DNA of 64,000 nucleotides, from positions 248,001-312,000 of the forward strand of contig NZ_BMOQ01000004.1 of NCBI RefSeq assembly GCF_014647155.1, in the 5' to 3' direction. Below, one piece after another: positions 1 through 64,000 of this stretch (the stretch's first letter is position 1; the number at the start of each line of letters is the position of its first letter). Under the pieces are notes generated by a model. The model saw only the letters and a list, made by a program, of their open reading frames with translations, had not been told where the DNA came from and made no database searches. The translations under genes and the position numbers were made by a program. The DNA is from Halarchaeum nitratireducens (GTDB taxonomy: Archaea > Halobacteriota > Halobacteria > Halobacteriales > Halobacteriaceae).

Positions 1-694
1 TCGCCCGCACGGGCGCCGACTCGGGGGCCGCGAGCGCCACGTCGAGGCCGTACGCCTCCTCCGCGTCCGCGACGACCCGCCGACAGGTCGCGGCGACGTC
101 CACCTCCGTCACGTCGGTGTCGAAGGCCTCCTCGACCGCGCGGACGTTCTCGTTTATCTCCGTGAGGTCGTCGGCGACGGCCTCGACCTCCGCCGCCGTC
201 TCGGGGTTCGACTGTCGGATCCGCTCGACCGCGAAGAGCAGGCGCTGGGCCTCGTGGCGGAGGTTGTGCCGGACGAGCGTGTTGAGGACGGCGAGGCGTT
301 CGCGCTCCGTGGCGAGCTCCTCCGCGCGGATACGCCGGACGTCGTAGACGCCGATGATGACGTGCGCGACGGCACCCGCGGAGAGCGCGACGGAGAAGAG
401 GAAGCCGGCGTCCTCGACCGGCCGGTACGTGAACACCAGAGTGAAGACGGCGCCGAGGACGACGATGCCCAGGAAGTTCCACCCCGCGATCCGGACCGCG
501 TTCGTCTGCGAGACGTCCAAGCGATAGACGACCGCGCCGACGGCGACGAGGCCGAGCGAGACGAGCACTCCCGCGACGCCCAGGACGATGCCGAGCGGCG
601 GCGGCCCGGAGAGCAGGTGCGCGAGGATCGGAACGAGGAGGACGACGCCGGTGAGCGAGAGCGACCCCGTCGCCGCGAGCCGGAGTGGTTTCAT
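1..694 (-). CDS. Membrane sensor histidine kinase (partial, 3' end cut)
   Basis: The frame begins at an ATG at 694 and runs off the left edge without a stop, giving about 231 residues. It opens with roughly four hydrophobic segments (residues about 5-27, 33-52, 66-87 and 95-113), followed by a short helix and an H-box-like motif, VRHNLRHEAQR, near residue 137. This is the haloarchaeal form of a HisKA dimerisation/phosphoacceptor domain. The ATPase domain would lie outside the window. It would be an integral membrane sensor that autophosphorylates on His. The ligand is unknown because there is no extracellular or PAS domain in the visible part. A TATA-like element lies about 30-40 nt upstream of the start. 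Confidence 0.75.
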   Translation of the reverse strand, partial: MKPLRLAATGSLSLTGVVLLVPILAHLLSGPPPLGIVLGVAGVLVSLGLVAVGAVVYRLDVSQTNAVRIAGWNFLGIVVLGAVFTLVFTYRPVEDAGFLFSVALSAGAVAHVIIGVYDVRRIRAEELATERERLAVLNTLVRHNLRHEAQRLLFAVERIRQSNPETAAEVEAVADDLTEINENVRAVEEAFDTDVTEVDVAATCRRVVADAEEAYGLDVALAAPESAPVRA

Positions 695-1013
695 CGTGTT
701 CCTCGATTCATCGGACCGCCGACGGATAAATGATTAGTCATCACGGGTCGGTCCCGTCGGCACGCGCCGAGCGCGAACGCGGGGTCGAGCGGCCGGATAC
801 GGGGCGACGCGTAGCGGTGCGGGACGGCGCGTGGCGGCGGCGCGGTAGTGAGTGAGGACGTGGGAGTAGTGAGGTGCGTGTGAAGCGGCACGTGGCGGCG
901 CGGGCCGACCCCGCGGACCGCACCGCGAGCGACGGCGGCGCTCGCGGGAGTTTTTGGTGAAGCTTTTCGGCGCGAGCGGTCGCCGTAGGCGACCCGAGCG
1001 CGAAAACGGTTCT
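695..1013. other. Intergenic region between kinase and helicase
   Basis: 319 bp without a convincing gene. The left end carries the kinase promoter (724-735, minus). The middle is very GC-rich and repetitive, with GTGGCGGCG-type runs. A perfect 7-bp hairpin, GGTCGCC/GGCGACC with a 3-nt loop, sits at 978-994, just beyond the stop of the helicase. It has no clean T-tract after it on the minus strand, so it is only a weak terminator candidate. Confidence 0.5.
724..735 (-). promoter_or_regulatory. TATA-like element of the sensor kinase
   Basis: The minus strand reads AATCATTTATCC here, an AT-rich patch in GC-rich surroundings, 30-41 nt before the kinase ATG at 694. This is the usual spacing for leaderless or short-leader haloarchaeal mRNAs. 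Confidence 0.5.
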
Positions 1014-3854
1014 TTACCAGAAGGCCTTCGTCCGGGCGTACTCGCGCTCGCGTTCGAGGATGTCGCGGTAGAAGTCCGCGTCGTCCTCGCGGTGGTTGTT
1101 GATCACGCGCGCGGCGTTCTGCGGACCGACGCCGCGTGCGGCGAGCGCGATCACGGCCTTCTTTCCGTGGCTCTGGACGATGCTGGCGTTCCGGTAGGCG
1201 CGCTCGACCGTCTTCTCCTGTTCGTCGTCGCGGTCGGCGGGGTCGGCGTCGAGGGCCGTCAGGACGTCGTCGGCCCACGGCGAGAGCGCGGCGATCCGCG
1301 TGGAGCCACAGCGGGGACACTCGGGCTGCTCGCGCACCCTGCGGACCTTCGTCTCCTGCTCCCACTCCCCGCAGTGCAAGCAGACGAGGTTCACGCGGTC
1401 GTCCATGAGGCGCTCCCGGACCGCTTTCACGACGCTCGCGTCCGCGTTCTCGGGCGTGAGGAGTTCCTTCCCCGAGGAGCGCCCGCCGACGCCGATCGGG
1501 GTGCGCTCGCCGTGACGGGCGACCGCGAGATCGTCCGACTGGACGCGTTCGAGCACGCGCGCGGCGCCCTCGGCGTCGAGGTCGGTGTGGAACACCTCGC
1601 GCAGCGCCTCGTCGTAGACGGGGGTGTCCTCCAAGGCGCTCAGGATGCGCGAGAAGCCGACACCGTCGCGGCTCTTCGAGCGGTCGAGCGCGCCGAACTT
1701 CGCGGCCACCTGCGCGAGCGTGAACTTCAGCGTGTCCGAGCGCTTCAACGAGAGTTCGAGGACGGCCGCGACGTGGCCGGGGTCCGTCTCGTGGAGCACC
1801 GCCTCGACCTCGCTCGCCCGCACGCGCTGGGGGACTTCGAGCTCGATCCGGTACGGTCCGGCGTCGAGGCCGACCGACGAGCCGGTACGTTGCCCGACGA
1901 GCGCGGAGAGCAACCGCCCGAGCGTCTCGTTCACCTCGTGGCCGAACGCGGTGTTCAGCGTGATCGCGCGACCCTGCGCCTCGATGACGAGTCGGTCGTC
2001 GCCGGGGACGGGCGCGTCGGCCTCGACCTGCCGCGCGACGGGATCGAGCGCCGCGGCGACGGTGTCGGCGTCCGCGGGGTAGCGGCCGGCGACGTCGCGC
2101 GCGACCGCCTCGCGGGTCGCACCGCGCTCGAACTGCGCGGCCGCCGCGACGCGCATCTCCCCGACCTCCTGGGCAACGTCGTAGGGCACCGGGATCTCGG
2201 AGCCCGTCCACGACGGAACCTCGCCGCTCGGGTCCGCGATCGGCGAGACGTTCACGCGCCCCTCCTCCTCGTCGATCTCCGCGATCCGCCACATCTCGCC
2301 GCGCTGGACGAACGTCTCGCCGGGCTCCGCAAAGTTGACGACGAAGCGCTCGTCGAGCGTCCCCACCTGTCTGCCGGCCGCCATGTCGTACACCTCGTAG
2401 GTCTCCTCGTCCGGGATCATCGAGAGGTTCGCGTAGACGTACTGCCACGTCCCCGAGGAGGAGAGCTCGTCCGCCTCCTCGTCGAGGTAGAACACTCGGT
2501 TCTTGTGGAGTTCGCGCACCACCTCGCGGAAGGTCTCCTCGTCGAGATCGCGGAACGGGTAGGCGCGCGTGACGATCCGGTACGCGCGGCGCGCGGCGAC
2601 GTCGCCGAAGTCCATGGCGATCCCCGCGATCTGGTTCGCCACCGTGTCGAGGCTCCCGTGGTGGATGTCGACCGTCTCCACCTGACCCGCGCCGGCCCGC
2701 CGCGCGATGACGAGCGCCTCCGCGACCTCGTCGGGGTGCGTGGCGACGATCGTCCCCGAGGAGACGGCGTCCCGCCGGTGTCCGGCGCGCCCGACCCGCT
2801 GGAGGAGGCGGGCGACCTCCCGGGGACTGTTGTACTGGACGACGTGATCGATGTGTCCGACGTCGATCCCCAACTCCATCGAGGACGTACAGAGCATCGC
2901 GTCGAGGTCGCCGGCTTTGAACGCGTCTTCGACCTCGATCCGCGCCTCCTTCGCCAGACTGCCGTGGTGGACGCCGATCTCGCTCCCGAGCTCCTTGAAG
3001 CGCGACCCGAGCGCCTCGGCCGTCTGGCGCGTGTTCACGAAGATCAGCGTCGAGTCGTGTCGCTCGACGATCTCGCGGATCGCGCGCACGTGACTCGCCA
3101 TCTCCGCGCTCGTCACGAGTTCGTTCCCGAGGCGCTCGTCCGCCTCCGTCACCGTCGGCGCGACCACGTCGAAGTCGACCTTCGAGGTGACGTCCACCTC
3201 GATCACGTCGAAGTCGCGCCCGCCGGTGAGGAACCGCCCGACTTCCCCGGGGTCGCCGACCGTCGCGGAGAGGCCGACGCGCTGGAAGTCGCCGGCGAGC
3301 TCGCGCAGTCGTTCGAGGCCGATAGCCAGTTGCGCGCCGCGCTTCGCGCCCGCGAGCTCGTGTACCTCGTCGATCACGACGTGCTCGACGTCGCTCAGCG
3401 CGGTGCGGAGCTTCTCGCCCGTCAACATCGCCTGCAGCGTCTCGGGCGTCGTCACGAGGACGTCCGGCGGGTCGTTCGCCTGCTTCGAACGCTGGTAGTC
3501 CGAGGTGTCGCCGTGGCGCACGTCCACCTCGACGTCCAGAACCTCACCCCACCAGTCGAGGCGCTCGCGCATGTCGCGGTTCAGCGCGCGCAGCGGCGTG
3601 ACGTAGAGCGCGCTGATCCCGTGGACGTGGCCGTCGGCTTTGCGCTCGACGATCGCGTCGAGCACGGGGAGCATCGCCGTCTCCGTCTTGCCCGTCCCCG
3701 TCGGCGCGACGACGAGCGCGTCGTGTCCGGCGACGAGCGGCGGGATCGCGCGGCGCTGTGGCTCCGTCGGCGTGGCGAAGCCGCGCTCGGAGAGCGCGTC
3801 ACGGACCGCGGGCCCGAGGCGGGTGAACGCGTCCACGACGCCGGTCTCACTCAT
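1014..3854 (-). CDS. lhr: Lhr-type large ATP-dependent helicase
   Basis: A 946-residue superfamily 2 helicase. Walker A APTGTGKT is at residues 50-57, the DEVH box at 162-165, SAT motif III at 196-198, and motif VI LQRVGRAGHR at 351-360. A long C-terminal Lhr region follows, ending in a zinc-ribbon-like set of cysteines (C825, C828, C846, C849). Lhr proteins are 3'-5' helicases acting on DNA or RNA:DNA hybrids in repair. The start is ATG at 3854; a GTG directly before it at 3857 is an alternative. The gene lies downstream of the RPA operon on the same strand but 187 bp away with its own TATA-like GGCTTAACTC, so it is probably transcribed separately. Whether it is the Lhr1 or Lhr2 subtype is not settled here. 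Confidence 0.9.
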   Translation of the reverse strand: MSETGVVDAFTRLGPAVRDALSERGFATPTEPQRRAIPPLVAGHDALVVAPTGTGKTETAMLPVLDAIVERKADGHVHGISALYVTPLRALNRDMRERLDWWGEVLDVEVDVRHGDTSDYQRSKQANDPPDVLVTTPETLQAMLTGEKLRTALSDVEHVVIDEVHELAGAKRGAQLAIGLERLRELAGDFQRVGLSATVGDPGEVGRFLTGGRDFDVIEVDVTSKVDFDVVAPTVTEADERLGNELVTSAEMASHVRAIREIVERHDSTLIFVNTRQTAEALGSRFKELGSEIGVHHGSLAKEARIEVEDAFKAGDLDAMLCTSSMELGIDVGHIDHVVQYNSPREVARLLQRVGRAGHRRDAVSSGTIVATHPDEVAEALVIARRAGAGQVETVDIHHGSLDTVANQIAGIAMDFGDVAARRAYRIVTRAYPFRDLDEETFREVVRELHKNRVFYLDEEADELSSSGTWQYVYANLSMIPDEETYEVYDMAAGRQVGTLDERFVVNFAEPGETFVQRGEMWRIAEIDEEEGRVNVSPIADPSGEVPSWTGSEIPVPYDVAQEVGEMRVAAAAQFERGATREAVARDVAGRYPADADTVAAALDPVARQVEADAPVPGDDRLVIEAQGRAITLNTAFGHEVNETLGRLLSALVGQRTGSSVGLDAGPYRIELEVPQRVRASEVEAVLHETDPGHVAAVLELSLKRSDTLKFTLAQVAAKFGALDRSKSRDGVGFSRILSALEDTPVYDEALREVFHTDLDAEGAARVLERVQSDDLAVARHGERTPIGVGGRSSGKELLTPENADASVVKAVRERLMDDRVNLVCLHCGEWEQETKVRRVREQPECPRCGSTRIAALSPWADDVLTALDADPADRDDEQEKTVERAYRNASIVQSHGKKAVIALAARGVGPQNAARVINNHREDDADFYRDILEREREYARTKAFW

Positions 3855-3876
3855 CACCGGACGAAGGGGCGCGGGC

Positions 3877-3888
3877 GAGTTAAGCCAC
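3877..3888 (-). promoter_or_regulatory. TATA-like element of the Lhr helicase
   Basis: GGCTTAACTC on the minus strand, about 25-33 nt before the helicase start, in a GC-rich intergenic region. Confidence 0.45.
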
Positions 3889-4041
3889 TCGGCGCCGGCG
3901 ATCGGGCACGCACGTCCACCGGCGCGCGTCCCCGTGGAAAGCGAGCACGCACGGCGCGACGACTGTCGACGACGGCGGGTACCGGGCGTCGAGCGGCGCC
4001 ACCCACCCGAGACGGGCCGCGAACGGATCCGCCCGCGTCCC

Positions 4042-4785
4042 TCAGAGGCCGCGGTACGGGCCGAGTCGAGTGCCGTCGAGCAGGTAGGCCTGCGCGTCCG
4101 GGCACGCCTCCGGGAGGAACGGGGCGAGGAACTCCTGCCCCTCGACGTTCACCCACGTCCCGCCGCTGTACTCGTTGAACGCCGGACAGACGACGAGCTC
4201 TCCCGAGACGGCCGCATCGCGCGTCGCGTCGTCGTGTTCCGCGAACGGCGCCCCCTCCAGGGGGCCGCGGAGCCAGACGCGCTCGACGCGACTCCCGCCG
4301 ACCTCGTCCGCTAAGCGGACCGCCGGATGCTCGTGGCCGACGCAGACCACGTCGGCTTCGAGGACGTCGCGGCTCGGCCACGTGTGCCCGTGGCAGAATC
4401 CCACGTCACCGAACCGACCCCCTTCGGCGGGCGTGACGTCGATGTCGACGACGTCCGCGACGCCGCCGTCGTGGTTCCCCCGCACGAGCGTGGCCGGCAC
4501 CGGGAGGTCGGCGACGAGCGTTTCGAGCTCGTCGCGTTCCGCGCCGCGCGGCTCGCCGATCCGGTGGCCGAGGTCGCCGAGGAAGACGACGCGTTCCGCG
4601 CCCGTCTCGACGACGAGCGACAGCACGCGATCCCGGCGTTCGTCGGCCCGCGAGGGGGCTTCGAGCCCGTCGCGGCGCAGCGACGCCTCGATCCCCGCGT
4701 GGTAGTCCGCGACCACGAGGGCCGACTCGTCACCGCAGTCCGCGACCGCCGCCGGCCGTCCCGGGACGGGCTCGACCCGCGCCAT
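4042..4785 (-). CDS. rpe: RPA-associated calcineurin-like phosphoesterase Rpe
   Basis: A 247-residue metallophosphoesterase of the COG1407 type. The metal-binding signatures are visible in order: VADYH near residue 26, GDLGH near 70, GNHDG near 104, and GHEH near 151. These coordinate a dinuclear metal centre. The ATG lies immediately after the stop of the upstream rpap1 gene, with no gap, so the two are translationally linked. In Haloferax volcanii the rpa1 operon carries the same three genes in the same order, and this supports the assignment. Its substrate is not established; a nuclease or phosphoesterase role alongside single-stranded DNA binding is inferred from context. Confidence 0.85.
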   Translation of the reverse strand: MARVEPVPGRPAAVADCGDESALVVADYHAGIEASLRRDGLEAPSRADERRDRVLSLVVETGAERVVFLGDLGHRIGEPRGAERDELETLVADLPVPATLVRGNHDGGVADVVDIDVTPAEGGRFGDVGFCHGHTWPSRDVLEADVVCVGHEHPAVRLADEVGGSRVERVWLRGPLEGAPFAEHDDATRDAAVSGELVVCPAFNEYSGGTWVNVEGQEFLAPFLPEACPDAQAYLLDGTRLGPYRGL

Positions 4786-6267
4786 CTAGATGGCCTTCAG
4801 GTGGTCCTCGCCGGACTCGTAACACCGGCCGCTCATCAACGCCGACTGGATCGCGTCGGCGATCTCGCTCTCGTCGGCCTCCGTCTCTTCGAGCACGGTG
4901 CGCACGAGGTCGTCGCGGTCCGCGCCGTCGCCGTCGTCGAGGTCGTCCATGTAGTCGACGACGAGGTCTTCGAGGTCGACGTCCGGCGGCGCGGCCTCCG
5001 CGTCCTCGGCGTCGCTCTCGGGTTCGTCGTACTCGGACGCGGTGAAGTCGTCGAGGTCGTCCGCGTCCCCCCCGTCCTCCCCGAAGTCCGTCGACGCGTC
5101 GAAGTCGCCGAGGTCGCTCGCGCCCCCGCTTTCCGACGCCGACTCGGCGACGCCCGCCGCGGGTTCGTCCGCCGCCGCTGGCTCCTCGTCCGTGGCGAGG
5201 TCAGACTCGCCGCCCTCCGGGATGTCGTTCCCCGTCGAGAAGCCGACGTCGAACTCCTCTTCGACCTCGTTGCGGGTCTCCTCGTCCATCTCCCACTGCT
5301 CGTCTTCGCCGCTTTCGAGCGCGCTCTCCTCGTCGTCGACGTCGCCGTCGGCGCGCTCCGCGTTCTGGACCGCCGGCTCCCCGCCGTCGCCGAGATCGTC
5401 CGGCGAGGGCGCGGTCGTCTCCGTGGCCGTCTCGCCTTCCGGCGTCGCCTCGACGCGCTCGTCCGTCGTCGCCCCCGTCGTCTCCACCTCGGCGAGTTCC
5501 GCGCCCGCGTAGGAGAGGTCGGCGTCCGTCCCGCCGCCCTCGTTCGGCGCGAGCGCGAGCGCCTCGACCTCGTCGCGTTCGCCCGCGACGACGCGCGAGG
5601 CGTCGAGCGCGAGCTCGCGGACCGCCGCGAGATACGCGGGCGTCGTCCCGTAGTGGTCGATGGCGTGCGAGATGCCCGACGCGAGGCCGTACGGGACGTC
5701 GCGCGCGACCAGCGCGTCGGTCAGCTCGTCGCCGCGCTCCGGCATGTCGAGGGCGTCCGCGAACGTCGAGACGCGCGCAAGCGTGCGCTCCGCCGCCGTG
5801 ACGACCCAGCGATCGCGGGTCTCGGACGTCACCGCGTTCACGCTCTCCGGCCGGATGGAGGTGTAGACCTGCTCCGAGTCCTCCGGGCTGAACGTCCGCG
5901 CTTTGCCCGTCACCGCGACGAACGACGGCACGTCCGCGTTTTCGAGCGAGGCGAGCGCGTCCGGCTGGTACTGGCCGGCGTAGACGACGAACGCGCCCGT
6001 CGGGTCGACGACGCGCGCTCGCACGACGTCCTCGTTCACCTGCTCGACCGAGGTGAGGACGCCGACCGCGAACAGCCGATTCACGCGCGCGCCCGTCGGC
6101 GTGACGACGTAGTTCGGCGCGCGCTCCTCGTCGCTCTCCGCGTACTGGTAGTCCGCGTCGTCGAACTCCGCGGCGAACAGCCGCCACGCGACCTCGCGGC
6201 TCGGGCGCTCCTCGCCGTCGTCCCCGGACGATCCCGAGTTCGAGTTCGAGGTCGAATTCGCGCTCAT
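4786..6267 (-). CDS. rpap1: RPA-associated protein Rpap1
   Basis: 493 residues. The first 200 or so resemble the OB-fold RPA-associated family (COG3390), with RLFAVGVLTSVEQ and VVDPTGAFVVYAGQYQP as the OB strands. The middle (about 230-420) is a very acidic, low-complexity Asp/Glu/Ala linker. The C-terminal 65 residues form a compact helical unit (DLVVDYMDDLDDG ... SALMSGRCYE) that looks like a small winged-helix domain. The ATG overlaps the rpa1 stop by 4 bp (ATGA). In Haloferax the cognate protein binds RPA1 to form the ssDNA-binding complex. The length and the acidic linker are typical of halophilic versions. Confidence 0.85.
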   Translation of the reverse strand: MSANSTSNSNSGSSGDDGEERPSREVAWRLFAAEFDDADYQYAESDEERAPNYVVTPTGARVNRLFAVGVLTSVEQVNEDVVRARVVDPTGAFVVYAGQYQPDALASLENADVPSFVAVTGKARTFSPEDSEQVYTSIRPESVNAVTSETRDRWVVTAAERTLARVSTFADALDMPERGDELTDALVARDVPYGLASGISHAIDHYGTTPAYLAAVRELALDASRVVAGERDEVEALALAPNEGGGTDADLSYAGAELAEVETTGATTDERVEATPEGETATETTAPSPDDLGDGGEPAVQNAERADGDVDDEESALESGEDEQWEMDEETRNEVEEEFDVGFSTGNDIPEGGESDLATDEEPAAADEPAAGVAESASESGGASDLGDFDASTDFGEDGGDADDLDDFTASEYDEPESDAEDAEAAPPDVDLEDLVVDYMDDLDDGDGADRDDLVRTVLEETEADESEIADAIQSALMSGRCYESGEDHLKAI

Positions 6268-7532
6268 GCGCTCACCTCCGCGAGCAGGTCGTGCGCCCGC
6301 TCGGCCGGATCGCCGTCGCTCTCGCGGAACCGGACCGTTTCGAGGTTCGCGCCGTACTCGTCGACGGAGAGGTGCCCGCGCACCGCGTACTCCTTGCCGA
6401 CGACGGACTCGCGGATGTCGTCCGCGACGACCTCGCGGTTCATCGCGTCCCGCGCGGCCTCAAGGGCGTCCTCCAGGGTGCCGCCGTACACGGCCTCGGT
6501 CAGCTCTCGATCGAGGATCGCGGTCGCGGTCCCCGTCCCGTCGTCGAGGATCGCCTTCACGCGCATGTCGTCCTCGCCCTCGACGTCGCCGTGCGTGCGA
6601 CACTGGCCCTTCTGGATGACGCGCCCGCACTCCGGGCAGCGCTCGATCAGCCCCGAGCCGTCCCGGACCTCGATGACGTTCCCGACGAGCTCAACGTCGT
6701 ACGCGCCCCCGCCGGAGACGGCCTCGCGGATCGTCATGCGCGTCGGGCCGCCGACCTCGACCGGCTCGCGCTCGGTGACGACGGAGAACTCGGAGACGTT
6801 GACCGACGGGACGCCGCGGAACTCCCGGACGTACGCGTTCTCGACGTGGACGCTCGCGCCCTCCTCGGTGAGCTCGGGGACGACCTCCCACGCCGTGAAG
6901 GGGAGACGCGCCGTCTCGTCGCCGAGCACGCCGGAGAGGATCTCCGTCTCCCCGTCGCGTCCGTCGATGGTCTTGCGCTCCACCTCGACGACGCGGACGT
7001 CGAGCGTCACGCCCCGATCACCCGCTTCGAGGTCCGCGAGGTCCGCCTCGCCGCCCGCCTCGTAGGCGATTTCAAGAGGCTCGTCGACGACCGAGACCGT
7101 CGAGGACTCCCCGAAGTTCAACTCGGGGCGTCCCTCGTACTCGCGGACGCCCGCGTTCCCGATGCGGACGACGTCGCCCGCCTCAAGGCCGAAGTCCTCC
7201 CACGCGGTGTAGGAGATCTTTCCGCTCTCGTCGGCGAGTTCGCCCTCGAAGATCACGTGGTCGTCGCCGTTGTAGCGGATCGAGCGTTTCCCGACGGTCA
7301 GGACCTTCGCGGTCACGGTGACGTTGCCCGAGTCGGGCGTCACCTCCGCGAGGTCGGCGGACGTCGGCGCGGACGAACCGCCCGAATCGCCGCCGTACTT
7401 CCGGCGGAGGCTCTGTTTGGCCTCCTCCATCGGCACGCTGTACTCCACGAGATTGCGGAGTCCCTCTGCGACCTCCTCTTTGTCGACACCGAGGTCGGAG
7501 GCGAGCTCCTCGGCGTGTCGGTCGATTTCCAT
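6264..7532 (-). CDS. rpa1: Replication protein A, Rpa1 type (ssDNA-binding)
   Basis: 422 residues with three apparent OB folds (about 65-150, 170-255 and 278-405). A zinc-binding insert in the third fold has C299, C302, C311 and H314 (CPECG ... CRTH). This matches the archaeal RPA1 that coats single-stranded DNA during replication and repair. The N-terminal 45 residues are helical. The start is ATG at 7532; a GTG at 7535 immediately precedes it. It is the first gene of a three-gene operon with rpap1 and rpe, each junction overlapping or abutting, so expression should be stoichiometric. Confidence 0.92.
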   Translation of the reverse strand: MEIDRHAEELASDLGVDKEEVAEGLRNLVEYSVPMEEAKQSLRRKYGGDSGGSSAPTSADLAEVTPDSGNVTVTAKVLTVGKRSIRYNGDDHVIFEGELADESGKISYTAWEDFGLEAGDVVRIGNAGVREYEGRPELNFGESSTVSVVDEPLEIAYEAGGEADLADLEAGDRGVTLDVRVVEVERKTIDGRDGETEILSGVLGDETARLPFTAWEVVPELTEEGASVHVENAYVREFRGVPSVNVSEFSVVTEREPVEVGGPTRMTIREAVSGGGAYDVELVGNVIEVRDGSGLIERCPECGRVIQKGQCRTHGDVEGEDDMRVKAILDDGTGTATAILDRELTEAVYGGTLEDALEAARDAMNREVVADDIRESVVGKEYAVRGHLSVDEYGANLETVRFRESDGDPAERAHDLLAEVSA

Positions 7533-7554
7533 CACGTGTTCGTTGGACCGGGCG

Positions 7555-7566
7555 CCGTAAAAGCGT
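7555..7566 (-). promoter_or_regulatory. Promoter of the rpa1 operon
   Basis: The minus strand has CGCTTTTACGG about 25-34 nt before the rpa1 ATG, consistent with a TATA box for a leaderless or near-leaderless transcript. It shares a short divergent region with the small membrane protein at 7649. Confidence 0.5.
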
Positions 7567-7648
7567 TCCTCGCGCGGGCGCGCGTGAGTCGGCCCGAATA
7601 ATCGCCATCGAGAAAACGCTTACGTGCGCGTCCGTCCTCGATGGCGAC

Positions 7649-7864
7649 GTGACGCTCACCCCCCTCCCGCTCGCCGCGATCGGCGCGGGCTCGATCTTCC
7701 CTCTGCTCCTCCTGCTCGTCCAGCTCGCAATCGCGTACCTCGTCTACCGGGACGCGAAAGGCCGTAACAGCCGTCACGCCCTCGCGTGGGCGCTCGGCGC
7801 ATTCTTCGGAAACCTCGTCGTCTGGATCCTCTACTACGTCGTGCGCGACGAGGTCGGGCGCTGA
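7649..7864 (+). CDS. Small two-helix membrane protein
   Basis: 71 residues starting at GTG. Two hydrophobic segments (about 10-33 and 43-64) flank a basic loop, YRDAKGRNSRH. The pattern YLVYRDAKGRN...WALGAFFGNLVVWILYY resembles short membrane modules of the phospholipase D nuclease N-terminal type found widely in prokaryotes, but no catalytic domain is attached. The function is unknown. It is divergent from the rpa1 operon, with about 115 bp between the starts. Confidence 0.65.
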   Translation: MTLTPLPLAAIGAGSIFPLLLLLVQLAIAYLVYRDAKGRNSRHALAWALGAFFGNLVVWILYYVVRDEVGR

Positions 7865-8028
7865 GGGACGGACCGCGAACGCTGATCTCACGCGGGCCGC
7901 GGACCGCCGACGCGGCGGCCCGAAACCCCCTCTGAGCGCCGTCACAGGCCCCGAGATGCGACGTGCGGGAGACGGGCGACTGCGGAGTCTCGGCGACGCG
8001 ACGCACGGTCGCGCGGCTCACGGGTGGT

Positions 8029-8056
8029 GAAAACGGCGGACGGGAACCCCGTCCGC
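8029..8056 (-). terminator. Hairpin plus T-tract terminator of the zinc-finger/EF-1beta operon
   Basis: A 9-bp stem, GCGGACGGG/CCCGTCCGC (8036-8044 with 8048-8056), has a 3-nt loop. On the minus strand it is followed by CGTTTTC. It begins 16 nt after the EF-1beta stop codon. Bacterial-looking hairpin terminators are less common in archaea, but the T-tract fits archaeal termination. Confidence 0.6.
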
Positions 8057-8071
8057 GGACGCGAAGCGCGT

Positions 8072-8338
8072 TTACAGGCGGCCGGTCTCCTGCACTTGGA
8101 CCGACTCGACGCCCTCGACGTTCGTGAAGGCGTCCTCGACGGCCTCGGTACCGCCGGCGTCGTCGGGAACGACGACCGTGGAGAGGAGCGCGACGAGACC
8201 GAAGGCGACCTCCTCCTGGTCGAACCCGCGGAGCTTCGCCCCCTCGGGGAGCGAGTCTTCGAGGTCCGCCTTCAGCTCGTCGAGGTCGATCTCGGGGCTC
8301 TGCGGCATGACCTTGAGGACGGCGGCGACCTTCCCCAT
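8072..8338 (-). CDS. ef1b: Translation elongation factor 1-beta (archaeal)
   Basis: 88 residues, the full length of archaeal aEF-1beta. [19 protein letters not shown] at the N-terminus and the [19 protein letters not shown] segment are typical of the ferredoxin-like guanine nucleotide exchange domain. It recharges aEF-1alpha with GTP during elongation. The ATG is 2 nt after the stop of the upstream zinc-finger gene, so the two form one transcription unit. This pairing is conserved in Haloferax (HVO_2752/2753). Confidence 0.93.
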
Positions 8339-8340
8339 CG

Positions 8341-8514
8341 TTACGGCCCCCGGAACCCGCAGTCGGGACACTCGTAGAGGTTGCTCTGCTTGCGGCACTT
8401 CGCGCAGCGGTAGATCTGCTGGCCGCAGTCCGGGCACTTGAACGACGCGGCGTTCGTGCCGGAGATGTTGATCCCACAGGAGACGCACTTGCGCGCCTGT
8501 CGTGCTTCGCTCAT
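8341..8514 (-). CDS. Small zinc-finger protein with four CPXCG-like motifs (HVO_2753 type)
   Basis: 57 residues with four paired cysteine knuckles: CVSCG, CPDCG, CAKCR and CPDCG. Together they make two zinc sites. Length, motif order and the EF-1beta neighbour match the Haloferax zinc-finger microprotein HVO_2753, whose structure has two zinc pockets and whose loss affects swarming and biofilm formation. The partner is unknown. Operon linkage to EF-1beta suggests a translation-related role, which is inference. A TATA element sits at 8537-8550. Confidence 0.88.
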
Positions 8515-8536
8515 ACGAACAGGGTAGCCGCGCGAG

Positions 8537-8550
8537 CGGTTTTAACTCTT
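8537..8550 (-). promoter_or_regulatory. Promoter of zinc-finger/EF-1beta operon
   Basis: AAGAGTTAAAACCG on the minus strand, 23-36 nt before the zinc-finger ATG at 8514. Confidence 0.55.
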
Positions 8551-8619
8551 CCTTCTCGCTCCGTCGGCCCGTCCGGGGCTTCGGCAGGCTTTTGCGTCGG
8601 ACGCGTGAACCGCGAGATC

Positions 8620-8913
8620 ATGACTGACGAAGTCGAACCCGTGACGTTCAGCGTCGACGGTCCGGACGGTAGCGACGAGGTCGAGGTCCCCGCGGGACTC
8701 CTCAGGCTCCTCGCCGAGGAGGACGACGAGTCGATGGCGCAGGTCGTCGCCGACATCGCCCTGATGGGGTTCGCCAACCGCGCGCACACGCTCGCCCACC
8801 ACGGCGAGGAGGACGCCAGCGACGAACTCGAAGCCATCGAGGACGCGACGCTCGACGCCTTCGAGGAGCGTTTCGGCGTCACGTACGGCGAGGCGACCGG
8901 CCACTCGCACTAA
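8620..8913 (+). CDS. Conserved haloarchaeal acidic protein, unknown function
   Basis: 97 residues from ATG 8620 (an in-frame GTG at 8605 would add five). It has a short beta-like N-terminus (VTFSVDGPDGSDEVEVPAGLL), a helical middle and a His-containing tail, FGVTYGEATGHSH. The same overall pattern recurs in haloarchaea, so it is a real lineage-restricted gene. No catalytic motif is apparent. The His-rich C-terminus could bind metal, but that is speculative. Confidence 0.7.
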   Translation: MTDEVEPVTFSVDGPDGSDEVEVPAGLLRLLAEEDDESMAQVVADIALMGFANRAHTLAHHGEEDASDELEAIEDATLDAFEERFGVTYGEATGHSH

Positions 8914-8942
8914 CGCCGCGTCTCTCTCTCTCTTCTCCCCCG

Positions 8943-9602
8943 TCAGCAGTCGTAGCGCAACAGCACCCCGTCGTCGATCCGCTCGACGCCGGTGAGGTCG
9001 AGATCGGGGTAGTTCTCGACGAACCCCTCGCCGTCGGCGAGCGTCGGCGCGTCGCGGCCGCCGATGACCGTGCTCCCGATGTAGACGCTGAGCTCGTCGA
9101 CGAGGCCGGCGTCGAACAGCGAGAAGATCAGCTCACCGCCGCCCTCCACCATCACGTCGACGAGACCGCGCTCCGCCAGCTCGCCGAACGCCGCCGGGAG
9201 GGCGACGCGCTCGTCCCCGACGCTCACGACCGTCGCGCCCGCCGCCTCGATGGCGGCGACGCGTTCTGCGGGGGCGTCCGACGCGACGAGCACGATCGTC
9301 GGGGCCGCGCCGTCGAGCACGCGCGCGTCCGGCGGCGTGCGGGCGTTCGAGTCCGCGACGACCCGGGTCGGCTGTGGGGGCGCGCCGCGCTCCTCGCGCT
9401 CGGCGACGAGGTCCGCATCGTCGACGGTGAGCGACGGATCGTCGGCGAGCACGGTACCGACGCCGACCATCACGGCGTCGTTCGCGGCGCGGACGCGCTC
9501 GACGCGCGCGAAATCGTCGGGGCCGCTGATCGCCAGTTGCTCGCGCCGCCGCGAGGCGAGCTTGCCGTCGACGCTCGTCGCGGCGTTGACGTGGACGACC
9601 AC
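8943..9602 (-). CDS. 2,5-diamino-6-ribosylamino-pyrimidinone 5'-phosphate reductase
   Basis: 219 residues, the usual length for the archaeal/fungal RIB7-like reductase of riboflavin and F420/FO precursor synthesis. It has a RibD C-terminal (DHFR-like) fold: N-terminal VHVNAATSVDGKLASRR, SDAVMVGVGTVLADDPSLTV-like core (NDAVMVGVGTVLADDPSL), and the EGGGEL nucleotide-binding turn. The predicted reaction is NADPH reduction of the ribosyl group to ribityl. The GTG start is 2 nt after the stop of the upstream MBL gene, so the two are co-transcribed. Confidence 0.85.
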   Translation of the reverse strand: MVVHVNAATSVDGKLASRRREQLAISGPDDFARVERVRAANDAVMVGVGTVLADDPSLTVDDADLVAEREERGAPPQPTRVVADSNARTPPDARVLDGAAPTIVLVASDAPAERVAAIEAAGATVVSVGDERVALPAAFGELAERGLVDVMVEGGGELIFSLFDAGLVDELSVYIGSTVIGGRDAPTLADGEGFVENYPDLDLTGVERIDDGVLLRYDC

Positions 9603-9604
9603 CG

Positions 9605-10273
9605 TTACTCGACCAGCGCCGCGACGTCCTCGGGGCCGGCCTCGACGTGCCCGCCGTGGAAGCAGAGGACGTCGGTGAACGCGAGGTCCGCGAGCCTCCC
9701 GAGGGAGTCGATCGCGCGGTCCATGTCGGGCGTGAAGCGCTCGTTCGGCCCGCGGAGCTCGCCGTCCTCCGCGACGGAGGCGTCCGCCGCGAGCAGGACG
9801 CCGGCGTCCGGGAGGTGACACGAGATGTGGCCGGGCGTGTGACCCGGCGTGGCGACGACCTGGAGCGGGCCGACGGCCGTCCGGATCTCGACGCCGTCGA
9901 CGACCTGCACGTCGACCGGTGCGGGATCGTAGCGGTCGCTCGGGTCGCCCTTGATCGGATCCTCGGCGCCCTCGATGGCGGGCGCGTCGTCGCGGTGCGC
10001 GAACACCGGCGCGTCGGCACGGTCGGCCACCTCGGCCGCACCGCCCGCGTGGTCGCCGTCCTGATGCGTGAGCACGAGGTACTCGACGTCGTCGTAGCCG
10101 AATCCCTCCTCCGCGAGCGCGTCCGCGAGGAGATCGACGGTGTCCGGGAACCCCGCGTCGAGGAGGACGAGGCCGCCGTCGGGCGTCTCGACGCCCGCGG
10201 GGTTGATCGTGAGCGTCCGATCCGGATACGAGACGGTGACGGGGAAGCTGTAGACGCCGCGAGCGAGTTCCAT
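9605..10273 (-). CDS. MBL-fold metallohydrolase
   Basis: 222 residues with the metallo-beta-lactamase signature [10 protein letters not shown] near residue 89 (HxHxDH variant THQDGDH, where Gln replaces the second-position His), GHTPGH near 152, DAS near 173 and a C-terminal HGGH. These supply the di-metal site. The variation in the first motif is common in this glyoxalase-II-like subgroup. The substrate is unknown. It is directly upstream of the pyrimidine reductase. Confidence 0.8.
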
Positions 10274-10337
10274 ACGAGTCGGTGACCGCGGCGCGCGGAA
10301 AACAGTTGAGGTGGCGGCGGTCGAGACGGGAACGTGC

Positions 10338-10347
10338 GTTTTATAAC
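10338..10347 (+). promoter_or_regulatory. Promoter of the aL21-Rpo4 unit
   Basis: GTTTTATAAC, a near-ideal TATA box 31-40 nt before the aL21 ATG at 10378. Confidence 0.7.
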
Positions 10348-10377
10348 CGCGACGCCAGTACGAGTCGGCATACGACT

Positions 10378-10668
10378 ATGCCGAGCTCCAACGGTCCTCT
10401 CAACAGCACGCGGAACAAGCTCGCCAACAAGCCCCGAGAGCGCGGTACCTCCCCGCCCCAGCGCGCCGTCGCCGAGTTCGACGAGGGACAGAAGGTCCAC
10501 CTGAAGATCGACCCCTCGGTGAACGAGGGCCGCTTCCACCCGCGCTTCTCCGGTCACACCGGAACCGTCGTCGGCACGCAGGGCCGCGCGTTCAAGGTCC
10601 AGATCACCGACGGCGGCAAGGAGAAGACGATCATCGCCAAGCCCGCGCACCTCCGCGCGCAGGAGTAA
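10378..10668 (+). CDS. rpl21e: Large-subunit ribosomal protein L21e (eL21)
   Basis: 96 residues. [19 protein letters not shown] at the N-terminus and [33 protein letters not shown] are diagnostic for the eL21 SH3-like family of the archaeal 50S subunit. It begins a compact run with rpo4 (2-nt gap). It has more basic residues than its neighbours, as expected for an rRNA-binding protein. Confidence 0.95.
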
Positions 10669-10670
10669 GC

Positions 10671-11030
10671 GTGACCATCTTCAAGGAGACCGTCGACGAG
10701 GAGTTCCTCACCGTCTCGGAGGCGCGTGACCTCCTCGCCGATGTCGAGGCCGAGCGCGCCGCCGACGAGGAGCGCGAACTGCGCTACGAGCTCGCGCGCG
10801 CCGTCGAACACGTCAATCGGTTCGCCGTACTCGAAGGCGAGGAGTCCCGCGAGCTCGTCGCGGAGCTCCTCGAACTCGACGGGATCGACGAGACCGAGAC
10901 CGCCGTGAAGATCGCCGATCTCCTCCCGCGAAACCGCGACGAACTCCGCGCGGTCTTCGCCCAGGAGCGCTACGCGCTCTCCGGCGACGAACTCGACGAC
11001 GTGCTGGACGTCGTCGTCAAATACGCCTGA
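10671..11030 (+). CDS. rpo4: RNA polymerase subunit Rpo4 (RpoF)
   Basis: 119 residues starting at GTG, 2 nt after the L21e stop. MTIFKETVDEEFLTVSEARDLL and the later helical HRDC-like half (AVKIADLLPRNRDELRAVFAQERYALSGDEL) are typical of archaeal Rpo4, which forms the polymerase stalk with Rpo7. The order rpl21e, rpo4, DUF655, ksgA is conserved across Euryarchaeota, which strongly supports the call. Confidence 0.93.
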   Translation: MTIFKETVDEEFLTVSEARDLLADVEAERAADEERELRYELARAVEHVNRFAVLEGEESRELVAELLELDGIDETETAVKIADLLPRNRDELRAVFAQERYALSGDELDDVLDVVVKYA

Positions 11031-11060
11031 CGGCGCCGCGACCGGCGATCCGTCAGCCGA

Positions 11061-11070
11061 CCTTTTAAGT
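11061..11070 (+). promoter_or_regulatory. Promoter of the DUF655 gene
   Basis: CCTTTTAAGT, 24-33 nt before the ATG at 11094. Confidence 0.55.
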
Positions 11071-11093
11071 CGCCCCTCGCCCTACCTCCGTGC

Positions 11094-11669
11094 ATGAGCG
11101 ACGATTCAGCCGACGGAACGGAGGCCGTCGTCCTCGACGTGCTCCGGCACGGCCGCTCGGGCGACGACCGCGCGGCGTTCCGACGGGAGCAGGTCGGACT
11201 CGCCGTCGGAACCGAGGACTTCGCGCTCTACGAGTTCCTGATGGCCGACGACTCCGACGTCTCCATCGGCGACCGGGTGCGACTCGCCCCCGAGCCCGAG
11301 GCGGGCATCAGTCGGGTGAACGCCGTCCCCTACGACGATCTCTCTCCCGGCGCTCAATCCGAACTGGAGTACGTCGTCGAGGAGCTGATCGAGGCGGACC
11401 CCGAGCCGTTCCTCGACTTCTACAACGAGGCCGGGGCGGTCTCGCTGCGCCTCCACCAGCTCAACCTCCTCCCCGGGATCGGGGACACCCTCCGCGACAA
11501 CATCCTCGACGAGCGCAAGCGCGGTCCCTTCGAGAGCTTCGCGGACGTCGCCGAGCGCGTCGACGGCCTCCACGACCCGAAGGAGGTCGTCGTCGAACGC
11601 GTCCTCAAAGAGCTCAAGGGCGACGACGTGAAGTACCACGCCTTCACGCCGAGCGACCGCGGAGAGTAG
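11094..11669 (+). CDS. DUF655 family helix-hairpin-helix protein
   Basis: 191 residues. The N-terminal half is an OB-like beta domain (VVLDVLRHGRSGDDR ... IGDRVRL). The C-terminal half carries a helix-hairpin-helix, LNLLPGIGDTLRDNILDERK near 125-145, suitable for nucleic-acid binding. This matches DUF655 (COG1491), an archaeal RNA/DNA-binding family always near rpo4 and ksgA. Its exact function is unknown; a link to transcription or rRNA maturation is inferred from the neighbourhood. Confidence 0.88.
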   Translation: MSDDSADGTEAVVLDVLRHGRSGDDRAAFRREQVGLAVGTEDFALYEFLMADDSDVSIGDRVRLAPEPEAGISRVNAVPYDDLSPGAQSELEYVVEELIEADPEPFLDFYNEAGAVSLRLHQLNLLPGIGDTLRDNILDERKRGPFESFADVAERVDGLHDPKEVVVERVLKELKGDDVKYHAFTPSDRGE

Positions 11670-11701
11670 GGTTTACACGACCCGGGCGTCTACCGTGGGC
11701 A

Positions 11702-12535
11702 ATGACCGACCGACGGGACCCCGACGCGCTCATCCGGCGCGCGGGCCGCGGGAACCCGGATTTCGACCAGCACTTCCTCGTCGACGACCGCGTTCTCGAC
11801 CGGATTCCGACGTACGCGGAGTCGTTCGACCGGTCGCACGTCTTGGAGATCGGACCCGGCCCCGGGGCGCTCACCGAGCGCCTCCTCGACGTCGCGGACC
11901 GCGTGACGGCCGTGGAGCGCGATCCGGACCTCGCCGCCCACCTCCGCGAGGAGTTCGCTGACGCCGTCGCCGACGGGACGCTCACCGTCGTCGAGGGCGA
12001 CGCGCTCGATGTCGCGTTGCCCGATTACACCTGCTGTATCTCGAACCTTCCCTACTCGGCGTCGAGCGAGATCGCCTTTCGTCTGCTCCCCCGGGCGACG
12101 CCGGCCGTGCTCATGTTCCAGCGGGAGTTCGCCGAGCGGATGGCGGCGAGCGTCGACGACGACGCGTACGGCCGGCTGAGCGTGAGCGCCCAGCACTACG
12201 CGGACGTCGAGGTCGTCGAGGAGATCCCGAAGGAGGCCTTCGACCCCCAGCCGCGCGTCCGCTCGGCCGTCGTGCGGACGACGCCGCGCGACCCCGACTA
12301 CGAGGTGGACGACGAGGCGTTCTTCCTCGACTTCGTGAAGGCGCTGTTCACCCAGCGGCGCAAGACGGTGCGGAACGCGATCCGGAACACCGCGCACATC
12401 TCGGGGCTCGACGATCCCGAAGCAGTCGTCGCGGCGGCCGACGAGGACCTCCTCCGGAAGCGGCCAGGGAACCTCTCGCCCGCGACGTTCGCCGAGCTGG
12501 CGTCGCTCGCCGCCGAACACGGTGACCCCGCCTGA
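11702..12535 (+). CDS. ksgA: 16S rRNA N6,N6-dimethyladenosine transferase KsgA (Dim1)
   Basis: 277 residues. N-terminal GQHFL-like NPDFDQHFLVDD, SAM-binding EIGPGPGALT at 49-58, and the catalytic NLPYSAS at 115-121, which is the adenine N6 methyltransferase signature. A C-terminal helical domain contains LFTQRRKTVRNAI. It dimethylates two adenosines near the 3' end of 16S rRNA during small-subunit maturation. TTTACA lies about 30 nt upstream. Its stop overlaps the MscS ATG by one base (TGATG). Confidence 0.93.
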   Translation: MTDRRDPDALIRRAGRGNPDFDQHFLVDDRVLDRIPTYAESFDRSHVLEIGPGPGALTERLLDVADRVTAVERDPDLAAHLREEFADAVADGTLTVVEGDALDVALPDYTCCISNLPYSASSEIAFRLLPRATPAVLMFQREFAERMAASVDDDAYGRLSVSAQHYADVEVVEEIPKEAFDPQPRVRSAVVRTTPRDPDYEVDDEAFFLDFVKALFTQRRKTVRNAIRNTAHISGLDDPEAVVAAADEDLLRKRPGNLSPATFAELASLAAEHGDPA

Positions 12536-13794
12536 TGGCGCTCCCGCTCGTCGCCGGGGTGTCGCTCGCGGCACACGCCGACCAGCTCGCGCTCTCCGTC
12601 GGCTCGCTCGTCGCGTTCGTCGCGCTCTGGTGGGCCATCGGCCGCGTCGGCGAGTCGCTGCGCGACGAGTTCGACCTGCGGCTCATCGACCTCCTGCTCG
12701 GGCTGTTGGTGCTCTGTCTCGCCGTCACCGAGCTCGGGGCTCTCATCTACATCTGGGGGCTCCAGTCGATGCTCGTCACCGTCATCGAGCGGTTCGGCGA
12801 TCCGCTGGCGCTCGGCGCGAAGGCGTTCGTCTCGCTCGCGGTCGTCGTGCTCTGTTACGCGGGGACCGGCGTCGTGCAACGCGCCGTCGAGAACGCGTCG
12901 AAACGCCGCGACGGCCTGAGCGACCACGAGGCCGAGATCGCCTACCGGATCGCGCAACTCGGCATCTACCTTGCGGGGCTGCTCGCGCTCCTCGGCCTCT
13001 GGGAGATCGACCTCTCGGGGCTGCTCATCGGCGCGGGGTTCCTCGGGATCGTGCTCGGGATGGCGGCGAGGCAGACGCTCGGGGCCGTCCTCGCCGGCTT
13101 CGTCCTCATGTTCGCCCGCCCGTTCGAGATCGGCGACTGGGTGCAGGTCGGCGACAACGAGGGGATCGTCACGGAGATCAGCATCGTCAACACGCGCATC
13201 CAGACGTTCGACGGCGAGTACGTGATGCTCCCGAACGATTACGTCGGCTCCGAGGAGGTCGTCAACCGCTCGCGGAAGGGCCGCCTCCGCCTGCACGTCG
13301 CGGTCGGCGTCGACTACGATGCGGACGTCGAACGGGCCGCCGAGATCGCCGAGGAGACGATGGGCGACCTCGATGAGATCCTCTCCGTCCCGCGCCCGCA
13401 GGCCGTCCTCACCGAGTTCGGCGACTCGGCGGTCACGATCGACCTCCGGTTCTGGATCGACAAACCCAGCGCGCGACGGAAGTGGCGTGCACACACCGCG
13501 GTCATCTCCGCCGTTCACGAGGCGTTCGCGGAACACGACGTCAAGATCCCGTACCCGCAGCGCGAACTGTCGGCGCGCCCCGAGACGGAGGGGTTTCGGG
13601 TGCGCGATGACGCGGGCGAGGCGACGGGGACTGACGCCGCGGTGACCCCGGGGGACGAGTCGCCGGTCGCCGGCGCTGACGGTGACCGTCACGAAGCGCG
13701 GGCGATCGACGCCGATACCGAGTCCGATGCCGACGTCGATGCCGCCGACGCTGTGGGCGATGAAACCGACTCCGACGTGGAGGGCGAGCAATGA
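12535..13794 (+). CDS. mscS: MscS-family mechanosensitive channel
   Basis: 419 residues. Several N-terminal membrane helices (about 20-42, 55-80, 90-110 and 138-160) precede the MscS pore and beta domain (IGAGFLGIVLGMAARQTLG; GFVLMFARPFEIGDWVQVGD; TFDGEYVMLPNDYV). The cytoplasmic alpha/beta domain follows, then a roughly 75-residue acidic low-complexity tail. It releases solutes on hypo-osmotic shock. The gene sits inside a translation-related run, overlapping ksgA and the methyltransferase gene, so it is likely co-transcribed. Confidence 0.9.
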   Translation: MALPLVAGVSLAAHADQLALSVGSLVAFVALWWAIGRVGESLRDEFDLRLIDLLLGLLVLCLAVTELGALIYIWGLQSMLVTVIERFGDPLALGAKAFVSLAVVVLCYAGTGVVQRAVENASKRRDGLSDHEAEIAYRIAQLGIYLAGLLALLGLWEIDLSGLLIGAGFLGIVLGMAARQTLGAVLAGFVLMFARPFEIGDWVQVGDNEGIVTEISIVNTRIQTFDGEYVMLPNDYVGSEEVVNRSRKGRLRLHVAVGVDYDADVERAAEIAEETMGDLDEILSVPRPQAVLTEFGDSAVTIDLRFWIDKPSARRKWRAHTAVISAVHEAFAEHDVKIPYPQRELSARPETEGFRVRDDAGEATGTDAAVTPGDESPVAGADGDRHEARAIDADTESDADVDAADAVGDETDSDVEGEQ

Positions 13795-14372
13795 CCGGTG
13801 AGGACCTCGCGGCACGGCGCGGCGTCGAAACGGATGTCTACGATCCGGCCGAGGACTCCCGCCTGCTCGCCGACGTCGCGTGCGACGAGGTCGCGTCAGA
13901 CGACTTGGTGCTCGACGTCGGAACGGGCTCGGGGTACGTCGCCGCGACCGTCGCCGACGAGACGGGCGCGCGCGTCCTCGGCGCGGACCTGAACCCGCAC
14001 GCGTGTCGGCGCGCCCGCGACGCCGGCGTCGAGGCGGTGCGCGCGGACCTCGTCTCGCCCTTTTGCGACGGCGCGTTCGACGTCGTGACGTTCAACCCGC
14101 CGTACCTGCCGGCGGACGCCGCGGCGGCGCGCGACGACTGGATGGAAGTGGCGCTCACTGGCGGCGAAACGGGTCGGGAAGTCGTGGAGGCGTTCCTCAA
14201 CGATGCCGCGCGCGTGCTCGCGCCAGGCGGGTACGTCCTCCTGCTCGTGAGCACGCTCACCGGCGTCGAGGAAGTGGCGACGTACGCGGGCGAGCGGGGA
14301 TTCTCGGCCGTCGCGCTCGCCGACCACGCCTTCCCCTTCGAGACGCTCACGGTCCTCAAGCTCGTCCGGTAG
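13791..14372 (+). CDS. HemK2/Mtq2-like N5-glutamine methyltransferase
   Basis: 193 residues. VYDPAEDSRLL at 17-26, SAM-binding LDVGTGSGYVA at 41-51 and the catalytic NPPY at 102-105 are those of the HemK2 class, which methylates the Gln of the GGQ motif in the archaeal/eukaryal release factor. It has no N-terminal helical domain, as expected for this short subclass. The ATG overlaps the mscS stop by 4 bp. Confidence 0.87.
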   Translation: MTGEDLAARRGVETDVYDPAEDSRLLADVACDEVASDDLVLDVGTGSGYVAATVADETGARVLGADLNPHACRRARDAGVEAVRADLVSPFCDGAFDVVTFNPPYLPADAAAARDDWMEVALTGGETGREVVEAFLNDAARVLAPGGYVLLLVSTLTGVEEVATYAGERGFSAVALADHAFPFETLTVLKLVR

Positions 14373-14404
14373 GTGTTTGTCCGCGCGCGTTCCTACTCGG
14401 GCAC

Positions 14405-14770
14405 ATGAGCGATGGGGCGGTCGACTCGCGCTGGTGGTTGCTCGTCCTCGCGATGCCGCTCGTGACGCTCGCCGAGGCCTGTCTCGCCTTCCTGCTCGTG
14501 GGGTTCGTCACGGCCTCGACGGGCGCGAGCGGGTTCGTGACGCTCCTCGTTCCCGCCGCGCCGTTCCTCGCCATCGCGCTCCTCGTTCGGCTCCTCCTCC
14601 CGCTCGCGCTCTACAAGGACGCAACGGCGATCCGCGACGCCGACGTGGCGTGGGACCCTGATCCAGCGAACTGGGGATTTCTCGGCCTCGGGCTCATATT
14701 CGTCCCCTTACTCGACTCTATCCTCGCCGTCGTCTACCTGACGCTGCGCTCGCGCGCCCTCGATGGCTGA
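14405..14770 (+). CDS. Small three-helix membrane protein
   Basis: 121 residues with three hydrophobic segments (about 10-38, 45-68 and 92-115). A charged stretch, YKDATAIRDADVAWDPDPANWG, lies between the second and third. The pattern is common in haloarchaeal membrane proteins of unknown role. It begins about 30 nt after the HemK2-like gene on the same strand. Confidence 0.65.
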   Translation: MSDGAVDSRWWLLVLAMPLVTLAEACLAFLLVGFVTASTGASGFVTLLVPAAPFLAIALLVRLLLPLALYKDATAIRDADVAWDPDPANWGFLGLGLIFVPLLDSILAVVYLTLRSRALDG

Positions 14771-14796
14771 TTACCGGCGTTCATGCCGTCGTAAAG

Positions 14797-14807
14797 AAAA
14801 TATTAAC
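14797..14807 (+). promoter_or_regulatory. Promoter of the metE pair
   Basis: AAAATATTAAC, 27-37 nt before the ATG at 14834; one of the clearest TATA boxes in the window. Confidence 0.65.
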
Positions 14808-14833
14808 CGCGGCGATACCGTAGCGCCGCGTCG

Positions 14834-15829
14834 ATGGAACACGTCGCGACGACGGCCGGACTCTTCCCGATACCGGACGCCCAGCGCGGGCGTCTCGTCG
14901 ATCTCACGGGACGCGGAAAGGGCGCCCTCATCGACGGAGACGAGTCCGCCGACGTGGCCGCGGCCTACGACGCCGCCCGCGAGCGCCTCGTCGCCGCCCA
15001 GCGTGAGGCCGGCCTCGACCGCGTCGTCGAGGGCCAAGCCCGGTGGGACGACATGCTCGCCCACCCGCTCTGTGTCCACGAGAACGTCCGAGCGGGCGAC
15101 GTCGTGCGCTACTACGACAACAACAACTTCTACCGCGAACCCGTCGTCACGGGTCCGCTCACCGAGGACGGCGATCTCGCCGCCGACCTGTCGGCGGCCG
15201 CCCGACTCACCGACAGCCTCCAGGCCGTCGTCCCGGGACCCTACTCGCTGACCGACCTCGCGCGCGACGAACAGTACGGCTCGTCCGCGGCGTTCCTCGA
15301 CGGGCTCGCGGACTTCCTCGCGGGCGAAGTCGACGCCTTCCCCGACGCGGTCGACACCGTCCTCGTCCTCGAACCGAGCCTCGTCACGTCCCCGCCCGAC
15401 GACGACGCCCACGTGCGCGTCCGCGACGCGCTGGCCGCCGTGAACGCCGCCACCGACGCGGACGTGGTCGTCCACACCTACTGGGGCGCGCTCGGCGAGA
15501 AACTCCACGCCCACCTCCTCGACACGGACGTCGCGGCGCTCGGCTACGACCTCGTGAGCGCTCACGAGGAGTGCGTCTACCTCGTCCAGGAGTACGGCAC
15601 CGCCGACTCGGTCGCCCTGGGCGTCGTCGACGGACAGAACACGCGCGTCGAGGCCCCCGAGACCGTCGCCGATCGGCTGTCGTGGTTCCGGGAGAGCGTC
15701 CCCGTCAGCGACTTCGAGACCGTCTACGCGACCCCGAACACCGAACTGTTCTACCTCCCCGTGAGCGCCTTCGAGGACAAACTCGGTGCGCTCGCCGCCG
15801 GCGTCGAGCGCGTGGAGGTGGCCGAATGA
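14834..15829 (+). CDS. metE1: Methionine synthase N-terminal-like half (MetE family)
   Basis: 331 residues of the cobalamin-independent methionine synthase (UROD/MetE-like) barrel. VPGPYSLTDLARDEQYG and the C-terminal ATPNTELFYLP are recognisable family landmarks. The zinc-ligand cysteine motifs of the catalytic half are absent, so this is the partner half, comparable to the N-terminal domain of bacterial MetE. It overlaps the next gene by 4 bp (ATGA), and the two probably act together. Confidence 0.85.
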   Translation: MEHVATTAGLFPIPDAQRGRLVDLTGRGKGALIDGDESADVAAAYDAARERLVAAQREAGLDRVVEGQARWDDMLAHPLCVHENVRAGDVVRYYDNNNFYREPVVTGPLTEDGDLAADLSAAARLTDSLQAVVPGPYSLTDLARDEQYGSSAAFLDGLADFLAGEVDAFPDAVDTVLVLEPSLVTSPPDDDAHVRVRDALAAVNAATDADVVVHTYWGALGEKLHAHLLDTDVAALGYDLVSAHEECVYLVQEYGTADSVALGVVDGQNTRVEAPETVADRLSWFRESVPVSDFETVYATPNTELFYLPVSAFEDKLGALAAGVERVEVAE

Positions 15830-16923
15830 GCGCCGACCGCGACGGACGCGGCGGGGACGAGACGCGCGTCGGTCGCGAGCGCTTCCGTCCCGCCGACCAC
15901 CCGAACGATCACTTCCTCCTCACCACGGTCGTCGGCTCCTACCCGAAGCCCGCGTGGCTGACGGACGTCCGCGAGCGCCACGAGGCGGACGGCGACGCCG
16001 TCACCGACGACGAGTGGACCGAGGCCATCGACGACGCGAGCCGGCTCATCACGGGCGAACACGAGCGCGCCGGCCTCGACGTCGTCTGCGACGGCGAGAT
16101 GCGCCGCGAGGAGATGGTCGAGTTCTTCGCTCGGCGCATCGGCGGCTACGAGTTCAAGGGCCCGGTAAAGGTGTGGGGGCACAACTACTTTGACAAGCCC
16201 AGCGTCGTCTCCGAAGTCACGTACGACGAACCGTGGCTCCGCGAGGAGTACGAGTTCACCGCCGGCGTCGCCGAGCGCCCGGTCAAGGTCCCGATCACCG
16301 GCCCCTACACCCTCGCCACGTGGAGTTTCGACGAGGTCTACGACGACGACGCCGGGCTCGCCTACGCCCTCGCCGACCTCATCAACGAGGAGATTTCCGG
16401 CCTCGTCGCGGCCGGTGCGCGCTACATCCAGATCGACGAGCCCGCGCTCGCCACGACGCCCGAGGATCACGCCGTCGTCGGCGAGTGCCTCGAACGGATC
16501 GTCGCCGGCCTCCCCGACGACGTCCGACTCTGCCTCCACGTCTGCTACGGCGACTACGGCGAGATCTATCCCAAGATCAACGACTACCCGATCGACGAGT
16601 TCGACGTCGAACTCGCCAACGGCGACTACGACCAACTCGACGTCTTCGCCGACGGGGACGTCGATCCCGACCTCGGACTCGGCGTCGTCGACGCTCACAC
16701 CCCGACCGTCGAGCCCGTCGCCGAGATCGAGGCGAACATCCGCGAGGGTCTGACGGTCGTCCCCCCCGAGAAGCTCACCGTCAGCCCGGACTGCGGGCTC
16801 AAGATCCTCCCGCGCGAGGTCGCCTACGCGAAACTCGAGAACATGGTCCGGGCCGCGCGGAACGTCGAGGCCGACCTCGACAGCGGTGAGATCGATCCCG
16901 ACGCGCTCCGAACGGGACCGTGA
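15826..16923 (+). CDS. metE2: Methionine synthase catalytic half (MetE family)
   Basis: 365 residues. TTVVGSYPKPAWL near residue 32 is the family start signature. LHVCYGDYGE provides the His and Cys zinc ligands, and SPDCGLK near 323 the last Cys ligand. QIDEPAL near 205 is the conserved acidic site. It transfers a methyl group to homocysteine; archaeal core enzymes often use methylcobalamin or an unknown methyl donor instead of folate. It is co-transcribed with the preceding half. The roughly 30-residue N-terminal extension is low-complexity and acidic/Arg-rich. Confidence 0.88.
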   Translation: MSADRDGRGGDETRVGRERFRPADHPNDHFLLTTVVGSYPKPAWLTDVRERHEADGDAVTDDEWTEAIDDASRLITGEHERAGLDVVCDGEMRREEMVEFFARRIGGYEFKGPVKVWGHNYFDKPSVVSEVTYDEPWLREEYEFTAGVAERPVKVPITGPYTLATWSFDEVYDDDAGLAYALADLINEEISGLVAAGARYIQIDEPALATTPEDHAVVGECLERIVAGLPDDVRLCLHVCYGDYGEIYPKINDYPIDEFDVELANGDYDQLDVFADGDVDPDLGLGVVDAHTPTVEPVAEIEANIREGLTVVPPEKLTVSPDCGLKILPREVAYAKLENMVRAARNVEADLDSGEIDPDALRTGP

Positions 16924-17110
16924 CGTCGATCGCTGGGACCGTCACACCTACTGGTCGTCCGACGCGCCGACGGGCAGGACTCCGACGGCGCCACGTTCGC
17001 TTACGGACGCGTCGGACGCCGCGTCGCGACGCACCCCCGTCGCTCTCGAACGCCGCCGGGCGCGGATCGCGTGGTCACACGGTGCGCGGTCCTCGGTACC
17101 GCGGGAGTAA

Positions 17111-17120
17111 CAGTTATTTG
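17111..17120 (+). promoter_or_regulatory. TATA-like element before the candidate ncRNA
   Basis: CAGTTATTTG in a GC-rich context. The outer stem of the structured element begins 23-26 nt downstream, which is where archaeal transcription would start. Confidence 0.45.
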
Positions 17121-17138
17121 TGCCGGGCTACTACCGCT

Positions 17139-17216
17139 GTTCGTCTCCGACAGACGGTGACCCCTTCGGGGGGAGGGGTCGTCATCGGAACCTCGTCGGA
17201 GACACGTTCCGAACGG
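17139..17216 (+). ncRNA. Candidate structured small RNA
   Basis: A perfect 9-bp outer stem, GTCTCCGAC (17143-17151) with GTCGGAGAC (17195-17203), encloses a 7-bp hairpin, GACCCCT (17159-17165) with AGGGGTC (17174-17180). Flanking GTTCG (17139-17143) and CGAAC (17210-17214) could extend the structure. No protein frame explains the pairing. It does not contain the SRP or RNase P conserved cores that I would recognise. Strand and transcription are inferred from the TATA-like element only. Confidence 0.4.
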
Positions 17217-17376
17217 GGAGCGGCGGCGTCGAGCACACGCCATCGGAGCCGGATTCTGACGACGCGCCACGTCGCTCCCCGACTCGATTCTGTCACCAGC
17301 AGAGTCCGGACGCGACGCCTCGGTCACCGACACGATTCCTCGGCGTGGTCAGACTCACCTTCGTTCGCAGGAAAAA

Positions 17377-17459
17377 CGGGCCGGGAGGGAATTGAACTGG
17401 ACGAGACGGTCCTCGCGCCGCCCGGCTGCGACTCGCGTGCTCAATTCCCTCTAGGCCGC
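17377..17459 (-). repeat. Copy of the tRNA-Lys 3' end with an inverted partner
   Basis: Positions 17377-17397 repeat, base for base over 21 bp, the tRNA-Lys 3' end at 17512-17532 (T-arm and acceptor strand plus discriminator). An 11-bp perfect inverted partner lies at 17441-17451 (pairing with 17385-17395). After a 2-nt mismatch, GGCC at 17454-17457 can pair with 17379-17382. The rest of a tRNA is missing. It could be an integration scar (attR-like), a tRNA-derived pseudogene, or a hairpin RNA of its own. Confidence 0.6.
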
Positions 17460-17511
17460 TCCGATCGTCACGGACGACACGCTCTACGTGTCGTCGGTTC
17501 CTCGAAAGAAG

Positions 17512-17585
17512 CGGGCCGGGAGGGAATTGAACCCCCGACCGTCTGATTAAGAGTCAGACGCTCTGCCTAACTGAGCTACCGGCCC
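17512..17585 (-). tRNA. tRNA-Lys (anticodon CTT)
   Basis: 74 nt. Acceptor stem GGGCCGG/CCGGCCC is fully paired, D-arm GCTC...GAGC, anticodon stem TCTGA/TCAGA with loop CTCTTAA (anticodon CTT), T-loop TTCAATT closed by a 5-bp stem with one G-T pair, discriminator G. CCA is not encoded. No intron is seen. A TATA-like AAACTTATTTGA lies about 28-40 nt upstream. Confidence 0.96.
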
Positions 17586-17611
17586 AACGCATCCACGACT
17601 TACCGCGGGGT

Positions 17612-17625
17612 AGTCAAATAAGTTT
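17612..17625 (-). promoter_or_regulatory. Promoter of tRNA-Lys
   Basis: GAAACTTATTTGAC-like AT-rich patch on the minus strand, 27-40 nt before the tRNA 5' end. Confidence 0.55.
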
Positions 17626-17690
17626 CTTTCCGGTGACGACGTGCGTGGCGCTGGCACGCCGAGCGAGACGCGGTCGCACCCGCTGTCGGG

Positions 17691-17700
17691 AGCGTTAAGT
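17691..17700 (+). promoter_or_regulatory. Promoter of the RCK-DHH gene
   Basis: AGCGTTAAGT, 25-34 nt before the ATG at 17725. Confidence 0.45.
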
Positions 17701-17724
17701 GACGCCGCGCGGTAGCGAGCCGTA

Positions 17725-19188
17725 ATGAGTAGCCGGGCTACGATCTCGTCCATGTCGACGTACGCGATCCTCGGTTGCGGGAGCGTCGGTCACGCGGTCG
17801 CCGAGGAGCTCGTCGAGCGCGGGAAGGACGTGCTCATCGTCGACCGGGACGAGTCCCGGGTGGAGGCGTTGCGCGATCAGGACCTGAATGCGCAGGCCGC
17901 GGACATCCGCGACGAAGAGGTCGCCGCGCTCGTCGCCGACCGCGACGTCGTCCTCGTGATGGCCTCCGACGTCGAAGCCAACGAGGCTGCGGTGCGGAAC
18001 ATCCGCTCGCGCGACGACGAACAGTTCCTCGTCGTCCGCGCGAGCGATCCGGTCTCCAGCGACGAGCTCACCGGGCTCGGCGCGGACGTCGTCATCAACC
18101 CCTCCTCCGTCATCGCGGACGCCGCCCTCCACGCCCTCGAATCGGGCGAGCTCGAATACAAGGCCCGGCAGCTCGCCGAGGTCATCGAGGGGACGACCGA
18201 CCGGCTCGCCATCGTCACCCACGACAACCCCGACCCGGATTCGATCGCCGCGGCGGCGGCGCTCCAGTCCATCGCGGACCACCTCGGCGTCGGTGCGGAC
18301 ATCCTCTACTTCGGCGAGATCGGCCACCAGGAGAACCGGGCGTTCGTCAACCTCCTCGACATCGAACTCACGCCGTACGACGACGTCGACATCGACGATT
18401 ACGACACGATCGCGCTCGTCGACCCCGCGAAGGCCGGCGAGATGCAGGTCGAGGGCTCCATCGATGTCTTCATCGATCACTACGAGGCCGACGACGAGAT
18501 CGAGGCCGAGTTCGTCGACGTCCGTCCGAACGTCTCGGCGACGTCCACGATCCTCACGAAGTACATCCAGGAGTTCGACCTATCGGTCTCCCAAGAGGTG
18601 GCGACGGCGCTCCTCTACGGGATCCGCGCGGAGACGCTCGACTTCCGGCGCGAGACGACGCCCGCGGACCTGACGGCCGCCGCGTACCTCTACCCGTTCG
18701 CGGATCACGACGTCTTAGAGCAGGTCGAGTCGCCGAACATGAGCCCAGAGACCCTCGACGTGCTCGCGGAGGCGATCACGAACCGCGACGTCCAGGGGAG
18801 CCACCTCGTCAGCGACGCGGGCTTCATCCGGGACCGGGACGCGCTCGCGCAGGCCGCCCAGCAGCTCCTCAATCTGGAGGGAATCACGACGACGGCCGTC
18901 TTCGGCATCGTCGACGACACCATCTACCTCGCGGCGCGCTCGAAGGACATCCGGATGAACATCGGCAAGGTCCTCCAAGACGCCTTCCACGACATCGGCG
19001 AGGCCGGCGGACACTCGACGCAGGGGTCCGCGGAGATCCCGCTCGGGATCTTCACGGGGATCGAGACGTCCGAGGAGAACCGCGAGACCCTCTTGGGGCT
19101 CACCGAGGAGGCGGTGAAGCGCAAGCTCTTCGACGCGATGGGCGTCGATCAGGAGGCGACGTCCTCGGGGCAGAACGGGAGCAGCTAG
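17725..19188 (+). CDS. TrkA-N (RCK) and DHH phosphoesterase fusion protein
   Basis: 487 residues. An N-terminal Rossmann-type TrkA-N domain (YAILGCGSVGHAVAEEL at about 13-29) is fused to a DHH-DHHA1 phosphoesterase. DHH motifs are THDNPDPDSIAAAAAL, IALVDPAKAG, and FIDHYEADDE, with the DHHA1 glycine motif EAGGHSTQGSAEIPLG near the end. DHH enzymes hydrolyse cyclic dinucleotides, nanoRNA or similar. The fused NAD-binding domain suggests ligand-gated control. This architecture is conserved in haloarchaea, but the substrate is unknown. ATG 17752 is a possible internal start that would drop nine residues. Its stop overlaps that of the convergent PRC-barrel gene. Confidence 0.87.
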   Translation: MSSRATISSMSTYAILGCGSVGHAVAEELVERGKDVLIVDRDESRVEALRDQDLNAQAADIRDEEVAALVADRDVVLVMASDVEANEAAVRNIRSRDDEQFLVVRASDPVSSDELTGLGADVVINPSSVIADAALHALESGELEYKARQLAEVIEGTTDRLAIVTHDNPDPDSIAAAAALQSIADHLGVGADILYFGEIGHQENRAFVNLLDIELTPYDDVDIDDYDTIALVDPAKAGEMQVEGSIDVFIDHYEADDEIEAEFVDVRPNVSATSTILTKYIQEFDLSVSQEVATALLYGIRAETLDFRRETTPADLTAAAYLYPFADHDVLEQVESPNMSPETLDVLAEAITNRDVQGSHLVSDAGFIRDRDALAQAAQQLLNLEGITTTAVFGIVDDTIYLAARSKDIRMNIGKVLQDAFHDIGEAGGHSTQGSAEIPLGIFTGIETSEENRETLLGLTEEAVKRKLFDAMGVDQEATSSGQNGSS

Positions 19189-19475
19189 GCCATCGCGTGG
19201 TCGGCCTCGTCGTCCGACTTGAGGCGCTCGACGATGTCGTTGATGAGCACGACGTCGCCGACGGCGCGCACCCACCGGTAGGGGACGATGACGCCGCGTC
19301 GCCCGGTGTCGTAGTCCGAGAACAGATCGGGGTTGAGTTCGCCGAGCGCGAGGCCGTTGACGACCTCGGCGTCGAGGTCGAGTTGGATGTCCTCGATCTC
19401 GCCGACGAAGACGCCGTTGTTCGAGTAGACCTCGCGGCCGACGAGCGACGTGATCTCCTGCGGTGTGTCGTCCAT
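19185..19475 (-). CDS. PRC-barrel domain protein, CdpB-like
   Basis: 96 residues forming one PRC-barrel: EITSLVGREVYSNNGVFVGEIEDIQLDLD near the start and RRGVIVPYRWVRAVGDVVLINDIVERL near the end. Small haloarchaeal PRC-barrel proteins of this size include CdpB1 and CdpB2, which stabilise the FtsZ division ring through SepF. The similarity in size and layout is suggestive, not proof. The TATA-like AGAGTTAAGAG at 19497-19507 overlaps the stop codon of the upstream aminotransferase gene. The gene converges on the DHH gene with a 4-bp stop overlap. Confidence 0.8.
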   Translation of the reverse strand: MDDTPQEITSLVGREVYSNNGVFVGEIEDIQLDLDAEVVNGLALGELNPDLFSDYDTGRRGVIVPYRWVRAVGDVVLINDIVERLKSDDEADHAMA

Positions 19476-19496
19476 GTCCGCTCCGAAGGTGCGCCG

Positions 19497-19507
19497 CCTC
19501 TTAACTC
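19497..19507 (-). promoter_or_regulatory. Promoter of the PRC-barrel gene
   Basis: AGAGTTAAGAG on the minus strand, 22-32 nt before the ATG at 19475. It includes the TAA stop of the aminotransferase. Confidence 0.5.
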
Positions 19508-20628
19508 TTGGAGCTATCGGGCGCGTCGAGCAGGCTCGCGAGGGCGCGGAGCGCGGCGTCCATGTCGGTCGGCGCGCGCCCGAGGCTGAGACGGACGCGC
19601 GCGTCGTCCTCAAAGAACCGTCCGGGGGCGAGCAGGATGCCGTCCTCCCACGCGCGCTCGACGAGCTCGTCGGCGTCGACGCCCGTCAGTTCGAGGAAGG
19701 CGAACGTGCTGCCGTCGGCGACGAACCCCTCGACGTCGTCGCGCGCCGCGACGAACTCCGCGAGCAGCGCCGAGTTCTCCGCGAGCAGCGCACGCTGCTC
19801 GGCGAGCAGGTCCTCGACGTGGTGGAACGCGCGCATCCCGTACGCCCGCGAGACGTCGGCGACCCCGGGGACGTGGTGGGCGACCTCGCGGGCCCGCTCA
19901 ATGAAGTCGGCGTCCGCGACGAGCCAGCCGATCCGGAGGTCGCCGAGGCCGAGGAACTTCGTGAGCGATCCCGTGACGACGGCGTCGTCGAGGCCCGCGG
20001 CCGTCGGTCCGCCGAGCGCGCCGTCCGGACGCACCTGCTCCTCGGTGACGAACGGGGCGTACACCTCGTCGACGAGCAGGCGGGCGTCGTACGCGCTCGC
20101 GTTGGCGGCGACGTCGGCGAGCGTCTCGCGGTCGGCCAGTCGCCCGCTGGGGTTGTGGCGGTTCGTGATCGTGACGAGGCTCGTGTCGGACGTGAGTGCC
20201 TTTTCGACGCGCTCTGGGACGAGCTGGTAGTCGTCCTCCCGGAGGAACCGATCGACGGCCGCGTCGAACGCCGCCGGCGTCCGGCGGTGGGGTTCGTAGC
20301 CCGGCTTCTCGACGAGCGCGCGCTGGCGTTCGTCCGCGCGCTCGCTCGTCGGGTCTGCGTCGAGCGCGGTGGCGGTGGCGAGGAAGTTCGCGTGGCTCGC
20401 GCCCGCGGTCACGAGGACGCACTCGGGATCGACGCCGTACTCGCTCGCGATCTGCAACTCGAGGGTGGCGCCGACCGGCGGGTCGGAGCGTCCTTCCAGC
20501 GCCGGCGGAACGGTCGCGGGTCGCTCCTGCGTCTCCGTGACGCCGCGCAGGTCGCTGGACCCGAGATCGTACATGGCGACGTCCGGGCGACCCCGGAGCC
20601 ACTCCAGATACTCGATGTGGGGGAACAT
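19501..20628 (-). CDS. Class I/II pyridoxal-phosphate aminotransferase
   Basis: 375 residues. VLVTAGASHANFLATATAL marks the start of the cofactor domain, NRHNPSGRLADRETL is the NPxG motif, LLVDEVYAPF the Asp/Tyr pair that binds the PLP pyridine, and TGSLTKFLGLGDLRIGW contains the Schiff-base Lys (SLTKFLG) and phosphate-binding Arg (RIGW). The amino-acid specificity is not evident. The ATG at 20628 starts at MFPHIEYLEWL. It is 42 bp downstream of a membrane protein gene on the same strand. Confidence 0.85.
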   Translation of the reverse strand: MFPHIEYLEWLRGRPDVAMYDLGSSDLRGVTETQERPATVPPALEGRSDPPVGATLELQIASEYGVDPECVLVTAGASHANFLATATALDADPTSERADERQRALVEKPGYEPHRRTPAAFDAAVDRFLREDDYQLVPERVEKALTSDTSLVTITNRHNPSGRLADRETLADVAANASAYDARLLVDEVYAPFVTEEQVRPDGALGGPTAAGLDDAVVTGSLTKFLGLGDLRIGWLVADADFIERAREVAHHVPGVADVSRAYGMRAFHHVEDLLAEQRALLAENSALLAEFVAARDDVEGFVADGSTFAFLELTGVDADELVERAWEDGILLAPGRFFEDDARVRLSLGRAPTDMDAALRALASLLDAPDSSKS

Positions 20629-20670
20629 ACAGTCGCTTTCACACGCGCCGCCCAAAGCCGTTGTCGCTCG

Positions 20671-21561
20671 CTACGCCGGGTAGTCGTACGGGACGTCGAG
20701 TCGGTCGAGCACGAGCAGCGAGTGGACGCGGAGGTAGGCGCTCGCGGGCCCGCGGAGACAGAGGAGGTAACAGCCGGTGCCGACGGCCGCGATGGCGATC
20801 GCCACGACGCCCGCGGCCGCACCGACCGATCCCCCGAGGGCGGTCGCGCCGTACGCGAGCGCGAACGGGAGGGCGAACGCCCCGGCGACGACGCTCCCGG
20901 CGACGACGTACGCGACGCCGAGGCAGGCGCGGACGACGAGGTAGACGCCGAACTCCCCGGGGGCGGCGGCGAGCGCCGGGCGGACGAGCCGCCATCCCGC
21001 CCTGACGCCGCCCTCGCCGCGGGCCATCAGCGGGACGACGAACGACGTCGTGAGCGCGGAGGCGGCGAGCGCGCTCACGACGAGCGCGCCCACGACGGGA
21101 ACGCAGATGGCCGTGAGAACGATCGCGACCGCGGAGCCGTCCCGCGCCGCGGCGACGATCCCGGCGACGAACGCGCCGACCGGGACGACGACGAGCGCGC
21201 CGAGACAACACCGGAAGCCGAAGAGTCGGGCCCCGTCGCCGACGTGCGAGACGAGCGATCGGCGGAGTCGATCGCCGTCCGGCTCGACGAAGTCGACGAG
21301 AAGGAACTCGAAGACGGAGGCGACGAACCCGACGGCGAGGAGCGCCGCGAGGAGCGCGAGCGCCCGAGGTGCCGGCGCCGGGACGTCGAAGGCGTTCAGC
21401 GGGAGCGTCACGATGCCGACGCCGGGCGGCCGGACGGACGTCCCTCCGGCGAAGACGGCGAGGAGCGCGAGTCGGAGCCAGACGCCCGCACGGACGGGAC
21501 GGAGGAGATCGCGCGTTTCGGTAAACGCGCGGTGGAGCGTCTCGACGGCGTACCACGACAT
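20671..21561 (-). CDS. Polytopic membrane protein, unknown function
   Basis: 296 residues with about six hydrophobic segments. LLRPVRAGVWLRLALLAVFAGG at the N-terminus and repeated glycine/alanine-rich helices are typical of haloarchaeal families that resemble the DUF7544/DUF7847 group of glycerophosphoryl-diester-like membrane domains. No catalytic residues are recognisable. The TATA-like region GTCTTTTTCCC lies about 25-35 nt before the ATG at 21561. Confidence 0.65.
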   Translation of the reverse strand: MSWYAVETLHRAFTETRDLLRPVRAGVWLRLALLAVFAGGTSVRPPGVGIVTLPLNAFDVPAPAPRALALLAALLAVGFVASVFEFLLVDFVEPDGDRLRRSLVSHVGDGARLFGFRCCLGALVVVPVGAFVAGIVAAARDGSAVAIVLTAICVPVVGALVVSALAASALTTSFVVPLMARGEGGVRAGWRLVRPALAAAPGEFGVYLVVRACLGVAYVVAGSVVAGAFALPFALAYGATALGGSVGAAAGVVAIAIAAVGTGCYLLCLRGPASAYLRVHSLLVLDRLDVPYDYPA

Positions 21562-21666
21562 ACCCGGTCCTGGATGCGACGGGGGAAAAAGACGACGACC
21601 ACCGCGATCGCGGCGGCGACGCGACGGTGGGGACGACGACGCCCGCCGGTCCGAGAACCCCCGAAC

Positions 21667-21682
21667 TTTAGGCCAACCGAAA
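21667..21682. promoter_or_regulatory. Palindrome resembling a DtxR/SirR-type metal-repressor box
   Basis: TTTAGGCCAACCGAAA: the half-sites TTTAGG and TTTCGG (reverse of CCGAAA) match in five of six positions around a 4-bp centre. It lies 58 nt before the ZIP transporter start. Haloarchaeal DtxR-family regulators bind palindromes with a TTAGG-like half-site, so metal control of the transporter is plausible. Confidence 0.35.
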
Positions 21683-21739
21683 ACAAATTTTTCACAAAGA
21701 GAAAAACCAAGTGGGTAGAGTGGCAAATCCGACGTGAGG

Positions 21740-22606
21740 ATGGATGTCTTCGCAGCCTACGCGTTCGTCTTCGTCGCGGGCCTCGTCACTTGTCTCGCCA
21801 CCGGGATCGGGGCGTTCCCGTTCTTCGTCGTTGATGACGTCTCCGAGCGGTGGACCGTCGCCCTCTGGGGGCTCGCGTCCGGCATCATGCTCGCCGCGTC
21901 GGGCTTCGGGCTCCTCCGCGAGGGGCTCGCGCTCACCGTCGGTCTCCCCGCGGTCCTCGTCGCCGGCGTCGCCGTCGGCGTCGCCCTCGTCGTCGTCTCG
22001 AACGCGATTCTCGACCGCCTCGACGTCGGCGGGCACGAGCACAGTGGTGAGCACGACCACGAACGCGAGCACGAACCCGACACGCACCTCGATCCCGAGG
22101 CCGTCGCCGAGGGCGACGCGAAGAAGCTCGCGCTCATCCTCGGCGTCCTCACGGTCCACTCGTTCCCCGAAGGCGTCGCCATCGGCGTCTCCTTCGCCGA
22201 GATGGGGCTTCAGGGCGGCGTCCCGTTCTTCGGCCTCTCCGTCCCGCTCCTCGCGCTCGTGATGACGGTCGCCATCAGCGTCCACAACGTCCCCGAGGGG
22301 CTCGCCATCTCGATCCCGCTCAAGGCCATGGACGTCTCGAAGTGGCGGATGGTCGGCGCCGCCGTCTTCTCCAGCCTCCCCCAGCCTATCGGGGCCGTCA
22401 TCGCCTTCGCGTTCGTCACGTGGGCGTACGACTTCCTCCCCTTCGGCTACGGCTTCGCCGCCGGCGCGATGATCTACCTCGTTCTCACCGAGTTCGTCCC
22501 CGAGGCCCTCGAGGCCGGGCGGGGTCTCGACGGGCACGGCTACCTGGAGCTCGCGCTCGGCGTCGTCGCCGGCTTCGCCGTCATGGTTCCGCTGCTCTTC
22601 GTCTGA
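21740..22606 (+). CDS. ZIP family divalent metal transporter
   Basis: 288 residues with about eight membrane helices. The metal-binding helices carry LTVHSFPEGVAIGVSF (HSxPEG) and ISVHNVPEGLAIS (HNxPEG). A His/Asp/Glu-rich cytoplasmic loop, GGHEHSGEHDHEREHEPD, lies between helices 3 and 4. Both are hallmarks of ZIP carriers for zinc, iron or manganese. The ATG at 21740 is preferred over the GTG at 21734. The promoter region is unusually AT-rich (21684-21715) and includes a possible metal-repressor palindrome. Confidence 0.9.
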   Translation: MDVFAAYAFVFVAGLVTCLATGIGAFPFFVVDDVSERWTVALWGLASGIMLAASGFGLLREGLALTVGLPAVLVAGVAVGVALVVVSNAILDRLDVGGHEHSGEHDHEREHEPDTHLDPEAVAEGDAKKLALILGVLTVHSFPEGVAIGVSFAEMGLQGGVPFFGLSVPLLALVMTVAISVHNVPEGLAISIPLKAMDVSKWRMVGAAVFSSLPQPIGAVIAFAFVTWAYDFLPFGYGFAAGAMIYLVLTEFVPEALEAGRGLDGHGYLELALGVVAGFAVMVPLLFV

Positions 22607-22634
22607 GGCCGTCGCGGGACGAGGCGGAGAGGGC

Positions 22635-24191
22635 CTAGTCCCCCTTCACGTAGCGCTCGTAGGCGGAGTCGAACGCCTCGTCCTCCTCGGTGAGCTGGTC
22701 CCACTCGTCGAGGCCGCGTTCCTCCCGGGTGCCCTCGACGGTGTTGTCGAGGACGAACGCGATGAGGCCGCCGACGGCCATCCCGGTCCCGCCGACGACG
22801 TAGACGGTGTCCGAGATCGCCTGCACGCCGAGGATCGGCCCCAGGATCGGCGTGCTCGCCATGCCGGCCTGGAAGGCGCTCGCGCTCTCGACGTTGCCCA
22901 TGTACGCCGGCAGCGCGAGCCCGCAGAAGAGCGCGAGCCCGACGATGAAGACGTTCCGCGAGCTGTCGAGATCGACGTGTTTGAGGTTCGAGAGGCCGAC
23001 GGCCGCGATCTGCCCGAACATAGCGATGTAGAGGCCGCCGATGATCGGATCGGGGATGGTGGTGATGAGCGCGCCGAAGTACCCGACGAACCCGACGACG
23101 AGCATGAGGACGGCCCCGATCTGAATGACGTAGCGCGAGGCGACGCCGGTGAGACCGATGGCGCCGATGTTCTCCGAGTAGGACGTCGAGCCGTTTCCGG
23201 TGCCCATGATTCCAGCGAAGAGGGTGGCGAGGCCCTCGGTACCGATGCCGTGGTTGATTCGGCGCGCGGACGGCGCGCGCTCACCGGCGAGGCGCGCGAC
23301 GGCGTGATAGTCGCCGAAGGACTCGATCATGGAGGCGAGGACGCCCGCGAACATCCCGATGATGAAGGACGTCTGGAAGGTCGGCATCCCCCACTGGAGC
23401 GGCATCGGGACCTGCACGAGGGGGGCGTTCGCCACGGTCGAGAGGTCGACGAACGCGGCGGACCCGCTCGGGATGATCCCGGTGACCGAGAGGGCGGTGG
23501 CGATCACCCACGCGGCGACGATCCCGAGGAGGACGGGGTAGAGCCGGAAGATCCGGTGGGAGTCGTCGAGGTACTGACTGAAGAGGACGATGAGGACGAC
23601 GGTCAGCCCGACGAGCCACCACGCCTGTCCCGCCATCGTGACCTGCGGGGCGCTGAAGAGCGAGAGACCGATGAGCGCGATGGTAGGCGCGATGACGACC
23701 GGCGAGAGGTACCGCTTCAGCCACCCCATGACGCCGAAGTAGCCGAACGCCACCTCGACGATCCCGCCGACGATGATCGCGCCCTGTAGGGCCACGATCG
23801 ACTGTTGCCACTGCCCGGGTCCGGTCCCGACGAACCCGATGATGGCGATGGCGGGCGCGAGCATCGAGAACGTCGCCCCCTGCACGATCGGATAGCGGTT
23901 TCCGACGATCGTCTGGAGGAGCGTGGCGACCCCGGAGACGACGAAGAACGTCCCGATGTAGAGGGGCTGATACTCCGAGGGCATCCCCATCGCGCCCGCG
24001 AGCGCGAGCGGGACGGCGATGTTCGCGCCGACCATCGTGAGGTAGTGCTGGAGGCCGAGCAGCACCGACTCCCCCGTCGGTGGCCGCTCGTCGACGCCGT
24101 ATTCGACGTCGTCGGACCGTTCGACCGACTCGGTCCCAGGTTCGCCCGCCAACCCCTCGGGGGGCGTCTCCGGGTTCGTGTCTCCTGCCAT
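22635..24191 (-). CDS. Nucleobase:cation symporter-2 family permease (xanthine/uracil type)
   Basis: 518 residues with about 12-14 membrane segments. The family features are QHYLTMVGANIAVPLALAGA at the start, GNRYPIVQGATFSMLAPA and FGDYHAVARLAGERAPSARRINHGIGTEGL, and SYSENIGAIGLTGVASR. It imports uracil, xanthine or a related base with a cation. The acidic N-terminal 40 residues are cytosolic. The start is ATG at 24191; an upstream GTG at 24200 is possible. It is divergent from the nitrilase gene. Confidence 0.88.
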   Translation of the reverse strand: MAGDTNPETPPEGLAGEPGTESVERSDDVEYGVDERPPTGESVLLGLQHYLTMVGANIAVPLALAGAMGMPSEYQPLYIGTFFVVSGVATLLQTIVGNRYPIVQGATFSMLAPAIAIIGFVGTGPGQWQQSIVALQGAIIVGGIVEVAFGYFGVMGWLKRYLSPVVIAPTIALIGLSLFSAPQVTMAGQAWWLVGLTVVLIVLFSQYLDDSHRIFRLYPVLLGIVAAWVIATALSVTGIIPSGSAAFVDLSTVANAPLVQVPMPLQWGMPTFQTSFIIGMFAGVLASMIESFGDYHAVARLAGERAPSARRINHGIGTEGLATLFAGIMGTGNGSTSYSENIGAIGLTGVASRYVIQIGAVLMLVVGFVGYFGALITTIPDPIIGGLYIAMFGQIAAVGLSNLKHVDLDSSRNVFIVGLALFCGLALPAYMGNVESASAFQAGMASTPILGPILGVQAISDTVYVVGGTGMAVGGLIAFVLDNTVEGTREERGLDEWDQLTEEDEAFDSAYERYVKGD

Positions 24192-24220
24192 GCGTACCAC
24201 CACATCGGTGCTCGCGGCGC

Positions 24221-24230
24221 CGGTTAAGGG
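24221..24230 (-). promoter_or_regulatory. Promoter of the nucleobase permease
   Basis: CCCTTAACCG on the minus strand, 30-39 nt before the ATG at 24191. Confidence 0.45.
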
Positions 24231-24287
24231 TGTTGTGTCGTCGAACGGGGGCGGGACGCCTTTGTCGGTTCGCGCCGTGGACCTGCC

Positions 24288-25061
24288 GTGTCCGCACCCA
24301 CCGTCGCCGCCTGTCAGCACGCCATCGCCGACTGTGACCCCGCGGCGAACGTCGCCACCGTTCGCACGCGCCTCGCCGGCCTCGCCGACCGCGTCGACGT
24401 CGCCGTCTTCCCCGAGTACGCCCTCACGGGATTCGTCGCGGACGACCGCGTCAGCGACGCGGCGCTCGCGCGCGACGGGGCCGAACTGGCGACGATCGCC
24501 GACGCCGCGGAGAGGGCCGAAACCGCCGCGCTCGTCGGCTTCGTCGAGGACGCCGGCGACGGACTGTACAACACCCTCGGATACCTCGGACGCGACGGCG
24601 AGCGATCGTACTACCGCAAGCGGCACCTCTGGGGCGACGAGACCGATGTGCTCGACGCGGGAGACCGGCGGACCGTCGTCGAGACGCCGGTCGGTCGAAC
24701 GGCGTTCCTGACCTGCTACGACCTCAACTTCGTCCGCGAGAGCGCGGCGCTGGTCGACGCGGACGTCGACGCGCTCTTCGTGCCGGGCGCGTGGCCGGCC
24801 GTCCACGCGTCGAACTGGGACCTCCTCCTGCGGGCGCGCGCCCTCGACGGCGTCCGCTGGGTCGTCGGCTGCGGCCGGACGGGCGCGCGGACGCTCGGCG
24901 ATCCCTGCGAGTACGCGGGGCGTTCCGCCGTCGTGCGCCCCGACGGAACGGTCCGCGCGCGCCTCGGCCGTGACGAGCGCGATCTCGTCGCGCCGCTCGA
25001 CCCCGCGATCCTCGCTGAGCAACGGGCTCTCGTCGGGAGCGTCGGCGAGTCGCGGGAGTGA
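24288..25061 (+). CDS. Carbon-nitrogen hydrolase (nitrilase superfamily)
   Basis: 257 residues starting at GTG. The Glu-Lys-Cys triad is visible: FPEYALTGF (Glu near 43), YRKRHLW (Lys near 108) and FLTCYDLNF (Cys near 143). It probably hydrolyses an amide; omega-amidase or carbamoylase activities occur in this branch. The divergent nucleobase permease suggests use in pyrimidine or ureide breakdown, which is inference. Confidence 0.85.
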   Translation: MSAPTVAACQHAIADCDPAANVATVRTRLAGLADRVDVAVFPEYALTGFVADDRVSDAALARDGAELATIADAAERAETAALVGFVEDAGDGLYNTLGYLGRDGERSYYRKRHLWGDETDVLDAGDRRTVVETPVGRTAFLTCYDLNFVRESAALVDADVDALFVPGAWPAVHASNWDLLLRARALDGVRWVVGCGRTGARTLGDPCEYAGRSAVVRPDGTVRARLGRDERDLVAPLDPAILAEQRALVGSVGESRE

Positions 25062-25113
25062 TCGGCGCGGCCGTAAGGACGTAGTGTCGTGGGCGCGTTC
25101 CGTGCGCCGAGGT

Positions 25114-25347
25114 ATGAGCGACGACGACATCGACGTCGAGGTGGAAGTCGAAGTGGAGATCGATCGGGACGAGCTCGAAGTCGAACTGGGGTCGTCCAGC
25201 GAGGCCGAGGCCGAACTGTCGGTCGGAGGCGCGGCGGTCGAAGTCGAGATCGAGGTCGAACGCCACGGCGACCCCAGGGCGACGTCGGACGAGGTCGACG
25301 GGGACGACGGGACGGTCCCCGTCGCGGACCATCCCGACGACGAGTAA
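25114..25347 (+). CDS. Small acidic beta-repeat protein, unknown
   Basis: 77 residues of alternating hydrophobic and acidic residues (DIDVEVEVEVEIDRDELEVE, later AVEVEIEVE) with a central Ser/Glu/Ala-rich stretch and an Asp-rich tail. The strict alternation would give amphipathic beta-strands. There is no recognised domain. It sits between the nitrilase and the OYE gene on the same strand. Confidence 0.5.
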   Translation: MSDDDIDVEVEVEVEIDRDELEVELGSSSEAEAELSVGGAAVEVEIEVERHGDPRATSDEVDGDDGTVPVADHPDDE

Positions 25348-25422
25348 CGCGGCCTCGGGCGGATGGCGGCAATCGCCCCCGCGTCCGCCGGCCCTTTTCG
25401 GGTCCGCGACTACTCTCACACG

Positions 25423-26532
25423 ATGACGCATCTCTTCGATTCCGTGACGCTCCGCGACACGGAGCTCCCGAATCGGCTCACCGTCTCCCCGATGTGCCAG
25501 TACTCCGTCGAGGAGCGCGACGGGCTCGCGACGCCGTGGCATCACGTCCACCTCGGTAGCCGCGCGGTCGGCGGCGCGGGTCTCGTGATCGCCGAGGCGA
25601 CCGCCGTCGAACCCCGCGGGCGCATCACGCCCAACGACCTCGGCATCTGGAGCGAGGAGCACGCGGACGCGCTCCGCGACACGACCGAGTTCGTCAAGAG
25701 TCAGGGTTCGGTGCCCGGCATCCAGCTCGCCCACGCCGGCCGGAAGGCCTCCACGAGCCGCCCCTGGGAGGGCCACGATCCCCTCCAGCCCGACGAGGGC
25801 GGCTGGGAGGTGGTCGGGCCGAGCGACGACCCGTGGCCCTACGAGGACCAGGCGGCGCCGCCCACGCGAGCGATGGACGCAGACGACATCGAGGACGTGA
25901 TCGCGTCCTTCCGCGAGGCGGCCGAGCACGCCCTCGACGCCGGCTTCGAGGTCGCCGAGGTCCACGGCGCGCACGGCTACCTCCTCCACGAGTTCCTCTC
26001 CCCCGTCACGAACGACCGCGACGACGAGTACGGGGGCAGCTTCGAGAACCGCGCGCGTCTGATCCGCGAGGTCACCGAAGCCGTCCGTGACGTCTGGCCG
26101 GCCGAAAAGCCCGTGCTCGTCCGGCTCTCCGGGACCGATTGGATCGACGACGAGGAGTCGTGGACGGTAGAGCAGTCCGCGCGCCTCGCCGACCTCCTGC
26201 ACGAGGCCGGGGCGGACCTCATCGACGTCTCCTCCGGCGGGATCAGCCCCGCCTCCTTCCCGGACTGGACGGGACCGAACTACCAGCTCGCGCTCGCCGA
26301 GCACGTCCGCGAGAACGCGGAGAGCGATATCCGCGTGGGGACCGTCGGCGGCGTCACCACGCCCGAGCAGGGCGAGGCCATCGTCCGCAACGACCGCGCG
26401 GACCTCGTCATCGTCGGCCGCGAGTTCCTGCGCGACCCCTACTTCGGTCTCCACGCCGCCCACGAGCTCGGCCACGAAGACGACGTCGAGGTTCCGGCTC
26501 AGTACCGCCGCGGCTTCACCGAACGCCTCTGA
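25423..26532 (+). CDS. Old-yellow-enzyme family NADH:flavin oxidoreductase (YqjM-like)
   Basis: 369 residues, an FMN TIM barrel. NRLTVSPMCQYS has the cysteine of the class III (YqjM) branch near residue 26; GIQLAHAGRKAS, GAHGYLLHEFLSPVTNDRDDEYGGSFENR and VGREFLRDPYF carry the substrate His pair and the FMN-phosphate site. It reduces activated C=C bonds with NAD(P)H. The physiological substrate is unknown. The start is ATG at 25423 (MTHLFDSVTL). Confidence 0.9.
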   Translation: MTHLFDSVTLRDTELPNRLTVSPMCQYSVEERDGLATPWHHVHLGSRAVGGAGLVIAEATAVEPRGRITPNDLGIWSEEHADALRDTTEFVKSQGSVPGIQLAHAGRKASTSRPWEGHDPLQPDEGGWEVVGPSDDPWPYEDQAAPPTRAMDADDIEDVIASFREAAEHALDAGFEVAEVHGAHGYLLHEFLSPVTNDRDDEYGGSFENRARLIREVTEAVRDVWPAEKPVLVRLSGTDWIDDEESWTVEQSARLADLLHEAGADLIDVSSGGISPASFPDWTGPNYQLALAEHVRENAESDIRVGTVGGVTTPEQGEAIVRNDRADLVIVGREFLRDPYFGLHAAHELGHEDDVEVPAQYRRGFTERL

Positions 26533-26574
26533 ACCGGCGGTAGCCCTATCCGTTCGGCCGCCCCGCCTACGCGT

Positions 26575-27267
26575 ATGTCCGACGACACGGCCGACGACGA
26601 TCTCGCGGCGCGCGTCGACGCCCTCGAAGACGCCGTCGCCGACCTCCGCGCGGCGCGGGCGGACGCCAGCCCGGCTCGACGCGACACCCGCCGACGCGGT
26701 CCCTCCTCCGTCCCGCGTCCGCCGACGCCGCGCGAGCTCGTCCGCTTCGCCGTCGACGACGCCATCCCGGCGACGGTCGCGGTCCTCGACGCCCAAAAGC
26801 GCGCGCTCGAAGCCCTCCGCGCCGCGCTCCGACTCGTCGAACCCGGACGCGCCGGCGACGAGAACGCGGGCGCGAGCGTCGGCCGCGAGACGCTCGACAG
26901 ACTCGACGCCGCGCTGACCGACCTCCGCGCCGCCGTCTCCGGGGACGCGCTCCCCGCGGACGACGCGGCCCGCGACCTGCTCGAAGACGCCCGCGCGCTC
27001 ACCGCCGACCTCGAAACGGAAGTCGCGGCGGCGCGCGAGGAACGCGAGACACGCGACGCGCGCGACGTCGAGGGAGCCGGAAGGGACGCGTCGGCGGCAC
27101 ACGACGCCGACGACCGCGAGCGCCGCACCGCGCGCGTCGAGGACGAACTCGATCAGCTACGCGACGAGTACGACGACGGCGACGGCGGCGGGGACAGTAA
27201 CGACGGCGACGGACGCAGAAACGGAAGCGGAAACGGAACCGACGCTGACGACGCCGGCGGCGTCTGA
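26575..27267 (+). CDS. Haloarchaeal helical/coiled-coil protein, unknown
   Basis: 230 residues, strongly charged. Residues about 8-25 (LAARVDALEDAVADLRAARAD) and 100-190 have heptad-like Leu/Ala spacing. The segment PSSVPRPPTPRELVRFAVDDAIPATVAVLDAQKRALEALRAALRLV is the best-defined piece and is seen in other haloarchaeal proteins. The C-terminal 35 residues are a Gly/Asp/Asn low-complexity tail. A structural or scaffolding role is possible. Confidence 0.6.
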   Translation: MSDDTADDDLAARVDALEDAVADLRAARADASPARRDTRRRGPSSVPRPPTPRELVRFAVDDAIPATVAVLDAQKRALEALRAALRLVEPGRAGDENAGASVGRETLDRLDAALTDLRAAVSGDALPADDAARDLLEDARALTADLETEVAAAREERETRDARDVEGAGRDASAAHDADDRERRTARVEDELDQLRDEYDDGDGGGDSNDGDGRRNGSGNGTDADDAGGV

Positions 27268-27371
27268 GGCGACGGCGGCGAAAGCGAGGATAGCGGTGCG
27301 GTGCCGTGCCGTATCGTGTCTGAGACCCCGACCGAATCGACGCCGGCGGCGTCCGGGCGCTACCGGCCGGC

Positions 27372-27740
27372 TCAGTCCTCGACGGGCGCGAAGCGATAGC
27401 CGTCCCACGACTGGCTCTCGGGTTCGCGGATGCCGGCGTCGGGGTCGCGGAGTTCGTCGCAGTAGACCGGCGTCATCCGATCCCCGCTCTCGACGTCGCC
27501 CGTGGTGAGCTGGCCGAGCGCGCGCACCGTCCCGCCCTCGACGTCGAACTCGACGATCCCGAGGTGGTTGGGTTCGCGGACGCCCGGCGGCGTCGCCGTG
27601 CTCGTCGTCCACGTGACGAGCGTTCCGGTTTCGGCCTCGAGGTCGACGGTCGCCGTCTGTTCCGCGCCGCACTCCGGACAGACGGTGTGGCCGGGATACG
27701 TGACGTGGCCGTTCTCGCAGCGGTGGGCCTCGAAGCTCAT
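27372..27740 (-). CDS. DUF35 zinc-ribbon/OB-fold protein (beta subunit of thiolase)
   Basis: 122 residues. The rubredoxin-like zinc ribbon (HRCENGHVTYPGHTVCPECG) is followed by an OB-fold (GTLVTWTTS...NHLGIVEFDVEGGTVRALGQL). DUF35 proteins pair with thiolases and feed CoA substrates to them. The ATG overlaps the thiolase stop by 4 bp. In Haloferax mediterranei such a small OB-fold subunit is required for beta-ketothiolase activity. Confidence 0.85.
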   Translation of the reverse strand: MSFEAHRCENGHVTYPGHTVCPECGAEQTATVDLEAETGTLVTWTTSTATPPGVREPNHLGIVEFDVEGGTVRALGQLTTGDVESGDRMTPVYCDELRDPDAGIREPESQSWDGYRFAPVED

Positions 27741-28891
27741 TCCGCGGCCTCCACGACGGTGGTCGTGACGCAGTTCCCGAAGCCGCCGACGTTACAGGCG
27801 AGGCCGACGTCCGCCGCGACCTGCCGGTCGCCGGCGTCGCCGGTGACCTGCCGGTGGATCTCGTACACCTGCGCGACGCCGCTCGCGCCGAGCGGGTGAC
27901 CCTTCGACTTGAGGCCGCCGGAGGTGTTGACCGGAAGTTCGCCGTCCCGCGTGGTGATTCCCTCGTCGGCCGCCCTCCACCCCTCGCCCTTCTCGAAGAA
28001 GCCGAGGTCTTCGAGCTGGAGGACTTCGAGGATCGTGAACATGTCGTGGAGCTCGGCGACGTCGACGTCGTCCGGCGTCAGCCCGCTCATCTCGTAGGCG
28101 TCCGCCGCGGAGTCGACGACGCCGCCCATGACCGTCGGATCGTCGCGCTCGTGGACGACGTGCGTGTCCGTCGCGCCGCCGATACCCGAGACGACGGAGT
28201 AGTCGTCGGTGTACTCGGCGGCGACCGATTCGGGACAGAAGAGCAGCGCGGCGCTCCCGTCCGTGATCGGACAGAAGTCGTAGAGGCGAAGCGGGTCGGC
28301 GACGATCGGCGACTCCAGTACCGTCTCCGCGTCGACCTCCTTTCGGAACTGCGCGTGCGGGTTGTCGACGCCGTTCCGGTGGTTCTTCACCGCGACCGAC
28401 GCGAGCGACTCGCGCGGCGCGTCGTACGTCTCTAGGTAGTGGCGCGCGGTCATCCCCGCGAAACTCGGGAGCGTGACGCCGTGTTTGTACTCGGCGGGGT
28501 GCGTCAGCGACGCGATGACGTCCGTCGCGTCGGCCGTCGAGCGATGCGTCATCTTCTCGCCGCCGACGAGCATCGTCAGTTCGCTCGCGCCCGAGGCCAC
28601 CGACTGCCACGCGGCGTAGACGCCCGCGCCGCCCGACGCGCTCGTCTGGTCGACGCGCTGCGTGTACGCGCCGATCGCGCCGAGGTCGTGCGCGAGGGCG
28701 TTCGGGATCCCGGTCTGCCCCTCGAACTCGCCGCTGGCCATGTTCGAGACGTAGAGGTGGTCCAACTCGTCCGCGGCGACGCCGGCGTCGTCGAGGCAGG
28801 CTTCGCCGGCCTCCGCGAGCAGCTCGCGGACCCAGGCGTTGCGCTGCCCGAACTGGGTCATCGACGCGCCGATGACGGCTACCCGATCCAT
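27737..28891 (-). CDS. Haloarchaeal-type beta-ketothiolase, catalytic alpha subunit
   Basis: 384 residues of the thiolase superfamily. Where a classical thiolase has its catalytic Cys (AC-x-SGG), this protein reads QTSASGGAG, placing Ser84 at that position. The two catalytic histidines are present as ELHDMF (H282) and KGHPLGASG (H332). A Ser-His-His triad is known for the haloarchaeal BktB/PhaA alpha subunit, which works with a DUF35 beta subunit, and that is the arrangement here. The reaction is acyl-CoA condensation or thiolysis; PHA synthesis or branched-chain degradation are both possible. Confidence 0.85.
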   Translation of the reverse strand: MDRVAVIGASMTQFGQRNAWVRELLAEAGEACLDDAGVAADELDHLYVSNMASGEFEGQTGIPNALAHDLGAIGAYTQRVDQTSASGGAGVYAAWQSVASGASELTMLVGGEKMTHRSTADATDVIASLTHPAEYKHGVTLPSFAGMTARHYLETYDAPRESLASVAVKNHRNGVDNPHAQFRKEVDAETVLESPIVADPLRLYDFCPITDGSAALLFCPESVAAEYTDDYSVVSGIGGATDTHVVHERDDPTVMGGVVDSAADAYEMSGLTPDDVDVAELHDMFTILEVLQLEDLGFFEKGEGWRAADEGITTRDGELPVNTSGGLKSKGHPLGASGVAQVYEIHRQVTGDAGDRQVAADVGLACNVGGFGNCVTTTVVEAAE

Positions 28892-28987
28892 ACTCGCCCA
28901 CTCACGGAGGCGGCCCTTGAGGGTTCCGTCCCGTTTCGATCGGCGGGTCGCGGCGCGTCGAACCGGGCTCCGTTCGTCGGATCCGCG

Positions 28988-29764
28988 TCACTCGGTCTCG
29001 GCCGGCTCGGCCGCGCGCTTCTCTGCTGCGTATCGCTCCCGCGCCCACTCGCGGAGCGCGTCGTCGGCCGTCCACGCGACCGCCCGCATCGCCCGCGCCC
29101 GGCCGACGGTGGCGACGAACACTTCGGCGTCGGTCACGGTGAGCGCGTACTCGAAGCGCTCCGGGTGGACGTAGAGGTCGAACTCGGGGAGGGCGAGCGA
29201 GCGCGCGACGGTCTCCGGTCGCACCTCCCGCTCGGCGGCGACGACCGCGCTCGGACAGACGAGCTCGACGCTCGCGCCGTCGTCGAGTCGCGCGTCGAAC
29301 GCGTCGATGTGGAGACGCGTCATCATCGGCGAGAGACAGGCGTAGTGGTCCGCGTCGCTCTCGTCGATGCGCTCGGCGAACGCCCGCGCGGCGCGGTGGG
29401 GTTGTTCGGGCGTCGAGACCACTAGCTCGGCGTCGGCGAGCGGCTTCAGTGGGAGCGGCGGGTCGAAGCACGGGAGGTCGTCGAGCAGCGCCCCCGCCGC
29501 GTCGATGGCGTCGAGATCCGCGAGCAGGGCGTCGCAGGACCGGACGACGCGCGCGCCCGTCGGCGTGGGTCGGTAGTCGCCGTCGACGCGCTCGACCCAC
29601 CCCCGATCGGCGCAGTCGCGGAGGCAGCGCTGCGCCGTCGCCCGCGAGACGTCGACGCGCTCCGCGACGTCCCGCGGCCGCCCCGGGGTCGAGCGAAGCG
29701 CGCGCAGCACGGCGAGACGGTTCGGTGATCCGAAGACGAACCGTGCGGCCTCGGTCGCGTCCAT
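28988..29764 (-). CDS. Winged-helix transcriptional regulator with sensor-like C-terminal domain
   Basis: 258 residues. An N-terminal winged helix-turn-helix (NRLAVLRALRSTPGRPRDVAERVDVSRATAQRCLRDC) is followed by about 175 residues that include LVCPSAVVAAEREVRPETV and YVHPERFEYALTVTDAEVF. The two-part layout is that of haloarchaeal HTH regulators with a phospholipase-D-like C-terminal sensing fold. Ligand and targets are unknown. It is on the same strand as the thiolase pair, 96 bp upstream of it, so a local role in fatty acid or acyl-CoA control is possible. Confidence 0.75.
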   Translation of the reverse strand: MDATEAARFVFGSPNRLAVLRALRSTPGRPRDVAERVDVSRATAQRCLRDCADRGWVERVDGDYRPTPTGARVVRSCDALLADLDAIDAAGALLDDLPCFDPPLPLKPLADAELVVSTPEQPHRAARAFAERIDESDADHYACLSPMMTRLHIDAFDARLDDGASVELVCPSAVVAAEREVRPETVARSLALPEFDLYVHPERFEYALTVTDAEVFVATVGRARAMRAVAWTADDALREWARERYAAEKRAAEPAETE

Positions 29765-29839
29765 GAGCGGGTGTAACGCGGGTTGTCGGTATCAATCCTC
29801 GGCCTCCTCGAATCCGAGAGTCGCCGCGGGCGTCGGGGT

Positions 29840-29866
29840 GTGCACGGTGCGAACGAGCGTGCACGG
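29840..29866. repeat. Paired GTGCACGG sites upstream of the regulator
   Basis: GTGCACGG at 29840-29847 and again at 29859-29866, 19 bp apart (about two helix turns). Each holds the palindrome GTGCAC, and together they form an inverted repeat GTGCACG/CGTGCAC. They lie 76 bp before the wHTH gene, a suitable place for an autoregulatory operator. Confidence 0.35.
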
Positions 29867-30043
29867 CGTAACGCTAACTGGGACCGGGCCCAACTCTCGG
29901 ACGCCCCCGGCCCCGCGACACCCGGGCCTCGCCCGCTTCGGCCCTCCACCGCATCGGCCCGTCGGGGCACGTCGCACGCTGGTTCTCTCTGCATCGCACG
30001 ACGACGGCCGCGAGCGCGCTGCCGGTGTCCTGCGTCTTCTCAG

Positions 30044-30706
30044 TTACACGGTCGCGGCGACGACGAACGAGAAGTGATCCGCGGCGTCCTCGACCGCGTT
30101 CGGTACCGCGTCGAGCGCGAGCGCCACCTCCCTGAGGGCGAGACCGTTGACGGAGAGCCCGGGTTCGAACGCGGCGGCGAGCGCCGCCTGCTTCAGCTCG
30201 TCGCAGCGGTCTTCGAACTCGCGGACGTCGTCGAAGTCGCCGTGATCGACGGTCGGACGGCGACCGTCGCACAGCGCCGCGACGTACTCTTCGACGGCGT
30301 CACAGAGCCGCGCCGCGCACTCGGCCGCGAGGTCCGACAGCGAGACGAGGCGGTCGGCGACGCCGTCGACGTCCGGCTCCATCGCCGCCAGCGCGGCGAG
30401 GGCGTCCTCGACCGCGTTCGCCACGGCGTCGATGCGACTGAGGAGTTCGAGGAGGTCGCGCGCACGCAGATACACGCCGGTGAGCTCCGGGTCGAGTGCC
30501 ACGAGCCCGTCGCGGACGTCCCGCGCCCGGTCGTCGCACGCGGACTCGATCGCGGCCGCGTCGGCCGCGGTCTCGTGGAACGATTCCGCGTCCCCGTCGC
30601 CGTAGGCCGCGACGGCGACCGGGAGGTGCGCGGTGCAGTCACGGACTCCCTCACAGAACGACGACATAGCATCGGCGAGTTCGGCGTCGGCGTGATCTCC
30701 CTCCAT
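30044..30706 (-). CDS. DUF47/PhoU-like protein
   Basis: 220 residues, all-helical with many acidic positions, made of PhoU-like helical bundle units (CDDRARDVRDGLVALDPELTGVYLRARDLLELLSRIDAVANAVEDAL). DUF47 proteins usually partner a PiT phosphate transporter. No PiT gene is adjacent here; the only one in the window is at 60.2 kb. The start is ATG at 30706. It is divergent from the membrane-anchored HTH gene. Confidence 0.75.
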   Translation of the reverse strand: MEGDHADAELADAMSSFCEGVRDCTAHLPVAVAAYGDGDAESFHETAADAAAIESACDDRARDVRDGLVALDPELTGVYLRARDLLELLSRIDAVANAVEDALAALAAMEPDVDGVADRLVSLSDLAAECAARLCDAVEEYVAALCDGRRPTVDHGDFDDVREFEDRCDELKQAALAAAFEPGLSVNGLALREVALALDAVPNAVEDAADHFSFVVAATV

Positions 30707-30759
30707 ACGTGAGGCGGGCCGCTACGGGTAGAAACGGGTTGCTATGACCGAAACGTAGG

Positions 30760-30771
30760 GGTATATAGTCG
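30760..30771. promoter_or_regulatory. TATATA patch in a divergent promoter region
   Basis: GGTATATAGTCG, about 55-65 nt before the DUF47 ATG on the minus strand and 90 nt before the HTH gene on the plus strand. It could serve the minus-strand gene with a leader of about 30 nt. Confidence 0.4.
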
Positions 30772-30824
30772 ACTCCGAGGTCGGCGGACGCGCCGGGGCG
30801 GCCGTCCGTCGCGTCCGGACGCGA

Positions 30825-30834
30825 AGCTATTTGT
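30825..30834 (+). promoter_or_regulatory. Promoter of the membrane-anchored HTH gene
   Basis: AGCTATTTGT, 26-35 nt before the ATG at 30860. Confidence 0.5.
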
Positions 30835-30859
30835 CTCCCACGGACCGTCGGTTCGGACG

Positions 30860-31558
<699 letters not shown>

Positions 31559-31615
31559 TCGCCGCCCGCGTCGACGACGCAAACCGTTTCAAGCCGAATC
31601 ACCTACCGCCGGGTA

Positions 31616-34600
31616 GTGACAGACGACGAAACCGACCCGACGCTCTCCCTCGACGCCTTCTACGACGCCCTGGAGTCCGTCGGCCGCCCGGTCGTGACGG
31701 CCGGCCGCCTCGCGGGCGTGCTCGGCTGGACGCAGGCCGAGGCGAGCGACGCGCTCGATCGTCTCGCCGACGACGACGCGGCCGTCCAGCGCGTCGACGT
31801 CTCGAACGACCCCGTCGTGTGGTTCCCGACGGACTGGGCGCGCACGACGGAGCGCGAACGCGTCGTCGTCTTCCCGGAACACCGCGAGGTCGTCGTCGAC
31901 CAGCCCACGCAGTTCACGCGCGCCCAGCTCGCGCAGTTCGCCACGCTCACCGACACGACGGGCGAGAACGCCTATCGGTATCGCGTGCGCGAAGAGGACG
32001 TCTGGGGCGCGCCCCACGGGGACGTCGAGGCCCTGCAGCGCACGCTCCGACAGGCCCTCGGCGATCGGTATCCGACGCTGGAGGAGTTCGTCACCGACCA
32101 GTGGCGGCGGGCGCGCCAGTTCCGACTCTACACGCACGACGAGGGATACGTCGTCCTCGAGGCCTCCTCGCCGGAGATGATGGGGAACGTCGCGGAGCAA
32201 CACCTCTCCGAGGGGACGATCCGCGCGCCGATCACCGACACGGAGGCGTGGGTGGCCGCGGAGGCCGTCGCCACCGTCAAGCGCGACCTCTACGAGGCGG
32301 GCTATCCCGTCCAGGACGATCGGACCCTCGACGAGGGGGCGGCGATCGACATCGACCTCCGCCTCTCGCTGCGCGACTACCAGCGCGGGTGGGTCAAACG
32401 CTTCGTCGAATCGGGCTCGGGCGTGCTCGTCGGTCCGCCGGGGAGCGGTAAGACCGTCGCCGCGCTCGGCGTGATGGACGACATCGGCCGCGAGACCCTG
32501 ATCCTCGTGCCCGGACGCGAACTCGTCGGCCAGTGGCGCGACAGCCTCCTCGAATACACGACCCTCACGCACGACGACGTTGCCGAGTACCACGGCGGCG
32601 TGAAGGAGATCGGTCCGGTGACGATCGCCACGTACTCCTCCGCGGGGATGGAGCGACACCGGCGGCTCTTCGACGAGAAACGCTGGGGGCTCGTCGTCTA
32701 CGACGAGGCCCACCACATCCCGGGCGACGTCTTTCGCCGGACCGCGGACCTCCAGGCGTCGGCGCGCCTCGGATTATCGGTCGATGGGGACACTGTCGTT
32801 CCGGTACGCTCCGAGACGGGCGTCGAGATGCGGCGCATCGAGTCCCTCGCGTCTGAATATCTCGGTGACGGCGTCGGCGTCGCGTCCGTCTCGGACCTCG
32901 AAACGCTGGCCGTCACCGAGGACGGCGCAGTCGAGTGGACGCCGCTGACGTCGGTAATGCGCCACGCGCACGACGGACCGCTCTATCGCGTCCGCGCGCG
33001 GAACGGGCGGGAGGTCACCGTCACCGAGGATCACTCGCTCATCGTCTTCGACGGCGACGAGATGGCGATCACGAGTAAGCTCCCGGGCGACCTTGGCGAC
33101 GACGACTTTCTCCTCCAACCGTCTACTCTCCCCGACGCGGTCGCGTCCGCGGAGTCGACCGGCGATGCCGACACCAGTACCGTGGACGTCATGGGACTGC
33201 TCGATGAGGGGTACGTGCTCGTGAACGAGGACGCGCCGACGTCGGCGTTCGACGCACTGTACGAGCGCGACGTCGGCGACAACAAGGCACGCTATCGCTG
33301 GAAGTCACGACGCTACCTCCCGCTCGACGTCGCACGGGAGATCGACTTCGAGCGCGAGTTCGTGAAGGGCGTCTACGTGCACGGCCGTCGGACGTACGTT
33401 CCGCCGGTGGTCTCGACCGAGGCGTTCGCCCGTCTCGCCGGGCTCTTCGTCGCGGACGGCGCAATCGACGACCATCGCGTCGAATTCTATGCGGAGGACT
33501 CTGCGCAGACCTCGGAGGTAGACGCGTTCCGCGACGTCATCCGCGCGGTCTGCCCCGAAGCCGACATCAACTCGGTGGCGAACGGTGAGAACTGTACGAC
33601 GCTACGCGTCTCCGGCGTCCTCCCACGGATCCTCGAGAAGATCGGGCTCTCGAACGGCGCGCGCGAGAAGCACGTGCCACCGATGGTTCTCTCGAACCCG
33701 GACGCGTACGAGCCGTTCCTCGAGGGCGTCGTGCTCGGTGACGGACACCGCGCGACGCGCGAACGGGGCCGTGAGATGGTCACGATTTCGACGTCGAGTG
33801 ACCGCCTCGCGCAGGGATTGAACCTGATCCTCGCGGAGCTCGGGTACGTGGGCGGCGTCTACCGCCGTGACTGCGACGTCGGCGTCCGAGAGGGAGAGCA
33901 CGACACGGTGACGAACAACCTCGTCCGGTTCAACTCCAAGAACCGGCAAAGCGGTGGACGGCTCTCACTCACGCCGTTCACGGAGACGCTCTCGGATGCG
34001 TACGAGGGACTCCCGCGCGATCCGTCTCGGGCGGCTGACGGCGGACAGCTCACTTCCGGGCTCTCGGATCGGGTGCGGTTGAACGACGACGAGCTTCGAA
34101 CGATCTCCGCGCGCAGCGGTATCGACGCCGATTGGCTCGCCGAGACTGACGTTGCGATGCTCGACGTCGAGTCCGTGACGGAAGTCGACGGCGAGGAGTA
34201 CGTCTACGACGTCTCGACGGAACACGAGAACTTCCTCGGGAACCACCTCTTCTGTCACAACTCTGCGACACCAGTCCGGGGCGACGACCGCGAGGCGGAC
34301 ATCTACACGCTCATCGGGCCGCCGATCGGCACGGACTGGGAGGCGCTCTTCGAGGCGGGATTCGTTCAGGAACCCGAGGTCGAGATCCGATTCGTCCCGT
34401 GGACCGACGACGAGCACCGCTACGAGTACGCGAGCGCGGACGGCCACGAGCGTCGGATGCTCGCCGCCTCGAACCCCGCGAAGATCGACGAAGTGCGCGC
34501 GATCCTGGAGTCCCACCCCGACGCGAAGACGCTGCTCTTCGTCGACTACCTCGATCAGGGCGAACAGCTGAGCGACGCGCTCTCGATCCCGTTCGTCAGC

Positions 34601-34981
34601 GGCGACACGCCCCACTCGCATCGCGAACGGCTCTTCCACGAGTTCCGCGCGGGCGAGCGCGACACCCTGCTCGTCTCGCGCGTCGCCGACGAGGGGATCG
34701 ATCTCCCGGACGCCGAGCTGGCGATCGTCGCCTCCGGGCTCGGCGGATCGCGCCGTCAGGGTGCCCAGCGCGCCGGTCGAACGATGCGACCCGCGGGGCG
34801 CGCGCTCGTCTACGTGCTCGCCACGCGCGGGACCGAGGAAGAGGACTTCGCGCGGAACCAGACGCGCCACCTCGCGGAGAAGGGCGCGCGAGTGCGGGAG
34901 GCGGACGCGGAGGCGCACGCGGATGCGAACGGCGGTGAGCATCCGCGGAACGGGCGAACGGGGAGCGAGCGCGACCCGTGA
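31616..34981 (+). CDS. rad25: XPB/Rad25-type DNA helicase containing an intein
   Basis: 1121 residues as translated from the GTG start; about 626 after splicing. Walker A GPPGSGKT is at 273-280 and DEAH at 363-366. Motif III (SATP) is split: LGL at 385-387 is followed by the intein and resumes with SATPVRGDD at 883. Motif VI reads QRAGRTMRP near 1053. The N-terminal 240 residues contain a winged-helix-like part and the damage-recognition-like segment seen in archaeal XPB. It unwinds or remodels DNA in nucleotide-excision repair or transcription. The C-terminal tail is acidic and Glu/Ala/Arg-rich. Splicing would be needed for activity because the intein splits the conserved helicase core. Confidence 0.9.
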   Translation: MTDDETDPTLSLDAFYDALESVGRPVVTAGRLAGVLGWTQAEASDALDRLADDDAAVQRVDVSNDPVVWFPTDWARTTERERVVVFPEHREVVVDQPTQFTRAQLAQFATLTDTTGENAYRYRVREEDVWGAPHGDVEALQRTLRQALGDRYPTLEEFVTDQWRRARQFRLYTHDEGYVVLEASSPEMMGNVAEQHLSEGTIRAPITDTEAWVAAEAVATVKRDLYEAGYPVQDDRTLDEGAAIDIDLRLSLRDYQRGWVKRFVESGSGVLVGPPGSGKTVAALGVMDDIGRETLILVPGRELVGQWRDSLLEYTTLTHDDVAEYHGGVKEIGPVTIATYSSAGMERHRRLFDEKRWGLVVYDEAHHIPGDVFRRTADLQASARLGLSVDGDTVVPVRSETGVEMRRIESLASEYLGDGVGVASVSDLETLAVTEDGAVEWTPLTSVMRHAHDGPLYRVRARNGREVTVTEDHSLIVFDGDEMAITSKLPGDLGDDDFLLQPSTLPDAVASAESTGDADTSTVDVMGLLDEGYVLVNEDAPTSAFDALYERDVGDNKARYRWKSRRYLPLDVAREIDFEREFVKGVYVHGRRTYVPPVVSTEAFARLAGLFVADGAIDDHRVEFYAEDSAQTSEVDAFRDVIRAVCPEADINSVANGENCTTLRVSGVLPRILEKIGLSNGAREKHVPPMVLSNPDAYEPFLEGVVLGDGHRATRERGREMVTISTSSDRLAQGLNLILAELGYVGGVYRRDCDVGVREGEHDTVTNNLVRFNSKNRQSGGRLSLTPFTETLSDAYEGLPRDPSRAADGGQLTSGLSDRVRLNDDELRTISARSGIDADWLAETDVAMLDVESVTEVDGEEYVYDVSTEHENFLGNHLFCHNSATPVRGDDREADIYTLIGPPIGTDWEALFEAGFVQEPEVEIRFVPWTDDEHRYEYASADGHERRMLAASNPAKIDEVRAILESHPDAKTLLFVDYLDQGEQLSDALSIPFVSGDTPHSHRERLFHEFRAGERDTLLVSRVADEGIDLPDAELAIVASGLGGSRRQGAQRAGRTMRPAGRALVYVLATRGTEEEDFARNQTRHLAEKGARVREADAEAHADANGGEHPRNGRTGSERDP
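32777..34261 (+). other. Intein with LAGLIDADG homing endonuclease, in Rad25
   Basis: 495 residues (388-882 of the precursor). It begins with Ser1 (SVDGDTVVPVRSETG, block A), has block B (VTVTEDHSLIVF), two DOD endonuclease motifs (LAGLFVADG at 607-615; LEGVVLGDG at 702-710), block F (VYDVSTEHENFLG), and ends HLFCHN with Ser as the +1 extein residue. All the residues for splicing are present, although Ser rather than Cys is used at both nucleophile positions. Codons at the boundary (GGA TTA TCG) and within the insert are less GC-biased than the host exteins, as expected for a mobile insertion. Confidence 0.92.
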
Positions 34982-35096
34982 GCGACGTGGCGACTCGCTC
35001 TCGCTCGCCACGGAACGACGAGCGGGAGTGAGCGCCGTCGCGGCGTCACCCGCCGCGGCGGGTGGCTTTTTCACCCGGACGAGCGATCCCCCACAC

Positions 35097-36134
35097 ATGG
35101 ACGCAGCCGTCTACCACGGCGAGGGCGACATCCGCGTGGAGGAAGTCCCGGACCCCGAAATCGAGGAGCCGACGGACGCGATCGTGCGCATCACACACAC
35201 GGCGGTCTGTGGCTCCGACCTCTGGTTCTATCGAGGCCAGCGCGACTACCCGACGCCGGGGCGCGTCGGCCACGAGCCGATGGGCGTCGTCGAGGCCGTC
35301 GGCGACGACGTGACGCACCTCCGGCCGGGTGATCGGGTGCTCGCGCCGTTCGCTATCTCCTGTGGCGAGTGCGAGTTCTGCCGGAAGGGCCTCTACACGT
35401 CCTGCGTCGAGGAGGAGGGGTGGGGCGGCGAGCACGACGGCGCGCAGGGCGAGAAGGTCCGCGCGCCGTACGCCGACGGGACGCTCGTCCGCGTGCCGGA
35501 GCGCCACGCGAACGACGAGGACGTCCTCGAAGCGCTGCTCCCGCTGACGGACGTCATGTGCACGGGCCACCACGCGGCGGTGAGCGCGGGCGTCGAGGCC
35601 GGCGATACCGCGGTCGTGGTCGGCGACGGCGCGGTCGGCCTCTGTGGCGTGCTCGCGGCGAAGCGCCTCGGCGCGGAGCGCGTGATCGCCATGGGACACC
35701 ACGAGGACAGATTGGCGATCGCGGCGGAGTTCGGCGCGACGGAGACGATCGCGGCCCGCGGCGAGGCGGCCGTCGAGCGGGCGCGCGAACTCACGTACGG
35801 CGGGGCGAATCACGTGCTCGAGTGCGTCGGCGCGGAGTCCTCGATGGACACGGCGTTCGCGGTCGCGCGCCCCGGCGGGACGGTCGGGTTCGTCGGCGTC
35901 CCGATGGGCGTCGACGAGGCGGCGTTCCTCGACGACGCCTTCCGGAAGAACGTCGCGCTCCGCGGGGGCGTCGCGCCCGTCCGCGAGTACGTCGACGACC
36001 TGATGGCCGACGTCCTGCAGGGCACCCTCGATCCCTCGCCGATCTTCACGAAGACGGTGGACCTCGACGGCGTCCCCGAGGGATACGCGGCGATGGACGA
36101 GCGCGACGCCGTGAAGGTCATGGTGAAGCTCTGA
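35097..36134 (+). CDS. Zinc-dependent alcohol dehydrogenase (MDR family)
   Basis: 345 residues. Catalytic zinc ligands C38 and H59-E60 (VCGSD; GHEPMG), structural zinc ligands C89, C92, C95 and C103 (CGECEFC...C), and a Rossmann motif VVGDGAVGLCG near 176. This is the threonine-dehydrogenase/formaldehyde-dehydrogenase branch of medium-chain dehydrogenases. The substrate is unresolved. ATG 35097 follows a TTTTTCACC patch about 30 nt upstream. Confidence 0.9.
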   Translation: MDAAVYHGEGDIRVEEVPDPEIEEPTDAIVRITHTAVCGSDLWFYRGQRDYPTPGRVGHEPMGVVEAVGDDVTHLRPGDRVLAPFAISCGECEFCRKGLYTSCVEEEGWGGEHDGAQGEKVRAPYADGTLVRVPERHANDEDVLEALLPLTDVMCTGHHAAVSAGVEAGDTAVVVGDGAVGLCGVLAAKRLGAERVIAMGHHEDRLAIAAEFGATETIAARGEAAVERARELTYGGANHVLECVGAESSMDTAFAVARPGGTVGFVGVPMGVDEAAFLDDAFRKNVALRGGVAPVREYVDDLMADVLQGTLDPSPIFTKTVDLDGVPEGYAAMDERDAVKVMVKL

Positions 36135-36206
36135 TCGGACGGGGGGTGGTGATCGGAATAGCTATCCGCGTGGCGGGCGAATCCTATCGGTAGCTAGACC
36201 CCCGTT

Positions 36207-37301
36207 ATGTCATCATCAGGACCGTTGTCCGACGCCGAGGAGCGCGTCGGCTCGCCCATGTTCGACGAGAGCGGGAACGTCGAACCCGGCGTCCTCGACA
36301 AGGACTTCTTCGAGGTGTTGGTCGAGAACGGTTCGGACGCGATCGTCTCCATCGACGAGCAGAGCCGGATCCTCTTCGCGAACCGGTCGGTGGAGCGGGT
36401 CTTCGGGTACGAACCCGAGGAGCTCGTCGGCGAGCCGCTGACGAAGATCATGCCCGAGCGCTTCCGCGACGCGCACCACGCCGCCATCGACGCGTACCTC
36501 GAGACGGGGGAGCGGACGCTCGACTGGCAGAACGTCGAACTACCGGCCCGGCACAAGGACGGCCACGAGGTCCAGCTCTCGATCACCTTCGAGGAGCACC
36601 ACTACGACGGCCGACGGGTCTTCTCGGGGATCATGCGGGACATCACGGAGCGCGTCGAGCGCGAGCGCGAGCTGCAGCGCCAGAACGAGCAGTTAGAGCG
36701 CTTCGCCTCCATCGTCAGCCACGACCTGCGCGACCCCCTGCAGACCGCGAAGGCGGACGTCGCCATCCTCGAATCGCAGCCTGACGACGGTGACGAGCTG
36801 CTCGCCGAGCTCGACGACACGCTCGATCGCATGGACGAACTCATCGAGGACGTCCTGACGCTCGCCAAGCAGGGGGAGAGCATCGGCGACACCGCACGCG
36901 TCCCCCTCGAACGCGTCGTCAAGGACGCGTGGCGGACCGCCGGCACCGACGCCGCGACGCTCGACGTCGAGGGCGACCTGCTCGCCGTGAAGGCGGACCG
37001 GGAGCGCTTCGAGACGCTGCTCCAGAACCTCTTCCGGAACGCCGTCGAGCACGGCGGCGACGACGTGACGGTTCGCGTGGGCCTGCTCGACGACGGCTTC
37101 TACGTCGAGGACGACGGTCCCGGCATCCCCGCGGACGCGCTCGACGACCTCTTCGCGTACGGCTTCACGACGAGCGACACCGGCACGGGGTTCGGGCTCT
37201 CGATCGTCGAACAGATCGCCGACGCCCACGGCTGGTCGGTCGAGGCCTCGACCGGCGAGCGCGGCGCTCGCTTCGAGTTCCACGACGTCACCATGTCCTG
37301 A
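36207..37301 (+). CDS. PAS-domain sensor histidine kinase
   Basis: 364 residues with no membrane helices. PAS domain about 30-150 (DAIVSIDEQSRILFANRSVERVFGYEPEELVG), phosphoacceptor H172 in SHDLRDP, N-box N278 in FRNAVEH, G1 DDGPGIP at 302-308 and G2 GTGFGLS at 326-332. It is a soluble cytosolic sensor, probably for redox or small molecules. It is followed after 7 nt by a response-regulator gene, forming a two-component pair. Confidence 0.9.
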   Translation: MSSSGPLSDAEERVGSPMFDESGNVEPGVLDKDFFEVLVENGSDAIVSIDEQSRILFANRSVERVFGYEPEELVGEPLTKIMPERFRDAHHAAIDAYLETGERTLDWQNVELPARHKDGHEVQLSITFEEHHYDGRRVFSGIMRDITERVERERELQRQNEQLERFASIVSHDLRDPLQTAKADVAILESQPDDGDELLAELDDTLDRMDELIEDVLTLAKQGESIGDTARVPLERVVKDAWRTAGTDAATLDVEGDLLAVKADRERFETLLQNLFRNAVEHGGDDVTVRVGLLDDGFYVEDDGPGIPADALDDLFAYGFTTSDTGTGFGLSIVEQIADAHGWSVEASTGERGARFEFHDVTMS

Positions 37302-37308
37302 TACGAAC

Positions 37309-37977
37309 ATGAACACCGCTGATCCATCGACGCCGTTTCGAACCGCTCGCCTCCTGACCGACGGCGGCGCCGCGCCCGACGATCGACCCGTCGTCCTCGT
37401 CGTCGACGACGAGGAGCGCATTCCGCAGGCGTTCGCGCTCTGGCTCGACGACGACTACGAGGTCCGAACCGCCACGAGCGGTGAGGAGGCCCTCGAACGC
37501 CTCGACGACGCCGTCGACGTCGTGCTCCTCGATCGCCAGATGCCGGGGCTCTCCGGCGACGCGGTGCTCGAACGCATCCGCGAGGAGGGATACGGGTGTC
37601 GCGTGGCGATGGTGACCGGCGTCGACCCCGACTTCGACATCGTCGACATGCCGTTCGACGACTACCTCAAGAAGCCGGTCGGCCGCGACGAACTCCAGGC
37701 GACGGTCGAGCGCTTGCTCTCGGTGAGCGACTACGACGAGGCGGTCCGGCGGTATTTCGCGCTCTCGGAGAAGCGCGCGACGCTGGAGGCCGAGAAGAGC
37801 CGCGCGGAACTCGACGCGAGCGACGAGTACGCGTCGCTCCTCCGGGAGCTCGACGAGCAAGAAGAGCGGATGAACGACCTGATGGGGCGGATGGACCCCG
37901 ATCAACTCGACGCGCTCTTCCGCGAACTCGACGACGGGGAACGAAGCGCGGGCACGCCGGGTTCTACGGACGGCTAG
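37309..37977 (+). CDS. HalX-domain response regulator
   Basis: 222 residues. Receiver domain about 27-138 with acidic pocket D33-D34-E35, phosphoacceptor D75 in VVLLDRQMPG, T103 and K121/K122 (LKKPVG). Residues about 140-205 form the helical HalX output domain (YDEAVRRYFALSEKRATLEAEKSRAELDASDEY). HalX regulators are haloarchaeal and of unknown output, probably protein-protein. The gene follows the kinase by 7 nt. The N-terminal 26 residues are a non-conserved extension. Confidence 0.9.
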   Translation: MNTADPSTPFRTARLLTDGGAAPDDRPVVLVVDDEERIPQAFALWLDDDYEVRTATSGEEALERLDDAVDVVLLDRQMPGLSGDAVLERIREEGYGCRVAMVTGVDPDFDIVDMPFDDYLKKPVGRDELQATVERLLSVSDYDEAVRRYFALSEKRATLEAEKSRAELDASDEYASLLRELDEQEERMNDLMGRMDPDQLDALFRELDDGERSAGTPGSTDG

Positions 37978-38002
37978 CGGTCCGTCGCGTTCGCGCGCCC
38001 GC

Positions 38003-39010
38003 TCACGACCGTAGTACCGACGCCGCGACTCCCTCGGCGAACCCCACCCCGTACGCGACGTACTGCACGACGAGGAGCAGCGGCGCGAGCAACGCGAGCG
38101 GCGTTCGGCGCTCGCGGTAGACGGCGCGCGTCACGAGCGCGGCGACCGGGAGGAACGCGAGGCAGAGCGCGGGGACGTAGCGCGGGCCGCGGCGGAGGTC
38201 GCGGAGCGCGGCCGCGGCGCCGCCGAGGAGGGCGAGCGTCGGGACCGGGGAGTACCACCGGACGAGTCGGCGGTGACGACACTGGATGCGCGCCATCGCG
38301 TCGCCGTAGCTGCGGCTCTTGCGCGCGAACGCCCGAAGCGTCGGCGTGAGGTGGTGGCGGACGACGATCCGCGGATCGTAGCAAAAGCGGTAGCCGTCGC
38401 GGGCGAGACGGTAGTGGAACTCGGCGTCCTCGCCGACGTTGACGGTGTCGTCGTAGCGGTACTCGTCGAAGACGTCGCGTCGGTAGCAGACGTTACACGC
38501 CGCGACGGAGCGCACGAGCCGGACGTCGTCGATGGCGCGGGACTGGGGGCTGCCCCCGGAACCGAACGCGGTCCGCTGGAGGCTCCCGACGACGCGCGCG
38601 AACGCGGGATCGTCCTCGAAGGCGACGTTCGGTCCGCCGGCCCCGACGACCACGGGGTCGTCAGCGTACGTTTCGAGGCGCGCGACGTGGTCGGCCAGCC
38701 ACGTCGGGGGCACCCGACAGTCCGAATCGGTGAACGCGACGTAGTCGCCCTCGGTCGCCTCGACGCCGCGATTGCGACACGCGCCGATCCCCGCGCCGTC
38801 CGCGCTCACGAGTCGGGCGTCGAACTCCGCGACGACGTCGCGCGTCGCGTCCGTCGATCCGCCGTCGACGACGACGACCTCGTAGCGCTCGTCGGGGTAG
38901 CGCTGCCGGTCGAGCGACGCCAGCGTCTCCGCGACGGTGTCGGCCGAGTTGTACGTCACGACGATCACGCTCACGGTCGGGTCGACCGACTCCGGGTCGC
39001 GTTCCGTCAT
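38003..39010 (-). CDS. Glycosyltransferase family 2, membrane-anchored
   Basis: 335 residues. GT-A core with TVSVIVVTYNSADTVAETLASLDRQ, VVVVDGGSTDAT and the DxD-type FTDSDCRVPP (near 111). Then come an acceptor segment (NVGEDAEFHYRLARDGYRF) and, from about 255, three hydrophobic segments. It likely elongates a lipid-linked glycan at the inner membrane face. It opens the surface-glycan region. The minus-strand promoter CACAGTTATTCGGG lies 22-35 nt before the ATG. Confidence 0.87.
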   Translation of the reverse strand: MTERDPESVDPTVSVIVVTYNSADTVAETLASLDRQRYPDERYEVVVVDGGSTDATRDVVAEFDARLVSADGAGIGACRNRGVEATEGDYVAFTDSDCRVPPTWLADHVARLETYADDPVVVGAGGPNVAFEDDPAFARVVGSLQRTAFGSGGSPQSRAIDDVRLVRSVAACNVCYRRDVFDEYRYDDTVNVGEDAEFHYRLARDGYRFCYDPRIVVRHHLTPTLRAFARKSRSYGDAMARIQCRHRRLVRWYSPVPTLALLGGAAAALRDLRRGPRYVPALCLAFLPVAALVTRAVYRERRTPLALLAPLLLVVQYVAYGVGFAEGVAASVLRS

Positions 39011-39232
39011 CGTCGCCGCTACGTCGCTCGCCCGAATAACTGTGTAGGGCCGCCGCGGTACCGACAGATGTCGAACACGAAGCGGGCGATAGTCCGTCTC
39101 ACGGCCGGCATCCGGTCGGTCCCTCGTCGGTGGTACGCCGCCGTCGACCGCCTCGTCCGCCCTCGACCGCCCGTCGACGCCGTCGGGCACGGCGAGCGCT
39201 GACGTGAGTACGCACCCCGTCCCTCGTGGGTA

Positions 39233-39243
39233 CATATATATCG
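39233..39243 (+). promoter_or_regulatory. Promoter of the LamG/beta-helix operon
   Basis: ATATATATCGA, 22-32 nt before the ATG at 39265, giving a leaderless transcript. Confidence 0.65.
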
Positions 39244-39264
39244 ACGGACGTCGAACTATGAGAC

Positions 39265-40272
39265 ATGGATGGAGATCGAGAACCGGTCGACGGACTCACC
39301 AGACGCGACTGGCTGAAGCTCGCCGGCGTCGCGGCCGCCGTACCGCTCGCGGGCCCCGCGACGGGCACGGCGAGCGCCGCCGCGGCGGACGGGGTAGCGT
39401 ACGGCTACGGCGGGGGCGCGGTCCGCGTCGCCGCGCCCGCGCTCCTCGGTGAGCTCGGCACCGCCACGGCGAGCGTTTCGCTCCCGACACCGGTCGCGCA
39501 CTGGACGTTAGACGAAAACGGCGGACGGGTCGTCCGCGACACCGCCGGCGATCACGACGGGACGCTCGTCGGGAACCCCGTGCTCGGTGAGCCGGGAGTC
39601 CGGGGCTCGGGCGCGCTGGACTGCCGTCGACGCGACGGCCACTACGCGACGGTCCCGCACGACCCGACGCTCGCGCCGCGCGAGTCGCTGACGATCTCGG
39701 GGTGGTTCCGCACGAGCGCGGACGACACCGAACAGACGATCATGCAAAAGGCGACCGACCACGTGCGCGGATCTGGGTACGTCCTCGACGTCCAGGCCGG
39801 ACGGGCGTTCCGGGCGAAGCTCGGCGTCGAGTCCGGGCGCGCGTTCGTCAACCCTTGGGCGGACTTCGACGCGCACGACGGCGTGTGGCACCACCTCCTC
39901 GCCACGTGGAACGGGGACGCGCTCGTCCTCTACTACGACGGCGAGGAGGTCGGCCGCGACGAGAGCCAGTCGGGTGCGCTCGTCGCCGACGACAGCCCGT
40001 TGCACATCGGTCACGGGCACAACGCGTGGGCGACGGTCTACGACATGGCGGGCTCGGTCGACGACGTGCGGCTCTACGACGTCGCCCTCGACGCCGACGC
40101 CGTCCGCGCGCTCTACGAGGGGACGTCGACGGTCGACGACGGCGGTGGGTCGACCACGACTACGACCACACCGACCACGACGACGACCACGCCGACCGAC
40201 GACGCTGACGACGAGTACGGCGAGCAGGGGTACGGCGCGTACGGCTACGGCGGTGTTCCCACCCAACCATGA
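39265..40272 (+). CDS. Tat-exported LamG-domain protein with Tyr/Gly motifs
   Basis: 335 residues. A twin-arginine signal (TRRDWLKLAGVAAAVPLAG, about 12-30) ends near ASA. A LamG/concanavalin-like domain spans about 75-290 (VAHWTLDENGGRVVRDTAGDHDGTLVG; SLTISGWFRT; HLLATWNGDALVLYYDGEEV; DVRLYDVALDADAV). Then a Thr-rich linker (TTTTTTPTTTTTTPTDD) and the Tyr/Gly tail GYGAYGYGG. A second YGYGGG lies right after the signal. LamG folds bind polysaccharide, so it probably attaches to the cell-surface glycan. Its stop overlaps the next start by 4 bp. Confidence 0.85.
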   Translation: MDGDREPVDGLTRRDWLKLAGVAAAVPLAGPATGTASAAAADGVAYGYGGGAVRVAAPALLGELGTATASVSLPTPVAHWTLDENGGRVVRDTAGDHDGTLVGNPVLGEPGVRGSGALDCRRRDGHYATVPHDPTLAPRESLTISGWFRTSADDTEQTIMQKATDHVRGSGYVLDVQAGRAFRAKLGVESGRAFVNPWADFDAHDGVWHHLLATWNGDALVLYYDGEEVGRDESQSGALVADDSPLHIGHGHNAWATVYDMAGSVDDVRLYDVALDADAVRALYEGTSTVDDGGGSTTTTTTPTTTTTTPTDDADDEYGEQGYGAYGYGGVPTQP

Positions 40273-41585
40273 CTGAGAACCACGGATACAACACGCCCGC
40301 GGCGGGCACGACCGACTGGCACGTACCGCTGAACGAGAACTTCGAGGCCTTCGACGCGGACGTCGAGGTCCGCGATACGGACGCGAACCGGACGAACTAC
40401 GCGCCGAAGTCCGGAGCGAAGTTCCTCGCGACCGACACCGGCCGCGTCTACCTCGGCGACGGGTCCGCGTGGAGCTCCCTCGGATCCCTCTCCGGCGACG
40501 CGGCGGGCGGCGGAGGCGTCACCGAAGCGCTCGTGAAGGGGAACCTCGTGGTGCTCGGGCGTCAACTCGCCGCGCCCGAGACGATCGACCCCGCCTCGAC
40601 GGACACTCCGGTACAGGACGGGCTCGATCGCCTCGCGTCGAACGGCGGCGGCACCGTCCGCCTCCCGCCGACGACAGTCTCGGAGGGAGGGATGATCAGC
40701 GTGCCGAGCAACGCCGCGATCTTCGGTTTCGGACCGGACGTCTCGAAGGTCGCCATCACGCCCGCCGGCGTCGACGGCGTCGTCTTCGACGAAGCGGGCG
40801 GCGTCGATCACGCCCAACTCGACGGCTTCGCGCTGAACGGTCCCGGGCCGGGCGTCGACTCGGGCGTCGCCATCCACCACGTGAACGGCGACACGCAGAA
40901 CCTCCGCATCGGCCGCCTCGTCCTCTGGGGGTGGACGAACAGCGTCTACCGCGTCGATCAGGGCGTCGGCCCCTTCCAGTGTCGCCACGAGGAGATCACG
41001 GTCTACGACTGCGACGCCGGGGCCGAGGACGGCCTCTTCGAGTTCCGCTCGTGGTACGGGCCGGCGAACTGGTTCGGCACTATCGCGGCCTATCCGACCG
41101 CGGACGCGAGCGGGCAGAACACGACGGTGTTCTTCACGCGCGGGGGCACGCAGACCATCGACTACCTCACGATGGGCGGCTCGGCCGGGACGGCGCTCCA
41201 CCAGACGTGGGACGCCCAGCTCCGCGTCGAGAGCGTCCACTGGGAGCCCACCGAACTCCGCTCGACCCCGGACGCGATCGTGCGGCTGCTCGGCCACGGC
41301 GTCGCCCAGATCGGGAACGTCAAACACATCACGGGCGCGACGCGACACGTCTACGAGCTCGGCTACGACGCGTACAACGCGAACGCGCCCGCGGCGAAGG
41401 TGCTCGGGCCGTACTTCGGTCTCGGGGGGTCGCTCGGTGCGGCCGTCGTGAACCTCGCGGCGGCCGCGGACGCCGCGCGGCCGTCGTTCTACTGGGGCAT
41501 GGCGGCCGACGTCGACGTCACGCACGGCGACGGCGCGACCGGCGGTCTGCGTGCGCTCGGCGAGGCCGGGGCCGCGGTCGGCTAG
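40269..41585 (+). CDS. Right-handed beta-helix protein without a signal peptide
   Basis: 438 residues. The N-terminal 75 residues (TDWHVPLNENFEAFDADVEVRD; GAKFLATDTGRVYLGDGSAW) resemble small modules on haloarchaeal and viral tail-like adhesins. From about 110 a pectate-lyase-superfamily beta-helix follows (DGLDRLASNGGGTVRLPPTTV; YNSxYxVxQGVGPFQCRHEE-like turns). The body is paralogous to the minus-strand gene at 43996. No signal peptide or Cys anchor is seen, yet it is co-translated with the Tat LamG gene (ATGA overlap), so it may travel with that partner. Confidence 0.78.
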   Translation: MTENHGYNTPAAGTTDWHVPLNENFEAFDADVEVRDTDANRTNYAPKSGAKFLATDTGRVYLGDGSAWSSLGSLSGDAAGGGGVTEALVKGNLVVLGRQLAAPETIDPASTDTPVQDGLDRLASNGGGTVRLPPTTVSEGGMISVPSNAAIFGFGPDVSKVAITPAGVDGVVFDEAGGVDHAQLDGFALNGPGPGVDSGVAIHHVNGDTQNLRIGRLVLWGWTNSVYRVDQGVGPFQCRHEEITVYDCDAGAEDGLFEFRSWYGPANWFGTIAAYPTADASGQNTTVFFTRGGTQTIDYLTMGGSAGTALHQTWDAQLRVESVHWEPTELRSTPDAIVRLLGHGVAQIGNVKHITGATRHVYELGYDAYNANAPAAKVLGPYFGLGGSLGAAVVNLAAAADAARPSFYWGMAADVDVTHGDGATGGLRALGEAGAAVG

Positions 41586-41616
41586 ACTAATGTGGTCGTC
41601 GCCCGACCGGTGAGGC

Positions 41617-42858
41617 ATGCAGACAGTCGTCCTCGCCGCGGGTCGTGGCACTCGGATGCGGCCGTTGACCGACCGCCGACTGAAGCCGATGCTGCCCGTC
41701 GCGGGCCGCCCGCTCGCCGCGCACACGGTCGAGGCGGCCGCCGACGCGGGCGCGTCGCGCGTCGTCCTCGTCGTCCAATCCGACGACGACGCCGTGCGCG
41801 AGTACTTCGGTGACGAGCACGCGGGCGTGGAACTCGACTACGCCGTCCAGACCGAACAGCGCGGCACCGCGGACGCCGTGCGCGCCGCCGCCCCGACGCT
41901 CGACGACGCGCCGTTCGTCGTCCTGAACGGCGACGCCCTCTACGATCACGACTCGCTCGCCGCCCTCTACGACCGCGCGCCCGCCGTCGGCGCGTTCCGC
42001 GTCGCGGACCCGACGCAGTACGGCGTGCTCCTCACTGACGAGTCGGGCGAGCGCGTCACGGGCGTCGTCGAGAAGCCCGCCGATCCCCCCTCCGATCTCG
42101 TGAACACGGGCGCGTACGCCCTCCCCGCGGCGGCGAAGTCGTGGCTCGACGTCGACGAGTCCGCGCGCGGCGAGCTCGAGTTCACGGACGTCCTCGCACG
42201 GGCCTGCGCGGAGTTCGCCGTCAGCCCGGTCGCCTTCGAGCGCTGGCTCGACGTCGGCCGCCCGTGGGAGCTGCTGGCGGCGAACGAGTGGAAGCTCGCG
42301 GAACTCGGTGGTCGCGTGGAGGGCGACGTACACGTCGACGCCGAACTCAGCGGTGACGTCGTCGTCGCGGACGGCGCGACGGTGCGCTCGGGCGTCGTGA
42401 TCGAGGGGCCCGCGTACGTAGATCGCGGCGCGACGGTCGGGCCGAACGCCTACGTCCGGGGCGCGACGTACATCGGCCCCGACGCGAAGGTCGGTCACGC
42501 CGTCGAGGTGAAAAACAGCGTCATGATGGCGGACGCGCACGCTGGCCACCTCAGCTACGTCGGCGACAGCGTCCTCGGGCGAGCGACGAACCTCGGCGCG
42601 GGGACGAAGGTGGCGAACCTCCGCCACGACGGCGACTCGGTGAAGATGCTCGTGAAGGGCGAAGTCGTCCCGACCGGCCGCCGTAAGCTCGGCGTGGTCC
42701 TCGGCGACGGCGCGAAGACGGGGATCAACACGAGCCTGAACGCCGGCGTGAAACTCCCGACCGACGGCGCGACCCGGCCCGGCGAAGTCGTCATGTTCGA
42801 TCCCGACAGCGAGCGGGGCCGCGCGGCGCGTGACGGGCGCGAGCGCGACGATGAGTGA
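41617..42858 (+). CDS. Bifunctional sugar-1-phosphate nucleotidylyltransferase/acetyltransferase
   Basis: 413 residues. N-terminal Rossmann-like transferase: VVLAAGRGTRMRPLTDRRLKPMLPVAGRPL (GxGxRxxPxTxxxPK) and LNGDALYDH. C-terminal left-handed beta-helix hexapeptide repeats (about 240-390: VVIEGPAYVDRGATVGPNAYVRGATYIGPDAKVGHAVEV). It is the archaeal GlmU/GalU-like two-domain type that makes UDP-GlcNAc or a UDP/TDP hexose. It probably feeds the surface-glycan enzymes in this cluster. The next gene overlaps its end by 8 bp. Confidence 0.88.
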   Translation: MQTVVLAAGRGTRMRPLTDRRLKPMLPVAGRPLAAHTVEAAADAGASRVVLVVQSDDDAVREYFGDEHAGVELDYAVQTEQRGTADAVRAAAPTLDDAPFVVLNGDALYDHDSLAALYDRAPAVGAFRVADPTQYGVLLTDESGERVTGVVEKPADPPSDLVNTGAYALPAAAKSWLDVDESARGELEFTDVLARACAEFAVSPVAFERWLDVGRPWELLAANEWKLAELGGRVEGDVHVDAELSGDVVVADGATVRSGVVIEGPAYVDRGATVGPNAYVRGATYIGPDAKVGHAVEVKNSVMMADAHAGHLSYVGDSVLGRATNLGAGTKVANLRHDGDSVKMLVKGEVVPTGRRKLGVVLGDGAKTGINTSLNAGVKLPTDGATRPGEVVMFDPDSERGRAARDGRERDDE

Positions 42859-43999
42859 CGACCGGGGGGGCCGGCGCGACGCGGACGCCGCGCCCGCGCC
42901 CCACCCCCGAGGCCGCAACCTCGCGGGCGACGCCCTGCGCGCCCTCCGCACTCGCCTCGGCGCGTCGCCGGCCGTCGGAAACGCCGCGTGGCGCCTCGGC
43001 GAACTGCTCCATCACGGGGGGGGCGAGCGACGCCCCGGAACCGCGGAGGCCGGCCGGATCGCGGGCTTGTCCGACGGGCCGGACGCTCCGACGTATCCGA
43101 TCGAGGCACCGATCGCGGACCCCCTCGATCCAGCGCCCGCGCCCGGCGTCGTCAACCCCGTCTTGACGGTCGCGGACGTGACCGACGTGACGGGCGCCCA
43201 CTGCGTCGCCGATCCGTTCCTCCTCCCCCTCGCGGGGACGTGGCACCTCTTCTTCGAGGTGTACGCCCACTACCGGCGGCCGACGGCCGTCATCGCGCAC
43301 GCGACGAGTCCCGACGGCGCCGACTGGACGTACGACGGCGTCGTCCTCGAAACCGAACACCACCTCTCTTACCCCTACGCCTTCCGGTGGGACGGCGACC
43401 ACTACATGGTCCCCGACGCGTGGTCGAAGGACCCCGCGAACCCCGCGCCCGTCACGCTCTACCGGGCGCGCGACTTCCCGCGGGGCTGGGAGCCGATCGC
43501 CGACCTGTTCACCCCGCCCGGCGACCTCCACGACTGCACGCTCTTCCGGTGGGACGGGCGTTGGTGGGCGCTCTGCGGCGACGGCCGCGACCTCTACGCC
43601 TACCACAGCGACGCGCTCGACGCCGACGGGTGGACGCCACACGCCGCGAACCCCGTCGTCGCAGGCCGGCCCGCCGGCGCGCGCCCCGGTGGTCGCCCGA
43701 TCGTCCGCGACGAGCGCGTCCTCGCCTTCTACCAGGACGGCACCGACCACTACGGTGGGCAGGTGCGCGCGTACGAGATCACCGATCTCACCCCGGAAAC
43801 GTACCGCGATCGGGAAGCCGACGGCTCGCCCGTGATGCACGCCGACGGGGAACGGTTCGGGTGGCTCTCGGGGTTCACCCACCAGTTCGACCCGTGGTAC
43901 GACGGCGAGGGGTGGTGGTGCGCGGTGGACGGCAACCCCGGCTTCGGCTGGCGGCTGACCGGCGACCACCACTGGGCGATCGGGATGTTCCGGGCTTAG
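42851..43999 (+). CDS. Five-bladed beta-propeller protein, GH43/GINT1-N-like
   Basis: 382 residues. Repeating blade signatures with Trp/Phe-rich turns: CVADPFLLPLAGTWHLFFEVYA, YDGVVLETEHHLSYPYAFRWDGDHYMVPD, HDCTLFRWDGRWWALCGDGRDLYAYHS, VLAFYQDGTDHYGGQVRAYEI and DGEGWWCAVDGNPGF. This is the five-bladed propeller shared by GH32/43/62 enzymes and the N-terminal part of eukaryotic GINT1 glycosyltransferases. No signal peptide is seen. It may act on the nascent glycan inside the cell. It overlaps the nucleotidyltransferase gene by 8 bp and converges on the second beta-helix gene. Confidence 0.75.
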   Translation: MSDDRGGRRDADAAPAPHPRGRNLAGDALRALRTRLGASPAVGNAAWRLGELLHHGGGERRPGTAEAGRIAGLSDGPDAPTYPIEAPIADPLDPAPAPGVVNPVLTVADVTDVTGAHCVADPFLLPLAGTWHLFFEVYAHYRRPTAVIAHATSPDGADWTYDGVVLETEHHLSYPYAFRWDGDHYMVPDAWSKDPANPAPVTLYRARDFPRGWEPIADLFTPPGDLHDCTLFRWDGRWWALCGDGRDLYAYHSDALDADGWTPHAANPVVAGRPAGARPGGRPIVRDERVLAFYQDGTDHYGGQVRAYEITDLTPETYRDREADGSPVMHADGERFGWLSGFTHQFDPWYDGEGWWCAVDGNPGFGWRLTGDHHWAIGMFRA

Positions 44000-45228
44000 G
44001 CGAGGCCGACGCCGGCGTCCCCGAGGACGCGCAGGCGTCCCTCGTTCGGAACGCCGAGCGAGACCGTTACGTCGTCTCGCACCCCGTAGTACCACGAGCG
44101 CGACCCGCGCTCCCCCCGACCGTTGACGCGGACGACGTTCCCCGTGACGGTGCCGCGGGTGGCGCCCGGCGGTACGAGGTGCTTGTTCCCGAAGCCGCTC
44201 GCCAACTCGTAGACGTAGGGGACCGTCCCGGTGTCGACGACGACGTCGGCGACGTGCGTGACGCCCGATCCGGCGAGGCGGACGAGCGCCTCGGGCGTCG
44301 CCGGCTGGGACTCGGGCTCCCAGTGGAGGCGGCCCGCGCGGAGACGGCCGTCGGTCTGCTCGACGAGCGTGCCGGCGGTCCCGCCGACGGAGACGTCCTC
44401 GAACGCGAGCTCGCCCCCGGCCTGTCGGAGGACCGTCGTCGGCGCGCCGCTCGCGCGGGCGTTCGGGTACGCGACGACCGTCCCGAAGTGGTTCGCGGGC
44501 CCGTACTCCGAGCGCCAGTCGAGCAGCGCGCCGGCCGCGCCCGCGTCGCAGTCGTCCGCGCGGAGGAAGTCGTAGCGACATTGGAACGGGCCGACGCCCT
44601 CCTCGACGCGGAGGACGCTGTTCCCCCACTGGCGACAGTAGAGCCGTCCCACGTGGACGTCCGCGGGGTCGTTCGCCGGGTCGTCCGTCGCGTCGACGTA
44701 GTGAATGGCGACGCCGGTGTCCTTCCGGACGCCCGGCCCGCGTAGCTCGAAGCCGTCGAGCGCGACGCGCTGGACGGACTCGTCGCGGTCGAAGCGAACC
44801 CCGTCCGTCCCGGACGAGCGGACGTGGATCACGGAGACGTTCATCCCGCAACCGTAGAGCCCCGTGTTCGGGTGCGGGCGGACCGGGCCCGCTTCGGTGA
44901 CCGTCGTCGGCGGGAGGTAGACGCGCCCGCCGCCCACCGCGTCGACCGCATCGAGGGCGTCCTGCACGGGGGTCGCCGTCGCCGTCGGATCGAACGCCGC
45001 ACCGCCGATCCCCGCGGCTACCGCGACGACGCGACCGTCGCGAAGCGCCGCGAACGCGCCGCCCTCGATCGACGCGCCCTCAGACACGGTCCTGTCCCCG
45101 CCGTTCGCATCGTCCACGTCGAGGATCGACGCGCAGCCGGCGGTCGATCCCGTGATCGCGGCGGCGAGCGAGGCGCGGAGGACCGACCGGCGTCGCGGGT
45201 CGTCGACGTCGGTTCGCTCGGGACACAC
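43996..45228 (-). CDS. Lipoprotein-like beta-helix protein, paralogue of the 40.3-kb gene
   Basis: 410 residues starting at GTG. A Tat-like N-terminus with RRR and a lipobox (SVLRASLAAAITGSTAGC, Cys about 31) predicts a lipid-anchored exported protein. From about 80 a beta-helix follows that closely matches the gene at 40269 in its diagnostic turns: GVGPFQCRYDF, DCDAGAAGALLDWRSEYGPANHFGTVVAYP. The paralogue lacks this export signal and instead has the tail-like N-terminal module. The two genes point towards each other. It is downstream of the polysaccharide deacetylase gene, with 21 bp between. Confidence 0.82.
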   Translation of the reverse strand: MCPERTDVDDPRRRSVLRASLAAAITGSTAGCASILDVDDANGGDRTVSEGASIEGGAFAALRDGRVVAVAAGIGGAAFDPTATATPVQDALDAVDAVGGGRVYLPPTTVTEAGPVRPHPNTGLYGCGMNVSVIHVRSSGTDGVRFDRDESVQRVALDGFELRGPGVRKDTGVAIHYVDATDDPANDPADVHVGRLYCRQWGNSVLRVEEGVGPFQCRYDFLRADDCDAGAAGALLDWRSEYGPANHFGTVVAYPNARASGAPTTVLRQAGGELAFEDVSVGGTAGTLVEQTDGRLRAGRLHWEPESQPATPEALVRLAGSGVTHVADVVVDTGTVPYVYELASGFGNKHLVPPGATRGTVTGNVVRVNGRGERGSRSWYYGVRDDVTVSLGVPNEGRLRVLGDAGVGLA

Positions 45229-45249
45229 TACCGCTTAGGTCTCCGCCCG

Positions 45250-46044
45250 TCACGATAACCCTTCGCCCCGAACCGCGCGCCGAAGGCGCTCGGCGGCCCC
45301 GGTGAGCTCCCAGCGGACGACCGACGGCGGTTGCGCGCCGTCGATCCGCGGGAGCAGCGCCGGATCGGCCCGCCGGCCGACGAGCCCGTCGCCCGCCGTC
45401 GCGTAGTCGTGCGATTCGCGGACGACGTCGACGGCGGTCGGCGAGTGGTCGCCGTACGGATAGCAAAAGCGCGTCACGTCGAGGCCGAAACGCGATTCCA
45501 AGCGCTCCTTCGCGCCGACGACCTCGTCGCGGACCGCGTCCGGATCGAGGCGGTCGAGGTGGGCGTGCGTTCGCGTGTGGTTGCCGACGGTGATGCGCTC
45601 AGCGTCGCCGAGCGCCGCGACGTCGTCGGCGTCGAGGTACGGGACGCCGTTGTCGCTCAGGCCGCCCACCCGGTCGGCGATGACGAACACCGTCGCGGGC
45701 GCGTCGAACTCGCGGAGGACGGGGAGCGCGTGGGTGCGAAAGTCCCGGTAGCCGTCGTCGAAGGTGAGCGCGACGCGCGGCGTCGTTCCCGCGTCGAGGA
45801 CCGCGGGGAGGTCGACGAACTCGTAGCGCGCGTCGAGCCACGCGAGCTGTGCCCGGAGCGCCTCCGGGTCGAAGCGTCGGCCGGCCGCGTTCCCCTCCTC
45901 GCCGTCGAGGGAGTGGTACATCATCACCGCGTTCCGCGTCCCCGGCGTCCCCACGTGTAGGTACGCGTCGAACGCCGCGCAGAGCCGCCACGACGCCGCT
46001 TTCCCGGCCGCGACCACGTCTCCGATCATACCCTCGGTACGCAT
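45250..46044 (-). CDS. Polysaccharide deacetylase (NodB/CE4 family)
   Basis: 264 residues from ATG 46044 (a GTG at 46050 and an ATG at 46029 are alternatives). VMMYHSLDGEE, TFDDGYRDF (catalytic Asp-Asp), NHTRTHAHLDRL (metal-binding H-x(3-5)-H) and CYPYGDHSPTAVDVV are the CE4 landmarks. It removes N-acetyl groups from a surface glycan. There is no obvious signal peptide; an N-terminal hydrophobic stretch (SWRLCAAFDAYLHV) is weak. It shares a promoter region with the GT4 gene at 46112. Confidence 0.85.
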   Translation of the reverse strand: MRTEGMIGDVVAAGKAASWRLCAAFDAYLHVGTPGTRNAVMMYHSLDGEEGNAAGRRFDPEALRAQLAWLDARYEFVDLPAVLDAGTTPRVALTFDDGYRDFRTHALPVLREFDAPATVFVIADRVGGLSDNGVPYLDADDVAALGDAERITVGNHTRTHAHLDRLDPDAVRDEVVGAKERLESRFGLDVTRFCYPYGDHSPTAVDVVRESHDYATAGDGLVGRRADPALLPRIDGAQPPSVVRWELTGAAERLRRAVRGEGLS

Positions 46045-46080
46045 CGACACGGGTAATCGTTTCCTCCCCGACCCCCGGAA

Positions 46081-46090
46081 GCGTTAACCC
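46081..46090. promoter_or_regulatory. Shared divergent promoter GTTAAC
   Basis: GCGTTAACCC, with a symmetric GTTAAC core, 22-31 nt before the GT4 ATG and about 37-46 nt before the deacetylase ATG. It could act in both directions. Confidence 0.45.
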
Positions 46091-46111
46091 CCGCGTGAGC
46101 GACCTATCGGT

Positions 46112-47317
46112 ATGCCCGCGGACGCCCCCCCGGACTACCGTGCGCTCGCCGTCGCCGCCGAGCATCCGAGCCACGTCCATCCGGTTCGGACGCCGTTCAA
46201 CCACCGCTCGCTCGACGCGCTCTGCGAGGCGGGCGTCGACCTCGACGTCGTCTCCCCCTCGCCGATCGCGCCGCCGGTCGGGCCGTACTCGGAGTACCGA
46301 CACGTCCCGCGGACCGAACGGTGGGGGCGCTACCGCGTCCACTACCCACGCTATCTCTACGCGCTCCCGAAATCGCGCTTCTATCAGGTCTCGGGGAACT
46401 CGATGCGTCGGCGTCTCGCCGCCTTCGTCCCGGAGACCTTCGAGACGCCCCACGACGTCGTCCACACCTGCGGCGTCTACCTCGACAGCTACGGCGCGCT
46501 CGACTACTGCCGGGACCACGACGTCCCCCTGGTGGCGATGACGCACGCCGGGGACCTGCGAAACTACGACGCGTTCAACGACGACGTGCAGGCGAAGATC
46601 CGCGAGACGATCGACTACGCGAGCCGCGTGCTCACGGTCAGCGACGAGCTCGCGGGCGTCGCGCGGCGCTTCGCGCCCGAGGCGAAGGTGGAGACGGTGC
46701 CGATCGGTGAGGACCCCTCGAAGTTCCCGACGGACAGACGCGACGCCATCCGGCGCGAGCTCGGCCTCGATCCGGATACCGAGGTCCTCCTCTACGTCGG
46801 GCGCTTCGAGGAAGCGAAGGGCGTGCGCGAGCTCGTCGCCGCACTGCACGAGCTCGACCGGACCGACGTCTTCCTCGCGGCGATCGGCCACGACGGCGAC
46901 CTCCGCTGGTGGTTCGTGAACGAGCTCGGCGAGATGGACCACGGCACGCACGCCTTCTGGCGGCTGGATCCCGTCGCGGTGCGGCGCTGGCACGTCGCCG
47001 CCGACCTGCTCGTCCACCCGAGCCACACGGAGGCGCGCCCGACCGTCATGTACGAGGCGATGGCGGCGAAGACGCCGATCCTCGGGACGACCGTCGGCGG
47101 CGTCCCCGAGATGGTCGCGGACGGCGAGACGGGGATCCTCGTCCCGCCGCGCGACGCGGACGCGCTCGCGGACGCCATCGACGCCCTCCTCGACTCGCCC
47201 GAGGGCCTGCGCGCGATGGGCGAGCGCGGCCACGAGCGCCTGCTGGCGAACGACTGGACGTGGGAGCGCCACGCCGACCGCCTCCGCGAGATCCATCGCG
47301 CGGTGATCGGGGAATGA
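46112..47317 (+). CDS. Glycosyltransferase family 4
   Basis: 401 residues, GT-B fold. A first Rossmann half (APPDYRALAVAAEHPSHVHPVRTPFNHRSL; DVVHTCGVYLDSYGALDY) leads to the donor half with VLLYVGRFEEAKGVRELVAAL and HPSHTEARPTVMYEAMAAKTPILGTTVGGVPEMVADGETG, the EX7E-type motif. It adds a hexose to the glycan chain. The stop overlaps the next GT2 gene by 4 bp, so the two are co-translated. Confidence 0.88.
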   Translation: MPADAPPDYRALAVAAEHPSHVHPVRTPFNHRSLDALCEAGVDLDVVSPSPIAPPVGPYSEYRHVPRTERWGRYRVHYPRYLYALPKSRFYQVSGNSMRRRLAAFVPETFETPHDVVHTCGVYLDSYGALDYCRDHDVPLVAMTHAGDLRNYDAFNDDVQAKIRETIDYASRVLTVSDELAGVARRFAPEAKVETVPIGEDPSKFPTDRRDAIRRELGLDPDTEVLLYVGRFEEAKGVRELVAALHELDRTDVFLAAIGHDGDLRWWFVNELGEMDHGTHAFWRLDPVAVRRWHVAADLLVHPSHTEARPTVMYEAMAAKTPILGTTVGGVPEMVADGETGILVPPRDADALADAIDALLDSPEGLRAMGERGHERLLANDWTWERHADRLREIHRAVIGE

Positions 47318-48318
47318 GCGACCGGCGGTCGGACACGCGAGAGGGCGACGACGCGCGCGGCGGCCGGCGGGGCTCGATCGAACGCGACGGCGGCGACGAC
47401 GCCACCGCCGAGCCGCCGCGCGTCAGCGTCGTCATCCCCGCCTACCGGCGCGCGGACGTCCTGCCGCGGGCCATCGACGGCGCGCTCGCGCAGACGGTGA
47501 CGGCTCTCGAAGTGATCGTCGTGGACGACGGGTCGCCGGACGACACCGAGTCGGTCGTCCGCGCGTACGACGACCCGCGGGTGCGCTACGTCGCCCACGA
47601 GACGAACCGCGGCGTGAGCGCCGCGCGTAACACGGGCGTCGACGCGGCCCGGGGCGACTACGTCGCCTTCCTCGACTCGGACGACGAGTGGCTCCCCCGG
47701 AAGCTCGATCGCCAGCTCGCCGTCCTCGACGCGAAGGGAGCCGACTGGATCGGCGTCTACTGCGACTACGCGACCGTCGGAGGCGGCCTCGGCGCGCGCC
47801 TCGCCGCCCTCGTCTCCGAGCGGGTCTTTCGCGCCGGCGCGCCCCGCGAGGGCGGGCGCGAGCTCGCCGAATCGCTCCTCACGATGCGCGTCTTCATGGG
47901 CCCCGGTTCGACGCTCCTCGTCGCCCGCGACGCCCTCGACGGTCTCGCCTTCGACGAGGGGCTCTCCATCTACGAGGACTGGGACCTCGTCCTCCGCCTG
48001 CTCGCGCGCGGGAAGCTCGCGCACGTCGCCGAGCCCCTCGCGGTCGTCCACGACACCGGCGACGCGCCCCCGGACGCCTACGCCCGCAACGACCGTCGGT
48101 ATCTCGAACGCAACGCCGACCTCGTCGCCGACCTCGAAGGGCGCGGCATCGACGTCGCGCGGATCCACCGCATGGGTCTCGTCGGCCACTATCTCCACGA
48201 GGGCCGCTTTCGGGACGCGCTCAGCTACCTCGACCCCGGCGTGCTCGCTCGCCCCGGCGACCTCCTGCGCCTCGCGTGGTGGACGTGCGTCGGAGCGCGG
48301 GTCGCGCTCCGCACGTAA
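47314..48318 (+). CDS. Glycosyltransferase family 2
   Basis: 334 residues. PRVSVVIPAYRRADVLPRAIDGALAQT, EVIVVDDGSPDDTESVV, AFLDSDDEWLPRKL (DxD) and FDEGLSIYEDWDLVLRLLARG (ED acceptor motif) are all present. The N-terminal 35 residues are an acidic low-complexity extension. It overlaps the preceding GT4 gene by 4 bp. There are no membrane helices, only a weak hydrophobic tail (LAWWTCVGARVAL). Confidence 0.87.
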   Translation: MSDRRSDTREGDDARGGRRGSIERDGGDDATAEPPRVSVVIPAYRRADVLPRAIDGALAQTVTALEVIVVDDGSPDDTESVVRAYDDPRVRYVAHETNRGVSAARNTGVDAARGDYVAFLDSDDEWLPRKLDRQLAVLDAKGADWIGVYCDYATVGGGLGARLAALVSERVFRAGAPREGGRELAESLLTMRVFMGPGSTLLVARDALDGLAFDEGLSIYEDWDLVLRLLARGKLAHVAEPLAVVHDTGDAPPDAYARNDRRYLERNADLVADLEGRGIDVARIHRMGLVGHYLHEGRFRDALSYLDPGVLARPGDLLRLAWWTCVGARVALRT

Positions 48319-48468
48319 GCTCCACCCTCGCCGTCGACCTCCGGCGAGAGGCGACGAGAGACCGGATGGAACGGCCTGAGGAGGGCGAGCGCCCCGGGAG
48401 CGAAGACGACGAGCGCGGCGGGTGCGAGCGACTAAGTGGCGTCCCGTCCTCCCCTCACCCGAACGCCC

Positions 48469-49227
48469 GTGTCCGACTACCCGCCCGTCTCCGTCGTGAT
48501 CCCGTACAGCGAGCAGTACACCCCCGAGTGGATGCTGGAGGAGGCGACGGCCTCGGTGGAGGCGCAGGCCGTCGAGACCGAACCCCTCGTCGTCGCGGGC
48601 GACGACGGCCCCGCGGCCGCGCGCAACGAGGGACTGGACCGGGCCAGCCATCGCCACGTCGCGTTCCTCGACGCCGACGACACGTGGCACGACGACAAGC
48701 TCGTCCGCCAGCTCGACGCGATGCGCGAGGCGGACGCCGGCCTCTGCGTCGAGGGCGACTCACGCACGATGGACGATTTCGTCTACGACGTCTTCGTCGG
48801 CGATCTCACCTCTCTCATGTCCTCGGTGCTCGTCGACACCGCGCGGATCGATGCGCGCTTCGACGACGATCTCGAACGCGGCGAAGACCTCCTCTACGTC
48901 CTGACGGCCGCGACGCAGGCCGGCGTCTGTCTGCGCCCGGATCTCTTCGCGCACCGCGAGCACGCCGACAGCGTCACCGCGCGCGGGATGGCCGTCGAGG
49001 AGTACCTCGCGCAGTCCAAGCGCTTCGTCTACCGGGTGAGCGAACGCGTCCCCGAAGCCCAGCCCTACCTCCCGATCTACTACACGCAGCTGTACACGGA
49101 CGTCGGGCGGGCGCACGCGGCGGACGGCGACGCTCGGCGCGCGCGGACGTACTACCTGCGGGCGCTCCGAATCAGCCTCCACCCTCACACGCTCGCGGCG
49201 CTCGCCCGGACGTACCTGCCGTTCTAG
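48469..49227 (+). CDS. Glycosyltransferase family 2 (short form)
   Basis: 252 residues from GTG 48469 (an in-frame GTG at 48436 is possible). YPPVSVVIPYSEQYTPEWMLEEATASVEAQ, AAARNEGLDRASHRHVAFLDADDTWHDDKL (DxD) and RGEDLLYVLTAATQ. The nucleotide-binding part is intact; the acceptor part is compact. It is the third consecutive plus-strand transferase. Its stop overlaps the convergent membrane-protein gene by 4 bp. Confidence 0.82.
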   Translation: MSDYPPVSVVIPYSEQYTPEWMLEEATASVEAQAVETEPLVVAGDDGPAAARNEGLDRASHRHVAFLDADDTWHDDKLVRQLDAMREADAGLCVEGDSRTMDDFVYDVFVGDLTSLMSSVLVDTARIDARFDDDLERGEDLLYVLTAATQAGVCLRPDLFAHREHADSVTARGMAVEEYLAQSKRFVYRVSERVPEAQPYLPIYYTQLYTDVGRAHAADGDARRARTYYLRALRISLHPHTLAALARTYLPF

Positions 49228-51236
49228 TCGGGCCGACCCGCGGTCGGCGCGGTCCCGTTGCCGAAGAGCGCGTCGCCCTCGCGCGTCTCCACGACGTGGA
49301 CGCCGTCGCTACTGAAGACGACGTCGCGCGTGGCGAGGGCGTGCCGATAGCGCTCCTCGGAGACCGTGTACCACTGGAGCTGCGCGGAGACGGCGACGTC
49401 GCTCTCCGCCGTCGGGACGAAGTGTCGCGTCCACGCGTCACGGACGATAACGCGGTCGGTGGGCGCGGGCGCGGTTAGGCCACGGGCGGTGGCGTTCAGC
49501 GCGCCGACGCGCGGTCGCGCATCCGGTGGGCCCTGAACGGACGCGAGCGCGCGCCGCATCACGACATCCGCGGCCGCCGTTCCGTTCGTGTCCGCGAGGT
49601 AGGCCGCGACGTCGCCGACGGCCGCGTACTCGGCGTCGCTCATCGCCACCTGCGCGCCCCGCTGTTCGACGTAGACGGGTGGACCATCGAGATCGTCGGC
49701 GCTCGATCTGGTGAACGCGCCCGCGCTTCCGAACGCCGCGACGAGGACGACGGCGGCGACCAGGACGACGCGGTAGCGAGGCCGGGCCCGGAGGAGGCGC
49801 GCGAGGCCGAGCCCGATCGGGAAGACGGCGAGCAGGACGACGACGAACTGGATGCGCTCGCCCTGCGGGAGCGCCACGGGGAGCGGGAGGAGGACGGTGG
49901 CGAGAACGAACGCCGTGGCGACGACGCTCGCGCCGCGAGCGTACGTCTCGGTGCGTTCGAGGAACTCGTAGCCGCCGAGCAGGAGGACGGCGGTGGTGAG
50001 CGACGCGTAGACCCCGACCGGCGTGGCCAGCCACGCGAGCGCGCGCCCGACCGAGTCCGACGGGAGCGTCGCCCCGTAGCTGAAGACGACCGACGACGCC
50101 GCGCTCACCGCGTCCCCGAGCACCTGCGCGGCGATGGCGACGATCGCGTAGAGCATCAGGCTCGGCGAGTAGACGAGGTAGGCGAAGACGCAGAGCAGAC
50201 CGAGGACGATCGGGAACGTCCACCGGAGGCGCGCCCACTCCCACGGCCGCGTCGCCAGCGCGTCCCACCCGAGGCGGCCCGCGAGGACGCCGCGGAGAAC
50301 CGAGACGCCGGCGACCGCGACGATGAGGCCGACGAGCAGGACGTACGTGAGGTGGTGTGCGAGGACGAGCGTCGGGACGAGGGCGAGCGCGTAGGCGGCG
50401 TGTTCGCGCCGACGGGCCGTGTGACCGACCGCACGCCGCGCGAGGACGGCGTAGAAGCCGACTGCGAGCAGCGCCAGCGCGAACGACTGCGGGAAGAAGT
50501 AGAGCGCGTCGTACGCCGGGAGGTCGAGTATCGTGAACGCCGCGGCGCAGCAGAGCGCGATCCGCCGGTCGCCGAGCAGGCGGACGCCGACGAGGTACGT
50601 CACGGGCACGAGCGCCGCGTACGTGAGGACGCCGGTGAGGACGATCGCGTCGTACGGGACGAAGCCGGTGACGAACGTCACGGTACCGGTGAACAGGTGG
50701 AAGACGGGGAAGAGGTCGTAGCCGTAGGGGAGGAGGGCGCTGCGTCCCGTCGAGAGCAGGCGATCGAGCGCGGCGACGTGCGCGAAGACGTCCGTCCCGC
50801 CGAAGTAGAACCCGGTCGTGAGGTACTTGGCGATGACGGGGACGGCGAAGGTGGTCGTGAGCGCGAGCAGCGTCGGGCCGGGGTCGGGGTCGTCGGCCGC
50901 GAGCTGGTCGGCGACGAGCACGTACGCGACGAGGAGGAACGCGACGACGGGGAGGAGCCGCGAGCCGAGCTCGACCGTGGCGATAATCGATCCCGCTCCG
51001 CCGACGACGACGAGCTTCGACGCGACGGAGGCGGGGAGGAACGCGCGCCGCTCGCGCTCGCCTCCCGTCGCGGCGTAGGCGACGAGCGCGATGACGGCAC
51101 CGGCGAGCGCGTACGTCGAGCGGATCGCCGTCGGCGGCTGCAGGACGTCCAGCGCGGCGAGCGCGGCGAGGAGCCCGACGACGACGCAGCACGCCAGGAC
51201 GGCGAGCGCGAACACGAGACGGCGACGCGTCGGCAT
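49224..51236 (-). CDS. Large polytopic membrane protein, GT-C-like
   Basis: 670 residues from ATG 51236. About 14-16 membrane helices occupy the first 500 residues, then an external-looking domain (RSSADDLDGPPVYVEQRGAQVAMSDAEYAAVGDVAAYL...). An acidic loop, YFGGTDVFAHVAALDRLL near 145-165, resembles the DxD-like catalytic loop of GT-C transferases, and a helix repeat pattern fits that superfamily. It may be a lipid-linked-oligosaccharide-using transferase or a polymerase-like glycan assembly protein. The exact reaction is unknown. Confidence 0.7.
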   Translation of the reverse strand: MPTRRRLVFALAVLACCVVVGLLAALAALDVLQPPTAIRSTYALAGAVIALVAYAATGGERERRAFLPASVASKLVVVGGAGSIIATVELGSRLLPVVAFLLVAYVLVADQLAADDPDPGPTLLALTTTFAVPVIAKYLTTGFYFGGTDVFAHVAALDRLLSTGRSALLPYGYDLFPVFHLFTGTVTFVTGFVPYDAIVLTGVLTYAALVPVTYLVGVRLLGDRRIALCCAAAFTILDLPAYDALYFFPQSFALALLAVGFYAVLARRAVGHTARRREHAAYALALVPTLVLAHHLTYVLLVGLIVAVAGVSVLRGVLAGRLGWDALATRPWEWARLRWTFPIVLGLLCVFAYLVYSPSLMLYAIVAIAAQVLGDAVSAASSVVFSYGATLPSDSVGRALAWLATPVGVYASLTTAVLLLGGYEFLERTETYARGASVVATAFVLATVLLPLPVALPQGERIQFVVVLLAVFPIGLGLARLLRARPRYRVVLVAAVVLVAAFGSAGAFTRSSADDLDGPPVYVEQRGAQVAMSDAEYAAVGDVAAYLADTNGTAAADVVMRRALASVQGPPDARPRVGALNATARGLTAPAPTDRVIVRDAWTRHFVPTAESDVAVSAQLQWYTVSEERYRHALATRDVVFSSDGVHVVETREGDALFGNGTAPTAGRPD

Positions 51237-51257
51237 ACCACGACCCACCGCGGGCGA

Positions 51258-51295
51258 GCGCAAAACCCTGCCGGTGGCCGGGAAACCGTTACCAC
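51258..51295. promoter_or_regulatory. Divergent promoter region, membrane protein and glmM
   Basis: AACCGTTACC on the plus strand (about 51284-51294), 24-34 nt before the glmM ATG, and GGGTTTTGC on the minus strand (51260-51270), 25-34 nt before the membrane-protein ATG. Confidence 0.4.
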
Positions 51296-51317
51296 CCGGG
51301 GTCGCGTTGGTCGAGCC

Positions 51318-52649
51318 ATGGAACGACGGAGCTACTTCGGTACGAGCGGGATCCGCGGGCGCGTCGGCGAGGACGTCACGGCCGACCTCGCGTTACACGT
51401 CGGGCGCGCGCTCGCGGCGGACGCGGAGACGGTCGTCGTGGGGCGCGATCCGCGACCGAGCGGCACCGTGCTCGCGGACGCGCTCGCCGCCGGCCTCGCC
51501 GAGTGCGGCTGTGACGTCGTCGACCTCGGGCCGGCCGCGACGCCGACGGTCGCGCGAGCCGTCGCGTGGCACGACGCGGACGCCGGCGTCGCCGTGACGG
51601 CCTCGCACAACCCGCCCGCGTACAACGGGCTGAAATGCTGGCAGCCCTCCGGACAGGCCTTCGACGGCGCGATGCAGGACGCCGTCGTCGAGCGCCTCAT
51701 CGCGGAGGAGTACGACCTCGCCGCGTGGGACGAGACGGGCGCGCGCCGTGAGCGTTCGGACGCGCGCGAGCGCCACGTCGCGGCCATCACCGACTCGGTG
51801 ACCATCGACCCCGCGGACGCCCCGAGCGTCGTTGTCGACCTCGGTAACGGCGCGGGCGCCGCGTCCGTCGACGCGCTCGTCGAACTCGGCTGCGACGTCG
51901 AGACGCTGAACGCCCAGCCGGACGGGCGCTTTCCCGGCCGGCCGAGCGAGCCGACGGCCGCGAACTGCGAGTCCCTCTGCGACCTCGTCGCGGCCACGGA
52001 CGCCGACCTCGGGCTCGCGCACGACGGCGACGCCGACCGGATGATGGCCGTCACGGCCGACGGCGACTTCGTCTCCGGCGACGCCCTCCTCGCCGTCTTC
52101 GCCGCGGCGCTCGCCGACGCCGGCGACCGCGTCGCCGTCCCGGTCGACACTAGCATGCTCGTCGCCGACGCGCTCGCGGACGTCGGCGCGGACGTCGTCT
52201 ACACCGAGGTCGGCGACGTCCACGTGGCCGAGCGCGCCGTCGCCGAGGACGCCGCGTTCGGCGGCGAACCGAGCGGCGCGTGGATCTTCCCCGACGACAC
52301 CCTCTGCCCGGACGGCCCGCTCGCCGCCGCGAAGCTCGTCGAGCTCGTCGCCGACGGACCCGGACTCGCGGAGCGCGTCGCCGCCTTCCCGTCGTACCCC
52401 ATCCGGCGAGCGAGCCGGGAGGTCGCGGACAAACTCGGCGTCATGGAGCGGTTGCACGACACGGTGCGCGAGGCCTACGACGACGTGGACACGCTCGACG
52501 GCGTTCGCGTCGATCTCGGCGACGCGTGGTTCCTCCTCCGTCCGAGCGGAACGGAGCCCATCGTCCGCGTCACCGCCGAGGCCCGTGACGACGCCCGCGC
52601 GGACGAGGCCTTCGAGGAGGCGCGCGCGCTCCTCGAAGCGGCGGCCTAA
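51318..52649 (+). CDS. glmM: Phosphoglucosamine mutase
   Basis: 443 residues. FGTSGIRGRVGEDV (N-terminal substrate loop), catalytic phosphoserine in TASHNPPAYNGLK (Ser near 95), metal-binding DGDADRMM (near 236) and the sugar-specificity loop GGEPSGAW. RPSGTEPIVRV closes the phosphate-binding site. It interconverts glucosamine-6-P and glucosamine-1-P for UDP-GlcNAc synthesis. The nucleotidyltransferase that would use its product is at 41.6 kb. Some archaeal family members act on mannose or glucose. Confidence 0.9.
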   Translation: MERRSYFGTSGIRGRVGEDVTADLALHVGRALAADAETVVVGRDPRPSGTVLADALAAGLAECGCDVVDLGPAATPTVARAVAWHDADAGVAVTASHNPPAYNGLKCWQPSGQAFDGAMQDAVVERLIAEEYDLAAWDETGARRERSDARERHVAAITDSVTIDPADAPSVVVDLGNGAGAASVDALVELGCDVETLNAQPDGRFPGRPSEPTAANCESLCDLVAATDADLGLAHDGDADRMMAVTADGDFVSGDALLAVFAAALADAGDRVAVPVDTSMLVADALADVGADVVYTEVGDVHVAERAVAEDAAFGGEPSGAWIFPDDTLCPDGPLAAAKLVELVADGPGLAERVAAFPSYPIRRASREVADKLGVMERLHDTVREAYDDVDTLDGVRVDLGDAWFLLRPSGTEPIVRVTAEARDDARADEAFEEARALLEAAA

Positions 52650-53560
52650 CCGAGCAGGGCATCGAGCCCGTCAGCCAGCGCCGTCTCGGCCTCGAACCCG
52701 AGCTCCGCGCGGGCCTTCGAGACGTCGGCGACGCTGGCGCGGATGTCGCCCGGGCGGGCGTCACCGTTGACGACTTCGGCCTCGGGCGCGACGCGATCGC
52801 GGATCAGCGCGGCGAGCTCGCGGATCTCGACTGCTCGCCCCGTCCCGACGTTGTACGCCGCGCCGGTCTCGTCGGTCGTCGCGGCCGCGAGGTTCGCGCG
52901 CACGACGTCGGAGACGTGGACGAAGTCGCGCGTCTGCGTGCCGTCGCCCTGCACCGTGATCGGACCGCCCGCGCGGGCCTGCTCGGCGAACGTCGTGATG
53001 ACGCCGCTGTACGGGCCGCCGCGCTGACCCGGCCCGTAGACGTTGAAGTAGCGCAGCGCGACCGTCTCGACGCCGTAGAGGTCGGCGTAGAGCCGGCAGT
53101 AGTGGTCGGCGGAGAGCTTTTCGAGGCCATACGGCGAGCTCGGTTCCTTCGCCGCGTCCTCGGGAACGGGGGTCGTCTCGGGCGCGCCGTAGATCGCCGC
53201 GCTAGAGGCGAAGACGACGCGCGCACCGACCTCGCGCGCGGCGTCGAGCACGCCGAGCGTCGCGTCGACGTTCACCGCGTGCGTCGCCTCGGGGTCCTCG
53301 ACGGAGCGCTCGACGCTGACGATCGCGGCCTCGTGGAAGACGACGTCGACGCCCGCCATCGCCTCGCGGACCGCGGCGTCGTCGCGCACGTCGCCCTCGA
53401 CGAACGTCGCGTCGGCGGGGACGCGCTCGCGCGTGCCGGTCGAGCAGTCGTCGAGGACGCGGACCGTCGCGCCGCGCTCGCCGAGGGCGTGCGCGAGGTG
53501 GCCGCCGACGAATCCCGCGCCGCCGGTCACGAGCGCCGTCGCCTCTGAGAGTCGAGCCAT
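52646..53560 (-). CDS. NAD-dependent nucleotide-sugar epimerase (GalE-like)
   Basis: 304 residues, extended SDR. ALVTGGAGFVGGHLAHAL (GxxGxxG), SSAAIYG, catalytic Tyr-Lys in SPYGLEKLSADHY, RYFNVYGPGQRGGPYSGVI and DFVHVSDVVRANL. It is the UDP-glucose/GlcNAc 4-epimerase type and would supply galactose-configured donors. It converges on glmM with a 4-bp stop overlap. The minus-strand ATAGGGATTTC patch is about 30 nt upstream. Confidence 0.88.
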   Translation of the reverse strand: MARLSEATALVTGGAGFVGGHLAHALGERGATVRVLDDCSTGTRERVPADATFVEGDVRDDAAVREAMAGVDVVFHEAAIVSVERSVEDPEATHAVNVDATLGVLDAAREVGARVVFASSAAIYGAPETTPVPEDAAKEPSSPYGLEKLSADHYCRLYADLYGVETVALRYFNVYGPGQRGGPYSGVITTFAEQARAGGPITVQGDGTQTRDFVHVSDVVRANLAAATTDETGAAYNVGTGRAVEIRELAALIRDRVAPEAEVVNGDARPGDIRASVADVSKARAELGFEAETALADGLDALLG

Positions 53561-53590
53561 ACGGCGCGTTCGACGCCGGCCGGGAAATCC

Positions 53591-54148
53591 CTATCGCCGA
53601 CGCCGGCGCCCGGGGTCGTCGCCGGTGCCCGCGCTGCCGGCGCGCCACACGTGGTAGCAGAAGACCGTTCCGAGGAGCGCGCCGACGGCGAGCTGGAGCG
53701 CGAACGCCGGCGAGAACTGCGTGCCGAGCACGGCCGTGAGTAGCTCGCCGAGGTTCCCCGGTTCGTCGTAGGGCGGCGGCGGCGTCAGCGGCCACAGCAG
53801 GAAGCCGAGCTCGCCGTAGTCGCCGGCGAGGAACGGCCCGAGGGCGTCGAGTACGAGGTGGGAGAGGACGCCGAAGCCGAACGCGACGCCGGCCTCCCGG
53901 CGCGCGCGCCGCCGGCAGACGACCGCGACGATCAGGAGCAACGGCAGGACGAAGACGAGCGAGTGGGCGAGCGAACGCCCCGAGGGGAGGACGCCGAACA
54001 CCCACGCGGCGGGCTTGTCGATCAGATCGGGGAGTTGCGTGCCGAGCACGAGCGCGCCGAGCGTCAGCCGATCCGCGCGCCACCACGCCCGCGGTCGCAC
54101 GAACAGGTAGGCGACGTACGCGAGTCCGAGGTGTGCCCACGGCCACAT
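53591..54148 (-). CDS. DUF457-like membrane-bound metal-dependent hydrolase
   Basis: 185 residues with about four hydrophobic segments. WPWAHLGLAYVAYL and GTQLPDLIDKPAAW near the N-terminus, and AHSLVFVLPLL, SHLVLDALGPFL further on, supply the His/Asp residues of the YdjM-like metal site. It could act on a membrane lipid. The C-terminal tail is Arg-rich. It is upstream of the epimerase gene, on the same strand. Confidence 0.75.
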   Translation of the reverse strand: MWPWAHLGLAYVAYLFVRPRAWWRADRLTLGALVLGTQLPDLIDKPAAWVFGVLPSGRSLAHSLVFVLPLLLIVAVVCRRRARREAGVAFGFGVLSHLVLDALGPFLAGDYGELGFLLWPLTPPPPYDEPGNLGELLTAVLGTQFSPAFALQLAVGALLGTVFCYHVWRAGSAGTGDDPGRRRRR

Positions 54149-54170
54149 CGCTCGACACTACTACGGCCGC

Positions 54171-54180
54171 CGACATAACG
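54171..54180 (-). promoter_or_regulatory. Promoter of the DUF457-like gene
   Basis: CGTTATGTCG on the minus strand, 23-32 nt before the ATG at 54148. Confidence 0.45.
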
Positions 54181-54200
54181 CGTGCCATCGGTACCGGCGG

Positions 54201-54210
54201 GTATTAAGCC
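54201..54210 (+). promoter_or_regulatory. Promoter of the 96-residue membrane protein
   Basis: GTATTAAGCC, 24-33 nt before the ATG at 54234. Confidence 0.5.
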
Positions 54211-54233
54211 GCCGCCGCCCCACCGTCGGATCG

Positions 54234-54524
54234 ATGCCGACGCCGCGACAGCGCCGCCTCGTCCGCCAGCACGCCGCGTTGACGCTCGTCGCGCTCGTCG
54301 CACTCGCGCTCGGCGACGCCCTCACGCTCCCCGTGGCGGTCGTGGCGTCGCTGCTCGCGCTCCTCCTCGCGGCCGAGTTCACGGCCCCCGTGTACGCCCG
54401 CCCGCCGTGGCGCGCGCGCCTCCGCTGGATCCTCCTGCTCGGCGCGCTCCTCGTCGTCGTCCTCGGGGCGACGCACGTCGCGACGGTCGCCCGGACGCTC
54501 GACCCGTCGCTCGCCTACTCGTAG
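54234..54524 (+). CDS. Small membrane protein
   Basis: 96 residues, with three hydrophobic segments (about 12-45 forming one or two helices, and 63-88). The charged loop YARPPWRARLRW lies between. It resembles haloarchaeal DUF75xx-type short membrane proteins. Unknown function. It faces the minus-strand gene at 54544 (convergent, 19 bp between). Confidence 0.65.
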   Translation: MPTPRQRRLVRQHAALTLVALVALALGDALTLPVAVVASLLALLLAAEFTAPVYARPPWRARLRWILLLGALLVVVLGATHVATVARTLDPSLAYS

Positions 54525-54543
54525 TTCCTCATCGCCGCTCGCG

Positions 54544-55179
54544 CTACTCGGAGCGGTACGTCAGCCGAACGCGCCCGTCGGCCTCGGCCTCGGCGTCGAC
54601 GGTCAGCGCCTCGTCGCGGCTGCGGACCAATCCGACCGCGAGCAGCGACGCGACGGGCGCGTCGACGGCCGCCGGATCGCCGATCGCGTCGGTGACGACG
54701 ACGGCGGCGACGCCGTCCGTCTCGACCGGACGCACGTCTCCCGCGAGCTCGAACCGTCCGGTAGCGACGTCCGCGAGGCGCGCCGTCACGGTCTCCGGGG
54801 CCGTCGCGCCCCCGATGGGATCGCGCTCGATCGCCGCGAGCAGATGTACGCCGACGGGCGAGAGCGTCGCGCCGTCGACGAGCAGTCGAACGCCACCGTC
54901 GCTCGACGCGTATCGCGGCGTCGCGTCGTCGTCGATGCGCTCGCTGACGTCCGCGTTCCGGGCGGCCTGCATCGCGGCCGGGACCGATCGCGGGACGGCG
55001 CCGCCGGGCGTGAGCACGATATCGAGGACGCCGGCGACGAACGCGACGCCGCCGACGACGAGCACGTCGGCGCGCCAGCCACCCGTCGGGGGCCGAAACG
55101 CCGGCAGCTCGACGGCGATCGTGAGACAGCAGACGCCGAACAGCGCCGCGAGCGCCCCCCGTCGATACCGGCCGCTCAC
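54544..55179 (-). CDS. Membrane-anchored DUF7524-like protein, unknown function
   Basis: 211 residues starting at GTG. Two membrane helices (about 8-25 and 38-56) then a cytosolic or external domain of about 150 residues (DGGVRLLVDGATLSPVGVHLL; GRFELAGDVRPVETDGVAAVVVTDAIGDPA; DGRVRLTYRSE). The pairing of two helices with a beta-rich domain is seen in several haloarchaeal families of unknown role. The family name is my best recollection, not verified. It is divergent from the DUF1616 gene. Confidence 0.6.
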   Translation of the reverse strand: MSGRYRRGALAALFGVCCLTIAVELPAFRPPTGGWRADVLVVGGVAFVAGVLDIVLTPGGAVPRSVPAAMQAARNADVSERIDDDATPRYASSDGGVRLLVDGATLSPVGVHLLAAIERDPIGGATAPETVTARLADVATGRFELAGDVRPVETDGVAAVVVTDAIGDPAAVDAPVASLLAVGLVRSRDEALTVDAEAEADGRVRLTYRSE

Positions 55180-55343
55180 CGTTCGTCCCTCCCGTGCTCG
55201 CGGCCGTCCGCGTTCCGTCGCCGAGTCACACGTCGCCCCGACGGCGGCCGGCGGCTTAGCTGTTGCCGGACGGGCGCGGGTCGATCCGCTCGGAGCCGCC
55301 GTGACCGGCGGACTTTTGCCCCCGCGCGTCGACTGCTCTCGGT

Positions 55344-56396
55344 ATGTTCGAACGCGGGGACGGATCGACGGACGGGGACCTCCTCTGCGTCGCCGTCGCG
55401 TCCGCGCTCGTTCCCGCGGTCGCGTTCGTTCCGGCGCTCGCGCCGCTTCGCCCCCTTACGCTCCCGGTCCTCCTCCTCGCGCCCGGCTACGCGTTCGTCG
55501 CGGCGTGCTATCCCGGCCGCGCGGCCTCGCTCGGTGCGTCCGTCACGGAGGGACCGGACGATCCGCGGCTGTCGACGCTCGGGCGACTCGCCCTCTCGCT
55601 GGGCGGGAGCGCCGCCGTCGTTGCGTCGGTCTCCCTCCCGCTCGCCCTCCTCGGTCGCTTCGCCGCGCTCCCGGTCGCCGCGGGCGTGAGCGCGCTCGTC
55701 GCCGTGCTCCTCGGGACCGCGTGGAACCGCCGCCGGCGGCGCACGGACGCCTTCGGCGTCGATCCGAGCGCCGCGCTGTCGTGTCTCGGCACGTGGAGCC
55801 ACGGGACGCGAACCGACGCCGTGCTCACGGGCGCGTGCGTCGTCGCGCTCGTCGCGACCGGCGGCGTCGTCTACGCGGACGCGAACGCCGCGGACCCGGG
55901 ACCGACGAGCGCGGCGCTCCTCGCGCCCGCGAACGGGAGCGACGCCCGCACGCTCACCGCCGACGCGACCGCCCCCTATCGCGTCGCCGTCTCGAACCCC
56001 GACTCGGAGCCCGCGAACGCGACCGTCGTCGCCGCCCTCGAGACGTACGCTCCGAACGCCACGGACGACGCGACGCTCCCCGATCCGCGGAGTCGGGAGG
56101 TCGTCGGGCGACAGACGCGATCGGTCGACGCCGACTCGACCGCGGTCGTGGTGGTCCCCGTCAGACCGACTCAGCCCGCGTCGAACGCCCGACTCGTCTT
56201 CCTCGTCTACCGCGGCGGCGTCCCCGCCGATCCGACCGTGGCGAACGCCGACGCCGAACTCCACCGCTGGGTCGCGGTCGGGGGCACCGACGCGGCGGCG
56301 AGCGCGGGGACGAACGCGATCACGCTGACGGCGGCGAACAGGCCCGACGGGACGCGGACCCCGACGCCCGTGCCGCCGACGGGGGTGACGGCGTGA
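55344..56396 (+). CDS. DUF1616 family membrane protein
   Basis: 350 residues. Four or five N-terminal membrane helices (PVLLLAPGYAFVAACYPGRAA; LGRLALSLGGSAAVVASVSLPLAL) lead to a soluble, probably extracellular beta domain (AALLAPANGSDARTLTADATAPYRVAVSNPDSEPANATVVAAL), the standard DUF1616 layout. These proteins are recurrent partners of glycan and archaeosortase-related genes in haloarchaea. The stop overlaps the next gene's GTG start by 4 bp. Confidence 0.82.
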   Translation: MFERGDGSTDGDLLCVAVASALVPAVAFVPALAPLRPLTLPVLLLAPGYAFVAACYPGRAASLGASVTEGPDDPRLSTLGRLALSLGGSAAVVASVSLPLALLGRFAALPVAAGVSALVAVLLGTAWNRRRRRTDAFGVDPSAALSCLGTWSHGTRTDAVLTGACVVALVATGGVVYADANAADPGPTSAALLAPANGSDARTLTADATAPYRVAVSNPDSEPANATVVAALETYAPNATDDATLPDPRSREVVGRQTRSVDADSTAVVVVPVRPTQPASNARLVFLVYRGGVPADPTVANADAELHRWVAVGGTDAAASAGTNAITLTAANRPDGTRTPTPVPPTGVTA

Positions 56397-58147
56397 CGGG
56401 GCCGATCGCGGCCGACGTGACGGTCGAGAAGTCGGTGATCACCGACGGCGTCACCCGCCCCCTCGTCCGCCTCGTCGTCCGCTCGACGGCGGCGAACCCC
56501 GTCGTCGCGCGGATCGTCGACCGTCTCCCGCCCGAGCGGCGACTCGCCGCGACCACTGAAACGGAACTCCTCGGCGGCCGACTCGAGGCCACTCTCGCGC
56601 TCGCGCCGGGCGAGACGACCGCGCTCCACTACGCGCTCGACGGCGGCGTGCCCGACGAGCACGCGCTTCCCGTCGCCGAAATCGCACACGTCGGCGCGTC
56701 CACCGGTGCGGTCTTCGACCCCACGGTCCGCTGGTCCAACGCCGACGGCGACTGGCGCGCCCTCGCCCTCGTCGGCCCCGCGGACGCCGACGTCGTGCGC
56801 GAGCCGAGCGTTGTCGACGGGCCGGTCGTCGCCGGCGTCCGGGCCGCTCAGGACGGGACCGACATGCCCGCGATCGGCGTGATCGCCACCGACGATCACG
56901 CCGACGCGGTCTACCGGACGATCCTCCGAGCGCACGCGCGCGGCTTCGGCGTCTACGTCACGCACGACGGCGCCGACGCGGAGGTCGCCCGGTTCGCGAC
57001 GCAGCTCGGCGCGATCCTCGTCGATCCCGCGACGCCGAGCGAGGACGAACCGGCCGAACGCGCTCGGGAGCGCGCGCTCGCCGCCACGGCCCGCACCGCC
57101 GGCCACCCCGGCATCGTCCACCAGCCACTCGCGTGCCCCCGGATCGACTACGCCCGGACGCTCGATGCGTTCGCCGCGAACGGCTGGGAGGTCCGCGCCG
57201 TCCCGGAGCGCAGCGCCCGTCCCGCCGACGGCCCCGACGTGCTCGTCGCCATTCCCGCCTACCGCGCCGAAGCGACCATCGGCGACGTGGTTCGCGAGGC
57301 CCGCCGCTACGCCGATCAGGTGCTCGTCGTCGTCGACGGCGGCGGAGACGACACCGCGGAACGCGCCCGCGAGGCCGGCGCGGCGGTCGTCGAGCACGCC
57401 CGGAACCGGGGGTACGGCGGCGCGCTGAAGACGATCTTCCGCGAGGCCGCCCGCCGCGGCGCGGCGTACACGGTCACGCTCGACGCCGACGGCCAGCACG
57501 ACCCCGCGGACGCCCCGTCGCTCGTCGCCGCCCAGCGCGACGGCCGCGCGGACGTCGTCGTCGGCAATCGGTTCATGGCCGGCGCGACGACCGAGATGCC
57601 GTTCGTCCGAGCGATCGGCCTCGGGACGGTGAACCTCCTCACGAACCTCAGCATGGGTCGTTTCCTCCCGCACGAGTGGGTGCGAGACACCCAGAGCGGA
57701 TATCGGGCGTACACGCTTGAGGCGGTTCGCACCCTCGCCGAGACGCGCGACATCGGCGACGGCATGTGGGCGAGCACCGACATCCTCTACGCGCTCGAAC
57801 GCGAGCGCTACACGTTCGCGGAGGTGCCGACGACGATCCGCTACGACCTCGAGGGAACGAGCACCGAGGGCGTGCTCGAACACGGACTCGGGCTCCTGCG
57901 GAACCTCGCCGGGCTCCTCGAACGCACCCGTCCGATGGTGCTCATCGGCCTCCCGGGCGCGATGTGCGTCCTCCTCGGCGCGCTCCTCGGTGTCCTCGAC
58001 GTCCAGCGCTTCGTCACGACCGGGTCCGTCCCCATCGGCCTCACCGTCGCCGTGAGCGCCTCGACTGTCCTCGGCGTCCTCCTGTTGTTCACCGCGGTGC
58101 TCGTCCACACGATCAACACGCACCCGTCGCTCCGCGAGCGCGAATGA
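56393..58147 (+). CDS. Glycosyltransferase family 2 with N-terminal beta domain and C-terminal helices
   Basis: 584 residues from GTG. N-terminal ~115 residues form a beta-sandwich-like unit (VTVEKSVITDGVTRPLVRLVVRSTAANPVVARIVDRLP). Then about 120 residues of mixed structure lead to a DPM1-like GT2 (VLVAIPAYRAEATIGDVVREARRYADQVLVVVDGGGDD; TLDADGQHDPADA (DxD); NRFMAGATTEMPFVR). Two C-terminal membrane segments (about 517-540, 552-575) anchor it. It probably makes a polyprenyl-phosphate sugar. The beta domain resembles surface-adhesin repeats, odd for a cytosolic transferase. Confidence 0.82.
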   Translation: MTGPIAADVTVEKSVITDGVTRPLVRLVVRSTAANPVVARIVDRLPPERRLAATTETELLGGRLEATLALAPGETTALHYALDGGVPDEHALPVAEIAHVGASTGAVFDPTVRWSNADGDWRALALVGPADADVVREPSVVDGPVVAGVRAAQDGTDMPAIGVIATDDHADAVYRTILRAHARGFGVYVTHDGADAEVARFATQLGAILVDPATPSEDEPAERARERALAATARTAGHPGIVHQPLACPRIDYARTLDAFAANGWEVRAVPERSARPADGPDVLVAIPAYRAEATIGDVVREARRYADQVLVVVDGGGDDTAERAREAGAAVVEHARNRGYGGALKTIFREAARRGAAYTVTLDADGQHDPADAPSLVAAQRDGRADVVVGNRFMAGATTEMPFVRAIGLGTVNLLTNLSMGRFLPHEWVRDTQSGYRAYTLEAVRTLAETRDIGDGMWASTDILYALERERYTFAEVPTTIRYDLEGTSTEGVLEHGLGLLRNLAGLLERTRPMVLIGLPGAMCVLLGALLGVLDVQRFVTTGSVPIGLTVAVSASTVLGVLLLFTAVLVHTINTHPSLRERE

Positions 58148-59649
58148 ACGGAGCGAGCGACGCGGACGGCGACGACCACGACTCGCTCGCCCCGCGCTCG
58201 CCCGCACTCGGCGTCGTCGTCCCCGAAGCCAGACAGGTCGACTTCGCCCGTGCCGGCGTCCTCCTCACGGCCGTCGAGGCGCTGAGCGCGCTCGTCGGCT
58301 TCGCGGGCACCGTCTACTTCGCGTGGGTGCTCGGCGCGAGCGCGCTCGGGGTCTTCTTCCTCTTCGACGCCGTCCTGAGCACCGTCGCCACCGTCGCCGA
58401 CTTCGGCCTCCGCGACGCCGTCGAAAAGCGCGTCAGCGAGGGCGAACACCCCGGCGCGATCCTCGGCGCCGCCCTCGTTCTCAAGCTCACCCTGCTGTGT
58501 CCGTTCGTCCTGCTCGCCTACCCTCTCGCGCCCGTCATCGACGGCTACGTCGGCGCGCCGCTCACCGGCGCGCTCGTCGCCGGGGTCCTCGTCTACGAGT
58601 TCGGCCTACTCACCCTCCACGTCCTCCGCGCGGAGCTCCGCGTCGCCGAGACCGCGCTCCTCTCCTTCGCTCGCCTCGTCGTCTACGTCGCCGTCGCGGT
58701 CACCCTCGTCGGACTCGACTACGGCGTCCGCGCGCTCGTCTACGCTTTCATCGGCAGCTATCTCGTCCTCTGCGCCCTGGGTGCGGCGCGCGTCTCGACG
58801 CGGCCCGCGCGCCCCGGCCGCGCGCAGTTCCGCTCGCTCGTCCGCTACGCCAAGTACAACGGGATCAGCGCGCTCGGAGGGTACGTCTACAACACGATGG
58901 ACGTCCTCGTCGTCGGCTACGTCCTCGCGCCGGCGTTCGTCGCGGCCTACGAGCTCGCGTGGCGCGTCACGACCATGCTCCTCCTCGTGACGAACGCCGT
59001 CTCGAACACCGTCTTCGCGCAGCTGAGCGCGTGGCACACCCGCGGCGAACACGAGCGCGCCCGCGACACGATCGGGAGCGCGCTCACCGCCTCGCTGTTC
59101 TTCGTGATCCCCGCGGCCGTCGGCGTCTTCCTCCTCGGTCGCGAGATCCTCGGCGTCGTCTTCGGCCCCGAGTACGTCGTCGCCGCGCTGGCGTTCGTCG
59201 TCCTCGCCGCCGAGAAGCTCGTCACCGCCGTGAACGTCGTCCTCGACGCCGCCGTCCGCGCGTTCGATCACCCGCGTGCGGGCGCCGTCGCCACCGTCGT
59301 CTCCGCGACGCTGAACGTCGCGCTCAACCTCGCACTCGTGCCGCGCTACGGCCTTGTCGGCGCCGCCGCCGCCACCGCGAGCGCCGTCGTCGTTCACACG
59401 CTGATCGTCGGGGCCTCGCTTGCCCGACTCACACCGCTGCGTGCCAACACGCACGACCTCGGCTGGTGCGCGCTCGCCGCCGTCGCCATGGGCGTCACGC
59501 TGCTCGGCGCCGAACGCGTCGTCGATCCCACCACGCCGATCGGCCTCGGGGCGCTCGTCGCGCTCGGCGGCGTCGTCTACCTCGGCGTCGTCCTCGCCGA
59601 TCCGTCGCTGCGCGAGCAGACGCGCGCGGTGCTCCGCAGCGCCGTGTGA
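58144..59649 (+). CDS. Polysaccharide flippase (Wzx/MATE-like)
   Basis: 501 residues with about 12-14 membrane helices. FAWVLGASALGVFFLFDAVLSTVATVADFGLRDAVEKRVSEGE and RYAKYNGISALGGYVYNTMDVLVVGY are family signatures of the RfbX/Wzx polysaccharide-transport group. It would turn lipid-linked glycans across the membrane. It is the last gene of a DUF1616-GT2-flippase operon (4-bp overlaps) and a natural end point for the glycan pathway. Confidence 0.88.
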   Translation: MNGASDADGDDHDSLAPRSPALGVVVPEARQVDFARAGVLLTAVEALSALVGFAGTVYFAWVLGASALGVFFLFDAVLSTVATVADFGLRDAVEKRVSEGEHPGAILGAALVLKLTLLCPFVLLAYPLAPVIDGYVGAPLTGALVAGVLVYEFGLLTLHVLRAELRVAETALLSFARLVVYVAVAVTLVGLDYGVRALVYAFIGSYLVLCALGAARVSTRPARPGRAQFRSLVRYAKYNGISALGGYVYNTMDVLVVGYVLAPAFVAAYELAWRVTTMLLLVTNAVSNTVFAQLSAWHTRGEHERARDTIGSALTASLFFVIPAAVGVFLLGREILGVVFGPEYVVAALAFVVLAAEKLVTAVNVVLDAAVRAFDHPRAGAVATVVSATLNVALNLALVPRYGLVGAAAATASAVVVHTLIVGASLARLTPLRANTHDLGWCALAAVAMGVTLLGAERVVDPTTPIGLGALVALGGVVYLGVVLADPSLREQTRAVLRSAV

Positions 59650-59890
59650 GCGCACGTCCGCCGGTCACTCGTCCGCCCGCGCCGGTCGTCGACTCCTTAC
59701 TACGTCGCCGGGCGCGGCGTGTCGTACGTCCGAGTCGGTATCGTCGGGCCCGGCGGGCCGGGACCGCGCCGCGATCCGTCACGAGGAGCCCCGCGACGCG
59801 AGCGACGTCCGAGACCGCCTCGCCGCCGTGTGAGGGTGGAGCGCACGGCGGGGCCGTGGCCTTTAGGCGCATTGAGGAAAGACGTCTGCT
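59650..59890. other. Intergenic region at the end of the glycan cluster
   Basis: 241 bp, GC-rich at first, then a composition change. No credible gene; short open frames are not supported. The last 35 bp hold a TATA-like CCTTTAGGCG at about 59858-59867 for the 107-residue gene. Confidence 0.5.
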
Positions 59891-60214
59891 ATGGACCTTC
59901 AGGTCGTCGGACTGGAGGATCTCGAGAGTAGGATTCGGGACGCGGTTGATCGAATCGGCGAGTTGCAAACGGGGACACAAGTCCAGTCGGAGGTATTCTT
60001 TTCGCCGCAGTTCATGCGCAACCACACCGAATTCGAGTCCTTCGACACGTTCTGCGCGCAGAGTCCATTGGCTCTTGACGATGCGAGCGACCTAGAGGGT
60101 GCTCCTCGTGACCAACTCAATGAGTACATCGCTGTCACGACGGCGTTCGAAACGTGGGAGGAGATGAAGACTCGAGCCGCGGAGGAAGCGATCATCGATC
60201 ACGTCGTCTCCTGA
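59891..60214 (+). CDS. Orphan 107-residue protein, unknown
   Basis: 107 residues, helical, acidic, without a recognised domain. Notable segments: LEDLESRIRDAVDRIGELQ, SEVFFSPQFMRNHTEFESFDTFC, and ETWEEMKTRAAEEAIIDHVVS. Codon use is less GC-biased than in the preceding glycan genes. Its stop abuts that of the convergent PiT gene, so the two may have arrived together. Confidence 0.55.
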   Translation: MDLQVVGLEDLESRIRDAVDRIGELQTGTQVQSEVFFSPQFMRNHTEFESFDTFCAQSPLALDDASDLEGAPRDQLNEYIAVTTAFETWEEMKTRAAEEAIIDHVVS

Positions 60215-61432
60215 CTAGCCCATGCCGGAAGCGGCGTTCAGTAGGTCGTATAGTCCGTAGCTGATGATACCCGCACCCACCATTGATCCAACCCACGATA
60301 CGATCGTGACGCCGACTTTTCGGGGTGAGACACCACTTCCTCCAGACGAGCGCGTGGCGAGGCCGCTGCCGACGATGCTGGCGATCATCACCTTGTTGAA
60401 TGAGATGGGGATCCCTAGAACGATGGCGAGTTGGGCGATCAGAAACGCGGGTATCAGGGCAGCGATTGATCGTCGCGGCCCGAGTGAGGCGTACTCGTTC
60501 GAGACGGCCTGCACGAGTCGTGGCCCTCTGATCCACGCCCCGAGGAGTATCCCGCCACCACCGAGCGCGAGCAAGTAGGCTGACGGAAGCTGAAGATCCG
60601 TTTCGAAGACCGTTTCGAGCGGCCCGGTTGCGAGCCCGACCTGCGTGCCACCGCTCGTAAACACGACGACGAGACCCAACACGATCAGAAACTGATTGAT
60701 ACCCGCCGCCTCGTCGCGGTACAACAGCGCACGTGTCCCGACGAGTGCGAGGAGGCCGCACGCGACGCTCACGGCGACCATCCCGAGCGTGTAGGATCCA
60801 CCAACGGCTGTCGGGAGCAGGTGATACGCGGTAGCGAGGTATCGGGCGACTGATCCCTGTGCGCCGCTCGCTGTCGGAATCACGGTGAGCTGGATGTTAG
60901 CTAGCGTGTATCCGACCGCTCCGCCGAGAACGGGAATTCCGATGACTTCGGGTATGGATTCGCTCTGAAGGCCACGCGCGAGTCCGTACGCGAGGACACT
61001 CTCAACGAGAGGAATCGCGAACCAGAACCCGAGAATGACGACATACTCGTGAACGGCGAACCCACCTCCGAGTGCGATACCCGCCCCGACCATCGCTCCC
61101 GTGACGGTGAATGCTGACGGAATCGGATATCCGTAGGTGTTCCCGATCGTGATGAGTGTCGCTGCAGTAAGTAACGCTGCTGCTGCCGCAAGCGGCGTAA
61201 TCGTCACGCCCGTCACGAGGTCTTTGCCGATCGTTTCGGAGATACTGCCTCCTTGGAGGATTGCGCCGAGTCCGGCCACGACTCCGACTAAGAGGGCCGC
61301 TCGGAGGACTGAGAGCGCGTTCGCACCAACGGCGGGTGCCACGGGGGCTGAGTTACTGTTCGCCCCGACTGTGAACGACATGAACAGTGCCGCGAACAGC
61401 GCAACCGCGAGAACAAGCGCTACAGATGCCAT
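60215..61432 (-). CDS. PiT family inorganic phosphate transporter
   Basis: 405 residues with about 10-12 membrane helices. The duplicated PiT signature is seen: MSFTVGANSNSAPVAPAVGANAL near the N-terminus and, in the second half, GIPISFNKVMIASIVGSGLA and GVTIVSWVGSMVGAGIISY. It imports phosphate coupled to Na+ or H+. The usual DUF47/PhoU-like partner is not adjacent; the only candidate in the window is at 30.0 kb. The gene has lower GC and more AT-rich codons than its surroundings. Confidence 0.9.
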   Translation of the reverse strand: MASVALVLAVALFAALFMSFTVGANSNSAPVAPAVGANALSVLRAALLVGVVAGLGAILQGGSISETIGKDLVTGVTITPLAAAAALLTAATLITIGNTYGYPIPSAFTVTGAMVGAGIALGGGFAVHEYVVILGFWFAIPLVESVLAYGLARGLQSESIPEVIGIPVLGGAVGYTLANIQLTVIPTASGAQGSVARYLATAYHLLPTAVGGSYTLGMVAVSVACGLLALVGTRALLYRDEAAGINQFLIVLGLVVVFTSGGTQVGLATGPLETVFETDLQLPSAYLLALGGGGILLGAWIRGPRLVQAVSNEYASLGPRRSIAALIPAFLIAQLAIVLGIPISFNKVMIASIVGSGLATRSSGGSGVSPRKVGVTIVSWVGSMVGAGIISYGLYDLLNAASGMG

Positions 61433-62012
61433 GTGTTCAACGACCCAGACTCAGTCTCTGGTAGATGCTACTCAAGTACGACCGAATAAAACCGTATACT
61501 GTCATGTTCCTAAAACCGCGTCATGGATCGGATTAATGTGTCGGAATCACATACGAGTGATGTCAAGATAATGGTATTTTCGATGTGTGATGCGGTTCAT
61601 ATGATGTCCGGATCCAGACGGTGGGGGCGTAAACAGCACATTCTCCGTGTTCGTTAACATTGATTTCTCGGCACGGGCAGTAGCCCCCGCCCGACCCACG
61701 ACGAAGCGATAGATACCCGGCATGAGCGGAGGGAGGTCCCGTAGACAGTTACGAGGCTCTGACGATGTCACGGCTTCCGCACGCAGTAGGTAAACACGGC
61801 TCGTTCGCGGAATGCACATTACTCACTCCATCGAACACGTGAGAACACATCTAGTTTTATATAGCTACATGGGATTTACAGACTGGATTTCGGACGCCGA
61901 TACCGCGCATGGTAATACTTATCCGGTTTTGAATTAATCATTCTGCATAGATCGCGGGACGCGACAGCCGGGGCCGCGTCCCGCCGCGAGCGTCGACCCC
62001 GGCCCGAGACCG
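61433..62012. other. AT-rich noncoding region
   Basis: About 580 bp, clearly poorer in GC than the rest of the window. It includes the PiT promoter region (left), several TATATA-like patches (61854-61863, 61914-61922) and an inverted repeat CGGGC..GCCCG near 61674-61695. The minus strand has an unsupported 90-codon frame at 61547-61819. A degenerate transposon end is possible but not demonstrated. Confidence 0.5.
61955..61983 (+). promoter_or_regulatory. Leader hairpin before gfo6
   Basis: CGGGACGCG (61955-61963) pairs perfectly with CGCGTCCCG (61975-61983), 9 bp with an 11-nt loop. Position, 95 nt before the gfo6 start and about 30 nt before the small uORF, suggests a mRNA leader element or a DNA operator. 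Confidence 0.45.
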
Positions 62013-62081
62013 ATGATCGAGACAGTCACGCGACGGACGACACGCACCGAGACGACGACTACGCACGGTCGCGCGCCATGA
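62013..62081 (+). CDS. Short threonine-rich uORF coupled to gfo6
   Basis: 22 codons plus stop. Nine of 22 residues are threonine, with several arginines. The TGA at 62079-62081 overlaps the gfo6 ATG at 62078 by 4 bp (ATGA), the same junction used between true operon genes in this window. It may be a leader peptide coupling translation, or chance; there is no independent evidence of translation. Confidence 0.3.
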   Translation: MIETVTRRTTRTETTTTHGRAP

Positions 62082-63157
62082 GCGACCTCACGACGTTCCT
62101 CGACGGGTTCGACGAGCGGGACTGGCAGACGGCCACCGCCGCGGACGGCCCGGTGCGGTTCGCCATGGTCGGCGTCGGCTGGTGGGTGACCGATCAGGCC
62201 GCGCCCGCCGTCACCGCGAGCGAGCTCTGCGAGACGACCGCTCTCGTCTCGCGCGGCAAGGAGAAAGCCGCGGCGGCCGCCGCTGATCTCGGCGTCGAGC
62301 ACGGCCTCTCCAGCAAGGAGTTCCGCGACGGCGTCGCCGCCGAGGACTACGACGCCGTCTACGTCTGCACGCCGAACGCCACGCACCTCGAAACCGTCGA
62401 GGCGGCCGCGGAGCTCGGCAAGCCCGTGCTCTGCGAGAAGCCCATGGAGGCCTCGACGGAGCGCGCCGAGGCGATGGTCGAGGCCTGCGAGGCCGCAGAC
62501 GTCCCGCTGATGATCGCCTACCGGATGCAGACCGATCCCGCCGTCCGCCGGGCGCGCGAGCTCGTTTCGGCGGGTGCCGTCGGAGACGTCGCGCACGTCC
62601 ACGGCCACATGAGCCAGTCGCTGCTGCGCGACATCTTCTCCGACCCCGACCAGTGGCGCCTGAACCCCGACCTCGCCGGCCCGGGCGCCTCCGTCACGGA
62701 CCTCGGCGTCTACCCGCTCAACACGACGCGCTTCGTCCTCGACGCCGACCCGCTCGCCGCCCAGTCCATGCTCTACAGCGAGCACGAGGGCTTCGAGGAC
62801 GTACCCGACGAGCGCGCGGCGTTCACCGTCCGCTTCCCCGACGGCGTCTTCGCGTCCTTCTCCGCGAGCCAACGGGCCCACGAGACCGGCTTCCTCCGAA
62901 TCGTCGGCACCGAGGGCGAAATCGCCCTCGACCCCGCCTTCTTCAACCGAAACGACGCCGGCCTCACCGTCGCGCGCGGCGATCAGACGGCCGACATCGA
63001 CTTCGACTCCGTCGACCAGATGGAAGAGGAGTTCGACTACTTCGCCGATCGACTCCTCACGGGCCGCAAGATCTACCCGGACGGCACGCACGGCGTCACC
63101 GACATCCGCGCCGTCGAAGCGATTCTCGCCGGTGAGACGGCGACGCGCTCGCTCTGA
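62078..63157 (+). CDS. gfo6: Gfo/Idh/MocA oxidoreductase, xylose 1-dehydrogenase type
   Basis: 359 residues. N-terminal Rossmann fold with FAMVGVGWWVTDQAAPAV (Gly-rich) and the EKP motif CEKPMEAS. Catalytic region VTDLGVYPLN. The GWW-T-QAAPA stretch and length match the NADP-dependent D-xylose 1-dehydrogenases of haloarchaea (Gfo6 or XacA), which start the oxidative pentose degradation pathway. The rest of that pathway is not in the window. Confidence 0.82.
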   Translation: MSDLTTFLDGFDERDWQTATAADGPVRFAMVGVGWWVTDQAAPAVTASELCETTALVSRGKEKAAAAAADLGVEHGLSSKEFRDGVAAEDYDAVYVCTPNATHLETVEAAAELGKPVLCEKPMEASTERAEAMVEACEAADVPLMIAYRMQTDPAVRRARELVSAGAVGDVAHVHGHMSQSLLRDIFSDPDQWRLNPDLAGPGASVTDLGVYPLNTTRFVLDADPLAAQSMLYSEHEGFEDVPDERAAFTVRFPDGVFASFSASQRAHETGFLRIVGTEGEIALDPAFFNRNDAGLTVARGDQTADIDFDSVDQMEEEFDYFADRLLTGRKIYPDGTHGVTDIRAVEAILAGETATRSL

Positions 63158-63170
63158 GACCCGGACCCGC

Positions 63171-64000
63171 TCAGGCGAGCGAGTAGACGTGTTCGAGGTA
63201 GACGTCCCGGACCCGATCGCCCCAGTTGTGCGTGTAGGTGTCGATGACGTCCGCGGCGACGTCGCCGCGGAGGTACTTCACGACGCCCCGATCCCCCGTC
63301 CGGTCACGGAGGTGCGTCGTGAAGAAGTGCCGGAAGTAGTGGGGGGTGACGTTCTCGCTCGCGCCGCCGCCCGTCCGGTACCACCCGACCTCACGGGCGT
63401 AGCCGGTCACCGTCTCGCGCACCATCTCCGGGGTGAGACGGGCGCCCCACGCGTCCCGCGTCGAGCAGAACAGCGGCTCCGCCGCCGATCGCGCGTCCGG
63501 GCGGACGGCCAGCCACGTCGCGAGCGCGTCGCGTAACTCCGGATCGACCGGGAGGAGCGTCACGCGCTTGCGCTTGTTCGACGCCGATCGCACCTCGCCG
63601 TTCGTCGCCTCGCCCGCCGAGACCTCGGGGTCGACGAGGAGCGTGTCGGGTCGGCCGTCGAGTCGCCCGCGCGTCCCGAGTGCGGGGTAGGCGTCCCGAG
63701 CGCCCCCGTGCGCGAGGTTCACGTCCCGCAGGTCGAGGTTACAGAGCTCGCCGACGCGCAGACCGGTCTTGAGGAGCGTGAGGAGCACCGCGCGATCCCC
63801 CGGATGCGTGATCCCGTCGAGAAACGCCCGCATCCGCGGCACCGATATCTCCCGTCTCGTCGGGTCGGCATCGATCGTCTCGTCCATCTCCTCGACGACG
63901 AGCGTCATCGGGTTCGCCTCGAACGCGCCCACCTGCGTCATGTACGCGTAGAAGCGATTGCAGTACGACGCGTAGGTCGCCACCGTCGACTCGGCGTACT
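63171..64000 (-). CDS. Tyrosine recombinase/integrase (partial, 5' end cut)
   Basis: At least 276 residues. The frame enters from the right edge with no stop (YAESTVATYASYCNRFYAYM is a SAM-like core-binding domain start). Catalytic residues: Arg in GLRVGELCNLDL, the KRKRVTLLP strand, HYFRHFFTTHL (H-x-x-R), THNW (second His) and Tyr in VYLEHVYSLA. It cuts and rejoins DNA as in XerC/D or phage integrases. No associated element genes are seen to its left. The start is outside the window; an in-frame GTG at 63983 is not a sensible start because homology continues upstream. Confidence 0.85.
   Translation of the reverse strand, partial: YAESTVATYASYCNRFYAYMTQVGAFEANPMTLVVEEMDETIDADPTRREISVPRMRAFLDGITHPGDRAVLLTLLKTGLRVGELCNLDLRDVNLAHGGARDAYPALGTRGRLDGRPDTLLVDPEVSAGEATNGEVRSASNKRKRVTLLPVDPELRDALATWLAVRPDARSAAEPLFCSTRDAWGARLTPEMVRETVTGYAREVGWYRTGGGASENVTPHYFRHFFTTHLRDRTGDRGVVKYLRGDVAADVIDTYTHNWGDRVRDVYLEHVYSLA

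Follow-up and report, generated by a model that had tools for sequence, protein, structure and literature searches.

Streptomyces MelC2 leaves the cell by Tat hitchhiking on MelC1, a copper chaperone dedicated to a single tyrosinase; this export has been shown experimentally (PMC2758597). The beta-helix protein WceF of Pantoea stewartii comes from an EPS synthesis cluster, has a known glycosidase activity and trimer, is exported through a Tat signal in cis, and probably acts on the cell's own polymer (PMC7949094). In phage tailspikes, hyaluronan lyases (HylP2) and Mtd, an N-terminal trimerising or attachment module precedes the beta-helix or lyase part. To our knowledge, the precedents for Tat hitchhiking are single dedicated complexes, and our searches of the open-access literature yielded no description of haloarchaeal Tat hitchhiking, of the tail motif reported below, or of a LamG/beta-helix glycan module.

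The locus analysed here resembles MelC1/MelC2 in its adjacent genes, an upstream partner with a Tat signal and a downstream protein without one. Unlike that pair, its tail and domain recur in many unrelated haloarchaeal carriers and cargos, and its export is predicted from sequence features. One of its two beta-helix proteins, bhB, has the same layout as WceF, whereas the other, bhA, lacks the cis Tat signal; the likeness to WceF is one of layout and context.

Gene organization of the LamG-bhA locus

In the window, a stretch of 64,000 nucleotides of Halarchaeum nitratireducens DNA, the gene for the LamG carrier (39265-40272, forward strand, 335 aa; from the open reading frame, Pfam and motif reading) overlaps that of the signal-less cargo bhA (40269-41585, forward, 438 aa) by 4 nt, the TGA of the former and the ATG of the latter sharing the bases ATGA. 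Downstream lie a GlmU-like sugar-1-phosphate nucleotidylyltransferase/acetyltransferase (41617-42858, forward; Arch_glmU, TIGR03992, 498.5 bits against a curated cut-off of 292.1, with synteny) and a GINT1_N propeller-family protein (42830-43999, forward, alternative ATG at 42851; PF24793, E=5e-34, 118 bits against a gathering cut-off of 27). The paralogue bhB (43996-45228, reverse strand) has its own Tat-like signal and lipobox and no DWH domain.

The surrounding glycan locus holds a polysaccharide deacetylase (45250-46050, reverse; PF01522) and, by Pfam and synteny, a GT2 glycosyltransferase (38003-39235, reverse), followed beyond the deacetylase by a conserved series of GT4 (46112-47317, forward), GT2 (47314-48318, forward) and GT2 (48436-49227, forward) enzymes; a large membrane protein without a Pfam match (49224-51263, reverse) is conserved by synteny at the locus end. 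The open reading frames of the window bore out the gene positions of the first-pass annotation, as well as its description of a Tat-signal LamG gene joined to a signal-less beta-helix gene, with a second, signal-bearing copy on the opposite strand. A further reading of that annotation, which put LamG, the two beta-helices and the propeller together in a single export unit, found no support; the propeller lacks a signal and is probably a cytoplasmic protein.

Conservation of the locus among haloarchaea

Across haloarchaeal families, the gene order LamG-bhA-propeller-GT2-bhB-GTs is kept within a surface-polysaccharide locus, with proteins ~60% identical; this upholds the proposal of a module conserved in haloarchaea. 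LamG adjoins bhA at about -4 to +18 nt in each of 12 independently fetched full-length loci, most of which continue with the propeller, GT2 and bhB; therefore, the arrangement is not due to chance. Each bhA locus that we examined had LamG immediately upstream, the co-occurrence of orthologues on which the first-pass annotation had staked its module.

The GT2 gene at 38003-39235 of the window is, in relatives, convergent and located between the propeller and bhB. Only in the window's genus (G000, G222, G237 and Halarchaeum CBA1220) does the nucleotidyltransferase, previously counted as a module member, separate bhA from the propeller; outside the genus, a GlmU-like gene is found 3-5 kb upstream, usually next to glmS. 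Because of this genus-specific position, we no longer regard it as a core part.

Modules of the carrier and the cargos

The carrier consists, in order, of a Tat signal, an inner YGYGG (residues 46-50), a Laminin_G_3 domain (residues 125-280; PF13385, E=4.5e-23, 82.5 bits against a gathering cut-off of 27.6), a Thr-rich linker and a C-terminal GYG tail. Its signal, TRRDWLKLAGVAAAVPLAG, is of the RR type, with the arginines at residues 13-14 followed by a hydrophobic stretch and, in the window copy, no lipobox; Tat signals throughout were called by motif alone. The tail YGEQGYGAYGYGG (40216-40254, forward; DNA pattern scan, G000:C4:288216-288253) follows the pattern "YGEQGYGxYGYGG" and is the sole strict tail that the scan found in the window genome.

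At the N-terminus of bhA, a 72-residue DWH domain (residues 1-72, 40269-40484, forward) is the sole profile match in the same genome. Neither this domain nor the GYG tail was part of the first-pass annotation, and together they place LamG/bhA within a carrier/cargo arrangement that extends well beyond this locus. The core of bhA (residues 83-432, 40515-41564, forward) was confidently modeled by AlphaFold2 (mean pLDDT 83.7, core mostly >90) and, with Foldseek, identified as a right-handed parallel beta-helix. Its best PDB fold match was to the A-modules of the mannuronan C-5 epimerases AlgE4/AlgE6 (E=2.8e-3, probability 1.0), at 10-12% identity and a TM of about 0.3; since the likeness is one of a common fold alone, activity cannot be inferred from it.

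The two beta-helix proteins share 41% identity and a common core, NSVxRVxxGVGPFQCR...CDAG...RSxYGPANxFGT, and differ in the N-terminal part, which is DWH in bhA and a Tat/lipobox signal in bhB (PRRRSVLRASLAAAITGSTAGC, with RR and a lipobox-like TAGC). A Tat signal of its own is absent from bhA, and a copy with a Tat signal nests within the bhA clade.

A sequence search found no homologue of solved structure. Weak matches link the DWH domain to the trimerisation domains of phage tail fibres and of collagen XV/XVIII. Mtd_N (PF18454) stays below its gathering cut-off in bhA (18.3 against 26.3 bits) and reaches E<0.001 in three other cargos. The bhA layout recalls phage tailspikes, HylP2 and Mtd through weak fold matches, and S74 chaperones and Mtd_N occur in some cargos. 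Unlike phage systems, the loci are cellular and have, in place of a virion, a Tat carrier and genes for glycan. A virus or prophage origin was rejected: neither bhA nor bhB has a PHROG, no phage or viral relative of bhA or of DWH came to light, and the test for a viral-genome or virion-gene context (phage tail fibre or prophage) gave no match for bhA in phages, viral contigs or PHROGs.

Genome-wide linkage of the GYG tail and the DWH domain

Profile search placed the DWH domain in 102 of 392 haloarchaeal genomes, and the DNA pattern scan yielded 66 strict tails. In 44 of them a DWH domain follows 12-153 nt downstream in the same orientation (12-59 nt in 42 of these 44 pairs), and two more tails are within 4.4 kb of a DWH domain. 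The expectation is about 1.7e-5 per site. For the other 20 no DWH was found alongside, and some of them are spurious or of another type. By genome, tail and DWH co-occur in 55/58, against a DWH frequency of 102/392 (p=9e-35). The distribution is patchy, and large plasmids and glycan islands are frequent locations; plasmid pHH400 of Haloarcula hispanica bears one pair (carrier HAH_RS18945, DWH protein HAH_RS18950).

When viewed from the DWH side, a carrier is directly upstream of 40 of 89 genes and directly downstream of none, and no upstream in-frame signal peptide was seen in any of the 89 proteins. No carrier was recognised within about 4 kb of 35 of the 89, although in at least 4 of these (L016, L078, L101, L106) the criteria overlooked a tail, or a variant of it, that does lie upstream.

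Beyond the tail, an inner GYGG and the RR of the Tat signal, the carriers have little in common. RR plus a hydrophobic stretch was present in 41 carriers, the RR itself being a selection criterion, and a lipobox joins the signal in most carrier relatives. Their middles are LamG, CBM6/35 or PPC domains, glycan-binding parts or a linker alone. The DWH domain is fused to parts that are unrelated to one another, namely polysaccharide lyases, beta-helices and S74 chaperones, and usually stands at the N-terminus; C-terminal copies also occur, demonstrating that it is a portable module and ruling against a non-classical N-terminal signal.

A putative Tat escort and its alternatives

According to the above-described features, we give an even chance to the reading that LamG and bhA form one example of a modular Tat-hitchhiker pair, in which the carrier would bind the folded cargo, bring it to the surface and let it act on the cell's own glycan. 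Somewhat more tentatively, we propose a general escort in haloarchaea, in which any DWH-tagged protein may be recognised by a GYG tail, exported folded and displayed, with carriers and cargos recombining freely. Carrier and cargo would be translated from one mRNA; the cargo would fold in the cytoplasm and probably trimerise; the carrier tail would bind the DWH domain directly, and the folded complex would leave via Tat, after which the carrier may tether the enzyme to the membrane or to glycan. At this locus, the polysaccharide produced by the neighbouring glycosyltransferases would be what bhA (escorted in trans) and bhB (with its own Tat signal in cis) trim, modify or bind. The earlier suggestion that the signal-less copy is exported with LamG is favoured by the comparative evidence, the complex itself remaining putative.

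Docking of the tail on the domain was not seen in an AlphaFold model of a natural in-frame tail-linker-DWH stretch, a monomer with 12 paired rows only, where the tail was disordered (pLDDT about 41). This undocked tail counts against the hitchhiker pair, as do the roughly one third of DWH genes that have no recognisable carrier nearby and the 20 of 66 strict tails that have no DWH alongside.

Binding of tail and DWH might instead take place outside the cell, where the domain, as an attachment or trimerisation module, would dock an independently exported enzyme on a surface lectin, the cargo leaving by an unrecognised route. The weak matches to tail-fibre and collagen modules, the Mtd_N-like half of the domain and the DWH genes without a nearby carrier would suit such docking. 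Nevertheless, we consider it unlikely, because all DWH proteins examined lack a signal, a C-terminal DWH cannot be an N-terminal signal, and the loci hint at no other export route. Their missing signal peptides and cytoplasmic glycosyltransferase neighbours could also mean that bhA and its kin never leave the cytoplasm or the inner face of the membrane, where they would process lipid-linked intermediates of the glycan or help in assembly, with the carrier just co-transcribed. This is slightly more improbable: the cargo domains (polysaccharide lyases, tail-fibre chaperones, beta-helices) act on polymers, which in flippase-type loci are outside, the close paralogue bhB has a Tat/lipobox signal, and the pairing of DWH and GYG tail across unrelated proteins would be left unexplained.

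Tail and DWH might also not interact at all, being co-inherited in mobile surface-glycan islands or spreading as a gene pair with swapped middles, as the patchy distribution, with its frequent large-plasmid and glycan-island locations, would allow. We regard this as more doubtful still, since it is tail and DWH that are conserved while the proteins otherwise differ, since the two are encoded end to end with the tail always first, and since DWH and Tat signal interchange on one core. As for readthrough of the stop codon, or a frameshift, that would yield a single protein, the short tail-DWH distance in 42 of 44 pairs and the 20 of 41 pairs that are in frame speak for it; however, the other 21 are out of frame, all three relative frames occur, overlaps and gaps vary, and carriers end in TGA, TAA or TAG. 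Three frames and three stop codons indicate two polypeptides, and C-terminal DWH domains exist as well; we therefore rejected such a fusion as highly improbable.

Implications for haloarchaeal surface biology

Because the same two modules appear in many unrelated pairs, one binding test would cover the whole class, and the Haloarcula hispanica pair opens the hypothesis to testing in a laboratory strain. The general escort would amount to a transferable, trans-acting export tag, serving mainly to bring tailspike-like glycan enzymes to the surface of the cell that makes them. If export by the carrier is true, it would define a protein class overlooked by signal-based secretome prediction, might provide a means of displaying folded proteins at high salt, and would explain the way in which many haloarchaeal beta-helix and polysaccharide-lyase proteins without a signal, at present mostly annotated as 'hypothetical', arrive at the surface.

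Results

The LamG-bhA module and its neighborhood

All genes reported in the first-pass annotation were found at their positions in the window (G000:C4:248001-312000), which is part of a 3.14-Mb haloarchaeal genome. LamG (39265-40272) encodes a twin-arginine (Tat) signal and a Laminin_G_3 domain but no lipobox, and its TGA is overlapped by the ATG of the beta-helix gene bhA (40269-41585), whose product is 94% identical to that of Halarchaeum rubridurum, the nearest named relative found. The paralog bhB (43996-45228, minus strand; 41% identity to bhA) carries a Tat-like signal with lipobox, and between the two lie a GlmU-like gene (TIGR03992) and a GINT1_N propeller-family gene. In Natronomonas (L012, 18047-19702, minus strand), the propeller-family domain forms the C-terminal half of a 551-aa protein; in the window, the stand-alone propeller may correspond to half of an enzyme made in two parts. 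Elsewhere in the window, 31616-34981 (plus strand) encodes a 1121-aa helicase-like protein with an intein-like interruption recognized by eye (SVDGDTVVPV... to ...GNHLFCHNSATPVRGDD).

With bhA as the query, a scan of the GTDB genome collection returned 13 loci, of which 12 are full length; among 392 haloarchaeal genomes surveyed, 19 have a full-length bhA, mostly at ~60% identity, and belong to three GTDB families in the tool's numbering. The recurring order is LamG-bhA-propeller-GT2 (convergent)-bhB (minus)-GT4-GT2-GT4-GT2-membrane protein, with losses at single loci; the LamG protein often has two LamG domains, and its gene is spaced about -4 to +18 nt from bhA in 12/12 loci. A GlmU-like gene between bhA and the propeller was found only in the window's genus. 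The five-gene module proposed earlier is therefore real in its recurring order and LamG-bhA adjacency, while the nucleotidyltransferase is not part of its core. Because a Wzx-type flippase, GlmS, a GlmU-like enzyme, a GSDH-type sugar dehydrogenase, an epimerase, and Gfo/Idh oxidoreductases are encoded around it, this neighborhood is a surface-polysaccharide locus.

The DWH domain and its cargos

bhA starts with a domain of ~72 residues, DWH (consensus MTxNHxYNTPxxGTxDWHxPLNENFExLDxDVEIRD...YxPKxGAKFLATDTGxVYxGDGSxW), which is present in 102/392 haloarchaeal genomes, fused to unrelated C-terminal parts. Among 45 such signal-less cargos scanned against Pfam, we found Polysacc_lyase_14 (8), the S74 endosialidase chaperone (4), Polysacc_lyase (3), and Beta_helix (2), and the others had no match. 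Of 17 genomes with matches in a sample spanning the phylum, 16 were haloarchaeal, with one weak partial match outside; searches found no DWH relatives in viral contigs and no bhA relatives in phages. At L041 (1501-3240), L043, and L048 (1-1725), DWH forms a stand-alone adaptor of ~97 to 101 aa, and a signal-less beta-helix protein is encoded separately behind it, which puts carrier, adaptor, and enzyme on three chains.

Carriers and their tails

At loci found via DWH alone, the upstream neighbor was repeatedly a Tat protein whose C-terminus reads DDYGEQGYGxYGYGG or a close variant, as in LamG (DDEYGEQGYGAYGYGGVPTQP). The smallest carrier of the first set (L047) has 110 residues comprising signal, linker, and tail, and some others are shorter still (86 to 94 aa). 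A Tat start was assigned in 41 carriers, and among these the inner GYGG is present in 39 and a lipobox in 32; the Tat calls are motif based, and the RR is not independent evidence because it was a selection criterion. Diverse carriers (n=23; mean column identity, 12%) have no invariant positions other than RR, the inner GYGG, and glycines of the tail.

Upstream of some DWH or DWH-like genes the tail diverges (L101, ASQGYGEFWYGG; L106, NYGEYGYGG; L109, GGYLEGGYGSEAYG; L110, AGYGEGGYGNGGFG; L131, GWGEGSWGAGPW), which suggests that the strict tail pattern undercounts carriers. The annotated start of Haloarcula hispanica pHH400 HAH_RS18945 (L187, 4330-5976) lies ~170 codons inside the open frame and removes the Tat/lipobox signal, VIDRRTCMKLAGVAAASLAGC in the longer frame of L053 (1814-3979). 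At L166, L167, L174, L176, and L178, the GYG motif directly follows the Tat signal, before a longer C-terminal domain, and no DWH domain adjoins; these represent a second type of GYG protein. At L180 and L181 (G343 and G188, both of the Haloarcula-type genus g11), an open frame of 89 aa begins with a Tat-like hydrophobic segment and ends in GYGEDGYGE(Q/G)GFGG.

Linkage of tail and DWH

A DNA pattern scan found 66 strict tails in 58/392 genomes, 44 of them 12 to 153 nt upstream of a same-strand DWH (at most 59 nt in 42 cases), against a chance expectation of ~1.7e-5 per site; two more had DWH ~4.4 kb downstream. The window genome has exactly one of each, adjoining. DWH, present in 102 genomes, occurs in 55 of the 58 that have a strict tail (Fisher p=9e-35, which overstates independence because the genomes are related). 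A Tat-plus-tail gene lies directly upstream in 40 of 89 non-redundant DWH genes, directly downstream in none, and elsewhere in the fetched stretch in 14 more, mainly at Haloarcula loci, at which a single carrier may serve two convergent DWH genes. About one-third of DWH genes and one-third of tails lack an obvious partner nearby, and a distant carrier could possibly be used in trans. We regard the genomic linkage as virtually certain.

Structural modeling

AlphaFold2 (33 rows) predicted a confident beta-helix for bhA residues 83 to 432 (pLDDT mostly above 90) and gave low confidence for DWH residues 1 to 41. The best PDB matches in Foldseek, none below E=0.001, were AlgE4/AlgE6 mannuronan epimerase modules, phage tailspikes, PfbA adhesin, and chondroitinase B; a viral library gave tail proteins and the pectate-lyase superfamily, two below 0.001. 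These matches support a fold of the glycan-active kind, with no specific activity implied. D249, S261, N267, H324, and E326, among others, are invariant across bhA, bhB, and one distant relative. For docking, we modeled the natural in-frame carrier/cargo stretch of L065 with Ser in place of its stop codon and 52 additional rows. The DWH core was well folded into a helix plus strands (pLDDT 92 to 97), and the tail was disordered (pLDDT ~41) and undocked, in what is a weak test as a monomer with 12 paired rows. Foldseek matches of this model were weak (all E>0.2) but coherent, namely, phage hyaluronan lyases, Geobacillus virus E2 ORF18, Mtd, and collagen XV/XVIII trimerization domains, which suggests a trimerizing attachment module.

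Discussion

A carrier and its cargo could be read as one polypeptide, or DWH as an N-terminal signal. The former is ruled out, as the DWH reading frame takes all three possible offsets from that of the carrier, and carrier stops are TGA, TAA, or TAG, so that two polypeptides are made. The protein start lies within 6 residues of DWH in 87/89 DWH proteins, with an upstream in-frame signal in none of the 89. DWH also stands at the C-terminus of signal-less beta-helix proteins (L107 and L108), which rules it out as an N-terminal signal; DWH is a portable module. It also occurs as a half-domain before a coiled-coil-like end (L117 and L118) and as three half-copies in a row (L116).

The most direct sequence clue is an N-terminal swap: bhA and bhB share a beta-helix core, which is preceded by DWH in bhA and by Tat/lipobox in bhB, hinting that DWH and a carrier together take the place of a signal peptide. 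Natronomonas has a second, tandem copy that bears a Tat/lipobox signal itself and groups within the bhA clade (94/100 support; branching within the clade is poorly supported), so the exchange probably happened more than once. The first-pass annotation had the signal-less copy either exported as a complex with LamG or held inside. We favor export by Tat hitchhiking as the best explanation, at about an even chance; carrier-cargo binding, cargo export, and cargo activity are what we infer, and the L065 model gave no docking. Tat exports folded proteins (PMC6708511), and the signal-less enzyme MelC2 hitchhikes on its upstream-encoded Tat partner MelC1 (PMC2758597). Tailspike-like cargos, if trimeric and chaperone assisted, would need to fold before export, which suits Tat, and would leave together with the carrier. 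Pantoea WceF, a tailspike-like stewartan hydrolase, is encoded in an EPS cluster and has its own Tat signal, and its loss results in a longer polymer (PMC7949094); bhB resembles it in layout, whereas bhA would be a version with the signal in trans.

The LamG-bhA module is one case of a broader carrier/cargo arrangement, apparently without earlier description in the open-access literature. Outside the cell, a lipobox carrier would retain the enzyme close to the membrane or glycan, a role that the LamG carrier would take in the window. Relatives of glycosyltransferases, flippases, or epimerases lie within ~4 kb in 38/80 DWH loci versus 0/4 control tiles taken from the window, which favors action of DWH cargos on the cell's own glycan in about half of cases.
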